Below are positions 1 to 46,318 of a stretch of 46,318 nucleotides of DNA, in pieces (position 1 is the stretch's first letter; each line of letters begins with the position of its first letter). The position numbers were made by a program, and so were the translations under genes. The notes under the pieces were generated by a model. That model had not been told where the DNA came from and searched no databases. It was given only the letters and a program-made list of their open reading frames with translations. This DNA comes from a virus. The DNA lies in IMG/VR virus record IMGVR_UViG_3300011115_000503, positions 1-46,318 of that record. One strand, 5' to 3'.

Positions 1-1114
1 CGTCGTCAAGTTTCTCAAGGCCATTGAAAAACACTTCAGTGAAGTCTTCCGCAAAGCGAATGATGTTGCCGCTGAAGTCCAACAAGTAACAATCCTTCTT
101 GCCAGTCTCAGGCGAAGAGCGTAGTCCACGTCCCCACATCTGGATGGCGGTAGACAACGACTTGCGCAGGGGACGTGCATCACACACGCAACCCACGTCA
201 GGAACGTCAAAACCTTTTGCCAATGCTTCCACCGAAATCAGCACCCGCAAATGGCTCGTTGGCTTGCGATACTCATCAAGCAATAGCTGACGCTCTGTCG
301 CTGTCGTCTCAGAGGTAAACACAGCCGCCATCACCCCTTGGCTGATAAACATCTGAGCCAACTCCTCACAGTGTTTGATCGTTGCACCGAACACAATGGT
401 TTTGCGGTTCTCAGCAAACTTCATCCACTCTTTGACAACGTCACCCACAATCGCCATACCGCGCTCTTCAGCCGCCTTATCAGTCCACTCACCACCCAAG
501 GTAGCCGCGCCCACCATATCGGGCTTAGTACAGCTAAATATCCGCATGGGTACCAACACACCAGACTCAGTGAGTTCGTGCATCGTGGTGGCGTTTATGA
601 GGTTTGTGAAGATCTTTCCAAGACCTGCACTGAACGGAGTCGCAGACAGACCAATCACAGCCGCATTGGTGTTCTGAGCAAACTCTGTCCACACCTTCAT
701 TTGCGTGTGAGCCTCGTCCACCACCAAAACGTCAAGTTGAGGCCAGAACGCTCGTTTGGCAATTGTTTGCGCAGAGGCAATCTGCAACAGTTCATCAGGA
801 CGACGACGCTGGTGTTTGGCTTGAATCACACCGTGTGCATTCAGACCATAGCTGTCTGCCGAATTAGACGTTTGATTGATCAGCGTCGTTCGGTCACAAA
901 GAAAAACAGCCCTCTTGCCCTTTTGCATCGCTTCATGGCAAATACGAAGCCCAAGGTAGGTCTTGCCAGCCCCCGTAGGAGCCATGATCAGTTGGTTTTT
1001 ATGCCCATCCCTAAACCCCTGACGGAGTTGTTGGTGGGCATCAATTTGGAATGCGCGTGGTGCGGGGAATCTTGATCCATCATCACGCTCACTTGGCGCT
1101 AGGACTGCGGTCAT
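1..1114 (-). CDS. DEAD/DEAH-box superfamily 2 helicase, 3' end outside the window
   Basis: This is an ATP-dependent nucleic-acid helicase, probably part of phage replication or recombination. The frame is open from an ATG at 1114 to the window edge (371 codons, no stop), so the C-terminus is missing. The SF2 motifs appear in order: Walker A APTGAGKT at residues 45-52, Walker B DEAH at 133-136, SATP at 157-160, and motif VI QMWGRGLRS at 325-333. The arrangement resembles UvsW/RecG-like and type III restriction (ResIII) helicases. The start codon overlaps the stop of the ParB-like gene (ATGA), so the two are probably translationally coupled. No nuclease domain is visible in the part present. 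The exact subfamily is open. Confidence 0.93.
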   Translation of the reverse strand, partial: MTAVLAPSERDDGSRFPAPRAFQIDAHQQLRQGFRDGHKNQLIMAPTGAGKTYLGLRICHEAMQKGKRAVFLCDRTTLINQTSNSADSYGLNAHGVIQAKHQRRRPDELLQIASAQTIAKRAFWPQLDVLVVDEAHTQMKVWTEFAQNTNAAVIGLSATPFSAGLGKIFTNLINATTMHELTESGVLVPMRIFSCTKPDMVGAATLGGEWTDKAAEERGMAIVGDVVKEWMKFAENRKTIVFGATIKHCEELAQMFISQGVMAAVFTSETTATERQLLLDEYRKPTSHLRVLISVEALAKGFDVPDVGCVCDARPLRKSLSTAIQMWGRGLRSSPETGKKDCYLLDFSGNIIRFAEDFTEVFFNGLEKLDD

Positions 1115-1917
1115 TTTTGTGCTTTCTTGATTTTGTCAAGTTGAGCTTGAGCGCGTTTGGCATCCTTGATGGCTTCGTTTTTCTCTGTCATCAGGGCGGC
1201 AATACGAATTTCCATCTGGGCATTCAGGAACGTCAAACGCTTGATCTCTTCGTATGCAGTAGCCAATGCATCATCAGCCTCTAGCATCTTGTTGAAGACT
1301 TCACGATCTGCTTGCTCGGCTAATTCATTGGCTTTCAACTCTTGCTCGTCAGGGCCGTAATCCTGAGTCAAGCTAGGCTTTGGATCTGCATCAGGGTGTA
1401 ATCCGATTACACTTTCAGTCTTTCCAGTCGTTTGTTTTTCAACCTGATTTTTGGCAGAAACCTCACGATTCTTTTGTTGTTTGTCCTTAACATCAGGTCG
1501 GCGGATAGAGCCAACAAAAGGCACTGACACTTTGCAAAGCTTGGCAATCTCGCGATCAGACTTGTTGGCGTGACGCTCCATAGAAATAGCAGTCTCGACA
1601 GACTTACGTTTGTCTTCGTTTGAGCGTGGTAAACCGTTGTCGTGGTTGGCGCTCAGAGCAAGGTCTTGCGCGTCCTCCATCGTGCCGGGCTTGTACTCCA
1701 CCTCGATGGTCATTGCCCCCGCCGCCTGCGCCGCAAAGTAGCGATGGAAACCGTTGTACAGCCAGTAAACCGTGCCGTCAAACGTCGCCTTGATGGGCGG
1801 AAACTTCTCTTCTTCACGCATCTTTTCAGCGTACTCTGCCACCTTATCTTGGTTAATCGAAACACGCATTTGTGTGCCACCGTCAATTCGGATCTGGCTA
1901 AACTTTAATACTTTCAT
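1111..1917 (-). CDS. ParB-like DNA-binding protein (268 aa)
   Basis: The N-terminus (residues 1-95) looks like a ParB/Sulfiredoxin fold: an opening beta region, then a helix after INQDKVAEYA, and NGFHRYFAA (55-63), which corresponds to the GxRR nucleotide-binding box of ParB proteins. A helix-turn-helix candidate lies at 118-140 (SDREIAKLCKVSVPFVGSIR). The last about 55 residues are a charged coiled coil, likely a dimerisation segment. ParB proteins are CTP-dependent clamps that bind short palindromes. No ParA partner is visible here, so a role in transcription or replication control is as likely as partition. SD-like TGGAG precedes the ATG. The gene itself contains a 17-bp palindrome at 1396-1412 and lies directly behind a structured leader at 1932-2011. 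Confidence 0.75.
   Translation of the reverse strand: MKVLKFSQIRIDGGTQMRVSINQDKVAEYAEKMREEEKFPPIKATFDGTVYWLYNGFHRYFAAQAAGAMTIEVEYKPGTMEDAQDLALSANHDNGLPRSNEDKRKSVETAISMERHANKSDREIAKLCKVSVPFVGSIRRPDVKDKQQKNREVSAKNQVEKQTTGKTESVIGLHPDADPKPSLTQDYGPDEQELKANELAEQADREVFNKMLEADDALATAYEEIKRLTFLNAQMEIRIAALMTEKNEAIKDAKRAQAQLDKIKKAQK
1396..1412. repeat. 17-bp perfect palindrome, copy 1 (inside the ParB-like gene)
   Basis: The site reads GTGTAATCCGATTACAC: two 8-bp arms around a central C. The same sequence occurs at 42673-42689, and the two copies share one further G on the left. In this copy it encodes part of the linker between the HTH and the coiled coil of the ParB-like protein. It has the size and symmetry of a dimeric protein-binding site. 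Confidence 0.8.
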
Positions 1918-1931
1918 AATTGCTCCAAAGG

Positions 1932-2011
1932 ATAAAAAAAGCCCTAGGCGGAACTCTCATCTTTCGATGTTGGCGGACTGGTGAGTACCAGCAGAGTCCC
2001 GTCTAGGGCTT
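1932..2011 (-). promoter_or_regulatory. Structured leader: three-way-junction hairpin plus U-tract before the ParB-like gene
   Basis: Two 19-nt arms (1939-1957 and 1993-2011) pair with only one mismatch and one wobble. The 35-nt interior forms two more hairpins: on the minus strand CUGGU-ACUC-ACCAG (1978-1991) and CAUC-GAAA-GAUG (1958-1969), the latter with a GNRA-type tetraloop. On the minus strand the long stem is followed at once by seven U residues, then the ribosome binding site and ATG (1917) of the ParB-like gene. It therefore looks like a terminator or attenuator with extra structure, placed between the repressor gene and the ParB-helicase pair. An alternative GGACU/AGUCC pairing could compete with the main fold. 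No known riboswitch class was recognised. Confidence 0.7.
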
Positions 2012-2047
2012 ACTCAAGAATTGCCGCCAAGCAATGGTTTTACTGTA

Positions 2048-2248
2048 TCACAAGAAAATATCTGGGCGCAACTCAGACCGTTTAACCAGCCCTTGTGTTG
2101 CTCGTTCAATTTTCAGTGATAGCTCAGGAGAAGCCTTGCGACTTCCATTCATGATGAGGGAAAGCCATGTTGGGGAGATCTTCAGATACTCCGCCATTTC
2201 AAGCTTTGCTCCTCGTGGTTCGGTAGAAAAGTATTCAGTAAGTGTCAT
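2048..2248 (-). CDS. YdaS/Cro-like repressor (66 aa)
   Basis: This is a small helix-turn-helix protein of the YdaS/Cro type: MTLTEYF at the N-terminus, then helices around GAKLEMAEYLKISPTWLSLI and NGSRKASPELSLKIERAT, ending RSELRPDIF. Proteins of this family are phage Cro-like repressors or antitoxin-like regulators. I chose the ATG at 2248 rather than the in-frame GTG at 2257 because the GTG sits on the -10 box, whereas the ATG falls where transcription should begin, implying a leaderless mRNA. No SD precedes it. The gene faces away from the plus-strand replication operon and shares a control region with it, which fits a switch or autoregulator. Confidence 0.8.
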   Translation of the reverse strand: MTLTEYFSTEPRGAKLEMAEYLKISPTWLSLIMNGSRKASPELSLKIERATQGLVKRSELRPDIFL

Positions 2249-2255
2249 GCGAAAC

Positions 2256-2285
2256 ACTATATCGTAACTTGGCGTTACAGTGCAA
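2256..2285 (-). promoter_or_regulatory. Promoter for the repressor (leaderless transcript)
   Basis: On the minus strand a -35 box TTGCAC (2280-2285) is followed after 18 nt by a -10 box TATAGT (2256-2261). Seven nt separate the -10 box from the ATG at 2248, so transcription would start at or next to the A of the start codon. The operator palindrome 2264-2278 lies inside the spacer, where a bound protein would block polymerase. Confidence 0.65.
2264..2278. promoter_or_regulatory. Operator candidate (15-bp palindrome)
   Basis: GTAAC-TTGGC-GTTAC has perfect 5-bp arms inside the repressor promoter spacer. Outer partial symmetry CACT/AGTG extends it to about 2255-2282. It is the best candidate site for the 66-aa repressor. 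Confidence 0.55.
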
Positions 2286-2295
2286 GAAAAAAAGA

Positions 2296-2326
2296 TTGTG
2301 TCAAGTCTTTAATTCTGTGTTATAGT
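2296..2326 (+). promoter_or_regulatory. Rightward early promoter candidate
   Basis: A good -10 box TATAGT lies at 2321-2326. The -35 is weaker: TTGTGT at 2296-2301 with a 19-nt spacer. Transcription from it would enter the operon that starts at 2362. The -10 matches that of the divergent repressor promoter. Confidence 0.45.
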
Positions 2327-2361
2327 GCGAATGCGTCGATGTTGACGTTTTAGGAGAAATT

Positions 2362-2457
2362 ATGGGTTACGACCTCGAAGACAAAGTGTTATTCATTGTT
2401 TGCGCTATTGGCGCGTTTGTTGTCCTTTTGGACGTTTTTATTTGGAGAAATGTATGA
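2362..2457 (+). CDS. 31-aa single-pass membrane peptide
   Basis: This short gene starts at ATG 2362 behind a strong SD (AGGAGA, 2352-2357). It has an acidic N-terminus (MGYDLEDK), about 20 hydrophobic residues, and a short WRNV tail, so one membrane helix is expected. Its stop overlaps the ATG of the SSB-like gene (ATGA at 2454-2457). It is the first gene of the rightward operon. The function is unknown. Tiny membrane proteins in early phage operons can act on host processes or superinfection, but nothing here proves that. Confidence 0.6.
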   Translation: MGYDLEDKVLFIVCAIGAFVVLLDVFIWRNV

Positions 2458-3098
2458 GCAGTTTTATCGTTGAAGACAAGGGCGGTTCTTTTGAATCTAC
2501 ACCCTCAGGTATGCACCTAGCGCGTTGCTACCGAATCATTGACCTTGGTACTCAGAAGTCAGAGTACATGGGGGTCAGCAAACTCCTTCACAAAATCATG
2601 CTTGGATGGGAAATCCACGGTGTGAATGACGACGGTACACCCATCAAGATGAAGGATGGTCGTCCGTTTGCTATGTTCAAGAACTACACGTTTTCTTGGG
2701 CAGAAAAAGCAAACCTCCGTGCAGACCTTCAGTCGTGGCGCGGTAAGCCCTTCACTCAGGAAGAGATGCGTCGCTTTGACCTCAAGAACATACTTGGTGC
2801 ATGGTGCATGCTGAACGTGATTGAGAAGCCCGGCACGGACTCCAAAATGTACGTGAACGTTGCAGGCGTATCCCCCGTTCCCGCAGTGATCAAGAACGCA
2901 GGACTACCTGCCGCGATCAACGCCAACGAAATGTTTACCCTGAACGAACCCGACATGGTGATGTTCCAAAGCTTCAGCGACAACCTGAAGAAGAAAATCA
3001 TGGCTTCGCCTGAGTGGGAAAAGCTCCAAGGTAAAGCAACTCCACAGCAAGCGTCTAAAGCACCCGCCTTCCAAGACGACGAAGACATCCCCTTCTAA
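2454..3098 (+). CDS. SSB-like single-stranded DNA-binding protein (214 aa)
   Basis: This is probably the phage single-strand DNA-binding protein used in replication and recombination. I chose the ATG at 2454 because it overlaps the preceding stop and follows a GGAG ribosome site; an upstream in-frame start would run into the previous gene. The protein has a beta-rich core with conserved-looking segments (RCYRIIDLGTQKSEYMG, KMYVNVAGVSPVP), a low-complexity linker, and a C-terminal acidic tail ending DDEDIPF. That tail is the hallmark of SSB proteins, which use it to recruit partners. An exonuclease follows 10 nt downstream, as is common in phage replication modules. The assignment rests mainly on the tail and context. 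Confidence 0.68.
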   Translation: MSSFIVEDKGGSFESTPSGMHLARCYRIIDLGTQKSEYMGVSKLLHKIMLGWEIHGVNDDGTPIKMKDGRPFAMFKNYTFSWAEKANLRADLQSWRGKPFTQEEMRRFDLKNILGAWCMLNVIEKPGTDSKMYVNVAGVSPVPAVIKNAGLPAAINANEMFTLNEPDMVMFQSFSDNLKKKIMASPEWEKLQGKATPQQASKAPAFQDDEDIPF

Positions 3099-3107
3099 GG
3101 AAACGAC

Positions 3108-3899
3108 ATGACAACAATCATTGCAAGATCGGCGGAGTCTGTGCATTGGTATCGTGCTGAGGACGGAAAGCCTCAGTACACCGTACCTGCAAAGGACGGT
3201 TCACCACGTCCTACGACCCTTAGGGACGCTCGAAAAATGAACTTAGTACCGTCGGTCACAACGGTGATGAAAATCGCCGCCAAGCCCGGTCTTGACGTCT
3301 GGAAGAACGAACAACTGCTGTTGGCGGCTCTCACCTTGCCAAAGGTCGAAGGCGAGACGGAAAAGGAGTTCATTGCTCGCGTTGTTTCTGATTCAAAAGA
3401 GACAGCCAAACGAGCCGCAGAACGTGGCACACGCATCCACGAGTCCATTGAGCGCTGGTACGGTGGTGACAAGAACGTCGAGCACGTCGCGATTGCCAAG
3501 GCATTTGAAGAGAAGGTGTTCGACCACTTCAAGACTCACCCCTTCCAGAAGTGGGAGACGGAAGTATCGTTCTCTCATGAGATGGGGTTTGGCGGTAAGA
3601 CTGACTTGTTCACACGTCAATCCCAAGACACCCCTTTAGGGATCGTTTTGGACGCCAAGACCAAAGAGTTTGACATCGACGACGACATCCCTGCATACGA
3701 TGAGAATTTGATGCAGTTGGCGGCTTACCGTATCGGTTTAGGCTTACCCAACGCACGTTGCGCGAACGTCTTTGCATCCGCTTCTAACCACGGTTTGATC
3801 AAGATCCATGAATGGTCAGAAGAAGAGCTTCAGCGTGGTTGGGCGATGTTCCAAGCTTTGCTGACATTTTGGAAACTCAAAAACAAATTTGGAGAGTGA
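3108..3899 (+). CDS. PD-(D/E)XK nuclease, RecB/Cas4-like (263 aa)
   Basis: This is a predicted DNA exonuclease or endonuclease. The family signature is visible in order: ERGTRIHESIERW with the GxxxH box (107-111), a conserved glutamate at E152, GGKTDL with the metal-binding Asp166, LDAKTKE with Asp182 and Lys184 of the DxK core, and QLAAY (203-207), the RecB-type QxxxY motif. No Fe-S cysteine cluster of the Cas4 type is present. Phage nucleases of this kind trim DNA ends for recombination or degrade host DNA. It follows the SSB-like gene by 10 nt with SD AAGGA, and the next gene begins 2 nt after its stop, so it is mid-operon. Confidence 0.82.
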   Translation: MTTIIARSAESVHWYRAEDGKPQYTVPAKDGSPRPTTLRDARKMNLVPSVTTVMKIAAKPGLDVWKNEQLLLAALTLPKVEGETEKEFIARVVSDSKETAKRAAERGTRIHESIERWYGGDKNVEHVAIAKAFEEKVFDHFKTHPFQKWETEVSFSHEMGFGGKTDLFTRQSQDTPLGIVLDAKTKEFDIDDDIPAYDENLMQLAAYRIGLGLPNARCANVFASASNHGLIKIHEWSEEELQRGWAMFQALLTFWKLKNKFGE

Positions 3900-3900
3900 T

Positions 3901-4164
3901 ATGTTTATTTCAAACGAAGAAAAAAAGTATCTGTTTGATCAGATCAAATTGGTTGCGGCATTAAGTAAAGACATGAGCCTTGCGGCGTCTGAGATCACAA
4001 TGCTCAGAGCGAAAGTCAAAGTGTTGGAAGCCAAACCTGCTCCCGTAGTTAAGAAAAAATATCCTAAAAAGCCATTGACTGCCGCTCAAAGAGAAAAACA
4101 ACGTCAATACATGAGAACGTATTTGGCAAAGAAAAAAGCGCAAAAAGCATTGGAGCAATCATGA
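3901..4164 (+). CDS. Small basic protein (87 aa), unknown function
   Basis: The ATG at 3901 follows the nuclease stop by one base, and the SD GGAGAG (3891-3896) lies in the end of the nuclease gene. Residues 1-45 are predicted helical (KLVAALSKDMSLAASEITML, then a Val/Lys stretch). After a proline-rich hinge the C-terminus is very basic (AAQREKQRQYMRTYLAKKKA), which suggests nucleic-acid contact. I do not recognise the family. The stop overlaps the next start (ATGA). Confidence 0.6.
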   Translation: MFISNEEKKYLFDQIKLVAALSKDMSLAASEITMLRAKVKVLEAKPAPVVKKKYPKKPLTAAQREKQRQYMRTYLAKKKAQKALEQS

Positions 4165-4379
4165 TCACCAAAGAGCAAGTCACAGACACCTTCATTAACC
4201 TCGTTCTTGAAGAGAACTACAACTTCCTCGAAGAGGATCTGGTGAAGCTGGCAGAAGCATTCGTAAAGACTGCTACACCAGCTATTGTCGAAGAGGAGCG
4301 CAAACAGTGCGTCAAGGTTGTTCGTAGCTTAAACACCCTTGTAGCCGATAAGCTACAAGAGATCAGAGACAACGCATAA
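4161..4379 (+). CDS. Small acidic helical protein (72 aa), unknown function
   Basis: The start overlaps the previous stop by 4 nt, so translation is coupled. The sequence is helical and acidic, with FLEEDLVKLAEAFVKTA and EEERKQCVKVVRSLNTL. No membrane segment or catalytic motif is visible. It is the last clear gene of the rightward operon, and its TAA stop runs into the A-tract of the terminator. Confidence 0.6.
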   Translation: MITKEQVTDTFINLVLEENYNFLEEDLVKLAEAFVKTATPAIVEEERKQCVKVVRSLNTLVADKLQEIRDNA

Positions 4380-4405
4380 AAAAAACCCCCACTTGGCGGT
4401 GGGGG
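4378..4405. terminator. Shared terminator between converging operons
   Basis: A 7-bp stem, CCCCCAC (4386-4392) with GTGGGGG (4399-4405), has a 6-nt loop. On the minus strand it is followed by eight U residues, so it is a strong intrinsic terminator for the late transcript coming from 4497. On the plus strand the hairpin is followed only by CUUCUU, so rightward termination is probably weaker. Confidence 0.85.
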
Positions 4406-4411
4406 CTTCTT

Positions 4412-4519
4412 ATGGACTCAATTATTATTCTTCTGATCTACGGTCTGATCTCGCTACTCGGATCAGGATGGTTTTGGCTTTTGTTCTGGGCTTACCTTAG
4501 CGAACGGGATTCCCCATAG
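4412..4519 (+). CDS. Possible 35-aa membrane peptide past the terminator
   Basis: The open frame starts with ATG 4412 and encodes a strongly hydrophobic peptide (MDSIIILLIYGLISLL, then a Trp/Phe-rich stretch) with a charged SERDSP end. That is one or two membrane helices. The GGTGGGGG strand of the terminator stem would have to serve as its ribosome site, so folding of the hairpin would hide it. Its end overlaps the transglycosylase gene on the other strand. It is either a real readthrough-dependent gene or chance. Confidence 0.35.
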   Translation: MDSIIILLIYGLISLLGSGWFWLLFWAYLSERDSP

Positions 4520-5963
4520 CATCGTAGGCGTCTTCCTGAAGCCTAATCTCTTCAGGATTCTTCGCCAAACGTTTGATACGGTCAGACGCCGTCAAGTACA
4601 GTGGTGCGGCAATACCAATCGATGGCAATGCACCCATAGAACCAACAAACGGAGCGGCAAGGTTAGCCACAGCGCCTAAGCCACCGACAGCCGCCTCACC
4701 TTTTTCGCCTTTGTTGTAGCGGTTATAGGCGTCAGCCGCTTCATATGCAAAGCCTGCACCAGCCAATGCGCCTTTTACTGGAAGACCAGCCAAACGTCGT
4801 GCATACGACAAAATTGGTGACGGTTGTTTCGCCGCATCAGCCGCTTTTTCGGCAACCATTTTCTGCCAAGGTGCTCCAACTTTTTCAGCCGCCTTGACAT
4901 TCTGTTTTCTCAAAGCGGCAGTCTTTTCAGCCTGTTCTTTCTGTCGAACCAGTTCTCTCAGAGCTAACTCATCACGCAACTCTTTTGTGATGATGGTGCC
5001 ACTCGGAGTAGAAGAAACCGAAGGATATTTAGCGACCTGCTCTTTAGGATTTAACCCAAGACTTTTCGCAATGTTTTCTTGAGTTTTTGCCGCCGCCGCT
5101 CTTTGGCTTGTAGCCTCTGAGTAAGCTGTTTGACGCTCTCGACCAGTCAGTCCAGCCACATCCTCAGCGCCTTCAAATAAACGCTGTGCAGGGGTAACTG
5201 GTGCCTGTGATGGCGTTGCAGGTGTGCGATTGCCGGGCCACGCAGACGTGGGAGGCACATCAGGCGGAGGCGCACCCGGCATCTTGCCCCTCAAAGCATC
5301 CCATGCATCTTTGGCTTCTTTGGCGGTATCAAATTTTGCTTTTGCAACACTAGCACCAGCGCCAGCCAACGCACCGTATTTAGCACCCGCATAACCAGCA
5401 AGCTCAGGAGAAATTTCCATCGGTGCTGGAGTTGTATTGGGGCTTGCAATTTGAGCGCCTTGTGATGGAGCCGCAGGCACTGCTGGAGCTTCTACCGCAG
5501 ACTCCTTTTCTGGCTGTTGTTCACCCAATACGTTTGGCAACTCAGCGCCATAACGTTGAGACACGTCCCACAAATGTTGTTTTGCGTTTGGGCCTAGATC
5601 ATCAATGTTGCCAGTCTTCAGAAACGTAGCCGCTTCTGGTTCACCTGAGTGATAGCCTGCCAACACCTTGTATGGATCGCTTCCAATGTTTTTTTTGGAA
5701 ACCAAGTCCTTGATGATATTCAAACCACAATCAATATTTTGATCAAGGTTTGTTGGGTCAGCGCATTTGTACAGCTTTGCTGTGTCTGGCATGATTTGCA
5801 TCACACCCAAAGCGCCCTTTTTTGACACGAGACTGTTGTCAAAACCGCTCTCTTGCATCACCATAGGTAACACAAAATCAGGGTTCAAACCTTTTTTGAC
5901 AGCGGCTTCCCCTATCTTAAAAGCAAGCTCTCGTTGTTCAGGGGTTAGTTTGGAAATATCCAT
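4497..5963 (-). CDS. Virion lytic transglycosylase (SLT domain, 488 aa)
   Basis: Residues 20-140 form a soluble lytic transglycosylase domain, with the catalytic glutamate E38 in MQESGFD, then GALGVMQIMPDTA, and AGYHSGEPEA. This enzyme cleaves peptidoglycan between MurNAc and GlcNAc. The rest is a Pro/Ala-rich linker, a charged coiled-coil part (about 320-365), and a C-terminal region with several Gly/Ala-rich hydrophobic stretches that could enter membrane (from about 395). The large extra region and the position at the end of the internal-protein gene group argue for a DNA-ejection protein that opens the cell wall, as in T7 gp16, rather than the release endolysin, which is encoded at 18830. 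SD AAGG precedes the ATG. It is the last gene before the shared terminator. Confidence 0.87.
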   Translation of the reverse strand: MDISKLTPEQRELAFKIGEAAVKKGLNPDFVLPMVMQESGFDNSLVSKKGALGVMQIMPDTAKLYKCADPTNLDQNIDCGLNIIKDLVSKKNIGSDPYKVLAGYHSGEPEAATFLKTGNIDDLGPNAKQHLWDVSQRYGAELPNVLGEQQPEKESAVEAPAVPAAPSQGAQIASPNTTPAPMEISPELAGYAGAKYGALAGAGASVAKAKFDTAKEAKDAWDALRGKMPGAPPPDVPPTSAWPGNRTPATPSQAPVTPAQRLFEGAEDVAGLTGRERQTAYSEATSQRAAAAKTQENIAKSLGLNPKEQVAKYPSVSSTPSGTIITKELRDELALRELVRQKEQAEKTAALRKQNVKAAEKVGAPWQKMVAEKAADAAKQPSPILSYARRLAGLPVKGALAGAGFAYEAADAYNRYNKGEKGEAAVGGLGAVANLAAPFVGSMGALPSIGIAAPLYLTASDRIKRLAKNPEEIRLQEDAYDAMGNPVR

Positions 5964-5978
5964 GACACACCTTGTAAA

Positions 5979-7466
5979 TTAGGGTTTTGCCGCCTGTGAT
6001 TGTTTCCACTTTTGCAGTTGCGCCCATGTGCTACCAGCAGACGAGGGAGCACTTGAAGCTTGTGGAGCAGGAGCCGCAGAAGCCGCTGTAGGCACGTTTG
6101 ATTTAGTGTCAGATTTAGAACCCGTCTCTTCTTTGCCGGGGTAGAACCAAATTGGCGTTGTGTCCAAAGATGACTTAGTCGCCATCTCATCTTTCAGACT
6201 TCTAATTTTGTTTCTAAACTGACGATATTGATCGCTTGGAATTTGATCGTTTGCAGTCAATCTCAATTTGTTGCGCAAGCTGTTCAACTCAATGTCTCTG
6301 TATGCACCCAAACCTAATTGGTCAACGATACCAACAAAACCTGCTTGAGAGTTTGCCAAGCTTGGCGAACGAGCAATACTTAGCGCAGAAGCGGCGTCTG
6401 TCGGGTTGTTCAAAGTACCACGCAATTTGACTTCAAGATCAGCAATGTTCTTAATGAGCTTGTCAGCCTTGGCACGAGTAACTTCGTCGGGGTTTTTAAG
6501 CCTTGCAATAGTCGCGGCAACCAAGCCTTCAACAGCACCCTGCGTGTTGCCGGGGTTCTTGTCCAAGAACGCACGGAACTGAGAGAACAAGTCACCATTC
6601 TGAGCAACAGAGAACAAAGGTGCCAATGATGGATCAACAGCCAACTTGCGCAACGCGCTCAGGTCATCAAGAACTTCATGCGAACGTTCGGCTTCCAGAG
6701 AAGCTTTCTGACCTTCCTTGAGGAACTGACCAGCCTTCTCATTTGCGGCAAGAATGATTGCATCAGTCTTCGCAGTAAAGCCCATGCTTGCCCACTCGTC
6801 TGGGGACACACCAGCAGGTCGTGATCCTTCAACAGACTTAACAAATGCTTGCTGTTTTGCAGGGTCTGTTTCAATACCTTTGTACGTCGGATCATTGATG
6901 ATCTTCAGTGCAGGGTTCTTCATCAGTCGTTCTTGGATGCTTAATCCTGCTTCAGTTTCTGCGCGGCGACCAGACTCTAATTGCAGGCGATCTAAAATTG
7001 ATTTACCAATGTCAGAGTTGGGCGCAAGACTCAAGATCTTACGCAACTTAGCTGTGTCGTTCAGTCCTAACCTGTCGTACTCATCCATCTGCCGCGATTG
7101 CTCTTTGTTGGTCTCCATACCAATGCGCCCTTGAGCGACTTCTGCTCGCATGCGCTCAATGGTAGGGGCAATGGCACGTTGTGCTTCCACGCCCTCGCCA
7201 AGCGCCTCTGAAGCGCTTCCCAAAGACGCGGCAAAGCCACCCAGTTGGGGCTTCAAGAAACCTGCGGCAACCTTGAACCAGTTTGGATTTGCGTAACGCT
7301 CTTCCAATGACTTCACTAGCTTTTCTTGAGCGTCCAAAGTCTTTTGTTTTTCAGCGGCAATTGCTGGCACTTCATCGCCAACAGGATTCCACTTGCTTAC
7401 ATCCAAAGGACTTTTGATGTCAAAAGCTGGAGGGCTTGTTTTTTCTATGCTGTTTGGCGTAGCCAT
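5979..7466 (-). CDS. Probable internal virion (ejection) protein (495 aa)
   Basis: I recognise no named family. The protein is long, helical and alanine-rich. It has coiled-coil-like segments near residues 40-60 and 265-285, a central mixed domain, and a low-complexity Ala/Ser/Pro tail before a final SQAAKP. A good SD (AAGGATAAAAAATG) marks the start. It sits between the 355-aa protein and the virion transglycosylase, the usual place of T7 gp15-like internal proteins, so a role in the core or ejection conduit is inferred from position and composition. Confidence 0.6.
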   Translation of the reverse strand: MATPNSIEKTSPPAFDIKSPLDVSKWNPVGDEVPAIAAEKQKTLDAQEKLVKSLEERYANPNWFKVAAGFLKPQLGGFAASLGSASEALGEGVEAQRAIAPTIERMRAEVAQGRIGMETNKEQSRQMDEYDRLGLNDTAKLRKILSLAPNSDIGKSILDRLQLESGRRAETEAGLSIQERLMKNPALKIINDPTYKGIETDPAKQQAFVKSVEGSRPAGVSPDEWASMGFTAKTDAIILAANEKAGQFLKEGQKASLEAERSHEVLDDLSALRKLAVDPSLAPLFSVAQNGDLFSQFRAFLDKNPGNTQGAVEGLVAATIARLKNPDEVTRAKADKLIKNIADLEVKLRGTLNNPTDAASALSIARSPSLANSQAGFVGIVDQLGLGAYRDIELNSLRNKLRLTANDQIPSDQYRQFRNKIRSLKDEMATKSSLDTTPIWFYPGKEETGSKSDTKSNVPTAASAAPAPQASSAPSSAGSTWAQLQKWKQSQAAKP

Positions 7467-7477
7467 TTTTTATCCTT

Positions 7478-8545
7478 TTAACCTTCAAAATCACCAAGTG
7501 AATTGCTGTAATCGGCAATTTCTTGCGCTGTTGGGCCTTCACCTGCTCCAGTTGTGTCAATTGATCTAAAGTTTCCAAACATGTCTGTAACACCTGTACC
7601 ACTTGTCATGTTCTTCAGTGCGGCTTTCATGCTGTCGTATGGTGTTGTGCCGCCAGTGCCGGGCGTAAACATACCCATAGCGCCTGCGCCAACACCAGCC
7701 AAAGCAGACAGCGGAGACATCTCTGCTGTTGTCTTTGTCGTTGTAGGCACGTTGTAGCCACGGAGCATGCCTGACAGTGTAGACAAGTTGCTCAATGGGA
7801 ACAACTGCTCGTTTTGCTTCAGTGTGCGTTGCTGTTCGCCAAGAGTAGCCAAAGCATTGATGTCAGCTAAATTCAGCGCTTGATTTGTAGAAGCCAATTG
7901 ACCAGCAGTGTTACCCAAATTAGTCAAGTTCTGTTGACCCTGAGAAGCCAACGTACCCGCTGTGCTACCCATCTGAGCTTGAATTTGATTTTGCTTGATC
8001 GCAGTATCTAAGGCTGTTTGATATGCCTTGTCCATTGAGGCTGTTTGTTGACCAAGAATGTCACGGTTAGCATTCTGGATTGTTTGACCCAAAACTTCAG
8101 CACCACGCTTAGATCCAAACTGACCAGAACCCACAGCACCAGCAGTCGCTGAAGGTGCAAGGTTTTGCATGATGTTGCGCTGACCGATATTTCCGATCTG
8201 GTTAACTACACTGTTTGTGTATGGACTCATGTACCCTGTAGCGGCAGTGGCTGGGTTTGTTCCTGCGGCAGTCAAATAATCAGTGGCGGCTGACAGTGGG
8301 CTTGTCGAGTCACGAGCACTCATCAAAACGTTTTCAGCGGCAGTCAGTGTTGGCTTGAAAGCTCCCGCCGCACCTTGGACGTTCGCAAAAGCCGCCTCTT
8401 GTAACGGTTGCGAACCGACGTACTGTGCTCCCGTGGTGGGATCAACAGCCGCCGCACCCTTGGTCGCAATGTTGCTCAGGTAGTCCGTGTAAAAGCTGGG
8501 AGCTTCCGTTGCTTGTGTTTGGGAACTTTGCAGTAGGTTTGCCAT
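7478..8545 (-). CDS. Probable internal virion protein (355 aa)
   Basis: The protein is rich in Ala, Thr, Gln and Gly, with long helical stretches such as MDKAYQTALDTAIKQNQIQA and repeated Asn/Leu segments. A glycine-rich hydrophobic stretch (ALAGVGAGAMGMF) near the C-terminus could interact with membrane. It resembles, in composition and size, the smaller ejection proteins (T7 gp14 type) that lie just before larger internal proteins. No catalytic motif is visible. It is separated by 2 nt from the giant protein upstream and by 11 nt from the next gene, so it is one transcription unit with them. Confidence 0.58.
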   Translation of the reverse strand: MANLLQSSQTQATEAPSFYTDYLSNIATKGAAAVDPTTGAQYVGSQPLQEAAFANVQGAAGAFKPTLTAAENVLMSARDSTSPLSAATDYLTAAGTNPATAATGYMSPYTNSVVNQIGNIGQRNIMQNLAPSATAGAVGSGQFGSKRGAEVLGQTIQNANRDILGQQTASMDKAYQTALDTAIKQNQIQAQMGSTAGTLASQGQQNLTNLGNTAGQLASTNQALNLADINALATLGEQQRTLKQNEQLFPLSNLSTLSGMLRGYNVPTTTKTTAEMSPLSALAGVGAGAMGMFTPGTGGTTPYDSMKAALKNMTSGTGVTDMFGNFRSIDTTGAGEGPTAQEIADYSNSLGDFEG

Positions 8546-8547
8546 GA

Positions 8548-11500
8548 TTAGCCTTTCGCCATTCTGAGGTAGTCCAGAGGACTTTTCGCCTTTGGAGGTA
8601 TTTTACTAGTAGGAGCAGATCTTTTGTGCGCTCTAAGCTCTTCGCGCATCGCATCGAGCAATTTTGCACCTTGTTTGTTGTCACCGCCACCAATGGCAGT
8701 TACGAAAGCTTCAGGGAATACGTACTCACCGTCTGCAATTCTTGCAGGGACAGCCGAACCACCCGAAGACATCGAATGAGGCACTTTCTTTTGGAAACCC
8801 GCTAAAGCTTCAGCACCAGCCTTACTTGAGCCGTCACCCAAAGCCGCAACAGCGTCAGCGTCAATCACGTAGTCTCCATCGTGGAGCATGGCAGGGATGT
8901 CGTCGGATTGACCAGTACCATCACCTGTTGCGTAGTAACCAGTCAACCCAGTGATGAACTCAGGATTGTGACCCTTTGGAGCGGCTTTTGCGTATTTGTC
9001 AGGCAAACCCCCCTTGGCATATCCACCAAGCGCTCTAGGAGCCTTTGCGATGCCTTCTCTGAGGTGCTTGATGCCCATTAACTTTAAGGGACTGTCAACA
9101 CCACCAGTTCCAACAACGGGAGCGGCACTCAGACCCTTAGCTGACTCAATGTATTTGGGGTTCATTTGATCCAAGATACTGCCACCAGAAGCGGCAAACT
9201 TAGTACCGTATTTTTCAGCCATTTGTTCGGGTGTCAATTTAGCGTCCTCTTCAGCCATGAACTCTTCATAAGTCTTGTCTTTGTCAGACTTTTTGTCTTT
9301 CTTGTCTTCTTTTTCAGACGCTTTTTCTTCTTCAGGTGGCTTAAATCCACGCTCTTCTAAGACCGATTGCATCTCAGGAGTCAAAGAACTGAAAAGTTGC
9401 TTCAAAGACGCCAACTGCATAGCCTTCTCTTTACCAGCGCCCTTCAAGAATTGCGGTGAACTGTCGAGGACTGGATCAGCAAAGTCGCTGGGGCTGTACT
9501 TTGACGCTGTAGTCGGCTTGCGCGGTAATACAGGGGGTTTAGATACTGAAACAGTAGTGGAAAGAGGGCTAACAGAAGGTGTTGATGATGTTTCCGAGAC
9601 GGTGCTTTTTAAAGCATCTAACGGGTCTACCGTCAAAACATCGCTTGTGGGCAACCCACCAACAACTGAAGATACAGAAGTGACTGGAAGATCTGCGTTT
9701 GCAACTACATCCGCATTTGCATCAGTATTTGCGTTGGTAACAACATTTGTATCTGCATTAACGTTTGTAGTGACATTTGTGTTGGCGTCAACATTTGCAT
9801 CAGTGGTTACATTGGTGTTTGCATTTACCGCAGTATTCACGGCAGTGTTGATCGCTGTGTTCACGTCTACACCAGCTTCAATAGCCGCTTGAACAGCCGC
9901 ATTGATAGCAACAGTGGAATCTACTCCAGCGTTGATCGCCGCATTTACAGCGGTGGCAACAGAAGTGTTGGCATTTGTTCCAGCCTCAATTGCTGTAGTT
10001 ATTGCGGTCGTAATGGAAGTGTTGACATCAGCACCAGCATTGATCGCGGCAGTTATCGCGTTACCGACCACTGTATTTGCATCAGCACCCACATTTACTG
10101 CGGCATTCACAGCGGTCGTAATAGCGGTTGAAACGTTTGTACCAGCATTGATTGAGGCGGTCACGGCGGCAGTCGTTGCTGTATTTGCGGCAGTCGTTGC
10201 ATCTGCACCTACGGCAACTGCGGCAGTAACACTGTTTGAAATAGCTGTAGAAACATCCGTACCAGATGTGATCGCAGAAGTCACAGCGGCTGTAGTAGCG
10301 GCATTCGTAGCAGTCGTAACACTTGCACCAGCATCTACAGCGGCAGTGACAGCGGTCGATACAGCAGTCGTCACATCTGTACCCGCCGCAATAGAAGCAG
10401 TCACCGCCGCAGTAGTAGCAGTGGTTGCGGCTGTACCTACATCAGCGCCAGCATCAACTGCGGCTGTAACAGAAGTTGAGATAGCTGTAGCAGTGTCTGT
10501 ACCAGCGGCAACGGAAGCAGTAACGGCGGATGTCACAGCGGCGTTGCTTGCTGTTGTAACGTCAGCACCAGCAGTAACAGCCGAACTGACAGCAGTTGTA
10601 ATGGCTGTTGAAACATCTGTCCCAGCGGTTACGGAAGCAGTCACAGCGGCAGATGTGGCAACTGTAGCGGCAGTAGATGCGTCTGCTCCAGCGGCGACAG
10701 CGGCGGCAACGCTACTTGTGATCGCAGTAGAGGTATCCGCTCCAGCAGTTATAGAAGCTGTAACAGCCGCTGTAGTTGCGGCGTTTGTCGCTGTCGTTAC
10801 ATTAACACCATTGTCCACAGCCGCCTTCACAGCAGTTGCAACAGACGAAGTCACATCTGCACCAGCAGTTATGGCGGATGTAACGGCTGAGTCCACAACC
10901 ACAGAACTATCAGCGCCACCTGTAATGGCGGATGTTACTGTCGAATCAATCGCCAAAGTAGAGTCAGCACCTGCAGTAATTGCAGAAGAAATTGACGAGG
11001 TGATCGTTTCACCTACGTCTGCCCCACTATCAAGAGCAGAAGACACTGCGGTAATGATCGAGGAGTTAGCGTCAGCACCGTTTGTGATAGCTGAACCAAC
11101 CGAAGTACCAACAGCCACGCTGACACTTGCACCATTAGACAAAGAGTTCTGAACGGAGTTTGTGATGGCGGTATTGACACCACCAGCGTCTCCTGAAGTT
11201 ACAGCGGCAGTGATGTCGTTGTTGATGTTGGTGGCAGTCACAGCATTTGCTGTAGAGCTTGCACCCTTACCAACACCCATCTCAATCACACCTTGCGTCA
11301 AGATCTTATTGGCGTCAAGACCTTGTCCAAGTGCAAGCTGGCTTGCGGCGGCTTGAGCCGAGCCTTCAACAAGCTCTCCAACAGAGTTCTTGGCAATCAT
11401 CTTTGAAAGGACTTTGCCTTCAACAGCACCACCTGTTACACCCGTTGCAATCATCGCCGCAATAGAGGAATTACGAGCCGCTATTCGTGCCTCAGCCTCA

Positions 11501-14442
11501 GGCATTTTTTGAGCAATAGCCGATTTGTATGTGTCGTTGTAAGCCGCTCCGCCAGATTCCATCATGTCGTTGGCAAGCGAGATTCCATAACGAGCAATCT
11601 TGCTACCAGTCTTCATCGCCATGCCGACGCCGGGGACTTCCTCAAAAGCTTCAGTAAGAACCCAGTTAGCCGCGCCAAGAGGGTTGTTAAATGCAGAAGA
11701 CATCAATGCGGCTGTCTTTCCTGCCAATCCTTCAGCGTTGTCAACATCTTCACCAATTTGTTGCTGTTGAAGTTTAATTTTTGGATCAGAGATTGATGTT
11801 GCAAACGTATCTACTTGACCAGCCAATTCACGCAGTTTGTTTCCTGCATCGGTAGACTTACCAGCCACTAGATCAATAATTCCACCAGCATTCCCAAGCA
11901 AGTTACCACCTGCCTGAACAGCCGCTACTGGACTGTTTGCAACAGCACCAAAGAACGTAGTCATGGCATCAGCCACACCGTTGGTAATCTTGCCAGCAGT
12001 AGTCTTCAGCAACTCATTGCTACCGTAGTTTTTGCTACCAGACACAGTGTTGCCCATAGCATCAACGACCAAATCATCATCAGGATTTATCGCTTTATTT
12101 TGCAATGCAACATTTGCACGAGTTGCCGCATCACGAGCCGCCATGTCATTTTGAGCTTTAACAACTGCTCGCATTTCTGGCGTCATGTTTGCCATATTGG
12201 TGTCGCTGATAGCTTTAAGGACAGCTTCACCTTCACTAATTGCATTAGCATTACGTGCGGCAATCAGTGCTTTTTGCTCTGGTGTTCCGCTTGCAAGATT
12301 TTTAGCGTTAAGAGCGGCGGCTTGCTCCTCAGCAGTGCTGGTGCTAAAAGTCTGCCCTTGCCATGTGAAGTTCTGACCTGCACCAAGACCTTCACGAGCA
12401 AGTTTGTATGCTTCGCTCTTTGATGGGGCGTTAGCGATGTTGTTCTTCAACTCTTCTGCTTTGGCTTCAGCAAGTGCTTGATCTACAGCAGAGTTAGACG
12501 CACCCATTGTGTAAATACTGCCGTTGTACTCAAATTGAGTTGCATTAGGATTACGAGCTTTTGCAAGGGCTTGAGCTTCTTGTTCAGTGTCAGCTTCGCT
12601 GTTCCCAATTTTTACAACTTTAGCGGCATTGTCTTTGGCATTTGCGGCGGCTTGGGCATCTACACCTGCCATATCACTACCAGCTAAGTTAGCGGCGGTG
12701 TTTGTTTTTAATGCTTCAGCCTCAAGTTGGGCAATGGTATTTTCGGCATTGTTGTTGCCAGCAGTGTATGTTTGACCATCAAAAATAAACTTGTTGTAAC
12801 CCTGATCAGTCGCAAACTTAGCGGCGGCGTTTACATCGCGAGCACCAGAAGCATCAATGGTTAATTGATTATCAAGTTCTTTTGCGACCGAGGCGTCCAG
12901 ACCACTAGGTGTAGTGCCTGCTGTAGTGCCTAATCCACCTGTCGGTGTGAAATAAGGTGAAACAACTTGATCTGTCTTTTCGTTTCTTACTTTGGCAACT
13001 TCAGCATTTGCCGCCGCAATTGCAGTGTTGATGACGATCTGATCCAATGGCTTACCTGAGATCACACCAGTCACGGCATTGATAGCCATGTTCTTCTGCG
13101 CAGGGGTTAGGTCTTTGAACCCATCAATGTTGCCCATAAGAGCATTGACAGCGCCAGAAGTACCGCCAGAGACAGCACCCCTCATCATGGCGTTTCCAAC
13201 GTCTTGACCGCTCAATAACGCTGTAGCACCTGATACTGCGGCGTTTTGGAAACCTCTAGTCAAACTGTCTGTAACGCCTGCTGGCAATCCAAGATCTTTG
13301 ATGAAGGACGTACCTTCTTTGACCGCATCGAGTCCGGGGATCTGCGCACCCGCATAACTGATTGCCGCACTCTTAATGGCATCACCGATGTCTTTTCCAC
13401 TAAGCACCTGAACCGCCATGTTTGCGGCGATCTGCTCAGGAATGGACAAACCACCTGTAGCTACAGCCAACGCAATCTGACCCAGTGGGCCGAGATCATC
13501 CATGATCGCCTTCAGATCATTGGATGACGCACCCGTCGTATAGAAGTATGGGTTGCCTTGTGCATCAAACTGAACACGATAGGCGGTGTTTCCAGATCCA
13601 GCATACGTGCCTGACCATGCATTGCCAGTACCACGCTCACCATAGTCGTTGATCAGCGCTTGACCTGTAGCCTTGTTTCCAATGACTTGTTGAGTTCCAA
13701 CAGGAGCAACGTACCCTTCATCAGTCTGAGTAACTTTGCTTGGATCTACAGGGTTACCTTTTGAGTCTGTATAACCAACAATTCTTTGCGTATAGATAGG
13801 GCCGTTCTCATCGTATTGACCAGTATCTATTTGTTCAATCTTTGGGGTTACAGCTTCATCAACAGTTTTGTTGATCATGCCAACTTGATTGATGTCAGTC
13901 ACACCATTAGCCGCAAGCTGTTCAGCCATTGCTCTAGCATTAGCCTCAGCAGAACCAAAACCTTCACCTTGCCACTTGGCAGTCGTTCCTTGAGCAATGA
14001 TCTGCTGTGCCAATTTGTCAGCAACAGTTGTGTCAATCTTGTAGTCTTTTCCAGTAAGCTGAATAGTTTTTTGATTTGTAGGAGTCTGATCAACAGAATC
14101 AAGACCACTAACAGTAGCTGTATCAGTTACAAGGTTTCCACTACTATCAAAAATTCGACCATCAGCAAGTCGGAACGTTCCATTCCCTAAGTCAGTTACA
14201 TTGTCAGCGGCGGCTTTTTGTTGTGCGGCATATTCACGTTCTGCTTGAGCATTAGTTTCGGCACGTTTACGCTCCATTTCAGCTTGTTCTGGGGTTATAG
14301 CCGAAGCAAGACCGCCAGCAGTAGTTGCTGAAGTGGTTACAGGATCAACCGCTAAATTAGATAGACCACTAGGTGTTGCATCTACCCCAGCAACATCGCC
14401 AGTATCTTCAAATGCGTTTCTGTATGAACCTTGGAGTGCCAT
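8548..14442 (-). CDS. Giant repetitive internal virion protein (1964 aa)
   Basis: This is the largest gene in the window. Residues 1-1050 are helical and Ala-rich, with recurring short units that contain an aromatic mid-point (FEYNGSIYTMG, FIFDGQTYTAG, FTWQGQTFSTS). Several Gly/Ala-rich hydrophobic stretches lie near 350-480. Residues about 1109-1527 are an array of 18- and 22-residue repeats. A Thr/Asn/Val-rich stalk follows, then a lysine-rich segment (EKASEKEDKKDKKSDKDKT). The C-terminal about 170 residues carry two copies of a DG(D/E)YV...A(L/I)G.G motif and three GG motifs. Size, order and the neighbouring transglycosylase suggest an ejection protein that spans the envelope or fills the core. 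No enzyme motif was recognised. SD AGGA precedes the start. Confidence 0.7.
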   Translation of the reverse strand: MALQGSYRNAFEDTGDVAGVDATPSGLSNLAVDPVTTSATTAGGLASAITPEQAEMERKRAETNAQAEREYAAQQKAAADNVTDLGNGTFRLADGRIFDSSGNLVTDTATVSGLDSVDQTPTNQKTIQLTGKDYKIDTTVADKLAQQIIAQGTTAKWQGEGFGSAEANARAMAEQLAANGVTDINQVGMINKTVDEAVTPKIEQIDTGQYDENGPIYTQRIVGYTDSKGNPVDPSKVTQTDEGYVAPVGTQQVIGNKATGQALINDYGERGTGNAWSGTYAGSGNTAYRVQFDAQGNPYFYTTGASSNDLKAIMDDLGPLGQIALAVATGGLSIPEQIAANMAVQVLSGKDIGDAIKSAAISYAGAQIPGLDAVKEGTSFIKDLGLPAGVTDSLTRGFQNAAVSGATALLSGQDVGNAMMRGAVSGGTSGAVNALMGNIDGFKDLTPAQKNMAINAVTGVISGKPLDQIVINTAIAAANAEVAKVRNEKTDQVVSPYFTPTGGLGTTAGTTPSGLDASVAKELDNQLTIDASGARDVNAAAKFATDQGYNKFIFDGQTYTAGNNNAENTIAQLEAEALKTNTAANLAGSDMAGVDAQAAANAKDNAAKVVKIGNSEADTEQEAQALAKARNPNATQFEYNGSIYTMGASNSAVDQALAEAKAEELKNNIANAPSKSEAYKLAREGLGAGQNFTWQGQTFSTSTAEEQAAALNAKNLASGTPEQKALIAARNANAISEGEAVLKAISDTNMANMTPEMRAVVKAQNDMAARDAATRANVALQNKAINPDDDLVVDAMGNTVSGSKNYGSNELLKTTAGKITNGVADAMTTFFGAVANSPVAAVQAGGNLLGNAGGIIDLVAGKSTDAGNKLRELAGQVDTFATSISDPKIKLQQQQIGEDVDNAEGLAGKTAALMSSAFNNPLGAANWVLTEAFEEVPGVGMAMKTGSKIARYGISLANDMMESGGAAYNDTYKSAIAQKMPEAEARIAARNSSIAAMIATGVTGGAVEGKVLSKMIAKNSVGELVEGSAQAAASQLALGQGLDANKILTQGVIEMGVGKGASSTANAVTATNINNDITAAVTSGDAGGVNTAITNSVQNSLSNGASVSVAVGTSVGSAITNGADANSSIITAVSSALDSGADVGETITSSISSAITAGADSTLAIDSTVTSAITGGADSSVVVDSAVTSAITAGADVTSSVATAVKAAVDNGVNVTTATNAATTAAVTASITAGADTSTAITSSVAAAVAAGADASTAATVATSAAVTASVTAGTDVSTAITTAVSSAVTAGADVTTASNAAVTSAVTASVAAGTDTATAISTSVTAAVDAGADVGTAATTATTAAVTASIAAGTDVTTAVSTAVTAAVDAGASVTTATNAATTAAVTSAITSGTDVSTAISNSVTAAVAVGADATTAANTATTAAVTASINAGTNVSTAITTAVNAAVNVGADANTVVGNAITAAINAGADVNTSITTAITTAIEAGTNANTSVATAVNAAINAGVDSTVAINAAVQAAIEAGVDVNTAINTAVNTAVNANTNVTTDANVDANTNVTTNVNADTNVVTNANTDANADVVANADLPVTSVSSVVGGLPTSDVLTVDPLDALKSTVSETSSTPSVSPLSTTVSVSKPPVLPRKPTTASKYSPSDFADPVLDSSPQFLKGAGKEKAMQLASLKQLFSSLTPEMQSVLEERGFKPPEEEKASEKEDKKDKKSDKDKTYEEFMAEEDAKLTPEQMAEKYGTKFAASGGSILDQMNPKYIESAKGLSAAPVVGTGGVDSPLKLMGIKHLREGIAKAPRALGGYAKGGLPDKYAKAAPKGHNPEFITGLTGYYATGDGTGQSDDIPAMLHDGDYVIDADAVAALGDGSSKAGAEALAGFQKKVPHSMSSGGSAVPARIADGEYVFPEAFVTAIGGGDNKQGAKLLDAMREELRAHKRSAPTSKIPPKAKSPLDYLRMAKG
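9862..11118 (-). repeat. Coding repeat array: about 22 units of 18 or 22 residues
   Basis: At protein level each 18-residue unit follows the pattern [T/S]-A-I-T-T-A-V-x-A-A-V-x-A-G-A-D-V-[T/N]. In the middle of the array six 22-residue variants (TA-T-N-A-A-T-T-A-A-V-T-A-S-I-x-A-G-T-D-V-x) alternate with 18-residue units, giving a 40-residue higher-order repeat. Units differ by many silent and conservative changes, so this is an old, selected array rather than a recent slippage product. Eighteen residues equals five alpha-helical turns, so each unit is probably a helix ended by the GAD turn. Confidence 0.8.
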
Positions 14443-14445
14443 TTT

Positions 14446-14679
14446 TTATCCTGCTATGCTCATAATGCCAACCATTTGTTCTGCCCAGTCTTGCCATGTC
14501 TCGCATAGGCGCTGATCAGGAATTGCTGATTGACCAAAAAGTCCAATACCGTTAATACCGTCAACCCAGTCGCGCCACTTGTCTTCTGAAACTGAACCAA
14601 TGTCGTTTGCCGAAAACAACTCCGCCATCAGACTACAGTAAAAGTCCCATTCCATGTTGCGAGGGTCGTAGGTAACCAT
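14446..14679 (-). CDS. Small acidic, Trp-rich protein (77 aa)
   Basis: I do not recognise this protein. It has six tryptophans in 77 residues (for example KWRDWVDG and ETWQDWAEQMVG), is acidic overall, and has no membrane segment. The start overlaps the stop of the hub gene by 1 nt, and its stop lies 3 nt before the giant gene, so it is co-translated with virion genes. It may be a chaperone or a minor structural protein. Confidence 0.62.
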   Translation of the reverse strand: MVTYDPRNMEWDFYCSLMAELFSANDIGSVSEDKWRDWVDGINGIGLFGQSAIPDQRLCETWQDWAEQMVGIMSIAG

Positions 14680-16916
14680 TATGGGTTACCTGTAGAACGT
14701 TCGTCACCCTGATCAGCACTAAGTAACACTTTACCCATGTAATAGTCACCGTTAAATGTGTTTGATTCAAACTTTAAACGCAACAAACGACGCTGTTCAC
14801 GCATGTCAATTTTAAGCGTTGTGTTGTCAAAAACATAGGGGTCAGATATCTCATCAACGCCGTCAGCGTAACCTTGACCAGTCACGTACAAGTTCATGTC
14901 ACCAGTCTGTACAAAGTCAGGCTCAACGCGCTCCAAGCGCAACCAACGGTTGTCGCCTGAAAGCTGGGGGTTGCCCGGGCCACCCGTGACCCATCCCAAA
15001 TTATTCGTAGTAAATGACGAACGAACAGCGTTCACATTCGTTGTGTAGATTTCATCTGTACCGCTCTCGTGTTGCCATAGCGTGTACTTACCTGTCGTAT
15101 TGACCGTAGTACCCCCCCATATAGGTTTGCGAAACACCTCAGAGAACGTTCCAGCAGATCGGCGAGCACCCAAAGCTTGCCCTGCGTCATACCATGTCTT
15201 CTCACGCACGTTGTAGATGATGGCGTCTGTGCATTCGGTAGCATTTCCACGAGGATAAAACCACCATATCTCACCCCAACGAGGGACTTTTGTACACCAC
15301 ACCTTTTGGCGCTGTGCATAGTTCAAATTGTCAAAGAAGTAGTTTTGGTTCAACGTGTTAGGAATCTCTTGAACCACACCGTTGTAGGTCAAGAAACGAT
15401 CAACACCGCACCAATAGAAAATACCGTCGTACTCAATCACGCATTGGCTTGACATGATTGAAGTTTGGCTCGTCACAAGGTCATACTTCCAATAGAAGTT
15501 GATCCCGTTAACCGTGCTTGGGGTGTACGTCACACGGATAATTGAATCCAATGACCAAAACAGACCTGCAGGTGATGTTGTACCGCCACGCAGTGGTAGT
15601 CCTTTGACAATCTTACCCGTGGCAACGTTGTTTGCGTTGGCATCAGCAGACACCCAATTTGAGAAGTCTCCTGCGGCTGAGTTCTGGATCAGTCCGTTGT
15701 TTCCGTAAACAAACAAATATGGGTGCAACATCACAACACCACCAGAAACGGAGATGTTGTTGTCAAACGTGACTGTGACCGTACCAGTCGTCATCGCGGC
15801 TGAAGTTGTCAGTGTGGTTGTCGCGCTACCTGAGAAAGCCACAGGAGTACCGCTAGAACCGACTGTCTGAGAGTTATTGATGGTGTATGTACCAATCCCC
15901 CCAATACCCGTTCCAAGCGCTGTAATCGTCGTATTTGGCAGAACACCGACACCAGCACCACCAATGATGGTCTGACCTACTGCCAATGATCCATCGTTAG
16001 CGGCAGTCACTGTCAGTGTCGTTCCTACCATGTACCCAGTAATGGTGACATTTGCGACTACGTCAGTGTTGGTGATCGTTGTGCCTGCGGTGATACCAGT
16101 ACCAGAGATTGTTTGACCGTTTCCAACCAAATAGTTGGCACTGTTGATGATGATGGTCGATCCGTTTAAATAAGCAGATGAGGTGAAGATTCCGACTGGG
16201 GCGAGAGCTGTGCCGGGAAACTGCCCAATCAACGGTTTTGTGTTTGTCGTGGAGTCGATGGCGGCGAGGTTTTGACCGGGGTGTGCAATCAAGTTGCTCG
16301 TCGCACCACCACTTGAGTCATACCCAATATCAAACTGCCACAGCGTTTTATCGCCACCAGTAAAAATGGTGTTCCCAGTCAGCAACAAAGAAAATCCAGA
16401 CCCAGTTCCACCAATCGATGCAGATGACGCGCTCAAGATGTCACCCACCGTGTATCCAGTACCTGCGGCAGTGATCGTCACGCTGGTGATCACATTACCA
16501 GAAACAACAACAGTAGCTTGTGCGCTAGATCCAGTACCACCAGTCAAGGGAACTGCAGTATATGTGCCGTTTGTATATGCTGAACCAGCATTTGCAACTG
16601 TGACAGCGACAACACCACCAGTCATAACGTAGGAGACTGGGCCGAACCCCAAACCGTCGTCATTGTCGGTATACCACTGCTCAATTCCTAAGCTGTAGCC
16701 AGAGATAACGTAGTTGATCCCGTTCTCCGACGTCATTGTCATGCCACGAGAGATTCCAGAAGCGTTTAGAAAAATTCCTTTATAGCCACCAATCTTGCGT
16801 GGTAAAGCGTTTTGAAAACGAACCCATTCACCGTCTACATAAGTAGGGGCGGCGAACTGAGTGCCATCGCGCTGGATGCCCGGCTTCACCTGCAGTTGGA
16901 TGACCTTCGCTGTCAT
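14679..16916 (-). CDS. P22 gp10-like tail hub / DNA stabilisation protein with inserted domains (745 aa)
   Basis: The N-terminus has the gp10-type opening: a Gln/Leu-rich start, then PGIQRDGTQF, VDGEWVRFQNALPRKIGGY. The C-terminal half returns to that fold (YDGIFYWCGVDRFLTYNG, WWFYPRGNATECTDAIIYNV). In P22 this protein closes the tail hub and keeps packaged DNA in. Between them, residues about 95-390 hold Thr/Gly-rich beta domains typical of phage fibres (TAAGTGYTVGDIL; GIGTYTINNSQTV), which appear inserted into the hub fold. Adjacent genes are a tail fibre and, further upstream, an adaptor, which fits a tail assembly block. Alternative: T7 gp12-like tubular protein. Confidence 0.72.
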   Translation of the reverse strand: MTAKVIQLQVKPGIQRDGTQFAAPTYVDGEWVRFQNALPRKIGGYKGIFLNASGISRGMTMTSENGINYVISGYSLGIEQWYTDNDDGLGFGPVSYVMTGGVVAVTVANAGSAYTNGTYTAVPLTGGTGSSAQATVVVSGNVITSVTITAAGTGYTVGDILSASSASIGGTGSGFSLLLTGNTIFTGGDKTLWQFDIGYDSSGGATSNLIAHPGQNLAAIDSTTNTKPLIGQFPGTALAPVGIFTSSAYLNGSTIIINSANYLVGNGQTISGTGITAGTTITNTDVVANVTITGYMVGTTLTVTAANDGSLAVGQTIIGGAGVGVLPNTTITALGTGIGGIGTYTINNSQTVGSSGTPVAFSGSATTTLTTSAAMTTGTVTVTFDNNISVSGGVVMLHPYLFVYGNNGLIQNSAAGDFSNWVSADANANNVATGKIVKGLPLRGGTTSPAGLFWSLDSIIRVTYTPSTVNGINFYWKYDLVTSQTSIMSSQCVIEYDGIFYWCGVDRFLTYNGVVQEIPNTLNQNYFFDNLNYAQRQKVWCTKVPRWGEIWWFYPRGNATECTDAIIYNVREKTWYDAGQALGARRSAGTFSEVFRKPIWGGTTVNTTGKYTLWQHESGTDEIYTTNVNAVRSSFTTNNLGWVTGGPGNPQLSGDNRWLRLERVEPDFVQTGDMNLYVTGQGYADGVDEISDPYVFDNTTLKIDMREQRRLLRLKFESNTFNGDYYMGKVLLSADQGDERSTGNP

Positions 16917-18145
16917 TAGAACGTACCGCCTGAAATTCCATTAGGTATGTTCAAACCAGATGTACTCAGAGTCATTCCGTTTGTTCCGTTAACAGCAAAA
17001 CCAATTTGGTTTGATGCAGGCAAATACAAACCTGTCGTGGTGTTACCCAAGAAGTTCAGGGATGGCGCGGACACTGCGCCGGGCGCTAGGGTCGCTGACG
17101 TAAACGAGCTTGATGTGTTACTTGTCGTGCTGTACACATTCGTACCGTCACACACTACAAACGCTGTTTGACCTTGACCAACAGAAACTGTCGATCCAAT
17201 ACCAGATGTCTTAAATGTCAGTGTGTATGCACCTGCTGTACCGTTTTGCAACGAGTACAACTGAACCGTAGAAGGTAAAACAACAATTTGGTTTGACGTT
17301 AGCGTACCTGAATACTCTTGAATGATGGCAGAACCTTGCGCGGCAGTTAAAGTCAAAGTTCCGCCAGTGACAACCTGTGCGAGTTGCGTAAAGGCAAATG
17401 AGTTTGACCTACCATAAGCGTAGGTATTAAAACCAGTCGATCCGTTAGACACGATAACAACAGACTCAGTCAACTGCAACTGCATGTTGATGTTGCCGTC
17501 GATAGTGTCCGTACCTGCTGGCGTCAATGTCAGAACACCAGTCCCGCTGTTACGAATGATGGTGAACCAGTTGTTGCCAACGGTTGCCGCTGAAGGAAGT
17601 GTAAATGCACCAACACCACCAGCCCATACTTCAAACTGAGCACGGCTTGCCGCAGTCAAAGCAGAGTTTGAATAGTAGCTTGTAACGTTGTAAGCTTGAT
17701 TCAACGTCAAACCAATTGCTGTCAGCCCGTATCCCGCTAATGCACCCGCATTGGCGTTTGAAGTACCAGCACCAAAAACAACTGAAGCCCAAATACCGTT
17801 GACTGTTGTGTTGTCAGTCAAAAAGATAAAGTCAGCAATACCAGAGTTAATAGAAACAATTGTGTTTCCGCCGTTGTCAGTGACGGTAAATAGCTGAGAT
17901 CCAACGTTTCTAATAATCAGGGATTGACCAGTCGATACCTGAGTAGCAGGTGGAAGCTTTAGCAACCACCCTGTTGGGCCACCAGAGGCGGTCGCAGTAA
18001 CGTCAATAATGCTACTAGCAGGTGTGTTGTCGTTGCCGTTGATAGGCCATTCCAACTCAGTGTTTGCTGTTAACGACAGCGATTCGTAGCTAACAGAAGA
18101 CGGGGAAACCGTCTGACCTGTGAATGGGTTTACATATGTTGTCAT
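16916..18145 (-). CDS. Tail fibre protein (409 aa)
   Basis: This is a beta-rich, Thr/Ser/Gly/Asn-rich fibre with no enzyme motif. Repeating patterns of short strands (TGVLTLTPAGTDTIDG, GGTLTLTAAQGSAIIQ) are typical of trimeric fibres. The C-terminus carries the widespread fibre-tip pattern NTTTGLYLPASNQIGFAVNG followed by a short Gly-rich end. It begins with MTTYVNPFTGQ, perhaps the virion-attachment segment. The stop overlaps the start of the hub gene by 1 nt, so the two are coupled. It probably contacts the host receptor or supports another adhesin. Confidence 0.72.
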   Translation of the reverse strand: MTTYVNPFTGQTVSPSSVSYESLSLTANTELEWPINGNDNTPASSIIDVTATASGGPTGWLLKLPPATQVSTGQSLIIRNVGSQLFTVTDNGGNTIVSINSGIADFIFLTDNTTVNGIWASVVFGAGTSNANAGALAGYGLTAIGLTLNQAYNVTSYYSNSALTAASRAQFEVWAGGVGAFTLPSAATVGNNWFTIIRNSGTGVLTLTPAGTDTIDGNINMQLQLTESVVIVSNGSTGFNTYAYGRSNSFAFTQLAQVVTGGTLTLTAAQGSAIIQEYSGTLTSNQIVVLPSTVQLYSLQNGTAGAYTLTFKTSGIGSTVSVGQGQTAFVVCDGTNVYSTTSNTSSSFTSATLAPGAVSAPSLNFLGNTTTGLYLPASNQIGFAVNGTNGMTLSTSGLNIPNGISGGTF

Positions 18146-18147
18146 GA

Positions 18148-18789
18148 TCAGTTATCCACGGCAATTGCTGAACGATCTGCAATACGCAGAGTATCTTCAG
18201 TTTTGAGGGCGGCGAGAGCTTCGTCAAACATTGACTTCCATACCGCCAGTCTTGCATCGTTTTTAAGGAACGGTGCTGTCTGCTTCAAAGTACCAAACAA
18301 CATGGCATTTGGAGCATTTATTGTTAACCAATTTGTTTGATGTGACGATGACAGAGGAATCAAACGTGTGTAGCACAGCGCCTCAAAAGCATATGCTTTA
18401 TCTGGTGTTGGAGCTACCAACCAATGGTCATAGTCGTAGTCAGCGTAGTACAAAGGTGTACCAGTTGCTGTAACGTCCTGAGCATAGTTGTTCAAATATT
18501 CCAATTTGCGAACCAAAAGAGGTTGCTTCTGACCGCTGTTAGAAAGCGTCATCGATGTCGTTTTTCGCCATCTTGCAGGCTTAGGAATGACTGGGTTGCC
18601 AATGTTCATGGTCGAGTCTACGACTTCCATTTGACCCAGCGTCTTGATGTTCTGCGCAATCTCAAATTCGCACAGCGTAATAAATGTTGGGATGGCTTCA
18701 ACTACAGCGGCGTCTCTACGCTCCAAATACTGAAGCACAGTACTCGTCAGTGAGTCGTATGTCATCACCCATGATGGAGTTGTTGCCAT
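18148..18789 (-). CDS. Head-tail adaptor / tail tubular protein A-like (213 aa)
   Basis: The protein has the pattern of gp11/gp4-type adaptors: a start with short helices (LTSTVLQYLER), a helix with FITLCEFEIAQNIKTL, a central beta part with PARWRKTTSM, a DYDHWLVAPTPDKAYAFEALC strand pair, and a helical C-terminus. Such proteins sit under the portal and join tail hub to head. It is followed by a fibre and the gp10-like hub. A second protein with similar N- and C-terminal patterns, enlarged by an insertion, is encoded at 26971-28044, so which one contacts the portal is uncertain. Confidence 0.65.
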   Translation of the reverse strand: MATTPSWVMTYDSLTSTVLQYLERRDAAVVEAIPTFITLCEFEIAQNIKTLGQMEVVDSTMNIGNPVIPKPARWRKTTSMTLSNSGQKQPLLVRKLEYLNNYAQDVTATGTPLYYADYDYDHWLVAPTPDKAYAFEALCYTRLIPLSSSHQTNWLTINAPNAMLFGTLKQTAPFLKNDARLAVWKSMFDEALAALKTEDTLRIADRSAIAVDN

Positions 18790-18829
18790 GTTATCTTCTC
18801 AAAATTGGTTTGTTCATTTTAGTCTGCCT

Positions 18830-19306
18830 TTAAGATAAAAACAACGCCCGTTCGTCAATACGGCGGTTTTGTAAACCTTTGAGGACTTTACCCCCAGCCA
18901 TGCAGTATTTCAGGAGTTCTTCCGCCGCGCCAGCCATATCACCACGGAGCACCTTTTGGCGCAGAGTTGACCTCTGGAGAGTACCCAAACCTACGTTGAA
19001 AGAAAATGAAACCAACGAATCAAACTGTCCTTGAGTAAGAGGAACAGGACAATAAGTAGCCACTCCCTTCTCAAAACGAGCAAGATCTGCCCTAAGTATT
19101 GCATCGACTTCCTCCATGCTGTATTTGCGCATAGCCTCTGGTAGGGGCACAAATGCGTCCCGTTGGTCTATCTTGAGCTTCCCCTGCTCTGGGAACATGA
19201 CATGCCCAATGCCTACCGTCCAAAGTTTTGCTGGACATTTATACGGGGTCTGCCTCACACCTTCGTGGTGCGAAATCATCTTGATGGCTTTGGGGCTGAC
19301 GTTCAT
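18830..19306 (-). CDS. Endolysin, GH24 phage lysozyme (158 aa)
   Basis: This is a muramidase that cleaves the glycan backbone for host lysis. The T4/R21-type triad is visible with exact spacing: E15 (SHHEG), eight residues, C24, five residues, T30 in TVGIGH. A cysteine at the second position is common in this family. FDSLVSFSFNVGLG matches the conserved core, and the length is normal. There is no signal peptide or N-terminal anchor, so it depends on a holin. The start overlaps the holin-like gene stop by 4 nt. The 40-nt gap to the next gene shows no terminator. Confidence 0.92.
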   Translation of the reverse strand: MNVSPKAIKMISHHEGVRQTPYKCPAKLWTVGIGHVMFPEQGKLKIDQRDAFVPLPEAMRKYSMEEVDAILRADLARFEKGVATYCPVPLTQGQFDSLVSFSFNVGLGTLQRSTLRQKVLRGDMAGAAEELLKYCMAGGKVLKGLQNRRIDERALFLS

Positions 19307-19818
19307 TTTCCGAAGGCTCTACCGCCAAAGTGAAAAGCTATTATGGAAGCAAACAGGGCTTGAGTATCGTTATCCCAGAGCATTTCCAAGAGGTCATTGA
19401 AAGGTACGCTCATATAGTAGCCATACCAGAAACCCCCAATATCCACAAAGACCAATAGAAAGAAGAAACCGTAGGTAATAACAGGACGGACACTTGCTCT
19501 TAGATTCTTCATCCATTGTGATGGCCCTTCGTTTAAGCTTGTATCGTGGGCATAGATAGCTTGCATTTCAGCTTGCTGTGCGCCAATCAATACTTGGGTG
19601 GTGTTAGCCGCGCTCTCAGTCGCCAACTGCTCTGTGCGGATGTTTTCTACCCTCTCCTGAGCCTCAAATCCAGCTTTCCGTAATTCAAGCTCACGGGTAA
19701 TCTGCATTTGAGCCAAAGCAAGCTCATGGGCTTTGTCTTGCCGTGCTTGGAAAAAATCCAAAAGCTTGGGCAAACCACCCATTAAGAACGAAATCAGGGT
19801 TGAGAGAAGAGTTAGCAT
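19303..19818 (-). CDS. Holin candidate of the three-segment type (171 aa)
   Basis: The hydrophobic N-terminus (LLSTLISFLMGGLPKLL) is followed by a long charged helix (residues 25-95, LAQMQITRELELRKAGFEAQ), then two hydrophobic segments (PVITYGFFFLLVFVDIGG and LFASIIAFHFGGRAFGK). This order matches the Holin_3TM-type family found before lysozymes. The product would form the membrane lesion that releases the endolysin. Its stop overlaps the lysozyme start, as expected for a lysis pair. The long helical arm is typical of the family. Confidence 0.72.
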   Translation of the reverse strand: MLTLLSTLISFLMGGLPKLLDFFQARQDKAHELALAQMQITRELELRKAGFEAQERVENIRTEQLATESAANTTQVLIGAQQAEMQAIYAHDTSLNEGPSQWMKNLRASVRPVITYGFFFLLVFVDIGGFWYGYYMSVPFNDLLEMLWDNDTQALFASIIAFHFGGRAFGK

Positions 19819-20093
19819 TTAGAGTCCTTTTTGTCTTCATTTTGCATGAGTTTGATACCAGACAGGAATCCAATCATGCCTCCGATAAGAGTAGAAAACG
19901 CGGGTGAAATCATCTTGAAAATTTCTGCGTTGTCCACTTCCTTTGCCCATAAACCCAACATAAAGCTGATTACCATAGCCAATACGGAGATGCACAGGGT
20001 GGTGCTTACCATAAGCGTAACCCACAGGGTCAGTTTGTCTTTGGTGTCCATTGATGGCTTCTTTACTGATCTGGGTATTGGCTTCTTGGTCAT
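19812..20093 (-). CDS. Small two-helix membrane protein of the lysis cassette (93 aa)
   Basis: The N-terminus is basic (KPIPRSVKKPSMDTKDK), then come two membrane segments: WVTLMVSTTLCISVLAMVIS and the Gly-rich ISPAFSTLIGGMIGFLSG. The C-terminus is charged. This is holin-like by topology and sits directly before the larger holin candidate, overlapping it by 7 nt. It might be a second holin, an antiholin or a pinholin. The sequence alone does not separate these. Confidence 0.6.
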   Translation of the reverse strand: MTKKPIPRSVKKPSMDTKDKLTLWVTLMVSTTLCISVLAMVISFMLGLWAKEVDNAEIFKMISPAFSTLIGGMIGFLSGIKLMQNEDKKDSKC

Positions 20094-20329
20094 ACATAAA
20101 TGTCCAGCTTACGGTTGGTAAAAATCTCTAAGCTAAGTTGATTACGTTCCGCTTTCTTGACGTACAACTCAAACTCAAGATCATCAATTTTGTCCTTCAC
20201 CTTCTTCATCTTCAACGCTTGCTTGTACTCTTCCTCAAGACGCTGTTGCCTGCGTTCAAGCGCATCTGTCTTAGTTGGCTCGCCCCCCTGCTGAACCATT
20301 GGATACCACTTGTGTATGGGCGGAATCAT
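20090..20329 (-). CDS. Coiled-coil protein of the lysis cassette (79 aa)
   Basis: A short Pro-rich N-terminus (MIPPIHKWYPMVQ) is followed by an almost continuous charged helix (residues 22-68, for example LERRQQRLEEEYKQALKMKK). No membrane segment is visible, which argues against a normal Rz spanin. It overlaps both neighbours by 4 nt. The function is unknown; an assembly partner for a neighbouring membrane protein is possible. Confidence 0.6.
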   Translation of the reverse strand: MIPPIHKWYPMVQQGGEPTKTDALERRQQRLEEEYKQALKMKKVKDKIDDLEFELYVKKAERNQLSLEIFTNRKLDIYV

Positions 20330-20613
20330 TTTGCTTCACGCTCAAGAGCCTCTTTGTATCCATGAACTATCTTTGATCTAAGCCACGTTGAATCGGACGC
20401 ACCCGCCCACTCGGACAAGTTGTTCCACAAGACTATGTAATCTGTTGACTTGCAATGCTGGGCGTTCTGATCGAGCCACGCCATCATTTCTCTGTGACGT
20501 AGCGTAGGATCGTGCTGGGTGTATCCAATCCCATAGAACTCGCGGACGTGACAGCCACTCTTGGCTATGGCTCCAACTAGCCCCAACAGCAGTAACAGTA
20601 TGAGCCAACGCAT
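20326..20613 (-). CDS. Secreted or membrane-anchored small protein (95 aa)
   Basis: The N-terminus MRWLILLLLLGLVGAIAKSG is a signal sequence or anchor, with a cysteine at residue 21 that could be lipidated although the lipobox is poor. The remaining about 75 residues are soluble, with three tryptophans and His/Asp-rich parts (GIGYTQHDPTLRHREMMAWL). It would act in the periplasm. It is a candidate for the outer-membrane stage of lysis, but it lacks the proline-rich Rz1 pattern. Confidence 0.6.
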   Translation of the reverse strand: MRWLILLLLLGLVGAIAKSGCHVREFYGIGYTQHDPTLRHREMMAWLDQNAQHCKSTDYIVLWNNLSEWAGASDSTWLRSKIVHGYKEALEREAK

Positions 20614-20709
20614 TTACCATGTCCCAGCCCATGCAATCATGTAAGTGCAAAACACCACAAAAAAAATGATTGAGATGGCGGCTACGAGAGCTTCCATCCA
20701 ATCCCACAT
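20614..20709 (-). CDS. 31-aa membrane peptide of the lysis cassette
   Basis: The short frame starts at ATG 20709 and stops directly before the ATG at 20613. It encodes MWDWMEALVAAISIIFF followed by further hydrophobic residues and ends AGTW, so it has one membrane helix. It packs exactly between two genes, one base from the upstream stop, which supports it as real. It resembles tiny holin-like or lysis-modifying peptides. The function is unproven. Confidence 0.6.
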   Translation of the reverse strand: MWDWMEALVAAISIIFFVVFCTYMIAWAGTW

Positions 20710-20710
20710 G

Positions 20711-20905
20711 TCACAACCCCAAAAGCTTTTTGACGAACTCGCCAGCAACGCCGGGGCCGAACAGGACGCAAATGATCACCCCATACAAGAGGTACTCAAT
20801 CTTCGTCATGCGCTTGTCCCCATCACGCAAAGAGCGATCAATACTGTTGTATCTCTCTGAGCAGATTGCTTCGTGGACAGCGAGCTTTGTGTCTACCGAT
20901 TCCAT
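20711..20905 (-). CDS. Small membrane protein with helical N-domain (64 aa)
   Basis: The first 35 residues are charged and helical (MESVDTKLAVHEAICSERYN, then SLRDGDKRMTK). A membrane helix follows (IEYLLYGVIICVLFGPGVAG), then a short amphipathic FVKKLLGL end. Similar short proteins are common in phage lysis regions. The cytoplasmic arm could regulate a holin. Its ATG overlaps the previous stop by 1 nt (TAATG). Confidence 0.62.
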   Translation of the reverse strand: MESVDTKLAVHEAICSERYNSIDRSLRDGDKRMTKIEYLLYGVIICVLFGPGVAGEFVKKLLGL

Positions 20906-21084
20906 TACGTTGTAGTGTCAGTATTGTTTTGCACCACAGGCTTTGTATAACCAACCACCACATCGTCTGCAACAGGTTCAAACTGGCTTGCAATAGTTGG
21001 ATGGAAGCAATCAGAGATGCCGAAGCCGTCAGGCGTTGTGAATATCTCTACGGCTGTGTTGTCAATAAATCGTGCAAATTTCAT
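20905..21084 (-). CDS. Small protein of unknown function (59 aa)
   Basis: I chose the ATG at 21084 (MKFARFIDNTAVEIF) because GGAG stands 8 nt upstream and the previous gene ends 2 nt before it. An alternative upstream start would overlap the glycine-rich adhesin gene. The sequence is beta-like with an Asp/Gly/His-rich centre (TTPDGFGISDCFHP) and a Thr/Asp-rich tail. There is no membrane segment. It lies between the adhesin and the lysis genes. Confidence 0.6.
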   Translation of the reverse strand: MKFARFIDNTAVEIFTTPDGFGISDCFHPTIASQFEPVADDVVVGYTKPVVQNNTDTTT

Positions 21085-21085
21085 T

Positions 21086-21826
21086 TCAATACTCCACAAT
21101 GACTAGACCGCGAGCGCCGTTTCCAGAAAGACCTCCACCTCCTCCGGGAAACCCTCCAGCACCGTTACTGCCGCCACCACCACCATTAACGCCAGAGACA
21201 AAATTTGGGCCTCCGCCGCCAGTTCCAATAAAATCAATTGAGCTAGAAACAAATCCAGTTGTTGGAAGAATAGTTGCTGTGGTTGATTGATATTGACCGC
21301 CAAGTCCGAAAATACCACTTCCTGATACGTTTCCTGCTGTAGTACCCCCACCACCTCCAGTGTTTCCTGACACACCATTGGTTGAGCTACCGTTGCCACC
21401 GACACCCCACATACCAGCGACCCCACCGCCTCCCGGATTAACTCCACTGCCTCCTGTGTTGTTAATGTCACCACCTGCCCCTACTCCACCCCCAGATGCT
21501 GGAGATGTAGTGCTTGAGCCGCCGCCTGTTGCCGAACAGTAAGAACCAAAAGATGACGTACCACCAAAAACGCTATTAGATGCCGCCGCCGCTCCAACGG
21601 TCACAACAATTGAGGCTCCTGAGATAAGACCTGTAATGGTTCTCATTGTAAAACCACCACCGCCACCAACGGAAGTACCTCCACCTCCCCACACGCGAAC
21701 GCGAACACTGTCTACACCAGCGGGGACGATAAACGTGCCAGACACTAAAAATGGAACAACAACCCCGTTACCAAACGTGCCAGTAAAAGGGTTAGATACC
21801 GTGCTTGTAATCAAAGGGACTGTCAT
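21086..21826 (-). CDS. Glycine-rich tail-tip adhesin (246 aa)
   Basis: Over a third of residues are glycine. The N-terminus is a short beta domain (PFLVSGTFIVPAGVDSVRV), then RVWGGGGTSVGGGGG, then many GGGG and GGxGG blocks separated by variable loops, ending ARGLVIVEY. This is the layout of gp38-like and related glycine-rich adhesins, in which polyglycine-II helices form a bundle and the loops bind the receptor. It overlaps the preceding 963-aa fibre gene by 4 nt (ATGA), so the two products are probably made together, the adhesin capping the fibre. Confidence 0.82.
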   Translation of the reverse strand: MTVPLITSTVSNPFTGTFGNGVVVPFLVSGTFIVPAGVDSVRVRVWGGGGTSVGGGGGFTMRTITGLISGASIVVTVGAAAASNSVFGGTSSFGSYCSATGGGSSTTSPASGGGVGAGGDINNTGGSGVNPGGGGVAGMWGVGGNGSSTNGVSGNTGGGGGTTAGNVSGSGIFGLGGQYQSTTATILPTTGFVSSSIDFIGTGGGGPNFVSGVNGGGGGSNGAGGFPGGGGGLSGNGARGLVIVEY

Positions 21827-24714
21827 ACATTTCCAATCAAGTTTACGTTACGACCAGAGATTGTTCCTGCCACACCAAATGTCACTGGGTTTTGGAAGTT
21901 GAAACTCTGTCCGGGAGTTGATGCCGAGTAGTTGGAATTCAACTGCGCTGGGCCGTTAATCACAACAGTACCCTGACCATTCGCAGGGGCGGCTGTTGAA
22001 GACACACCAATCAGTGAAAAGCCTTTGGAGGAGTTAATTGCTACAGGATTAGAAGGAGTTACACCTGATACTACTGAAGTTTGATTTGTAAATGCGCAGG
22101 GAGTAATAACACAATACGATAAAAAGTCTGCCGAATTTTTTACCAACAACAGAATGTTTCTACCAGCTAACGCACCAGCGGCAATTCTAAAATATGTTAT
22201 TGCAGGAAGACTTAGTGTTAGTGTGGTTGCGGCAGTAGATGTAGTAACAAACCCAGAATTTGTATATAACATATTGACGGCTGATGTACTGTTCCACACA
22301 AAAGACGCCGCACCACCGTAGTTGTCTATTGCAAATGTTGCCGCATATGTAGAATCTAAAGACCCCGCAGAAACAATATTTGGAGAGTTGGTATTCTGGT
22401 TGGAGCCAGCAATCGCTCTACGAACCGCAAAAAGAGTAGATGCACCAGTTAAGTACCCAGTGTATGTATGACCACATGGGCCTGAGAGCGCTTTCCCACT
22501 GTATATGTAACCACCGTATGAGGTTGTGGTTACTCCAGATATAGTAAAAGTATTTGCTGTAGCGTTTTCAGTAACAAAAACCTGAGAGAAAACAGAGCTT
22601 GCGGCGTTTAACCATGTTACGCTAAAACCACTTCTATTTGCCGCCACACCTACCGTAATCGTTGACGCATTAGAATTAACTTGTGTCGGGCCTGCAAGTA
22701 AAGTTAGCGAGCTATCGTAAACTCTGTAATATGGGCTATTTGAAGCGGCATCTTGGTACACCACTACGAACCGAGCGCTTGTTAACGCCGCCATAGACAA
22801 CCCTGACTCAGCAAAGTTTGGCCCAGTTCCGCTAGGTGTTAACGTAATTGTTGAAAGAATAGAGTACGTACTCGACAAAATAGATATGGTCGGTACGCCT
22901 GCACCAGTAAGGTATGAAATAGCCAATTTTCCATCTGACAAAACAATGATTTTGTAAAACGACATATAGGCCGCTGATGTAGCAGAACCAATATAAAGTG
23001 ACGCAGACTCAATCAGCGTTGTAGTTGAAACCAAAACACCTGTAGCAGAAATAATCGCTAACTTGAGTGGCGCATTGGTAGATCCATCCGACAACTTATA
23101 TAAAACTACCGCCGATCCATCGCTTAATGTTGCGGTGTCCATCCCAGCAAGAGCGTAACTAGAATCAATTGTTGTTTGTGAAACAACAACGCCACCTTGC
23201 GTTTGGTTAAAAGATTGGGTTGACGTAGCCGATGCAAGGAACGAAGCTGACGTAGGTGTTGAAGAAGCCCTAATATACCCACTAACTGGCAACGCACTAG
23301 TTGAACCAAGGGTTGTACTTGCCGAACTAGAGTTAACAACACTGTATGTTGTTGGTGAAATTTTAGCCCAACCCATTTGGTTTGGAGAACTATTAAGCCC
23401 CCCTGAATTAAGAGTGTAGCTAGCTCCAGTTGGGGAACCAATGATATTTACAAAACTGCTTGTTTCAACAACCGCAGGCTGAAAATTCAAATTTATTGGG
23501 AATGACAATACGCCATTAAAATACGTGGAAGACAGTAATGTGTGTGATGAATTATAAAAGGAATAGCTAACACAGTAACTGTTTGTTACGTTTCCTCCAG
23601 ACAAAGAAGAGACATAAACTAAAATATAGTTCCCACTAGACAAAACATACGCCGATGCCCAATAAATATTGGCACCTATTGTTGGGGTTGTATATGCTAC
23701 GGTTGCACTTTTAGAGTTTGCGGCAGTTAGCGTTGTGTAAAGAGCATTAGATCCATTTCCATGGGTTAACAAAATAGTATCGTTTGAGAATACTGTTGCG
23801 TTGCCCCAGCAAGAAGAAGAACCGGGAGAATTAGTGCTCCAGACCGCTGTAGCTACAACTACCGTATTTGTTGCAGAATAAACAGTGTAGGTTATTTGGT
23901 TGGAAACGTTAGTATTAAAAACTACAAAACTTCCATCGCTTCTAACAACGTATTTAAATTGAATTGATGCGCTTTGAAGTGTTCCTACTGTTGTCCAAGC
24001 ATATACCTGTGTCCCTGTTGAGCTATACACCTTGTGTTTAATGTTGGAACCTGATCCATTTATAGCCAAAATCCAAGAGCCGTCTGGTCTACCAACAACA
24101 GTTATCCATGAATCGGCGTTTGAAAGACCGGGGGTTGTGTCTTCTGTTGGCGCAACTGTTACCGCGCCAGCGTTTGTGTATATTGCATAACGTACATATG
24201 TAGAGCTTTGATTAAACCACCCAACAGCAAAACCACCGCCAGCCAAAGCCCCGACTGTAATGGAACCAAACTGACCCTGCGAACTTTCAATAAGAGTTTC
24301 AGCAACAATCACAGTGCCAGCTTCATTGATAATCCTGAAGTACGGCATATTGTTGTTAGCTGTTGAAACTCTAAGAGAAACAATAACAATGTTGCCATTT
24401 GATAATTTTGCCGCGCATCCACTGCCAGATCTTTGCGCATAACCATTTGGTACTGGTGAAGATTGCAATTCTCCAAAAGATACATTCTGCACATACGCGG
24501 CTTGGTCTATAGTGACAGGAAACGTAGCTGTGCTGACAGCGTTTCCCGGCACTGGAGCAATATCACCGGCGTAGTTATAAACCAAATCACCAGCTTGGAA
24601 ACCAGCGGTGCTGTTTACAGCTACGCTTACAGGGGTGAATGGGTTGTTTGGCGCAGAGCCAACAGAAGTAGGTGCGGTTGGTAAACCGCTAAGTCCAAAA
24701 GATCCATTTGCCAT
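21823..24714 (-). CDS. Large tail fibre or receptor-binding protein with repeated beta blades (963 aa)
   Basis: The protein is almost entirely beta-rich, with Ser, Thr, Asn and Gly dominating. Blade-like repeats recur, each with an outer strand such as GGFAVGWFNQSSTYVRYAI, SDGKLAISYLTG or SARFVVVYQDAAS followed by a short turn and a YS-T-G element. That suggests a multi-blade propeller, or two. The N-terminus (FGLSGLPTAPTSV) and the C-terminal VFNFQNP-like part (SFNFQNPVTFGVAGTISG) resemble attachment and tip segments of fibres. No polysaccharide-lyase or hydrolase motif was seen. It is followed by the glycine-rich adhesin. Confidence 0.7.
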   Translation of the reverse strand: MANGSFGLSGLPTAPTSVGSAPNNPFTPVSVAVNSTAGFQAGDLVYNYAGDIAPVPGNAVSTATFPVTIDQAAYVQNVSFGELQSSPVPNGYAQRSGSGCAAKLSNGNIVIVSLRVSTANNNMPYFRIINEAGTVIVAETLIESSQGQFGSITVGALAGGGFAVGWFNQSSTYVRYAIYTNAGAVTVAPTEDTTPGLSNADSWITVVGRPDGSWILAINGSGSNIKHKVYSSTGTQVYAWTTVGTLQSASIQFKYVVRSDGSFVVFNTNVSNQITYTVYSATNTVVVATAVWSTNSPGSSSCWGNATVFSNDTILLTHGNGSNALYTTLTAANSKSATVAYTTPTIGANIYWASAYVLSSGNYILVYVSSLSGGNVTNSYCVSYSFYNSSHTLLSSTYFNGVLSFPINLNFQPAVVETSSFVNIIGSPTGASYTLNSGGLNSSPNQMGWAKISPTTYSVVNSSSASTTLGSTSALPVSGYIRASSTPTSASFLASATSTQSFNQTQGGVVVSQTTIDSSYALAGMDTATLSDGSAVVLYKLSDGSTNAPLKLAIISATGVLVSTTTLIESASLYIGSATSAAYMSFYKIIVLSDGKLAISYLTGAGVPTISILSSTYSILSTITLTPSGTGPNFAESGLSMAALTSARFVVVYQDAASNSPYYRVYDSSLTLLAGPTQVNSNASTITVGVAANRSGFSVTWLNAASSVFSQVFVTENATANTFTISGVTTTSYGGYIYSGKALSGPCGHTYTGYLTGASTLFAVRRAIAGSNQNTNSPNIVSAGSLDSTYAATFAIDNYGGAASFVWNSTSAVNMLYTNSGFVTTSTAATTLTLSLPAITYFRIAAGALAGRNILLLVKNSADFLSYCVITPCAFTNQTSVVSGVTPSNPVAINSSKGFSLIGVSSTAAPANGQGTVVINGPAQLNSNYSASTPGQSFNFQNPVTFGVAGTISGRNVNLIGNV

Positions 24715-24715
24715 T

Positions 24716-25153
24716 TTAGTAGTCTCCGCCCATTGCAGTCACAACAAAAGATTCAGCGTTGGCTGTGGACACACGCAGGGTGCATCCGGGGCCAATCATG
24801 ATAGGGAACAGTGTCTGGTATGTCACAGCTTGAAGCACATTTGAATAAGCCATCACCGTGGTAGAAGGTGTAGCCGCAGTCACAGGCACCTCTTCGTACA
24901 AGAACGTGTTTGCCGCAGTGTTAGCCGTTGCGTCATTGCTTACAAAGATGCGAACCATACCCGCTGTGGTTGTACCAGTGGCTTGAACGACAATGCGCTC
25001 GATGCGTGAACCGCCGGGGTTTGTTGCGTCCACAAAAGCAGGCGCAGTCCACAAAATGGTCATTGTTCCTGTTCCGTCACGGTTTGTGTTTGCCGTGCTG
25101 ATCGCAACCGATGCTTGTCGGGCGTTCTTTGTATATTGTGCACTTGTTGCCAT
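24716..25153 (-). CDS. Small virion structural protein, beta-sandwich type (145 aa)
   Basis: The sequence is beta-rich, with RIERIVVQATGTTTAGMVRI, FVSNDAT, and a C-terminal TLRVSTANAESFVVTAMGGDY. This strand pattern is common in jelly-roll decoration or fibre-associated proteins. There are no charged clusters or membrane segments. It is 1 nt from the 963-aa fibre start and directly follows the 504-aa fibre, so it likely belongs to the tail fibre apparatus. Confidence 0.6.
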   Translation of the reverse strand: MATSAQYTKNARQASVAISTANTNRDGTGTMTILWTAPAFVDATNPGGSRIERIVVQATGTTTAGMVRIFVSNDATANTAANTFLYEEVPVTAATPSTTVMAYSNVLQAVTYQTLFPIMIGPGCTLRVSTANAESFVVTAMGGDY

Positions 25154-26668
25154 TTAACTGACTCCTGCGTTGATAAGTAAAAAAGAGGGTGCTCCACCGG
25201 CATCTATCCATGTTGGAGCGCCTGATGTGCCGTTTGAACTGAGAACCTTGCCAGCAACGCCAAAGTTGCCGTTAAAGGCCACCGAGCCGTTAGGGCTGAT
25301 TGTCATTGAGTCCGCTGAATTGTCGTTGGTAACAAGGCGCAAACTGTGCGCTGTTTTTGTGCCAACAACAATGTCTGAATCAGTTGAGAACAAATAAACT
25401 GTGTTTGCCGCTTGGAACGGGCCAACTCCACTGTACGTGGAACTGTTCATACCAAAGTCACCGTAGTACGTTGTTGCAGTACCTAGGTCGTTTGAAACAA
25501 TGTAGTCCACTGACGCAGTGCTACCGTTGCTGGTATTCTGCAAAATCTTCTGTGCATAGCTGTTAACAGAAGTCTGACTTGACTCAAAAATGTTTGCGTC
25601 GGTGTATCCCAGAGTTCCGTAGCTGTATGCACCAGTACTTGAGGAGGAGGCTATTGAGCCAGTTGCAACATGGGTTGCACCATTTACCGATGTAGTCGCC
25701 GTAACCGATGTTCCAGCCGTGACTGCTGTTCCTGCGGCAACCGTTGTGCCTGCACTAACACCTGTTGTTGCCGCTACTGTTGTTGTTGATGAAACACTAT
25801 TTCCAGACACTGCACCAGTTGCAGTGATGTTTGTCGTTCCAACTGTGTTTGTGCTTGAATTGAACGTCAGATTTGAACTGAACGTTGTTGTGCTAACACC
25901 GCTTTGGAATGGAATCTGATACTGAGCACCACCAGCAACGTTTGTTGTCGTTGTAGCGGCAGGAGCGGCTACCCAATCTAATACAGATCCAGTCCATCCC
26001 AACACCGTACCAGCAGTCACAGGAGCGGCAACAAACGTGGTGTTGCTCGAACTTGATTGATAGGCAACCCTGTTTGCAGAACCACCAGCAAGATTAGTTG
26101 CTGTAGTTGCTGTTGTCGCAGTGGTCGCCGCGCCAGCAGTAGTTGCAAAGCCTGCTACAGCGGCTGTACCTACCGATAAACTGCTTTGACTTACAAACTG
26201 AGGAATTGTTCCCGTGGACGTCAATACTGTATCAACCGTTCCAATTGGAAGCGATGTAGGCGTAGATCCGTTTGAGTAAACGATTGAACCTACCGCACCA
26301 ATAGATGCGTAAGCTGGTGCTGAACCTGTTGAGTAAACAATAGAACCCGCCGTACCTGTCGCGGAGTACGCAGGTAGCGTACCGTTTGAGTACAGTAAAG
26401 CACTAGCACCAGCAATAGGCAGATACGCTGTGACGCCAGTTGCACTCTGATAAACGACTGAACCCGTAGACCCGCCGGGCAAATTACCAGTCGCAACCGA
26501 ACCATCAGCCAAAACGCTGACAACACCTGTATTTGAATTCTTGTAATACAGCTTACCGTTATAAGCGTTTACAGCAAGTTCGCCGAAGGCTAGATTACCC
26601 GCCGATGGCACATTACCATTGGTCGTACTGTAGTAAAGCTGAATTGGTGTAAAGCCTGAAGCCGCCAT
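25154..26668 (-). CDS. Tail fibre protein with repeat shaft (504 aa)
   Basis: The N-terminus (FTPIQLYYSTTNGNVPSAGN, then LAFGELAVNAYNGKLYYKN) is a pattern shared by many phage fibre proteins. The shaft has repeated units with SVVYQSATGV, GSIVYSTGSAPAY and GSIVYSNGSTP, then a Thr/Ala/Val low-complexity part (TTAGAATTATTATTATN). The C-terminus resembles a fibre-tip domain (LRLVTNDNSADSMTISPNG). No chaperone domain with a self-cleavage motif is visible. It is one of several fibres in this window. Confidence 0.7.
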   Translation of the reverse strand: MAASGFTPIQLYYSTTNGNVPSAGNLAFGELAVNAYNGKLYYKNSNTGVVSVLADGSVATGNLPGGSTGSVVYQSATGVTAYLPIAGASALLYSNGTLPAYSATGTAGSIVYSTGSAPAYASIGAVGSIVYSNGSTPTSLPIGTVDTVLTSTGTIPQFVSQSSLSVGTAAVAGFATTAGAATTATTATTATNLAGGSANRVAYQSSSSNTTFVAAPVTAGTVLGWTGSVLDWVAAPAATTTTNVAGGAQYQIPFQSGVSTTTFSSNLTFNSSTNTVGTTNITATGAVSGNSVSSTTTVAATTGVSAGTTVAAGTAVTAGTSVTATTSVNGATHVATGSIASSSSTGAYSYGTLGYTDANIFESSQTSVNSYAQKILQNTSNGSTASVDYIVSNDLGTATTYYGDFGMNSSTYSGVGPFQAANTVYLFSTDSDIVVGTKTAHSLRLVTNDNSADSMTISPNGSVAFNGNFGVAGKVLSSNGTSGAPTWIDAGGAPSFLLINAGVS

Positions 26669-26691
26669 ATCGTTCCTTAATCAACTCCAAG

Positions 26692-26967
26692 TCAAGGTTC
26701 TATGACATATCCGCCATACGGAATGTCGCCACCACTGAGGTTGTCCAATGATACATCAGGACGAGGATATTGCAATGTAATTCTCTCCGTTTTACGAGCA
26801 GGTAAACGGTACGGATCTTTGTTGTCAGCGCACCCTTGTTGGCACACTTTTAGACCGGGGAAGTTCGGATCAGGCATAGCCTCAATAATGGCGCGTTTCA
26901 TCTTGCACCGATCACAAATGAAGATCCCAATCGATGCATTGCCTTCAGTGTTTAAAAAGCGTGGCAT
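26692..26967 (-). CDS. Zinc-ribbon-like small phage protein (91 aa)
   Basis: Four cysteines (C18, C21, C42, C46) in CDRC ... CQQGC flank DPNFPGLKV, a clear metal-binding ribbon. The second half, PYRLPARKTERITLQYPRP, is characteristic of a conserved phage protein of unknown function that lies in structural regions. There is no HTH or membrane part. It lies 3 nt after the connector gene, so it may be a small structural or assembly factor. Confidence 0.65.
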   Translation of the reverse strand: MPRFLNTEGNASIGIFICDRCKMKRAIIEAMPDPNFPGLKVCQQGCADNKDPYRLPARKTERITLQYPRPDVSLDNLSGGDIPYGGYVIEP

Positions 26968-26970
26968 GAC

Positions 26971-28044
26971 TTACCTTGTGTATACACCGATATTTGGTGC
27001 AAAGTAGATCGGTGACTTATCACGCTCTTCCTGCTCCGCCATGATGAAGTACTTCTCAGCTTGACCTTCAAGATACTGAACACGCGCTAGATCAACGTTT
27101 GGCAACTCCAAGCTCATCTGGTGAGCCAGCATGCTCTGAATCGCCAACATCCAGCGATCAGGGATAGCCAATTGACCGTTCAACGCACCAACGTCCTGAA
27201 TTTGGGCTGAGTACCACACGGTCATTTGATAGAACGCGCTCTGGGGGGTAGGCCATAAAGTGATCGTAGCCTGAGGAATTGTGCGATTCAACCAGAACTG
27301 AAATGGCTGGTTTGCAGTGAAATTCTTGTTCGGGAGGTTGGTGTAGTCGTCACGATTCAAACGAGCCATCGTGATTTCAGTGGAGTTAACTCCAAGATAC
27401 CACTCACGCAAAGCCAAAGTTGTACCACCAGAGGCGACGATACGGTAGTACTGGGTCTGTGCGCCGGGGTCTATGTCCTGCCAGATCCACTGTCCATCCG
27501 TCACCGCTACGCTCGTACCAGTGTACAAAGTCTTCCATGTAACGTTGTCAGAAGACGCTTGGAACGTGTAATTCCACGTCGCGCTACCGCCACCAGCCAC
27601 ATAGGGCATGATGCCAATAGAACCGATGTACTGCGCTTGGTTAGCACCGTAGTTGACTACGATGTTTCCGTTTGCGGAAGTCTGTTGGCAATACGTTGCT
27701 GTATTTTGATCTGCGACATTAGACGCTGTACCACCTGCTGAGGACGTGTACGTACCCGTAGGTTGCGTCATCCAGCGGTATAGAGCGTTTAAAACATCAT
27801 TCCCACCCACAGGTAGCAAGTACTCGTATTGATTCGGCTGAAGCCCGTATACCTGCTTCTTGATGGCGAAATACTGGATACCTTGGTTGATGAGGTTGCT
27901 CAGAACGAAAAACAACGACTGTTTTGCGCTCAACACCTGCTCAGAGGTCAATTCCTCAGCCAGCTTACCGCACCGACGTGCTCCGTTGTCAATCAGGTTT
28001 TGAACCGTGATGACTGTTTGACCGACTGTGCCGCTGTATGCCAT
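26971..28044 (-). CDS. Head-tail connector / tail accessory protein with carbohydrate-binding-like insertion (357 aa)
   Basis: The first about 90 residues match P22 gp4/T7 gp11-type accessory proteins (helices with QSLFFVLSNLINQGIQYFAI, then YEYLLPVGGNDVLNALYRWM). The last about 130 residues return to that fold (MARLNRDDYTNLPNKNF, PDRWMLAIQSMLAHQMSLEL). Between them (residues about 95-220) lies a beta domain with the features of a discoidin/F5-8C module: VADQNTATYCQQ, IGSIGIMPYV, TFQASSDNVTWKTLYTG, YYRIVASGG. These modules usually bind sugars. The connector would join portal and tail, and the insert would point outwards. Confidence 0.72.
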   Translation of the reverse strand: MAYSGTVGQTVITVQNLIDNGARRCGKLAEELTSEQVLSAKQSLFFVLSNLINQGIQYFAIKKQVYGLQPNQYEYLLPVGGNDVLNALYRWMTQPTGTYTSSAGGTASNVADQNTATYCQQTSANGNIVVNYGANQAQYIGSIGIMPYVAGGGSATWNYTFQASSDNVTWKTLYTGTSVAVTDGQWIWQDIDPGAQTQYYRIVASGGTTLALREWYLGVNSTEITMARLNRDDYTNLPNKNFTANQPFQFWLNRTIPQATITLWPTPQSAFYQMTVWYSAQIQDVGALNGQLAIPDRWMLAIQSMLAHQMSLELPNVDLARVQYLEGQAEKYFIMAEQEERDKSPIYFAPNIGVYTR

Positions 28045-28053
28045 GTTATTTCC

Positions 28054-28443
28054 TTACCAACCGGGGCAATTCCACCGTTGCATTGAAGCTCGCGCTCTAC
28101 TGCCTTTTTCGCTTTTTTCAGCGACTGGCTCCATTCTCGCGCAGAAAGAGTCTCTACGCGCTCCTCCTTGCGGTTGTGGAGATTTTAAATTTGATCCTGT
28201 CTCGCGGTTGTACTTAGCACGACCTTTAGCGGTCAAACCAGCACCTTGATCAGCAGGAAGCTTTTCACCACGACCAATAGCGAGGCTAACCCCACCTTTT
28301 TTCATTTTGGCTGTTCTGGCGGATTGCTTGAAGGCTTCAGACGTTGGCGCACCTTTGCTACCAACTCGGCGCATTTTTTCACCAGAGCCTTCAGCGATTC
28401 TTTCACGTTTTGCATGAATGTTTGCATATAGACCTTGTTTCAT
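28054..28443 (-). CDS. Basic glycine-rich phage protein, DUF6321-like C-terminus (129 aa)
   Basis: The N-terminus is basic (MKQGLYANIHAKRERIAEGS), then ARTAKMKKGGVSLAIG, and the C-terminal half holds GLTAKGRAKYNRETGSNLKS followed by SFCARM. That block is a conserved phage motif of unknown function that I associate with the DUF6321 family, from memory. It ends RWNCPGW. It is likely a small virion-associated protein; its high positive charge would suit DNA or capsid-interior contact. It lies between the connector and the 167-aa basic protein. Confidence 0.62.
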   Translation of the reverse strand: MKQGLYANIHAKRERIAEGSGEKMRRVGSKGAPTSEAFKQSARTAKMKKGGVSLAIGRGEKLPADQGAGLTAKGRAKYNRETGSNLKSPQPQGGARRDSFCARMEPVAEKSEKGSRARASMQRWNCPGW

Positions 28444-28446
28444 GAT

Positions 28447-28950
28447 TTACCAGCAAGTACTGCCACCAGATTTGAATGGAGCGGGTTTGCCCTTGCCGAT
28501 CTTTTCAGACCACTCTTTGCGATAGCCTTCAGCCTGAGGTGCTCTTGACATCTTGGCTTTGCTTTTCAAAGACTCAGACATCTCACGACGTCCCCATCGA
28601 CCTTCAACATTTTTTGCTGTCTCAGTGTCACCAGCTTGTTTAGCTCTATACGACATAGCGCTAGCCGCCGCATTCTTTTTCCGCATGTCTTTCTGTTTGT
28701 TCAGAACAGAAGGTTTGATACGATATTCCTGCTCTGGCTCATCTTCATCTTTCAACTGACCAGTAGCACGTTTGTAATCCCAGTCGCTGTCATAGTCATA
28801 TGGACTCATAGAACCACCAGTCGCCTTCTTCGCCGCACGTTTGGTACTGTAAGCAATCGCCACGGCTTGCTTTTGAGGCTTACCTGCGGCGATCTCAGCC
28901 TTAATGTTCGACTTGAATGCCTTGTCAGATTTTGATTTGATGAGTGGCAT
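28447..28950 (-). CDS. Basic phage protein with GG motifs (167 aa)
   Basis: I chose ATG 28950 (MPLIKSKSDKAFKSNIKAEI) because the upstream gene ends at 28953. The longer frame would overlap that gene in an unrelated cysteine-rich stretch. The N-terminus, continuing AAGKPQKQAVAIAYSTKRAAKK, is a known short conserved phage block (DUF6496-like). The middle is acidic-basic mixed (PYDYDSDWDYKRATGQLKDE). The protein ends KSGGSTCW. Two double-glycine motifs (TGGSM, SGGST) match those in neighbouring proteins. Its function is unknown. Confidence 0.62.
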   Translation of the reverse strand: MPLIKSKSDKAFKSNIKAEIAAGKPQKQAVAIAYSTKRAAKKATGGSMSPYDYDSDWDYKRATGQLKDEDEPEQEYRIKPSVLNKQKDMRKKNAAASAMSYRAKQAGDTETAKNVEGRWGRREMSESLKSKAKMSRAPQAEGYRKEWSEKIGKGKPAPFKSGGSTCW

Positions 28951-28952
28951 GA

Positions 28953-29540
28953 TTAAGCTACCTGCTGAATAGTTGCAACCACAGATTGTGTCGATGGGAT
29001 TGCAGGGACTGTTTGTGCGGCGTAGAACGGCACAGTCACATTTGTTGAAGTTGGCAACCAAACGATTTCAACATACTGACCAGCGCTTAATGTCAAAAAG
29101 TAATTCCAACCAATGATTGAGTGAAAAGGATCAGAGGGGGTTTTACGTGCAGGCATACCTATCTTGCCAGCAGAACCACCTACGTCTGTACCATTGATTC
29201 GTAGCCAAATATAAACGTCTTGAGGGGCTACATCTGTGTTTTGCACTTGTACACTGAACTGCAAATTGTATGTGCCAGCAACAGGAACTGTCAGCCGACT
29301 AGCGCTTGCCAAAGTTACACCACCAGCATAATCAGTGGTGTTAAATGTAAATGCTGTACCAACGGTAATTGAGCCAGTTTGTGTCGAGGCGCTCGAATAA
29401 GCGCCAGCATTGCCACGAGTAAACGCGCTCAATGTAGACAGCGTCGATTTAACATTTCCACCTGACTGAACCAGAGGAACAACCTCTGCACCCGTCAGGG
29501 TTGCCGCCGACGGCATTGCCGATATTTTTTGGTCAGCCAT
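28953..29540 (-). CDS. Jelly-roll (C1q/TNF-like) virion protein (195 aa)
   Basis: The ATG at 29540 has GGAG 8 nt upstream; a TTG further upstream is less likely. The N-terminus (MADQKISAMPSAATLTGAEV) is a common lead-in of phage structural proteins. Residues about 60-195 form a beta-sandwich with YNLQFSVQVQNTDVAPQDVY, then IWLRINGTDVGGSAG and a late GQYVEIVWLPTSTN. This is the strand order of C1q/TNF-type trimeric heads. It is likely a decoration or fibre-head protein. The upstream 76-aa gene stop is 2 nt before this ATG. Confidence 0.65.
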   Translation of the reverse strand: MADQKISAMPSAATLTGAEVVPLVQSGGNVKSTLSTLSAFTRGNAGAYSSASTQTGSITVGTAFTFNTTDYAGGVTLASASRLTVPVAGTYNLQFSVQVQNTDVAPQDVYIWLRINGTDVGGSAGKIGMPARKTPSDPFHSIIGWNYFLTLSAGQYVEIVWLPTSTNVTVPFYAAQTVPAIPSTQSVVATIQQVA

Positions 29541-29542
29541 TA

Positions 29543-29773
29543 TCAAGACTCCAATACAATTTTAAAGCTATCTTCTTGCAAGACATACCCAGTTGATTCC
29601 ATCAGGATATAAGACTTAGCACCAATTGCAACGCCATATCTGTCCACAACACCATCGTTTCCAACATCGTCACCGGGGGTCGCGCCAATAACATTTGCCG
29701 CACTAACGTCTAAAGCAAAACCATCACTGGTTTGTGCTTGATTAGCTACACCCGTGTAACCAACGTAGGGCAT
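29543..29773 (-). CDS. Small virion protein (76 aa), unknown
   Basis: The sequence is Gly/Val/Asp-rich (MPYVGYTGVANQAQTSDGFA, then GATPGDDVGNDGVVD). It has short beta strands (YGVAIGAKSYILMES, YVLQEDSFKIVLES) and no membrane helix. It sits 1 nt after the 100-aa gene's stop and directly before the jelly-roll protein. It may be a minor head or decoration protein, but no family was recognised. Confidence 0.6.
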   Translation of the reverse strand: MPYVGYTGVANQAQTSDGFALDVSAANVIGATPGDDVGNDGVVDRYGVAIGAKSYILMESTGYVLQEDSFKIVLES

Positions 29774-29774
29774 A

Positions 29775-30077
29775 TCAAATACCTGCTTGGATTAGATTCA
29801 TTGTTGCCGTACCAGCACCAGAGTTCATCAGAACCTTGATACCAGTCACAGGAAACGCATAGTTACCATCTTGATTGTCAGTCTTACTAGCAATCGTGGG
29901 ATGGCTAAACCAATTTGTAAAACCTACAGCAGGGTCATCAAAAGTGTGCTGAACGGTATAGTTGACCGTACCAGTCACAACAACACCAAAACCCACATTG
30001 AAGGGGCTGATGTTTGTATTCATCACCAAAGAAGAACTAGATCCAGTTCCTGTCTTTGAAACGGTTTGCACTTTCAT
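29775..30077 (-). CDS. Small beta-rich virion protein (100 aa)
   Basis: The ATG at 30077 is preceded by GGAG at 7-nt spacing, so I prefer it to an upstream TTG. The protein has many beta strands (KVQTVSKTGTGSSSSLVMN, GFGVVVTGTVNYTVQHTF, TGIKVLMNSGAGTATMNLI). The pattern is found in short phage head or neck proteins. A terminator lies just upstream (30091-30116), so it is the first gene after a transcription boundary within the late cluster. Confidence 0.6.
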   Translation of the reverse strand: MKVQTVSKTGTGSSSSLVMNTNISPFNVGFGVVVTGTVNYTVQHTFDDPAVGFTNWFSHPTIASKTDNQDGNYAFPVTGIKVLMNSGAGTATMNLIQAGI

Positions 30078-30090
30078 GCTTTTCTCCAAT

Positions 30091-30116
30091 TAAAAAGTGG
30101 GAGCCGAAGCCCCCAC
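30091..30116 (-). terminator. Intrinsic terminator after the GG-rich 443-aa gene
   Basis: On the minus strand GUGGGGGC-UUCG-GCUCCCAC forms an 8-bp stem with a UUCG tetraloop (30097-30116), followed by five U (30092-30096). It would reduce late transcription past the capsid block. Confidence 0.85.
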
Positions 30117-30121
30117 CTTAC

Positions 30122-31453
30122 TTAACAACGACCACCGCGTTTTTTGCTAGATGGTGCTACTGTGACTGATTTCTCAGTCTTTGTAACACTACCAGCAGGC
30201 TTGGGAGTCATACCCATCATGCTCTTCGCACCTTCGTACAGCTTGCTAGGAATACTGCGGATGGCTTTCGCCATATCCATATCTTCCTTGCTTGGCTTAC
30301 TAGCGGCATCGTATGCGCCTTTTGAGGCGTCTACGAGGTCACCTTCAGCATAACGCTTTGCTGTACCACCATGCTTGTAGCGAGAGTTTTCTACTTGGTT
30401 CTTGGCTGTTGAGTGAGCATCTTCGGCGTCATCAGTGTGTGAGTCGCCTTCAGTTAGATACTTACCATCAGGTGTATAGAACTTGGTTCTGTACTCCTGC
30501 CAGTCACGATCCTTGTAAACTTTCGCTACATGTCCTTTAGGGCCAGTGTAGGTCTTCAAAAGACGAAGGTTTGGTTTCTCCGCTTTTTCGACCTTCCCAC
30601 CCTTAGCAAAGGTGCCAGATTGCATGCTGTTTGCTACAGGCTTTGAAACTGGTCTTTTGGGCATCGCGACGGGTTTGCCTGTATCAACAGTTCCCCCCGT
30701 CGCGTAGGCTTTTTTTGCTGAACCACCCATCTTGTAACCACCGCCGTTGCCGTTTTTCACGCCACCAGTTGTGCCACCAGACTTACCGGGCTTGGTCGTA
30801 TCAGCGGGACGGTTCTCCCAGTTGCCACCTTTGATAGTGCCACCTGATGCATAACCACCGCCATTACCGTTCTTCACACCGCCAGTACCCTTAGCTTTAG
30901 TCGTGCGATCAGCAGTTTCCATGTCTGTTTGAGTAAACTTAGAAGCCACTTTATCAGACACAGTACCACCAACAGCGTAACCACCGCCATTACCGTTCTT
31001 GACCTTACCAGTGCCTTTAGCGCTGTTGTTACGATCTGCTGTTTCCATATCGGTTTTAGCAAACTTACCAACATTGCCTTTGACAGTAGTTTTGTCCATA
31101 GACGCAGTAATTGATCCGCCAGAAGCGAACTTCTTACCTGCCATTGCCTTTTTGATCATCGCACGATCTTGAGCGGCATCATCATGCTTATCAGCCTTAC
31201 CACCTTTTTTCATCAGTGTAGGACTCATAGCAGGTTTTGCCATCATTGCTTTACGACGAGCCGCCATAGGAGGTTTCATGGGGCTAGCCGCAGGAGCTAA
31301 ACCACCACGAGCAGGCAAGCCTGCTGGCATTGAAGATGCCATAGGCATAAAACCGCCGTCAGCCTTCTTCTCTACCTTACCGCCTTTTTTGAGCTTCAGA
31401 ATAACTGAAGGCTCGGTGGTCATCATTTTGACCATTGGTTTAAATTGACCCAT
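30122..31453 (-). CDS. Lys/Gly-rich virion-cluster protein with GG repeats (443 aa)
   Basis: I recognise no catalytic fold. The N-terminal 100 residues are basic and Met/Pro-rich. The centre holds three or more copies of a repeat containing KNGNGGGY(A/K)xGG, with TDMETADR spacers. Residues about 290-370 look like a small folded domain (LKTYTGPKGHVAKVYKDRDW, then TKFYTPDGKYLTEGDS). The C-terminus is basic and ends KKRGGRC. About nine [K/F/Y]AxGG[S/T/K]-type motifs are present. It follows the 149-aa head protein by 11 nt and ends just before a terminator. High positive charge and repeats suggest an internal capsid or DNA-binding part. Confidence 0.62.
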   Translation of the reverse strand: MGQFKPMVKMMTTEPSVILKLKKGGKVEKKADGGFMPMASSMPAGLPARGGLAPAASPMKPPMAARRKAMMAKPAMSPTLMKKGGKADKHDDAAQDRAMIKKAMAGKKFASGGSITASMDKTTVKGNVGKFAKTDMETADRNNSAKGTGKVKNGNGGGYAVGGTVSDKVASKFTQTDMETADRTTKAKGTGGVKNGNGGGYASGGTIKGGNWENRPADTTKPGKSGGTTGGVKNGNGGGYKMGGSAKKAYATGGTVDTGKPVAMPKRPVSKPVANSMQSGTFAKGGKVEKAEKPNLRLLKTYTGPKGHVAKVYKDRDWQEYRTKFYTPDGKYLTEGDSHTDDAEDAHSTAKNQVENSRYKHGGTAKRYAEGDLVDASKGAYDAASKPSKEDMDMAKAIRSIPSKLYEGAKSMMGMTPKPAGSVTKTEKSVTVAPSSKKRGGRC

Positions 31454-31464
31454 GATGACGCTCC

Positions 31465-31914
31465 TTAGACTTTCTGAGCATACACAACCGTCAGACGGTA
31501 AACGCCTTGAGTTGTGCTGATCGTGCCGTTAGGAGCAATTGTCATGACAACGTTGGTATTGTTACCAATGTCAGACATCGCCAAGAGTTGGGCTGTTGTG
31601 AATGTAGGTACTAAACGACCACCAGCAATCACATTGGTAGAAGTCACATATTGTGTGCCTGCCGCCGCTGTTCCTACTGTTGCCGCAATTGACGTAGCTG
31701 AACCACCACCCACAACTTCATCCACAGTTTGATCAATAAAAATATTGATGATCTGTGAACCTGCGGGAAGAACTTCAGTAACACTTACAGCCGTACCTGC
31801 CGCAACAGTCGTCACAGTGGCTGTCTGCATCATGACGACAAAGCCGCCATCCACAGTGTCAGTCAATGTGCCAGAACCTGCTCGCAGGGTAGAACCGAAA
31901 TAGGTTTGTGCCAT
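31465..31914 (-). CDS. Head decoration-like protein (149 aa)
   Basis: The protein is beta-rich with Thr/Val/Ala-dominated strands (MAQTYFGSTLRAGSGTLTD, ATVTTVAAGTAVSVTEVLPA, GSQIINIFIDQTVDEV, and a closing GVYRLTVVYAQKV). It has no cysteine or membrane segment. It is encoded directly after the major capsid gene, separated by a hairpin. Proteins of this size and place are often decoration or head-completion proteins. Confidence 0.62.
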   Translation of the reverse strand: MAQTYFGSTLRAGSGTLTDTVDGGFVVMMQTATVTTVAAGTAVSVTEVLPAGSQIINIFIDQTVDEVVGGGSATSIAATVGTAAAGTQYVTSTNVIAGGRLVPTFTTAQLLAMSDIGNNTNVVMTIAPNGTISTTQGVYRLTVVYAQKV

Positions 31915-31929
31915 TGTCTTTTCTCCTTA

Positions 31930-31953
31930 AAACGTAGGGGGCGAACCCCCCAC
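31930..31953 (-). terminator. Hairpin after the major capsid gene (weak terminator or RNA stabiliser)
   Basis: On the minus strand GUGGGGGG-UUCG-CCCCCUAC (31934-31953) forms an 8-bp stem with a UUCG loop. Only GUUUU follows, so termination may be partial. It may instead stabilise the capsid mRNA 3' end. Confidence 0.6.
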
Positions 31954-31959
31954 TTGGGT

Positions 31960-32877
31960 TTAGACGCCAGCCGTGCCGTAAACGGCTCGTGGATCTGTGA
32001 AGCCAACGTCGTAACGCTCTGTCGCTTTGTAGCGCATAGAGTCAGTCTCGAAGTCACCTTCCATAGTCTTCTCAAGACGACGACGCATCAAGAGCTTCAT
32101 GCCCTCAGGAGCGTCAGTCTGAACCCACCATGCTGTAGGGCTTGACAAACGTGACAGAACAGCCGCGCCTTCGTCCAACAAACCGATGGACTTGACAGGG
32201 TTGATGTCGTTGTTTGCGTTACCTGTACGCAAGACGGACTTCAAGAGAACTTCAGCTTGGAAGATGTTGCCGGGAGCCACGATCAATTGACGTGGAACCA
32301 AACGAATCTTCTTGCCGTTGTTGTCAACAGCTTGACGAATCTGGATCAACATTTGTTCCAAAGAAGTCTGGGACAAGTTGGCAGATGTAGCCAATTGGTT
32401 GCTGAAAGTACCGTTCACGATGGGGTGAGCAGTGTTAACCAATGACACGCCGTCGCCACCTGCTGAAGCACCACCAGTGAAGGCGAGGTTCAACACGTTA
32501 GCAGACAACAACTCTTTGGTTTCCACCAAAGATTGAGCCAAGTGGCGAGCGTAAACTTGACCGATACGGATGTGATCACCGTCTTCAACCAAAACTTTGG
32601 TCAAAGCAAATGCCAAACCGTATACTTTGTACACGTAACGCTTGAGGAATAACACACCACCTTGTTGGTACGTCACAGGAGTGCCGTCAGGCAACTGTGG
32701 AGCCGCACCGAAACCGTACAAGACGGGTTCTTCGTGGTAGTTACGTGGGATGCCGTCTTCCTCACGGAAAACACGGCTCCATTCGTCGGCACGTTGATCG
32801 TATACACCATCAAAGCACTCATTCAGAATGGGTTCAACAATAGACCGAAAGTCGGTACTGCGCATTGGAGCGGCCAT
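31960..32877 (-). CDS. Major capsid protein, HK97-like fold (305 aa)
   Basis: This is the shell-forming protein. Family features include an N-terminal arm with RSIVEPILNECFDGVYDQRA, a strand RYVYKVYGLAFALTKVLVED, the spine helix region with YARHLAQSLVETKELLSANV followed by NLAFTGG, and the A-domain PRQLIVAPGNIFQAEVLLKS. I see similarity in pattern to Mu gpT-type capsid proteins. Its length is at the short end of the usual capsid range. Upstream genes are a 204-aa head protein and scaffold, downstream the decoration-like protein, which is the standard head order. No capsid-protease gene was recognised in the window. Confidence 0.8.
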   Translation of the reverse strand: MAAPMRSTDFRSIVEPILNECFDGVYDQRADEWSRVFREEDGIPRNYHEEPVLYGFGAAPQLPDGTPVTYQQGGVLFLKRYVYKVYGLAFALTKVLVEDGDHIRIGQVYARHLAQSLVETKELLSANVLNLAFTGGASAGGDGVSLVNTAHPIVNGTFSNQLATSANLSQTSLEQMLIQIRQAVDNNGKKIRLVPRQLIVAPGNIFQAEVLLKSVLRTGNANNDINPVKSIGLLDEGAAVLSRLSSPTAWWVQTDAPEGMKLLMRRRLEKTMEGDFETDSMRYKATERYDVGFTDPRAVYGTAGV

Positions 32878-32890
32878 TTTTTAGTCCTCC

Positions 32891-33505
32891 TTAAACAATT
32901 GCTGTCACAGAACCGAAGTACTGAGACTGAGCGTTAACAACACGAACGATAACAAAGGAATCACCCCAGTTATTGTCCACATAAGGAGCGATATCAACGA
33001 CACGCATTTGACCTTGAACACCGTTAGCCTTGGCTGTAGACACGCCCAGACCTGTCGTAGACAGACCAGTCACGTTAGAGCCAGAGGAAACTGTGAAGCC
33101 AGTTGAAGCGCTGAAGTCATACTCACCACCGAGGGATGTCTGAGCAATGGTTGCATCAGTTTGAATTTCATAAACGATGTTTTGATCGTTGTAGAAATAA
33201 GCAATGCATGAACCTGTTTGGTACGTAGTACCAGAGGGCCAGTAATTGCTAATACGACGGCGACCAGTGGTGTCAGTCCACTCGCAACCTGCGAATGCAC
33301 CAGACCATGCACCGCCAGAAGCGGCTAATGCAATAGTACCAGCCGCAACAGAAGTACCAGCAGTACTGTTGTAGCGAACGGGTGCGCCTTTAAGAATGTC
33401 TGCGGCGAGGCCAGAGACGATACCGCCAGCAAGCGCTTGTGCGCGATCCAGACCAGAAGGGTGGAACGCGGGGCGCAAGCCGAACGGAGCAGAGGTAGAA
33501 CTCAT
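32891..33505 (-). CDS. Head protein next to capsid (204 aa)
   Basis: The N-terminus MSSTSAPFGLRPAFHPSGLD is typical of small phage capsid-associated proteins. The rest is beta-rich (PVRYNSTAGTSVAAGTIALA, GGAWSGAFAGCEWTDTTGR, and a closing DSFVIVRVVNAQSQYFGSV). No enzyme motif is visible. It is encoded directly before the major capsid gene with a 13-nt gap. It may be a decoration or capsid-stabilising protein. Similar proteins precede capsid genes in related podovirus-like phages. Confidence 0.66.
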   Translation of the reverse strand: MSSTSAPFGLRPAFHPSGLDRAQALAGGIVSGLAADILKGAPVRYNSTAGTSVAAGTIALAASGGAWSGAFAGCEWTDTTGRRRISNYWPSGTTYQTGSCIAYFYNDQNIVYEIQTDATIAQTSLGGEYDFSASTGFTVSSGSNVTGLSTTGLGVSTAKANGVQGQMRVVDIAPYVDNNWGDSFVIVRVVNAQSQYFGSVTAIV

Positions 33506-33520
33506 ATTAAACTCCTTGGG

Positions 33521-34069
33521 TTAACCCGAAAATACGGGTGTTTTGCTTGGCTGTTGATCAAAATTACCAAGACCTTCGCCCTCGACATCCACAAGTCGCT
33601 TACCGTTGCTGTCACGTTGACCTTGCAAGCTTTCCAATTGAACACGCAGTTTCTCAGCTTCTTCACGAGGTTGGTCGTAATGATGATGGAGCATGATCTC
33701 TTGAAAAACATCCATAGGTAACTTGAACAGTAACATTTCGTTACATGAGATATACCCAACATGTTCTCCCGCCTTCACGCGATAGTCTTCGTAGCCCGGT
33801 AACTCTTCAGATTTAACTGGAACGTACCCTAGGCGAATCCGCTTATCGATGGAGTCGTAGCTGTTGGTTGTCGAAAGCCAGCAAAGGTGCCACCCATCCA
33901 TATTGGGCAGTTTTGGCAAGGCTGATTGCGTCCACTCCTCGCTCCACATCTTGCGACGTTCCTGCGTAGAAATGAACTTATCCTCAGGTGCTGTGCGTAC
34001 CGCATCCTCGCTTCCGCGATCCTTGCGTCCACCAGCGTTGAGAGATTTTTTAAGACGTGATTCAGTCAT
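33521..34069 (-). CDS. Conserved head-region protein (182 aa), unknown
   Basis: The N-terminus is basic (SRLKKSLNAGGRKDRGSEDA), a central part follows with LPNMDGWHLCWLSTTNSYDS and DKRIRLGYVPVKSEELPG, and a C-terminal helix includes VFQEIMLHHHYDQPREEAEK. The WHLCWLS and RIRLGY segments look conserved-type, but I know no function. It lies between scaffold and the capsid-associated protein, so it is likely an assembly or minor head factor. Palindrome GGGTTAACCC covers its stop codon. Confidence 0.6.
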   Translation of the reverse strand: MTESRLKKSLNAGGRKDRGSEDAVRTAPEDKFISTQERRKMWSEEWTQSALPKLPNMDGWHLCWLSTTNSYDSIDKRIRLGYVPVKSEELPGYEDYRVKAGEHVGYISCNEMLLFKLPMDVFQEIMLHHHYDQPREEAEKLRVQLESLQGQRDSNGKRLVDVEGEGLGNFDQQPSKTPVFSG

Positions 34070-34089
34070 GATAGATTTCCAAGTATTAG

Positions 34090-35064
34090 TTAGTAGGTGC
34101 CGTTTTGGCGGTCATATTTGATGAAGTTTTCGATCATTGCTTTCTTGCGCGTTGGATTGTCCCAAGCGCCCACTTCCTTCATTGCCTTCACCCTTTCAGG
34201 AGAGAGCACGAACTGTGAGCGATTGTTACCACCAAATGCGGCTGAAGCTTCACGACCTGAACTACCCACAACGTTCCTCGGTTTTCTAACAGCGGAATTA
34301 CTGTCATTGTTTCCATTGTAGCGGTGTGGTAATGCTTTTTGCAAGCGATTATCTAATTCATCCCAATAATCTGGATCAGATGGGTTCAAACCTTCTGTAA
34401 CTAGCAGTTCGTCAACCTTCTTAGCGATCTGAGAATCACGATCTGAAGTGTCTGGACGATACCAGTTGTTACGTTTCATCCAATCTGCGGCGTTGCGTTG
34501 CACTGTAGGATCTACTACTGGAGCAGATTGACCTGCACCTTGCGCTTCACGCTCTGCCGCATTCCTCGCACGGGAAAATTCTCCCACTGCGGCTTGCGCC
34601 TCATTCCACATCGTTTGCGCCTGCACCATAGCGTCACCATCACCAGCTTGTACAGCCTCTGATAGCTTCATCTTGGCGTATTCCAGACGCACTTTTTGGT
34701 CTTCTAGGTGCTTGTCAATACGTGCGATCTGACTATTCTTAGTCTCTCGCTCCACATTGGACAAACGACGCTTGAATTCTTCGTTTTCTCGTTGCAAATG
34801 TTGCAATCGAGCGTCTTTTTCTTCATTCGTCTTGCGAATCAAGTCTTTTTTAGACCTGCGACGTGCTCTTTTTGCCGCTCTAACAGCATCAGAGTCATCA
34901 GGATGATCATCTTCCTCTGCAGATACGTCACCGCCGTCTCTTTTGTTGGCAGTTTCGTCTCCATCATCAGAAGCAATCATGCTTTCAGGCAAATCAATCA
35001 CTGCAGAGCCGTCTTTCGACTCTTCAATGTTCAAATCTACTTCTTTTTTGTCTTCAGTACTCAT
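34090..35064 (-). CDS. Scaffolding protein (324 aa)
   Basis: The layout is typical of a phage scaffold: a highly acidic N-terminus with DGSAVIDLPES and SAEEDDHPDDSD, a basic hinge (AKRARRRSKKD), a long charged coiled coil (about residues 78-135, with LQHLQRENEEFKRRLSNVER), and a C-terminal region ending IENFIKYDRQNGTY that could bind capsid. It shapes the prohead and leaves before packaging. It is encoded between the GroES-like and head genes. The DGSA motif in the acidic part matches the portal N-terminus. Confidence 0.8.
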   Translation of the reverse strand: MSTEDKKEVDLNIEESKDGSAVIDLPESMIASDDGDETANKRDGGDVSAEEDDHPDDSDAVRAAKRARRRSKKDLIRKTNEEKDARLQHLQRENEEFKRRLSNVERETKNSQIARIDKHLEDQKVRLEYAKMKLSEAVQAGDGDAMVQAQTMWNEAQAAVGEFSRARNAAEREAQGAGQSAPVVDPTVQRNAADWMKRNNWYRPDTSDRDSQIAKKVDELLVTEGLNPSDPDYWDELDNRLQKALPHRYNGNNDSNSAVRKPRNVVGSSGREASAAFGGNNRSQFVLSPERVKAMKEVGAWDNPTRKKAMIENFIKYDRQNGTY

Positions 35065-35076
35065 GAAATTCTCCGA

Positions 35077-35535
35077 TTAAACGTAAGCCTTGAACGAAAG
35101 CGGATCGTCAGTGACTTTCGCAATCAATTCATGGTCGTTGATGGTCATAAAAAGAACAGGATCTTCGTTATCCTCTTCGTTAGGGACTGCACGTTCCCAA
35201 CGGTCACCGCCCCATTTAGGTACTCGGACGTAGTCACCTACGCTTGCCCAGCTACCTTCAGGCCATGATTCCATAGTCTCGCGGTTCTTGAAGGCTAGGG
35301 GGCCTATCTCCACCACTCGTCCAATCATGTTCTGCCACTTCTCAGTCTCTTTGGTTTCGGAAACCAAAATGATCTTGCTAGCGGTTGTCTTTTTGATGCG
35401 GCGTAGTTGAACTACAACCCTTCCACCAAACGGCTTTTGCCCCGGATTCACATCTGGGAACGCCCACTTTAGCTCCTGCTGATCAGGTACGCCTTCACTT
35501 CCCGATATCGTCGGGATCGGATCTTTGTCACTCAT
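35077..35535 (-). CDS. GroES-like co-chaperonin (152 aa)
   Basis: The GroES-type beta-barrel is recognisable: PFGGRVVVQLRRIKK at the start, then the mobile-loop region ASKIILVSETKETEKW, GRVVEIGPLAFKN, SWASVGDYVRVPKWGG, and the closing LFMTINDHELIAKVTD. Phage co-chaperonins such as T4 gp31 cap host GroEL to fold the capsid protein, which here is two genes downstream of scaffold. The loop is longer than in bacterial GroES, and there is an added N-terminal tail of about 35 residues. I chose the ATG at 35535 with SD AGGAG. The family call is strong in pattern, but no alignment was run. Confidence 0.78.
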   Translation of the reverse strand: MSDKDPIPTISGSEGVPDQQELKWAFPDVNPGQKPFGGRVVVQLRRIKKTTASKIILVSETKETEKWQNMIGRVVEIGPLAFKNRETMESWPEGSWASVGDYVRVPKWGGDRWERAVPNEEDNEDPVLFMTINDHELIAKVTDDPLSFKAYV

Positions 35536-35615
35536 ACTCACTCCTAAAAATCACCATATTTCAGGTGCATCGTTAAAGCACTTTTCAGCGCGGCCTTTAG
35601 CCCCAAGGACTGGGG

Positions 35616-35798
35616 TTAATCTTCTCTACCTTCTTGCTCTCGCAGGATGTTGTCCAATGAATCAAGGGTGTACTTCAACCCCTGATACTCACCGACCATC
35701 CGTTGGTATGACTCCCAGTTGAACGCATTCCCCAAGGCAAGGGATTGCGCCAATTCTGCTTGTCGAATCTTGATCACATGGATCAATTGTTCAATCAT
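35616..35798 (-). CDS. Small conserved helical protein (60 aa)
   Basis: Nearly the whole protein is helical: LIHVIKIRQAELAQSLALGN, then NWESYQRMVGEYQGLKYTLD and an acidic end. The NWESYQRMVGE and LALGNA patterns occur in small proteins next to portal genes in other phages. It overlaps the 48-aa gene stop by 4 nt. It may be an assembly factor. The 80-nt gap to the GroES-like gene contains only a weak 5-bp hairpin (CCCCA/TGGGG) with no U-tract. Confidence 0.62.
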   Translation of the reverse strand: MIEQLIHVIKIRQAELAQSLALGNAFNWESYQRMVGEYQGLKYTLDSLDNILREQEGRED

Positions 35799-35941
35799 TT
35801 TTTCTTAGCTTGAGCCAAACCACCCTTGGGCTTGTCGCCACCCTTAGGTTGCATGCTTTGACCTGTGAGCTTCTCGCCCATAGCCAAACGCTTGTGCTGA
35901 GGCACGTTAATGCTTTTTTGCTCTTGATCAGATGTTGACAT
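35795..35941 (-). CDS. 48-aa protein after the portal
   Basis: The ATG at 35941 has a strong SD (AAGGAG, 7 nt away) and lies inside the last 14 nt of the portal gene. A longer frame would only overlap portal more. The protein is polar and basic (MSTSDQEQKSINVPQHKRLA, then KGGDKPKGGLAQAKKK). It may be a disordered portal or capsid partner. No homology was recognised. Confidence 0.6.
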   Translation of the reverse strand: MSTSDQEQKSINVPQHKRLAMGEKLTGQSMQPKGGDKPKGGLAQAKKK

Positions 35942-38453
35942 TTGGAACTCCTTGAGGTTGTGGCATACCCTGTGGCATACCTTGAGGTTGTGGCATTTGT
36001 GATGCCATTGGTGCGCCCATTGTAGGCGCAGGTTCTGGTAATTGCCCAGTGGCAATGTCCGTAATTGTTTGATGTGTCAACTTGGCATTCTCGATGGCAA
36101 TCTTTGTCTTGTTGTCTTCGAGGTGCTTCTGCATATCCATCTGCAATTTTTGCGTGTCCAATTGCAAACGTGCTTGATCGTCCGCTGTTTTGCGCTGAGT
36201 CTCTGCCATGTTTGTGTCTTTGACCACTTGTGCATCTGGGGGCAACATTTGCTTCTGTGATTGCTGGCGCTTCTGAGCTTGCTGAATCAACTGTTGGAAG
36301 GCAGGAGCAAACTGCTCGAACACTTCCTTTGTATCCATCGTTACGTGAGCACCAACAGCCGTGTACAACTGGTCAATAGTACCTGTCAACATCGGATCGT
36401 CGTAGTTGTCAACTGGCTTACCACCGCGAGACTGCGCCACATAACCATTGCTACGATTCAAGTACCACAACGTCATGTGTTGCTTGATGTGCTCGATCAA
36501 ATTGTTCAGATACGTTGGATCTGCAAATGGTGACTGACCCAAGAATGGGTTCATCGCAAACTGCAAGTGATCCTGAATGTGAGCTATGTGATCCTGTTGC
36601 ATGTACGCATACGCAGGTTGACCAATCAACATAGCCGCATTCTCGTCCGCAGATGTACGCTGTTCAGGCGCTGGAACATCCTTCATCAACTCATTGATGT
36701 TCGGGATCTTCATCTGCTTCAATGAACGCGCCAGCACCTTGTCCATGTTGAACTGCTGTGGGTGCTTATCAGCCAATGACAACACAGCTTGCATCTGAGC
36801 CATACGCTGAGTCTCAGAGAAGATGTGCGGATCAGAGACGGGGATAACGTCCGTATTCTTTTGGAAGTCTTCGCGACTGATCTCCAGATCCGCCACCACG
36901 TCAGACTTGCGCATCTCGTTGAAGTGCCAACGGTTTAGACGGCACAAGATCTTGAGCACACGAGCTTGTGATTGATGCAAACGTGCATGAATCGATGAGA
37001 ACACCGCCGCACCTTGCTCGATCAAAGCTTGGGTAGTCCCTACAGGGGCGTTAGCGTTGACGTCAGCGATTTTTTCCTCTGAGGTGGACACTACCCCTTT
37101 CGCCGCTGTATCTAGCCATCCTAGAAGCCTAAACAAGACCTCTGAGGGTGGGTTGAACGGCATAGGCATAGCGATCTGACGAATGTCTTGTACACCGGGC
37201 GCTCCCTCGATCTCCACAATCTGCGTCACATCCACCTGTTGTGACTGACCAGACATCTTTGCGCCCTTGAGCTTGAGCATGGTTGCCGCGTTGTTAATAT
37301 GGGCAGAGTCCAATAAAGCGCGTAGAGAGCCTGTAAGAGCGGCAGACAGACCGCCAATGAGATGAGGTAATCCAATGGCATATGCACCCCTCCAAGGAAT
37401 GAACTTGAACTCCACGATCCAATCGAGCTTGGTCATCGTGTCGTCTTGCTCTTCCCAATTACGGTACAGACCAATAACTTCGTTGTCCAACTCGTCAATC
37501 ATCAAGATGTAAGGAGCCATCTCACCCTTGCTGTACTTGTCGCCTTCTAACTCCAAGTAAGTGTAGATGTGGTAAACGTTACGCAAACCGTCATCGTTTT
37601 CCTCAAACTTCTTCCCTTCAATCTTGTCGTTAGCCTTCTGCGCTCTTGTCAGATCAGGTTCAGTAGAAGTTGGGATCAAATCAATGTTGCGGTACATGCC
37701 ATTCGCTACACGACGATTGAATTCCCACTCAGTGATCTCGTGAACTTCAGCGGCACGTTGTGCTGTGTAGAAGTTGCTTGCGGCAAACGGCAGAATGATC
37801 CTGTCGATGGGAACAAACTCCACGCAGGGACGCTTCTTCTGCTCGTCAAACCAAATCTTGAAGTACTGTGAGCCACCCAAAGGCAACTGCGTCAACATCT
37901 GCTCTTGCTCGTCCCTGAACTCCTCAATCTGCTCAGTGATCTGCCAGTTCAAATAGTCACGCTTGCGCTCTGCCTTCTCAGATTTGATGTCATCCATCCT
38001 GCCCATGACTTTTGTACGGACAGGGCCATCAGGTGGGAACATCTCTTTGATTGCTTTGGCGGCAAAGTCTACGCATCCTTCAGCCATTGCAGGGTGTACC
38101 ACTTTTGATGCACCCATGAAGGTCGCACCACCGGGGGCATCATTCCCCATACCCGTGCGCTTGATACCCTCTTCGTACTGCTTGTCTCTCAACTCACGCG
38201 CTGACTTGTCCTTCTTGAGCAAGTCGCTGTAACGCATAGCCAGCTTAGACATATCGTACTCGTCATATGAGTCCGCCATGTTTGCATAGAAGTCTGGATT
38301 CTCTTCAGGGCCGTCATCTGGCATTGTGACAACAGCAGATCCATCAGGCATCTCTTGAATGTCAGCCAAATCTTCACGCAGATCTACGTCAGCACTGCCA
38401 TCTTCGTTCTCAGTGATCATGGGATCTTGGGTTGGGTCAAGTTCGTCCATCAT
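35928..38453 (-). CDS. Portal protein (841 aa)
   Basis: This is the dodecameric channel for DNA entry and exit. It has the P22/podovirus portal pattern: LPLGGSQYFKIWFDEQKKRP, CVEFVPIDRIILPFAAS, a stem-like part, VEFKFIPWRGAYAIGLPHLI, and a conserved GVVSTSEEKIADVNANAPVG helix region, then a long C-terminal helix (about 715-790). The C-terminus is a Met/Pro/Gln repeat (QPQGMPQGMPQPQG). The N-terminal 50 residues are acidic with two DGSA motifs like that of scaffold. Length is large but normal for this portal type. Its start overlaps the 1129-aa gene stop (ATGA). Confidence 0.85.
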   Translation of the reverse strand: MMDELDPTQDPMITENEDGSADVDLREDLADIQEMPDGSAVVTMPDDGPEENPDFYANMADSYDEYDMSKLAMRYSDLLKKDKSARELRDKQYEEGIKRTGMGNDAPGGATFMGASKVVHPAMAEGCVDFAAKAIKEMFPPDGPVRTKVMGRMDDIKSEKAERKRDYLNWQITEQIEEFRDEQEQMLTQLPLGGSQYFKIWFDEQKKRPCVEFVPIDRIILPFAASNFYTAQRAAEVHEITEWEFNRRVANGMYRNIDLIPTSTEPDLTRAQKANDKIEGKKFEENDDGLRNVYHIYTYLELEGDKYSKGEMAPYILMIDELDNEVIGLYRNWEEQDDTMTKLDWIVEFKFIPWRGAYAIGLPHLIGGLSAALTGSLRALLDSAHINNAATMLKLKGAKMSGQSQQVDVTQIVEIEGAPGVQDIRQIAMPMPFNPPSEVLFRLLGWLDTAAKGVVSTSEEKIADVNANAPVGTTQALIEQGAAVFSSIHARLHQSQARVLKILCRLNRWHFNEMRKSDVVADLEISREDFQKNTDVIPVSDPHIFSETQRMAQMQAVLSLADKHPQQFNMDKVLARSLKQMKIPNINELMKDVPAPEQRTSADENAAMLIGQPAYAYMQQDHIAHIQDHLQFAMNPFLGQSPFADPTYLNNLIEHIKQHMTLWYLNRSNGYVAQSRGGKPVDNYDDPMLTGTIDQLYTAVGAHVTMDTKEVFEQFAPAFQQLIQQAQKRQQSQKQMLPPDAQVVKDTNMAETQRKTADDQARLQLDTQKLQMDMQKHLEDNKTKIAIENAKLTHQTITDIATGQLPEPAPTMGAPMASQMPQPQGMPQGMPQPQGVPNVNI

Positions 38454-41400
38454 TTGGCTTTCTTATTGCGTGTCAGTTCTAACAACATCGTGTCCATGTC
38501 TTTGTTTATTGTAACTTTGTGTTTGTGATTCGACAAACCATGTTTTGCAATTGGATCTTTGTCATGACCACGCATAGCCATGTGGCGTTGTGCCGCATAG
38601 TTCTGCTCAGGGAATGCATGGAAGTCATCATCGCTCAATCCAGCGTGGCGTCCGTTAACCTCACCACCGTCAGCGTAAAACTTAACTGCTTGAGGAGCAA
38701 CGTATTCTTTGCCAGACGCCTTCAATTGATCTTCTGGTTTGTCAATCTCGTACTCGCCTTTGTTCTTTTTAGCGTGTTCAATATGATTTTCGTTCACATG
38801 GTGTGTGAATGATGTCTGGTGACCAATGTGGCTTGTTGACTCTGTAGGTGTCGTCATCAAAATGTGACCAGCGTCTTTGCCGTTCTTACTCTTAAAACGA
38901 TCTTTTGGCAAAAACTCAGTGTCTTTAAAACGAGAATCCGTAGGGATCATGTGCTTCGATCCGTCTTCATTGAAGCCAACCTGCACTAAACGTGGGTGCA
39001 ATACGTGTTGCTTCTGGTAATCAAAACGCAAACCCTTCACAGTCTTGTGACCGTAATGGGCTTCGTCCTCAGTCGTAGGCTTGTGGTTGCCACCGTAGTG
39101 ACCTTCCTCACCTTGAGAGATCTCTTCTGGAGTTAACTCGCTCTTTGGACGTCCTGTTGTCCAGTATTTTGCATGGGTGATGTGCTTTTCCATGTTCTTG
39201 GACATCTCAGAACCACGCTTGACGTCGGTAACCATGTACGAACCCTTAGGGGGCGTCTTGTTGCCCTGTTCGTTCTTGAAGTCACCCTTGTTATCAGCCG
39301 CCATCACCGTGTTGCGTACACGAGCTTTATCACGAGCAATGTTCTCGCTGATCTCTTGACCCTTCTTCACCTTTGGGCCTACGTTCGAATGCGTCACATG
39401 GTAACCATTCTCAGGGTCATGCAACTCATTGGTCTTACCGTATGAGTTCGCCTCGATGCTAGGCTTGCCTGTTGCCTTGCGCTGATCGTTCAGGTGACGG
39501 ATAGCATGGCGTGAAGTCACGTCAGTCTCGTCCACAACGTTAGGACGGAACAGCAAAACCTTGTTCTTTTTGTCTGCGTTCTCAGCGGCGTTACGTAATG
39601 AACCCGTATGCGCCAAGATCCAGTCTTTGGACATTGCAGGGTCGTGCTTGGCTTGCTCGTGGCTGGCGCGTCGGACAGCGGCGTTCACGTACTGCGACTC
39701 AGCATTAGGGGCGAAGCACGTACCACGGCTCGTATCCACGATACCGTTCTTGTCTGTACCACCACCGCAACCCACAGTCTGCCCAGCGCACGTATTGATC
39801 ACATGGTGCTTCTGGTTCTCACCATGACCAGACGTGTACAGGGAATGACCTGCTACACCCTTAGACGCAAAGCCAACGTAGTTACGTCCTGCGGAATCTT
39901 CCTCGTGGTTGACTGTGTCTAGCTTTTCGCTCTTGTCCAGAGTGTTGGCTGTCTTACCAATGTGCTTTGCTTCACGCAGTTTTTCTAGCGCCGCTTCTTC
40001 AGCCGCCGTCTGCTCATGCAACGGTTTTTGGAAGTGCTCCGCTAAGATTTTCTTGTGCAGGCTATTCATCTGACCACTGCTCAGTGGATCGCGTCTTTCA
40101 GATCCGTACACCCTAGCGCGAGCTTCGTTGACATCGCGCATGCCTTCAACCTTCTTACCGCCCTCACCCTTGTAGGTCTTGCCTTCCCACATGTGGCGTG
40201 GGACGACGATGCCTTTCACGCCACCCGGCCCCTCAGCATCTATCTTGACTCTGGTAGACGTACCATCTTTGATACTCTTCTTGGCGGCTAACTCAGCCTT
40301 CATGTCGGCTGTTGACTTAGCGCTACCACCGTCCTTCAACCCCTGAGGCTTCATAGCCGCAATCGCTTGACCTTGTGGCGTCATCTGTAGGATGTTGCTT
40401 CCCATCTGATTGGGGTTAGCGTTGGGGTTGGGTGGCATACCAGTCCCATCCATCGTGGGTATCTTGTCGCCTTGGGGAACTTGATTCATACCCTGTTGTT
40501 GACCAGCAGGCATCAGTTGCTGACCCGGCTGACCCTTGCTCATGTCCACTCCACCCACTGGCAAACTGCCCATAGCCGTGTCTATACCGCCCACAGGCAT
40601 GCGTCCAGCATCAGGGCTACCAGCGGTAGGTACATACGCTTTAATCCCCATGCTGGGGGCTTCATTAGCTCCAATGGACTGAAGAGTGTTCAACCCTTTA
40701 AATTTGTCCATCATCTCGGCTTTAATTCGTTCGATAGGTAACACAGCGCCTCCTTCGGCTTTGCGAATAATCTGTTGCTTGCCGTCTTTGCCGCTGATGT
40801 AGTAGCCACTGTGACCAGCTTGCTTGATAGCACTCTGAATGCGCGGATCTTCAATGAACTTGTAGCTACCCTGCGACAGAGAGCTTGCCAAATGCTTTGC
40901 GGCATCAGGGATCTGGCTGAAGTCCCTGTGTCTGGCAACAATGTTTGCAACGTTCTGTACGTGCTTGGGGTTCTCGTAATCGAATGCACTCACAGTGCCT
41001 CCTTGGGCTTTATAGTTCACATGCTCTTCAGCTTTCCACTCGTCAGGTGCGAGCGTTTCGTCACCACCAACACTACCACCATGAGCAAAGCCAAACATCT
41101 CTTGCTTCATCGGCTTGATACGTGGCAAATCAGAAGCACCAGCGGCTTCGTTAATACGTTGTACCTCTTCGTCTTTTAGTATGCGGTTGACTTTCATGCT
41201 CCCACCAATTAACCAATTGCCCGTCATGTTGGAGTTGGTCTTATAACGGTAGTGACCGTTCTTAGGCATTTGGTCTGTGATGTGGGCTTGGTTAGCAACA
41301 AAGTTACCTTCGTCGTTGTATCCGCGCCGTGTGGCTTCTGACTGCCAATCAACGTCGTTTGGCATATCCACCTCAGCCCAAATGTGTCGTGGGTTACGCA

Positions 41401-41839
41401 AACGTGGCGCGTTCACCCAACTTGGGAATGGATACATCTTGTTGACAATCTTCTTGCCTTCTTTGTCGTTGCCAATGTCATTCAACATGGCATCACGCAA
41501 TACCTTGATGCGAGCGATCTCAGCCTTCTGTTCGTCGTCCTTGTCACCAATGTGTGTGGCAATGGGTAGATCACCAGCATGCCAACCGGGTCTGTACGCC
41601 AGAGGGCCAATCTTTGATTTGACCTTGCCGTCCTTCATCTCGCCCTCTTTGGCGTCCACCCACTTGTTCATGGGGACTGGCGTCTTTGCGTCTACAAACA
41701 ATGGGAACAGCTTGCCCGGTTGCTTCGGGTCAGCGCGGAACATCTTGTACGCCTTGACGGTGCTCTTAGGCTCTTTGGCTGATCCACCCTTTGCCAGTGC
41801 TTGGCGCATTTGTTCTATCGTAGGTTTCACTGATCCCAC
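38450..41839 (-). CDS. Large multidomain protein between terminase and portal (1129 aa)
   Basis: I recognise a conserved block at residues 30-235: AYKMFRADPKQPGKLFPLFV, LAYRPGWHAGDLPIATHIGD, RHIWAEVDM and TGNWLIGGSMKVNRIL. From memory it resembles domains in phage polyvalent proteins. A Pro/Gln/Gly linker lies at 400-500. A second region (650-1000) has three cysteines (C684, C691, C708) in TCAGQTVGCGGG and GTCFAP, then AVRRASHEQAKHDPAMSKDW, ANSYGKTNELHDPENGYHVT and HYGHKT. It looks like a metal-binding or enzymatic domain, not assigned. Six GG motifs are scattered through it. Its place in the head block suggests an injected or packaged protein. Confidence 0.6.
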   Translation of the reverse strand: MGSVKPTIEQMRQALAKGGSAKEPKSTVKAYKMFRADPKQPGKLFPLFVDAKTPVPMNKWVDAKEGEMKDGKVKSKIGPLAYRPGWHAGDLPIATHIGDKDDEQKAEIARIKVLRDAMLNDIGNDKEGKKIVNKMYPFPSWVNAPRLRNPRHIWAEVDMPNDVDWQSEATRRGYNDEGNFVANQAHITDQMPKNGHYRYKTNSNMTGNWLIGGSMKVNRILKDEEVQRINEAAGASDLPRIKPMKQEMFGFAHGGSVGGDETLAPDEWKAEEHVNYKAQGGTVSAFDYENPKHVQNVANIVARHRDFSQIPDAAKHLASSLSQGSYKFIEDPRIQSAIKQAGHSGYYISGKDGKQQIIRKAEGGAVLPIERIKAEMMDKFKGLNTLQSIGANEAPSMGIKAYVPTAGSPDAGRMPVGGIDTAMGSLPVGGVDMSKGQPGQQLMPAGQQQGMNQVPQGDKIPTMDGTGMPPNPNANPNQMGSNILQMTPQGQAIAAMKPQGLKDGGSAKSTADMKAELAAKKSIKDGTSTRVKIDAEGPGGVKGIVVPRHMWEGKTYKGEGGKKVEGMRDVNEARARVYGSERRDPLSSGQMNSLHKKILAEHFQKPLHEQTAAEEAALEKLREAKHIGKTANTLDKSEKLDTVNHEEDSAGRNYVGFASKGVAGHSLYTSGHGENQKHHVINTCAGQTVGCGGGTDKNGIVDTSRGTCFAPNAESQYVNAAVRRASHEQAKHDPAMSKDWILAHTGSLRNAAENADKKNKVLLFRPNVVDETDVTSRHAIRHLNDQRKATGKPSIEANSYGKTNELHDPENGYHVTHSNVGPKVKKGQEISENIARDKARVRNTVMAADNKGDFKNEQGNKTPPKGSYMVTDVKRGSEMSKNMEKHITHAKYWTTGRPKSELTPEEISQGEEGHYGGNHKPTTEDEAHYGHKTVKGLRFDYQKQHVLHPRLVQVGFNEDGSKHMIPTDSRFKDTEFLPKDRFKSKNGKDAGHILMTTPTESTSHIGHQTSFTHHVNENHIEHAKKNKGEYEIDKPEDQLKASGKEYVAPQAVKFYADGGEVNGRHAGLSDDDFHAFPEQNYAAQRHMAMRGHDKDPIAKHGLSNHKHKVTINKDMDTMLLELTRNKKAK

Positions 41840-41846
41840 CTGTTAG

Positions 41847-42566
41847 TTAGCCTAAACGTCTGCCGATATCGTATTGAGGTACATCAAATGGTCTTGGCGG
41901 TTCAGGATTGATGCGGGGATCTTGCATTGGCGGCTCAGGATTGGTACGAGGATTTACTTGTGGCTCGTTGTAATTAACCTGTGGCGCATAGCCGATCTGC
42001 GGTTGAACATCTGGTTGCGCATATCCGATCTGAGGAGATTGAGTAGTCTGTCCTTGTGACACGTCATAACCATATGCGTCGCTTAATGCTCTCATCAGAT
42101 CAGGGTTACCTGCATACTGCTGGAAGAAGTCAGGCGTACCAATGTTCACACCACCTTGCTCATTAGGTACACCTGCAATGAACTGACCGTTGCTTAACGT
42201 CACACCACCAATCTGGGGAATTTGTGGGGCAATTGTGTCCAATGGATAAATAGCGGGAGGAGTAGTATCTTGCTCGTACCTTGGTTCAGGCATCGGCGCT
42301 GTGTCTTGACCCGGGAACGGCGTTGTTGTCGGGCTGTAATACTCTTCTAAACGGGGAGGAGGAGGAGGAGGAGGAGGCGGGACAGGCTCTTCATAACGCG
42401 GAGGAGTAGGAGTAGTCATCCCCTGTAGTAAACGCGGATCAATATTACCCTGCGCAAGCATCCTAGCTAATGCCTCCATAGGACTCGTCGTTTGCCCAGT
42501 TTCACGCGCTCTTGTTAGCAAATCAAGTTGTCTTAATTGCTGAATCCTTGGTTCCATTGGAGACAT
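41847..42566 (-). CDS. Proline-rich protein (239 aa)
   Basis: Residues 1-50 are helical (QQLRQLDLLTRARETGQTTS). Then come a Pro-rich region with nine consecutive prolines, PRYE and PEPRYEQD motifs, a small folded-looking part (GGVTLSNGQFIAGVPNEQGG, then ALSDAYGYDV), and a repeat QPQIGYA, NPRTNPEPP, DPRINPEPP tail. It is likely disordered over most of its length. It lies between terminase and the 1129-aa gene, with SD AAGGA. The function is unknown; it may be a minor virion or assembly protein. Confidence 0.6.
   Translation of the reverse strand: MSPMEPRIQQLRQLDLLTRARETGQTTSPMEALARMLAQGNIDPRLLQGMTTPTPPRYEEPVPPPPPPPPPRLEEYYSPTTTPFPGQDTAPMPEPRYEQDTTPPAIYPLDTIAPQIPQIGGVTLSNGQFIAGVPNEQGGVNIGTPDFFQQYAGNPDLMRALSDAYGYDVSQGQTTQSPQIGYAQPDVQPQIGYAPQVNYNEPQVNPRTNPEPPMQDPRINPEPPRPFDVPQYDIGRRLG
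42355..42375. repeat. GGA trinucleotide repeat (7 units)
   Basis: Seven perfect GGA units followed by GGC encode, on the minus strand, most of the nine-proline tract. It could change length by slippage in steps of one proline without a frameshift. Confidence 0.85.
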
Positions 42567-42671
42567 ATCAAGTCCTTTCGTAAATGTCCACAGATTATGC
42601 CTTCACTGGCGCATCGAGTCTACCAATTTAAATCTGCACTCAGTGCCGATTTGATTGTAAGTATCGTGTAA

Positions 42672-42690
42672 GGTGTAATCCGATTACACC
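42672..42690. repeat. 19-bp perfect palindrome, copy 2 (across the terminase stop codon)
   Basis: GGTGTAATC-C-GATTACACC has 9-bp arms. Its inner 17 bp equal the copy at 1396-1412. It covers the TAA stop of the large terminase gene (42684-42686) and borders a 117-nt gap that also holds an 11-bp palindrome GCACTCAGTGC (42636-42646) and a weak -10-like CATAAT. No other function is visible in that gap. Confidence 0.8.
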
Positions 42691-44120
42691 GCATACGGAT
42701 TCACTTTACCTTGCGCCTTCTTGTTGTACTCATCTGCATCATAAATATCGTCTTCATCTAACTCATCCCTTGGGGGTGCATCGATACTGATCCAGCCGCC
42801 ATCACGCATGTACCTCAGTCCCTGTGAGATGCAGTCAACGAATTCGTCATGAACCGTCTCAGGGAATGAGCAGATCTGGCTGACCATCCCTTCAGCCCAG
42901 TCCCTCACGTAGCCCTTCTTGACGGTGCTCTCAGGCACCCACACGCGCCCTGCCTTGATGATGTTTGCCACGATGCTTAGGCGCTGGATCTTGTCCGCAC
43001 GACCGGGGTTATAGGCATGCACGGGCAGGTGCGCTCGTTGCAAGTCTTGGATCAGGGATATGCCTGCTGACTTGTCTTCCACCAGAATCAGATCCACCAG
43101 CTTCTTCTCGCGTCCCTCACCGTAGACCGTCTCGTACTCGTCGATCACCTTAGGGCGCAGGTCAGGGTACTGTAGGTGCTCTTGCCAGCAGTCCAGCACC
43201 ATCACGCACATCCCACCGTCCATAGGCTTGAATGCACCCAGCGTAATGCACCCTGTAGGGTCGTTCTGCGTCTTGTCAGACGTCGCGCAGTCATAGGACT
43301 GAATGATGTACTCCAGCTTGGGAAACGGCTTGTTGGCAGGCCATAGCTTGAACCAGTCCCTCTTGACGATGCCGCCCTCCTCAGGGTCAATGATCTCAGC
43401 GTGGATCTCTTGCCTTCCTAAGTTCGTGCCTTCGTATTGCAGGATCTGCTTCTGGAACGATGGCGCAAGGTTCTTCATGTTGCTGTACGTGCTGGCGCGT
43501 GTGATCACCACGTCGTCACCCTCACGCTCGATCAACTCCATCACCACCTCTTTGGGCTTGGGTGTAGTCGAGCATATGAGCTTAGTCCGCTGTCCCAGTC
43601 GTATGCCGAACTGGATCATGTCCCATGACTCGCGCAGGTACTCCCATGCCGCTAGCTCGTCCAGCCAGCCACCGTGGAACTGTGGGCCGCGAAACCGCTC
43701 AGGCTCAGACGCTGGGATGCCCTTGATGAAGCTCCCATTGATCAGGTGGATCTCATGTAGGCTGGAGTTGTACTTCGCTACCAGCGATGGCGGTATCACG
43801 GAGATCAGACCTGAGTCACCCTCAAAGCACGTACCCTTCAAGTCGCCACTGGTAGGGGCTGAGACAAGCCATCGTGTGTTAGGTTGCTCCCATGCCCATG
43901 ATGCCAAAGTTTCGGCACTGGCGCGTGTTTTGCCTGCTCCACGGCCAGCTAACATCAGCCATACATTCCACCAATCACCAGTCGGCTCGATCTGGTGCTT
44001 GTGCGCTTGCTTACCCAGCCAGTTCAACTGCCAGTTGATCACCGCCTGCTCAGTGGGATGCAGGCTCTCGAATTCCTTCTGGATACTGGGATCAGCCAGT
44101 ACTGCATCCAATGCGCTCAT
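42684..44120 (-). CDS. terL: Terminase large subunit (478 aa)
   Basis: This is the ATP-driven DNA packaging motor and nuclease. Walker A GRGAGKT is at 59-65 and Walker B WLDELAAW has D154-E155. STTPKPKE (184-191) is a coupling motif. The RNase H-like nuclease has SYDCATSD (D277), LVEDKSAG (E348/D349) and HDEFVDC (D425, D429). Both domains are complete. The start overlaps the small-subunit stop by 4 nt (ATGA). The length and motif order are normal. The packaging type (cos, pac or direct repeats) cannot be read from this gene alone. Confidence 0.95.
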   Translation of the reverse strand: MSALDAVLADPSIQKEFESLHPTEQAVINWQLNWLGKQAHKHQIEPTGDWWNVWLMLAGRGAGKTRASAETLASWAWEQPNTRWLVSAPTSGDLKGTCFEGDSGLISVIPPSLVAKYNSSLHEIHLINGSFIKGIPASEPERFRGPQFHGGWLDELAAWEYLRESWDMIQFGIRLGQRTKLICSTTPKPKEVVMELIEREGDDVVITRASTYSNMKNLAPSFQKQILQYEGTNLGRQEIHAEIIDPEEGGIVKRDWFKLWPANKPFPKLEYIIQSYDCATSDKTQNDPTGCITLGAFKPMDGGMCVMVLDCWQEHLQYPDLRPKVIDEYETVYGEGREKKLVDLILVEDKSAGISLIQDLQRAHLPVHAYNPGRADKIQRLSIVANIIKAGRVWVPESTVKKGYVRDWAEGMVSQICSFPETVHDEFVDCISQGLRYMRDGGWISIDAPPRDELDEDDIYDADEYNKKAQGKVNPYAV

Positions 44121-44419
44121 TCGGCTTGGCGTTGCATCTTGATTGACTTGAGTAGCTCACCGAACACATTGATGTTGTGCTCCATCACCACTGGCTTGTC
44201 ATCATCCCCAGTCAACTGCATTGAGCTTAGGTCTGGGAGTGACTTATTCAGCAGTATTTGGATTGCTTTGATCTTACTTGCTGACAATTCCTTTTCATCA
44301 TCGCTAAGTGCATGATTTTCAAGAACTTTTATCAATTGACCAACTTGGATCTTCTTGCGCACGTCATCCTGATGAAGTTTACCCATTGGACGACCTACTG
44401 GTCTTTTCTCTGTTGCCAT
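44117..44419 (-). CDS. terS: Terminase small subunit candidate (100 aa)
   Basis: The N-terminus is basic (MATEKRPVGRPMGKLHQDDV), then comes a helical core (KIQVGQLIKVLENHALSDDE, then ASKIKAIQILLNKSLPDLSS) and MQLTGDDDKPVV. The small helical size, the position directly before and overlapping the large subunit, and the LLNKSLPDLS pattern common in phage small terminases support DNA recognition for packaging. It lacks a clear classic HTH, so the call is mainly by context. Confidence 0.7.
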   Translation of the reverse strand: MATEKRPVGRPMGKLHQDDVRKKIQVGQLIKVLENHALSDDEKELSASKIKAIQILLNKSLPDLSSMQLTGDDDKPVVMEHNINVFGELLKSIKMQRQAE

Positions 44420-44469
44420 ACATATGTCCTTTCACGCAATTGTTTCAGCGCATTCATATGTGCATTAGT

Positions 44470-44634
44470 TTAACCTGAAGTTTTGTTCTGTGTACAGTCT
44501 TTGGTTATTTCCTCATTGGCGCGTTTTATCCTGCGCATGGTGGCTAGGATCTCTTGAAGCTCTTCTATGTCGTACCAGCCCTTCACGTATGTTGTGTCGG
44601 GCGTGTAGATTTGGAACTTCTCGTCGTCGTTCAT
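44470..44634 (-). CDS. 54-aa protein, unknown
   Basis: The ATG at 44634 overlaps the previous stop by one base (TAATG), which supports it. The peptide starts MNDDEKFQIYTPDTTYVKGW, followed by an acidic helix (YDIEELQEILATMRRIKRAN), and ends in a polar TKDCTQNKTSG tail. No family was recognised. Only 50 nt separate its stop from the small-terminase start, without a clear promoter. Confidence 0.55.
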   Translation of the reverse strand: MNDDEKFQIYTPDTTYVKGWYDIEELQEILATMRRIKRANEEITKDCTQNKTSG

Positions 44635-44861
44635 TACCTGCGAGCTTTCATCATTGCGTCTGCCATATCGTATGCCTCTCCAGCAATTGCAAGAGCTACT
44701 TCTGGTAAATCAACTTTGCTTGGATCTGGGTGCATCCAATAATTGATAACGCTTGGCAATGCTTTAGCCGCGAAATAATCTCGCAGTGTCATGCCAAGAC
44801 TGATCTCGTCTTTGTCTGTTAACGGGTTGTGCCACACAAATGGAAATGCTTGATTGATCAT
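44634..44861 (-). CDS. Small conserved phage protein (75 aa)
   Basis: The core GMTLRDYFAAKALPSVINYW and a C-terminal helix AIAGEAYDMADAMMKARR form a pattern found in many short phage proteins of unknown function. There is no membrane segment or cysteine. The start overlaps the preceding stop (ATGA), so it belongs to the operon that runs into terminase. Confidence 0.66.
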   Translation of the reverse strand: MINQAFPFVWHNPLTDKDEISLGMTLRDYFAAKALPSVINYWMHPDPSKVDLPEVALAIAGEAYDMADAMMKARR

Positions 44862-45082
44862 TCTGGTGAACTCCCCAAGATCTTGTGCTCTGCCCAGCGC
44901 TTGTAGCTTTTGAGTTCTTTGTTCTCCAACTCCAAGCGATCTACTTTGCTCTGTAGGCTCTTGAGACGGCTTCCTGCTTGCTCTATCCAGTCTCTGACCT
45001 CTACAGGCATGTCGAACGTCTGCTCACGTTTTACGGGCTTCTTTGAAGCGGCTTTCGCCACGGGTTTTTTTAATGTCGCCAT
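44858..45082 (-). CDS. Coiled-coil protein (74 aa)
   Basis: The basic N-terminus (KKPVAKAASKKPVKREQT) is followed by a long helix with heptads (WIEQAGSRLKSLQSKVDRLE, then LENKELKSYKRWAEH). It looks like a small DNA-binding or dimerising factor. It overlaps the previous gene by 13 nt and the next by 4 nt. SD GAGGGAAAG precedes the start. Confidence 0.62.
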   Translation of the reverse strand: MATLKKPVAKAASKKPVKREQTFDMPVEVRDWIEQAGSRLKSLQSKVDRLELENKELKSYKRWAEHKILGSSPE

Positions 45083-45387
45083 GTAGTCTTTCCCTCTTCT
45101 TTCTTTCGTTTTACTGCCAGTTCAGATTCAAACAGAATAGACTGTCTTAATGCGTCAAAAACATGATTTGCATCAAAGTCTTTGTTTTGCATTGTTTTGG
45201 CACCAATCAAGTTGATCAACATTGCCATTGCAATTTCAACCAAAAACTTTTCGGCTTCTGGATCACCGTAGTATCTTGATACTGCAAAAATGTTTTTGTG
45301 CAACTCGACCAGTATCTTTTTCTTGAAGATCTCGCAGTTGGCTTCCTTAGGGGGAAGTTTCAACATCTCTTCTAAATTGTCATTCAT
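45070..45387 (-). CDS. Helical protein (105 aa), unknown
   Basis: The protein is mostly helical (LKLPPKEANCEIFKKKILVE, then EAEKFLVEIAMAMLINLIGA) with a partly hydrophobic mid-helix, and a basic end KRKKEEGKTTWRH. The hydrophobic helix is too short and interrupted for a clear membrane segment. No family was recognised. It overlaps the preceding stop by 4 nt. Confidence 0.58.
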   Translation of the reverse strand: MNDNLEEMLKLPPKEANCEIFKKKILVELHKNIFAVSRYYGDPEAEKFLVEIAMAMLINLIGAKTMQNKDFDANHVFDALRQSILFESELAVKRKKEEGKTTWRH

Positions 45388-45590
45388 ACTAACTCCTTTG
45401 AAAGTTTGAATTGGCGCTCACGGATAGCGTCGATCTCCGCCCACAACTTGATGTAGTAGGGATCGTCCGTGGGCAGGTGATTGTTCAACTGCAACGTTGT
45501 GTGGCAGTCACGTAATGCATGCAAACACATGTTGGTGTCATACTCCCTGAATTTGTTCACGCACACCTCGCGTAGTTGTCCGTAGTTCAT
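45384..45590 (-). CDS. Small helical protein (68 aa), unknown
   Basis: The ATG at 45590 has SD AAGGGAG and forms an ATGA overlap with the previous gene, so I prefer it to a start 60 nt upstream inside that gene. The protein has MNYGQLREVCVNKFREYDTN, then CLHALRDCHTTLQLNNHLPT, and a C-terminal helix AEIDAIRERQFKLSKE. It has three cysteines, with no CxxC pair. The function is unknown. Confidence 0.6.
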   Translation of the reverse strand: MNYGQLREVCVNKFREYDTNMCLHALRDCHTTLQLNNHLPTDDPYYIKLWAEIDAIRERQFKLSKELV

Positions 45591-45886
45591 GCTGTTGCTC
45601 CCTTCAAGAAACTGCGCACGATGTCCATGTGGCGCTCTGACACCGTCCATTGGTCGCGGTTGCCACCGTCCAAAATCAATCCGCCTTCACCACTGCCCCA
45701 CTTATCGGTGCCTAGGATTGTCTCCACGTAGTAGCGTGAGACGAACTGACCAAACTCCGTGTGTGGATAGCGAGAGTCATAGAACTCCACTAGAGGCTTG
45801 TCTTCCTCATGAGTGAGGACGAAGTCGCGACCATACTTGTCGCCCTTGTTAACTACGCGAACGTTGAATTTGTCTACTGTAATCAT
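45587..45886 (-). CDS. Small phage protein (99 aa), unknown
   Basis: The sequence is alpha/beta, with KFNVRVVNKGDKYGRDFVLT, then a conserved-looking centre FGQFVSRYYVETILGTDKWG and GGLILDGGNRDQWTVSERHM. Proteins with this YYVETIL and GLxLDGG pattern are common in phages and lack a known role. It is the first gene behind the promoter at 45929-45959 and has SD AAGGA. Confidence 0.64.
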   Translation of the reverse strand: MITVDKFNVRVVNKGDKYGRDFVLTHEEDKPLVEFYDSRYPHTEFGQFVSRYYVETILGTDKWGSGEGGLILDGGNRDQWTVSERHMDIVRSFLKGATA

Positions 45887-45928
45887 GGTAATTTCCTTTT
45901 ATAAACCTGCTAACTTTGCAGTGAAGTA

Positions 45929-45959
45929 ATTCTAACACGAAATTAGAGGAGGGCGTCAA
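45929..45959 (-). promoter_or_regulatory. Promoter candidate at the head of the terminase operon
   Basis: On the minus strand -35 TTGACG (45954-45959) and -10 TAGAAT (45929-45934) are each 5/6 matches, with a slightly long 19-nt spacer. A GC-rich inverted repeat (GAGGAGGG/CCCCCCTC, about 45947-45967) overlaps the -35 and could end the upstream gene's transcript. Confidence 0.5.
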
Positions 45960-45973
45960 CCCCCCTCATTTAT

Positions 45974-46318
45974 TTAAAAGTGTGGGTCGTAATAATGTTC
46001 GCGCATGCCCAAGATCAAACCACCATTACGGCGTTGCTTGAATCTGCCTGTCTGTTGGTTGGTGTATCCGCGAACCCATTTGCCTGTCTTGCGATCCATA
46101 CGAAAGATGTCAAGGTATCCAGTAGGGTTTGGCTCGAAGGAGTAAACGGCACTGCCATCGTGTGCGCTACCAGAGACAACCGTTGGCTTGTCTTCAATGA
46201 TGTGGATCTCGTATGCCCACACTTTGCTCTTCAACTCAATAACCTTCACCACCGTTGCGGCGTGACGATCAGTCCATGACAATGTTGTAGCGCCCATGCC
46301 AACTGTTGGTTCTGGATC
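45974..46318 (-). CDS. Unknown phage protein, 5' end cut by the window (at least 114 aa)
   Basis: The frame stays open to the window edge. An internal ATG exists at 46297, but the upstream codons DPEPTVG continue into the conserved-type VGMGATTLSWTDRHAATVVK, so the true start is probably outside. The rest is beta-rich (VWAYEIHIIEDKPTVVSG, DGSAVYSFEPNPTGYLDIF) and ends ILGMREHYYDPHF. I have seen this GMGAT...SDRxAxTV pattern in short phage proteins without a known function. Its stop lies 87 nt before the next gene, in a gap that holds a hairpin and promoter. Confidence 0.62.
   Translation of the reverse strand, partial: DPEPTVGMGATTLSWTDRHAATVVKVIELKSKVWAYEIHIIEDKPTVVSGSAHDGSAVYSFEPNPTGYLDIFRMDRKTGKWVRGYTNQQTGRFKQRRNGGLILGMREHYYDPHF

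Follow-up and report, generated by a model that had tools for sequence, protein, structure and literature searches.

Phages very often encode orphan ParB-like proteins, whose DNA targets and roles are, to our knowledge, largely unknown. One described system that resembles the locus analysed here is KorB-OB of plasmid RK2, in which a protein with a ParB fold and a helix-turn-helix is paired with several dispersed palindromic operators lying a few bp or tens of bp upstream of promoters (PMC11790492). The present locus differs from it in being phage-borne, in having no identified KorA-like partner and no ParA-binding motif, in the replacement of the catalytic Box III glutamate, in carrying a site within the ParB-like gene itself and in a specificity that changes from phage to phage. 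With the ParB-parS pairs of chromosomal and plasmid ParABS systems it shares the fold, the helix-turn-helix, palindromic sites of 13–19 bp and a residue equivalent to R173, but ParA is not found, the sites are scattered over the genome and Box III is not conserved. Noc, which acts with NBS, is likewise an orphan ParB paralogue with many dispersed sites; it has a membrane-targeting function, and some members of the family studied here match the nucleoid_noc profile TIGR04285 (best E-value 1.4e-7).

The stoperators of cluster A mycobacteriophages are likewise short and dispersed, and their specificity varies among related phages. However, stoperators are immunity-repressor sites of temperate phages, whereas the present case combines a ParB fold with symmetric sites. 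Lacachita-type phages resemble it in having parB without parA but differ in that no sites have been described for them, and the authors of that study knew of no characterised phage with only ParB (PMC10286716). The sites, their co-evolution with the protein, the fold and the absence of ParA reported below were computed here; the open-licence literature that we searched does not describe these sites, although an earlier report may have been missed.

The ParB-like protein and the palindromes of the window

The window, i.e. the whole stretch of DNA that was analysed, corresponds to a linear record of 46,318 bp in IMG/VR and is probably not a whole genome. Since related records reach 52–59 kb, further sites may be missing from it. 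Near one end lies the gene for a ParB-like protein of 268 aa (1111–1917, minus strand; phrog_1033, E-value 9.6e-20), whose stop codon is overlapped by the start of a helicase gene (ResIII/DEAD, phrog_16; 2–1114, minus strand) that is cut by the window end. The protein comprises an N-terminal domain of ParB/sulfiredoxin type (residues 1–90), a helix-turn-helix at about 100–139 with the specificity residues R122, V132 and P133, a linker (169–186) that is disordered in the AlphaFold model (pLDDT <50) and a C-terminal coiled coil (191–267). The mean pLDDT of the model is 86, and its best PDB matches in Foldseek are nucleotide-bound ParB (CDP/CTP, E-value about 1e-6), Noc and KorB, the latter including structure 8qa9. 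The best sequence-profile match of the N domain is sulfiredoxin, which, judged by sequence, it resembles as much as ParB.

Seven residues (T15, Q16, R18, G56, F57, H58 and R59) are invariant in all 80 family proteins. Box I is kept as Q16-x-R18 and Box II in part, the G-x-x-R reading GFHR where canonical ParB has GERR. From the invariant Box I and the retained part of Box II, it is likely that the protein binds a nucleotide. The glutamate of Box III, E111 in B. subtilis, is needed for CTP hydrolysis by ParB; at the corresponding position 90, alanine or valine is found in 78 of the 80 relatives and glutamate in none, next to an invariant N91, in a register that was set with Spo0J and is the same in an HMM alignment. 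Because this glutamate is replaced and the N domain is sulfiredoxin-like, the ligand and the clamp cycle may differ from those of ParB.

In the family, the neighbours of the ParB-like gene are helicase, primase-like and exonuclease genes. Directly upstream of it in the window lies a 69-aa helix-turn-helix ORF (2048–2257, minus strand), probably a YdaS/Cro-like regulator; the equivalent position in Manatee Spring phage MW202545 is occupied by a ‘putative antitoxin’. The leader between this ORF and the ParB-like gene (1928–2012, minus strand) forms a very stable hairpin (z −4.9) ending in a U run, like an attenuator or terminator ahead of the parB-like start.

The first-pass annotation of the window had pointed to two identical 17-bp palindromes, and a scan of the window finds GTGTAATCCGATTACAC exactly at 1396–1412 and 42673–42689, with no third match at up to three mismatches. 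Shuffled windows contain on average 0.06 matches and none contains four, which places the pair far beyond chance; the annotation's expectation for the window, about 0.7 perfect palindromes of odd length with arms of 8 bp, is also correct. The first copy (GTGTAATC-C-GATTACAC) does lie in the ParB-like gene, in the codons of the disordered linker. The second was placed merely near the terminase, which understates its position: extended to a perfect 19-bp palindrome, GGTGTAATCCGATTACACC (42672–42690), it covers the stop codon of terL, which encodes the large terminase subunit (42684–44120, minus strand; PF03237, E-value 6.8e-26). Elsewhere in the window, arms of at least 8 bp occur only in TTTGGTTTCGGAAACCAAA, a perfect single-copy palindrome with 9-bp arms at 35350–35368.

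Self-embedded and dispersed sites in related genomes

Palindromes with arms of at least 6 bp are found in the linker zone, the stretch that AlphaFold predicts to be disordered, in 61 of 80 distinct ParB-like genes. With arms of at least 7 bp, the linker zone holds 61 palindromes compared with 1.1 in codon-shuffled controls, and only 5 fall in the remaining sequence, which is 3.5-fold longer. Since the calls demanded perfect symmetry, the 19 genes without a perfect linker palindrome include some that retain imperfect ones. The linker palindromes occupy all three reading frames and encode unrelated residues, and selection therefore acts on the DNA; this rules out selection on the protein sequence as their cause, and the shuffled windows together with the codon-shuffled genes likewise rule out a chance origin.

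A terminase search gave 80 contigs of relatives, and whole records of relatives were then scanned. In many of the contigs a perfect palindrome lies just downstream of the terminase stop, the place being constant and the sequence variable, with half-sites GTGTAATC, GTGTAGTC, GTGGAATC, TACTAGTT, TACTAATC and CGCGATT. Among about 20 related phage contigs, most genomes have one palindrome of their own in up to eight copies, nearly always with a copy in the ParB-like gene and usually with one beside terL. A motif-by-genome table is essentially diagonal, the motif of one genome being essentially absent from the others, and even close relatives whose terminases are 97–99 % identical carry differing sites. 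The exact 17-mer is often not conserved, an outcome that the first-pass annotation had listed as a refutation of its reading, whereas the position of the site, its symmetry and a core RRTY-N-RAYY common to the related phages are.

Among relatives with whole records, most carry a site at the terL end, sometimes at its start, and often in tandem at a distance of 24–38 bp. Many further sites sit in structural genes, far from a recognisable promoter, and others in spacers, with gaps of about 5–20 kb in many records. The spacing is unusually even in one genome (G028, P 0.003) and all 14 genomes fall on the even side, but few do so significantly on their own and the genomes are not independent, so that even spacing is only suggestive.

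Some viral contigs that do not carry this ParB-like gene (L001/L012/G033, L020/G031 and G035) also contain the exact 17-mer; no ParB-like relative was found in them, but this negative is weak, as the PF02195 setting used misses the window protein too. One contig that likewise does not have the gene, L146 (G033; 9913–19524) with L147, has nine palindromes around TGTAATCGGATTACA that resemble the site studied here.

Among distant relatives in bacterial genomes, many of which are probably prophages, about 34 of 80 genes contain a long palindrome (16–31 bp) that immediately follows the codons of the helix-turn-helix. Because these distant relatives carry it, the self-embedded site is a general trait of the phrog_1033 family and not of one phage. 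The planctomycete chromosome CP087563.1 encodes at least 10 ParB-like paralogues of the family (loci L298, L300, L301, L305, L311, L326, L329, L334, L342, L345 and L351), and several of these genes contain a different long palindrome. The ParB-like genes of Acidovorax phage AP1 (L166, 8605–9429) and of G008 (from 789) share only the C-terminal coiled coil with the family, have another ParB-type N domain and DNA-binding part, and contain no comparable palindrome. Such fusions suggest that domains have been swapped and that the coiled coil has a conserved partner, which may be the adjacent helicase.

Covariation of site and recognition residues

Each half-site position was compared by mutual information with 243 protein columns in 50 sequences of less than 90 % identity. 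The best column is residue 132 for half-site positions 8 and 5, residue 122 for positions 7 and 6, residue 133 for positions 4 and 3, and residue 151 for position 1; for position 3, residue 133 reaches a z of 17.8 and the next column 5.7. This covariation is not built in, since symmetry, and not sequence, was the criterion by which all palindromes were chosen. A tree-aware test, based on a protein tree made without the helix-turn-helix and the linker, shows that base and residue changes share branches, with these residues ranking first for six of the seven positions tested, the exception being position 4.

The triple 122/132/133 predicts the site: YQP goes with TACTAATC, YQS with TACTAGTC, RHP with GTGGAAT and RAP or RVP with GTGTAATC, and sites are nearly uniform within these groups as well as within the AKP and IET groups. 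Half-site bases agree to 91 % between proteins that combine the same triple with distant backbones (49 % identity) and to 75 % between proteins with different triples on near backbones (69 % identity), and backbones as much as 89 % identical can have different sites. A chromosomal relative from Zeimonas arvi (L286, 36 % identity), found afterwards, has the triple RHP and the half-site GTGGAATC, and GTGGAATCGGATTCCAC is present as the RHP code predicted. Residue 132 aligns with R149 of B. subtilis Spo0J and therefore with R173 of Caulobacter ParB, with which it also aligns through a shared K/V-S-x motif. R173 is among the four residues for which a role in determining the specificity of ParB and Noc is proven (PMC7383237).

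The first-pass suggestion that the ParB-like protein binds to this palindrome thus gains strong support, the sequence of the site changing together with the recognition residues. Predicted binding, as far as covariation can tell, is close to settled, and palindrome and protein almost certainly form a cognate pair.

Proposed expression control and competing roles

A promoter-like element, TAGACT-N17-CATAAT, lies at 42594–42622 (minus strand), 49 bp downstream of the second palindrome and upstream of ORF 41847–42566 and the structural genes; nothing else in the window matches the pattern. Most genomes checked are without it, but seven, including the window, have exactly one copy, located between terL and the structural genes, compared with a shuffling expectation of 0.024 per record. 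In six of the seven, the palindrome is directly upstream of the element, at edge gaps of about 5, 5, 5, 28, 33 and 49 bp, the last being that of the window; sites upstream of promoter-like elements are evident on the terL side of these six genomes and not elsewhere. The gaps overlap the range of the KorB operators, which lie 4–10 bp (OB-proximal) or 45 bp and more (OB-distal) from promoters (PMC11790492). Being varied and off the helical repeat, they would fit a sliding clamp or roadblock better than an activator bound to a fixed face. Because a conserved promoter-like element follows the terL-side site at a short distance in several phages, it is plausible that clamp loading serves to control expression, one of the roles put forward in the first-pass annotation.

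We therefore propose, as the probable reading, that the protein is an orphan clamp of KorB/Noc type with dispersed sites, which would repress the operon that encodes it and regulate the late operon. The palindrome would be the cognate parS- or OB-like site of the orphan ParB-like protein that the phage encodes without ParA, and a dimer of this protein would read the two half-sites through the helix-turn-helix. By homology to ParB, Noc and KorB, the nucleotide-bound protein would then close around the DNA and slide, and a few dispersed sites could therefore serve the whole genome. Through the intragenic site, the protein would hold down transcription of the parB-helicase operon to which it belongs; through the site at the terL end, it would govern the structural (late) operon, much as KorB acts from its OB-proximal and OB-distal sites. 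Clamp formation, the ligand, autoregulation and late-operon control are what we infer on these grounds. Clamp-type loading is the better-founded part, with a good chance of being right, and transcription control of the KorB kind as the main role falls slightly short of an even chance.

Loosely even sites in structural genes and spacers leave room for a genome-wide role. Loading at dispersed sites might serve genome organisation or segregation, the protein coating, condensing or bridging the phage DNA as it replicates or recruiting a host condensin, transcription then not being the main role; the genome-wide dispersal, the gaps and even spacing described above and the company of helicase, primase-like and exonuclease genes are in keeping with this reading. 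We consider it rather unlikely, as the spacing is suggestive at best, ParA over the cut-off is missing, and promoter-adjacent and near-universal intragenic sites fit regulation better. That sites might serve as immunity or incompatibility tags, through which phages sharing them repress or compete with one another as with stoperators, would account for the diversification of specificity between phages with nearly identical terminases and similar protein backbones; it is less likely still, since no lysogeny module was identified and drift with concerted change could yield the same pattern. The frequent, often tandem sites at the end or start of terL could also be read as a pac-type signal at which the ParB-like protein guides the terminase. 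The promoter-like element partly explains this position, however, and sites are found in the ParB-like gene and across the structural genes as well, which makes a role in packaging improbable.

The first-pass annotation had also considered a phage-plasmid, and a ParABS-like partition function would agree with the ParB fold, the palindromic sites and the site inside parB. Nevertheless, PF13614 gives no ParA match in 20 records and PF01656 none over the cut-off in 25, apart from one sub-threshold match in the distant G056, the tyrosine integrase profile PF00589 has no match in 20 records, the ParA-binding motif LG[KR]GL is present in 0 of 80 proteins, and plasmid similarity is confined to the N-terminal half. 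Phage-plasmid partition is therefore unsupported and appears very improbable, even allowing that the records searched for ParA may be incomplete and that the host might provide a ParA in trans. As perfect inverted repeats can fold into hairpins, the palindrome might be thought an RNA hairpin or terminator instead of a DNA site. The linker zones, however, contain 70 perfect odd palindromes and only 7 hairpins with a loop of 3, and symmetry passing through the central base is something that an RNA hairpin would not need. Neither site of the window folds unusually well as RNA, there is no terminator-like match in 42400–44300, Rfam gives no match, and the site covaries with helix-turn-helix residues. 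Symmetry counts, RNA stability and the terminator scan thus rule out this explanation, to which we attach practically no probability.

Of the orphan clamp that we favour, it is conceivable, though we hold this with less than even confidence, that such a system is widespread in phages, a ParA-less clamp and its dispersed sites changing specificity in concert so that the private code of each lineage marks and manages its own genome, and that chromosomal relatives keep the self-embedded site. The freshwater phages of the family reveal a ParB/parS-type pair that would work without its usual partner ParA. The finding supplies DNA targets for a whole family, a readable residue-to-base code with natural variants, and a natural data set on the joint change of DNA-binding specificity and multiple dispersed sites. 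It also provides a means of finding what a phage ParB binds from the gene that encodes it, and the function of ParA-less phage ParBs becomes directly testable.
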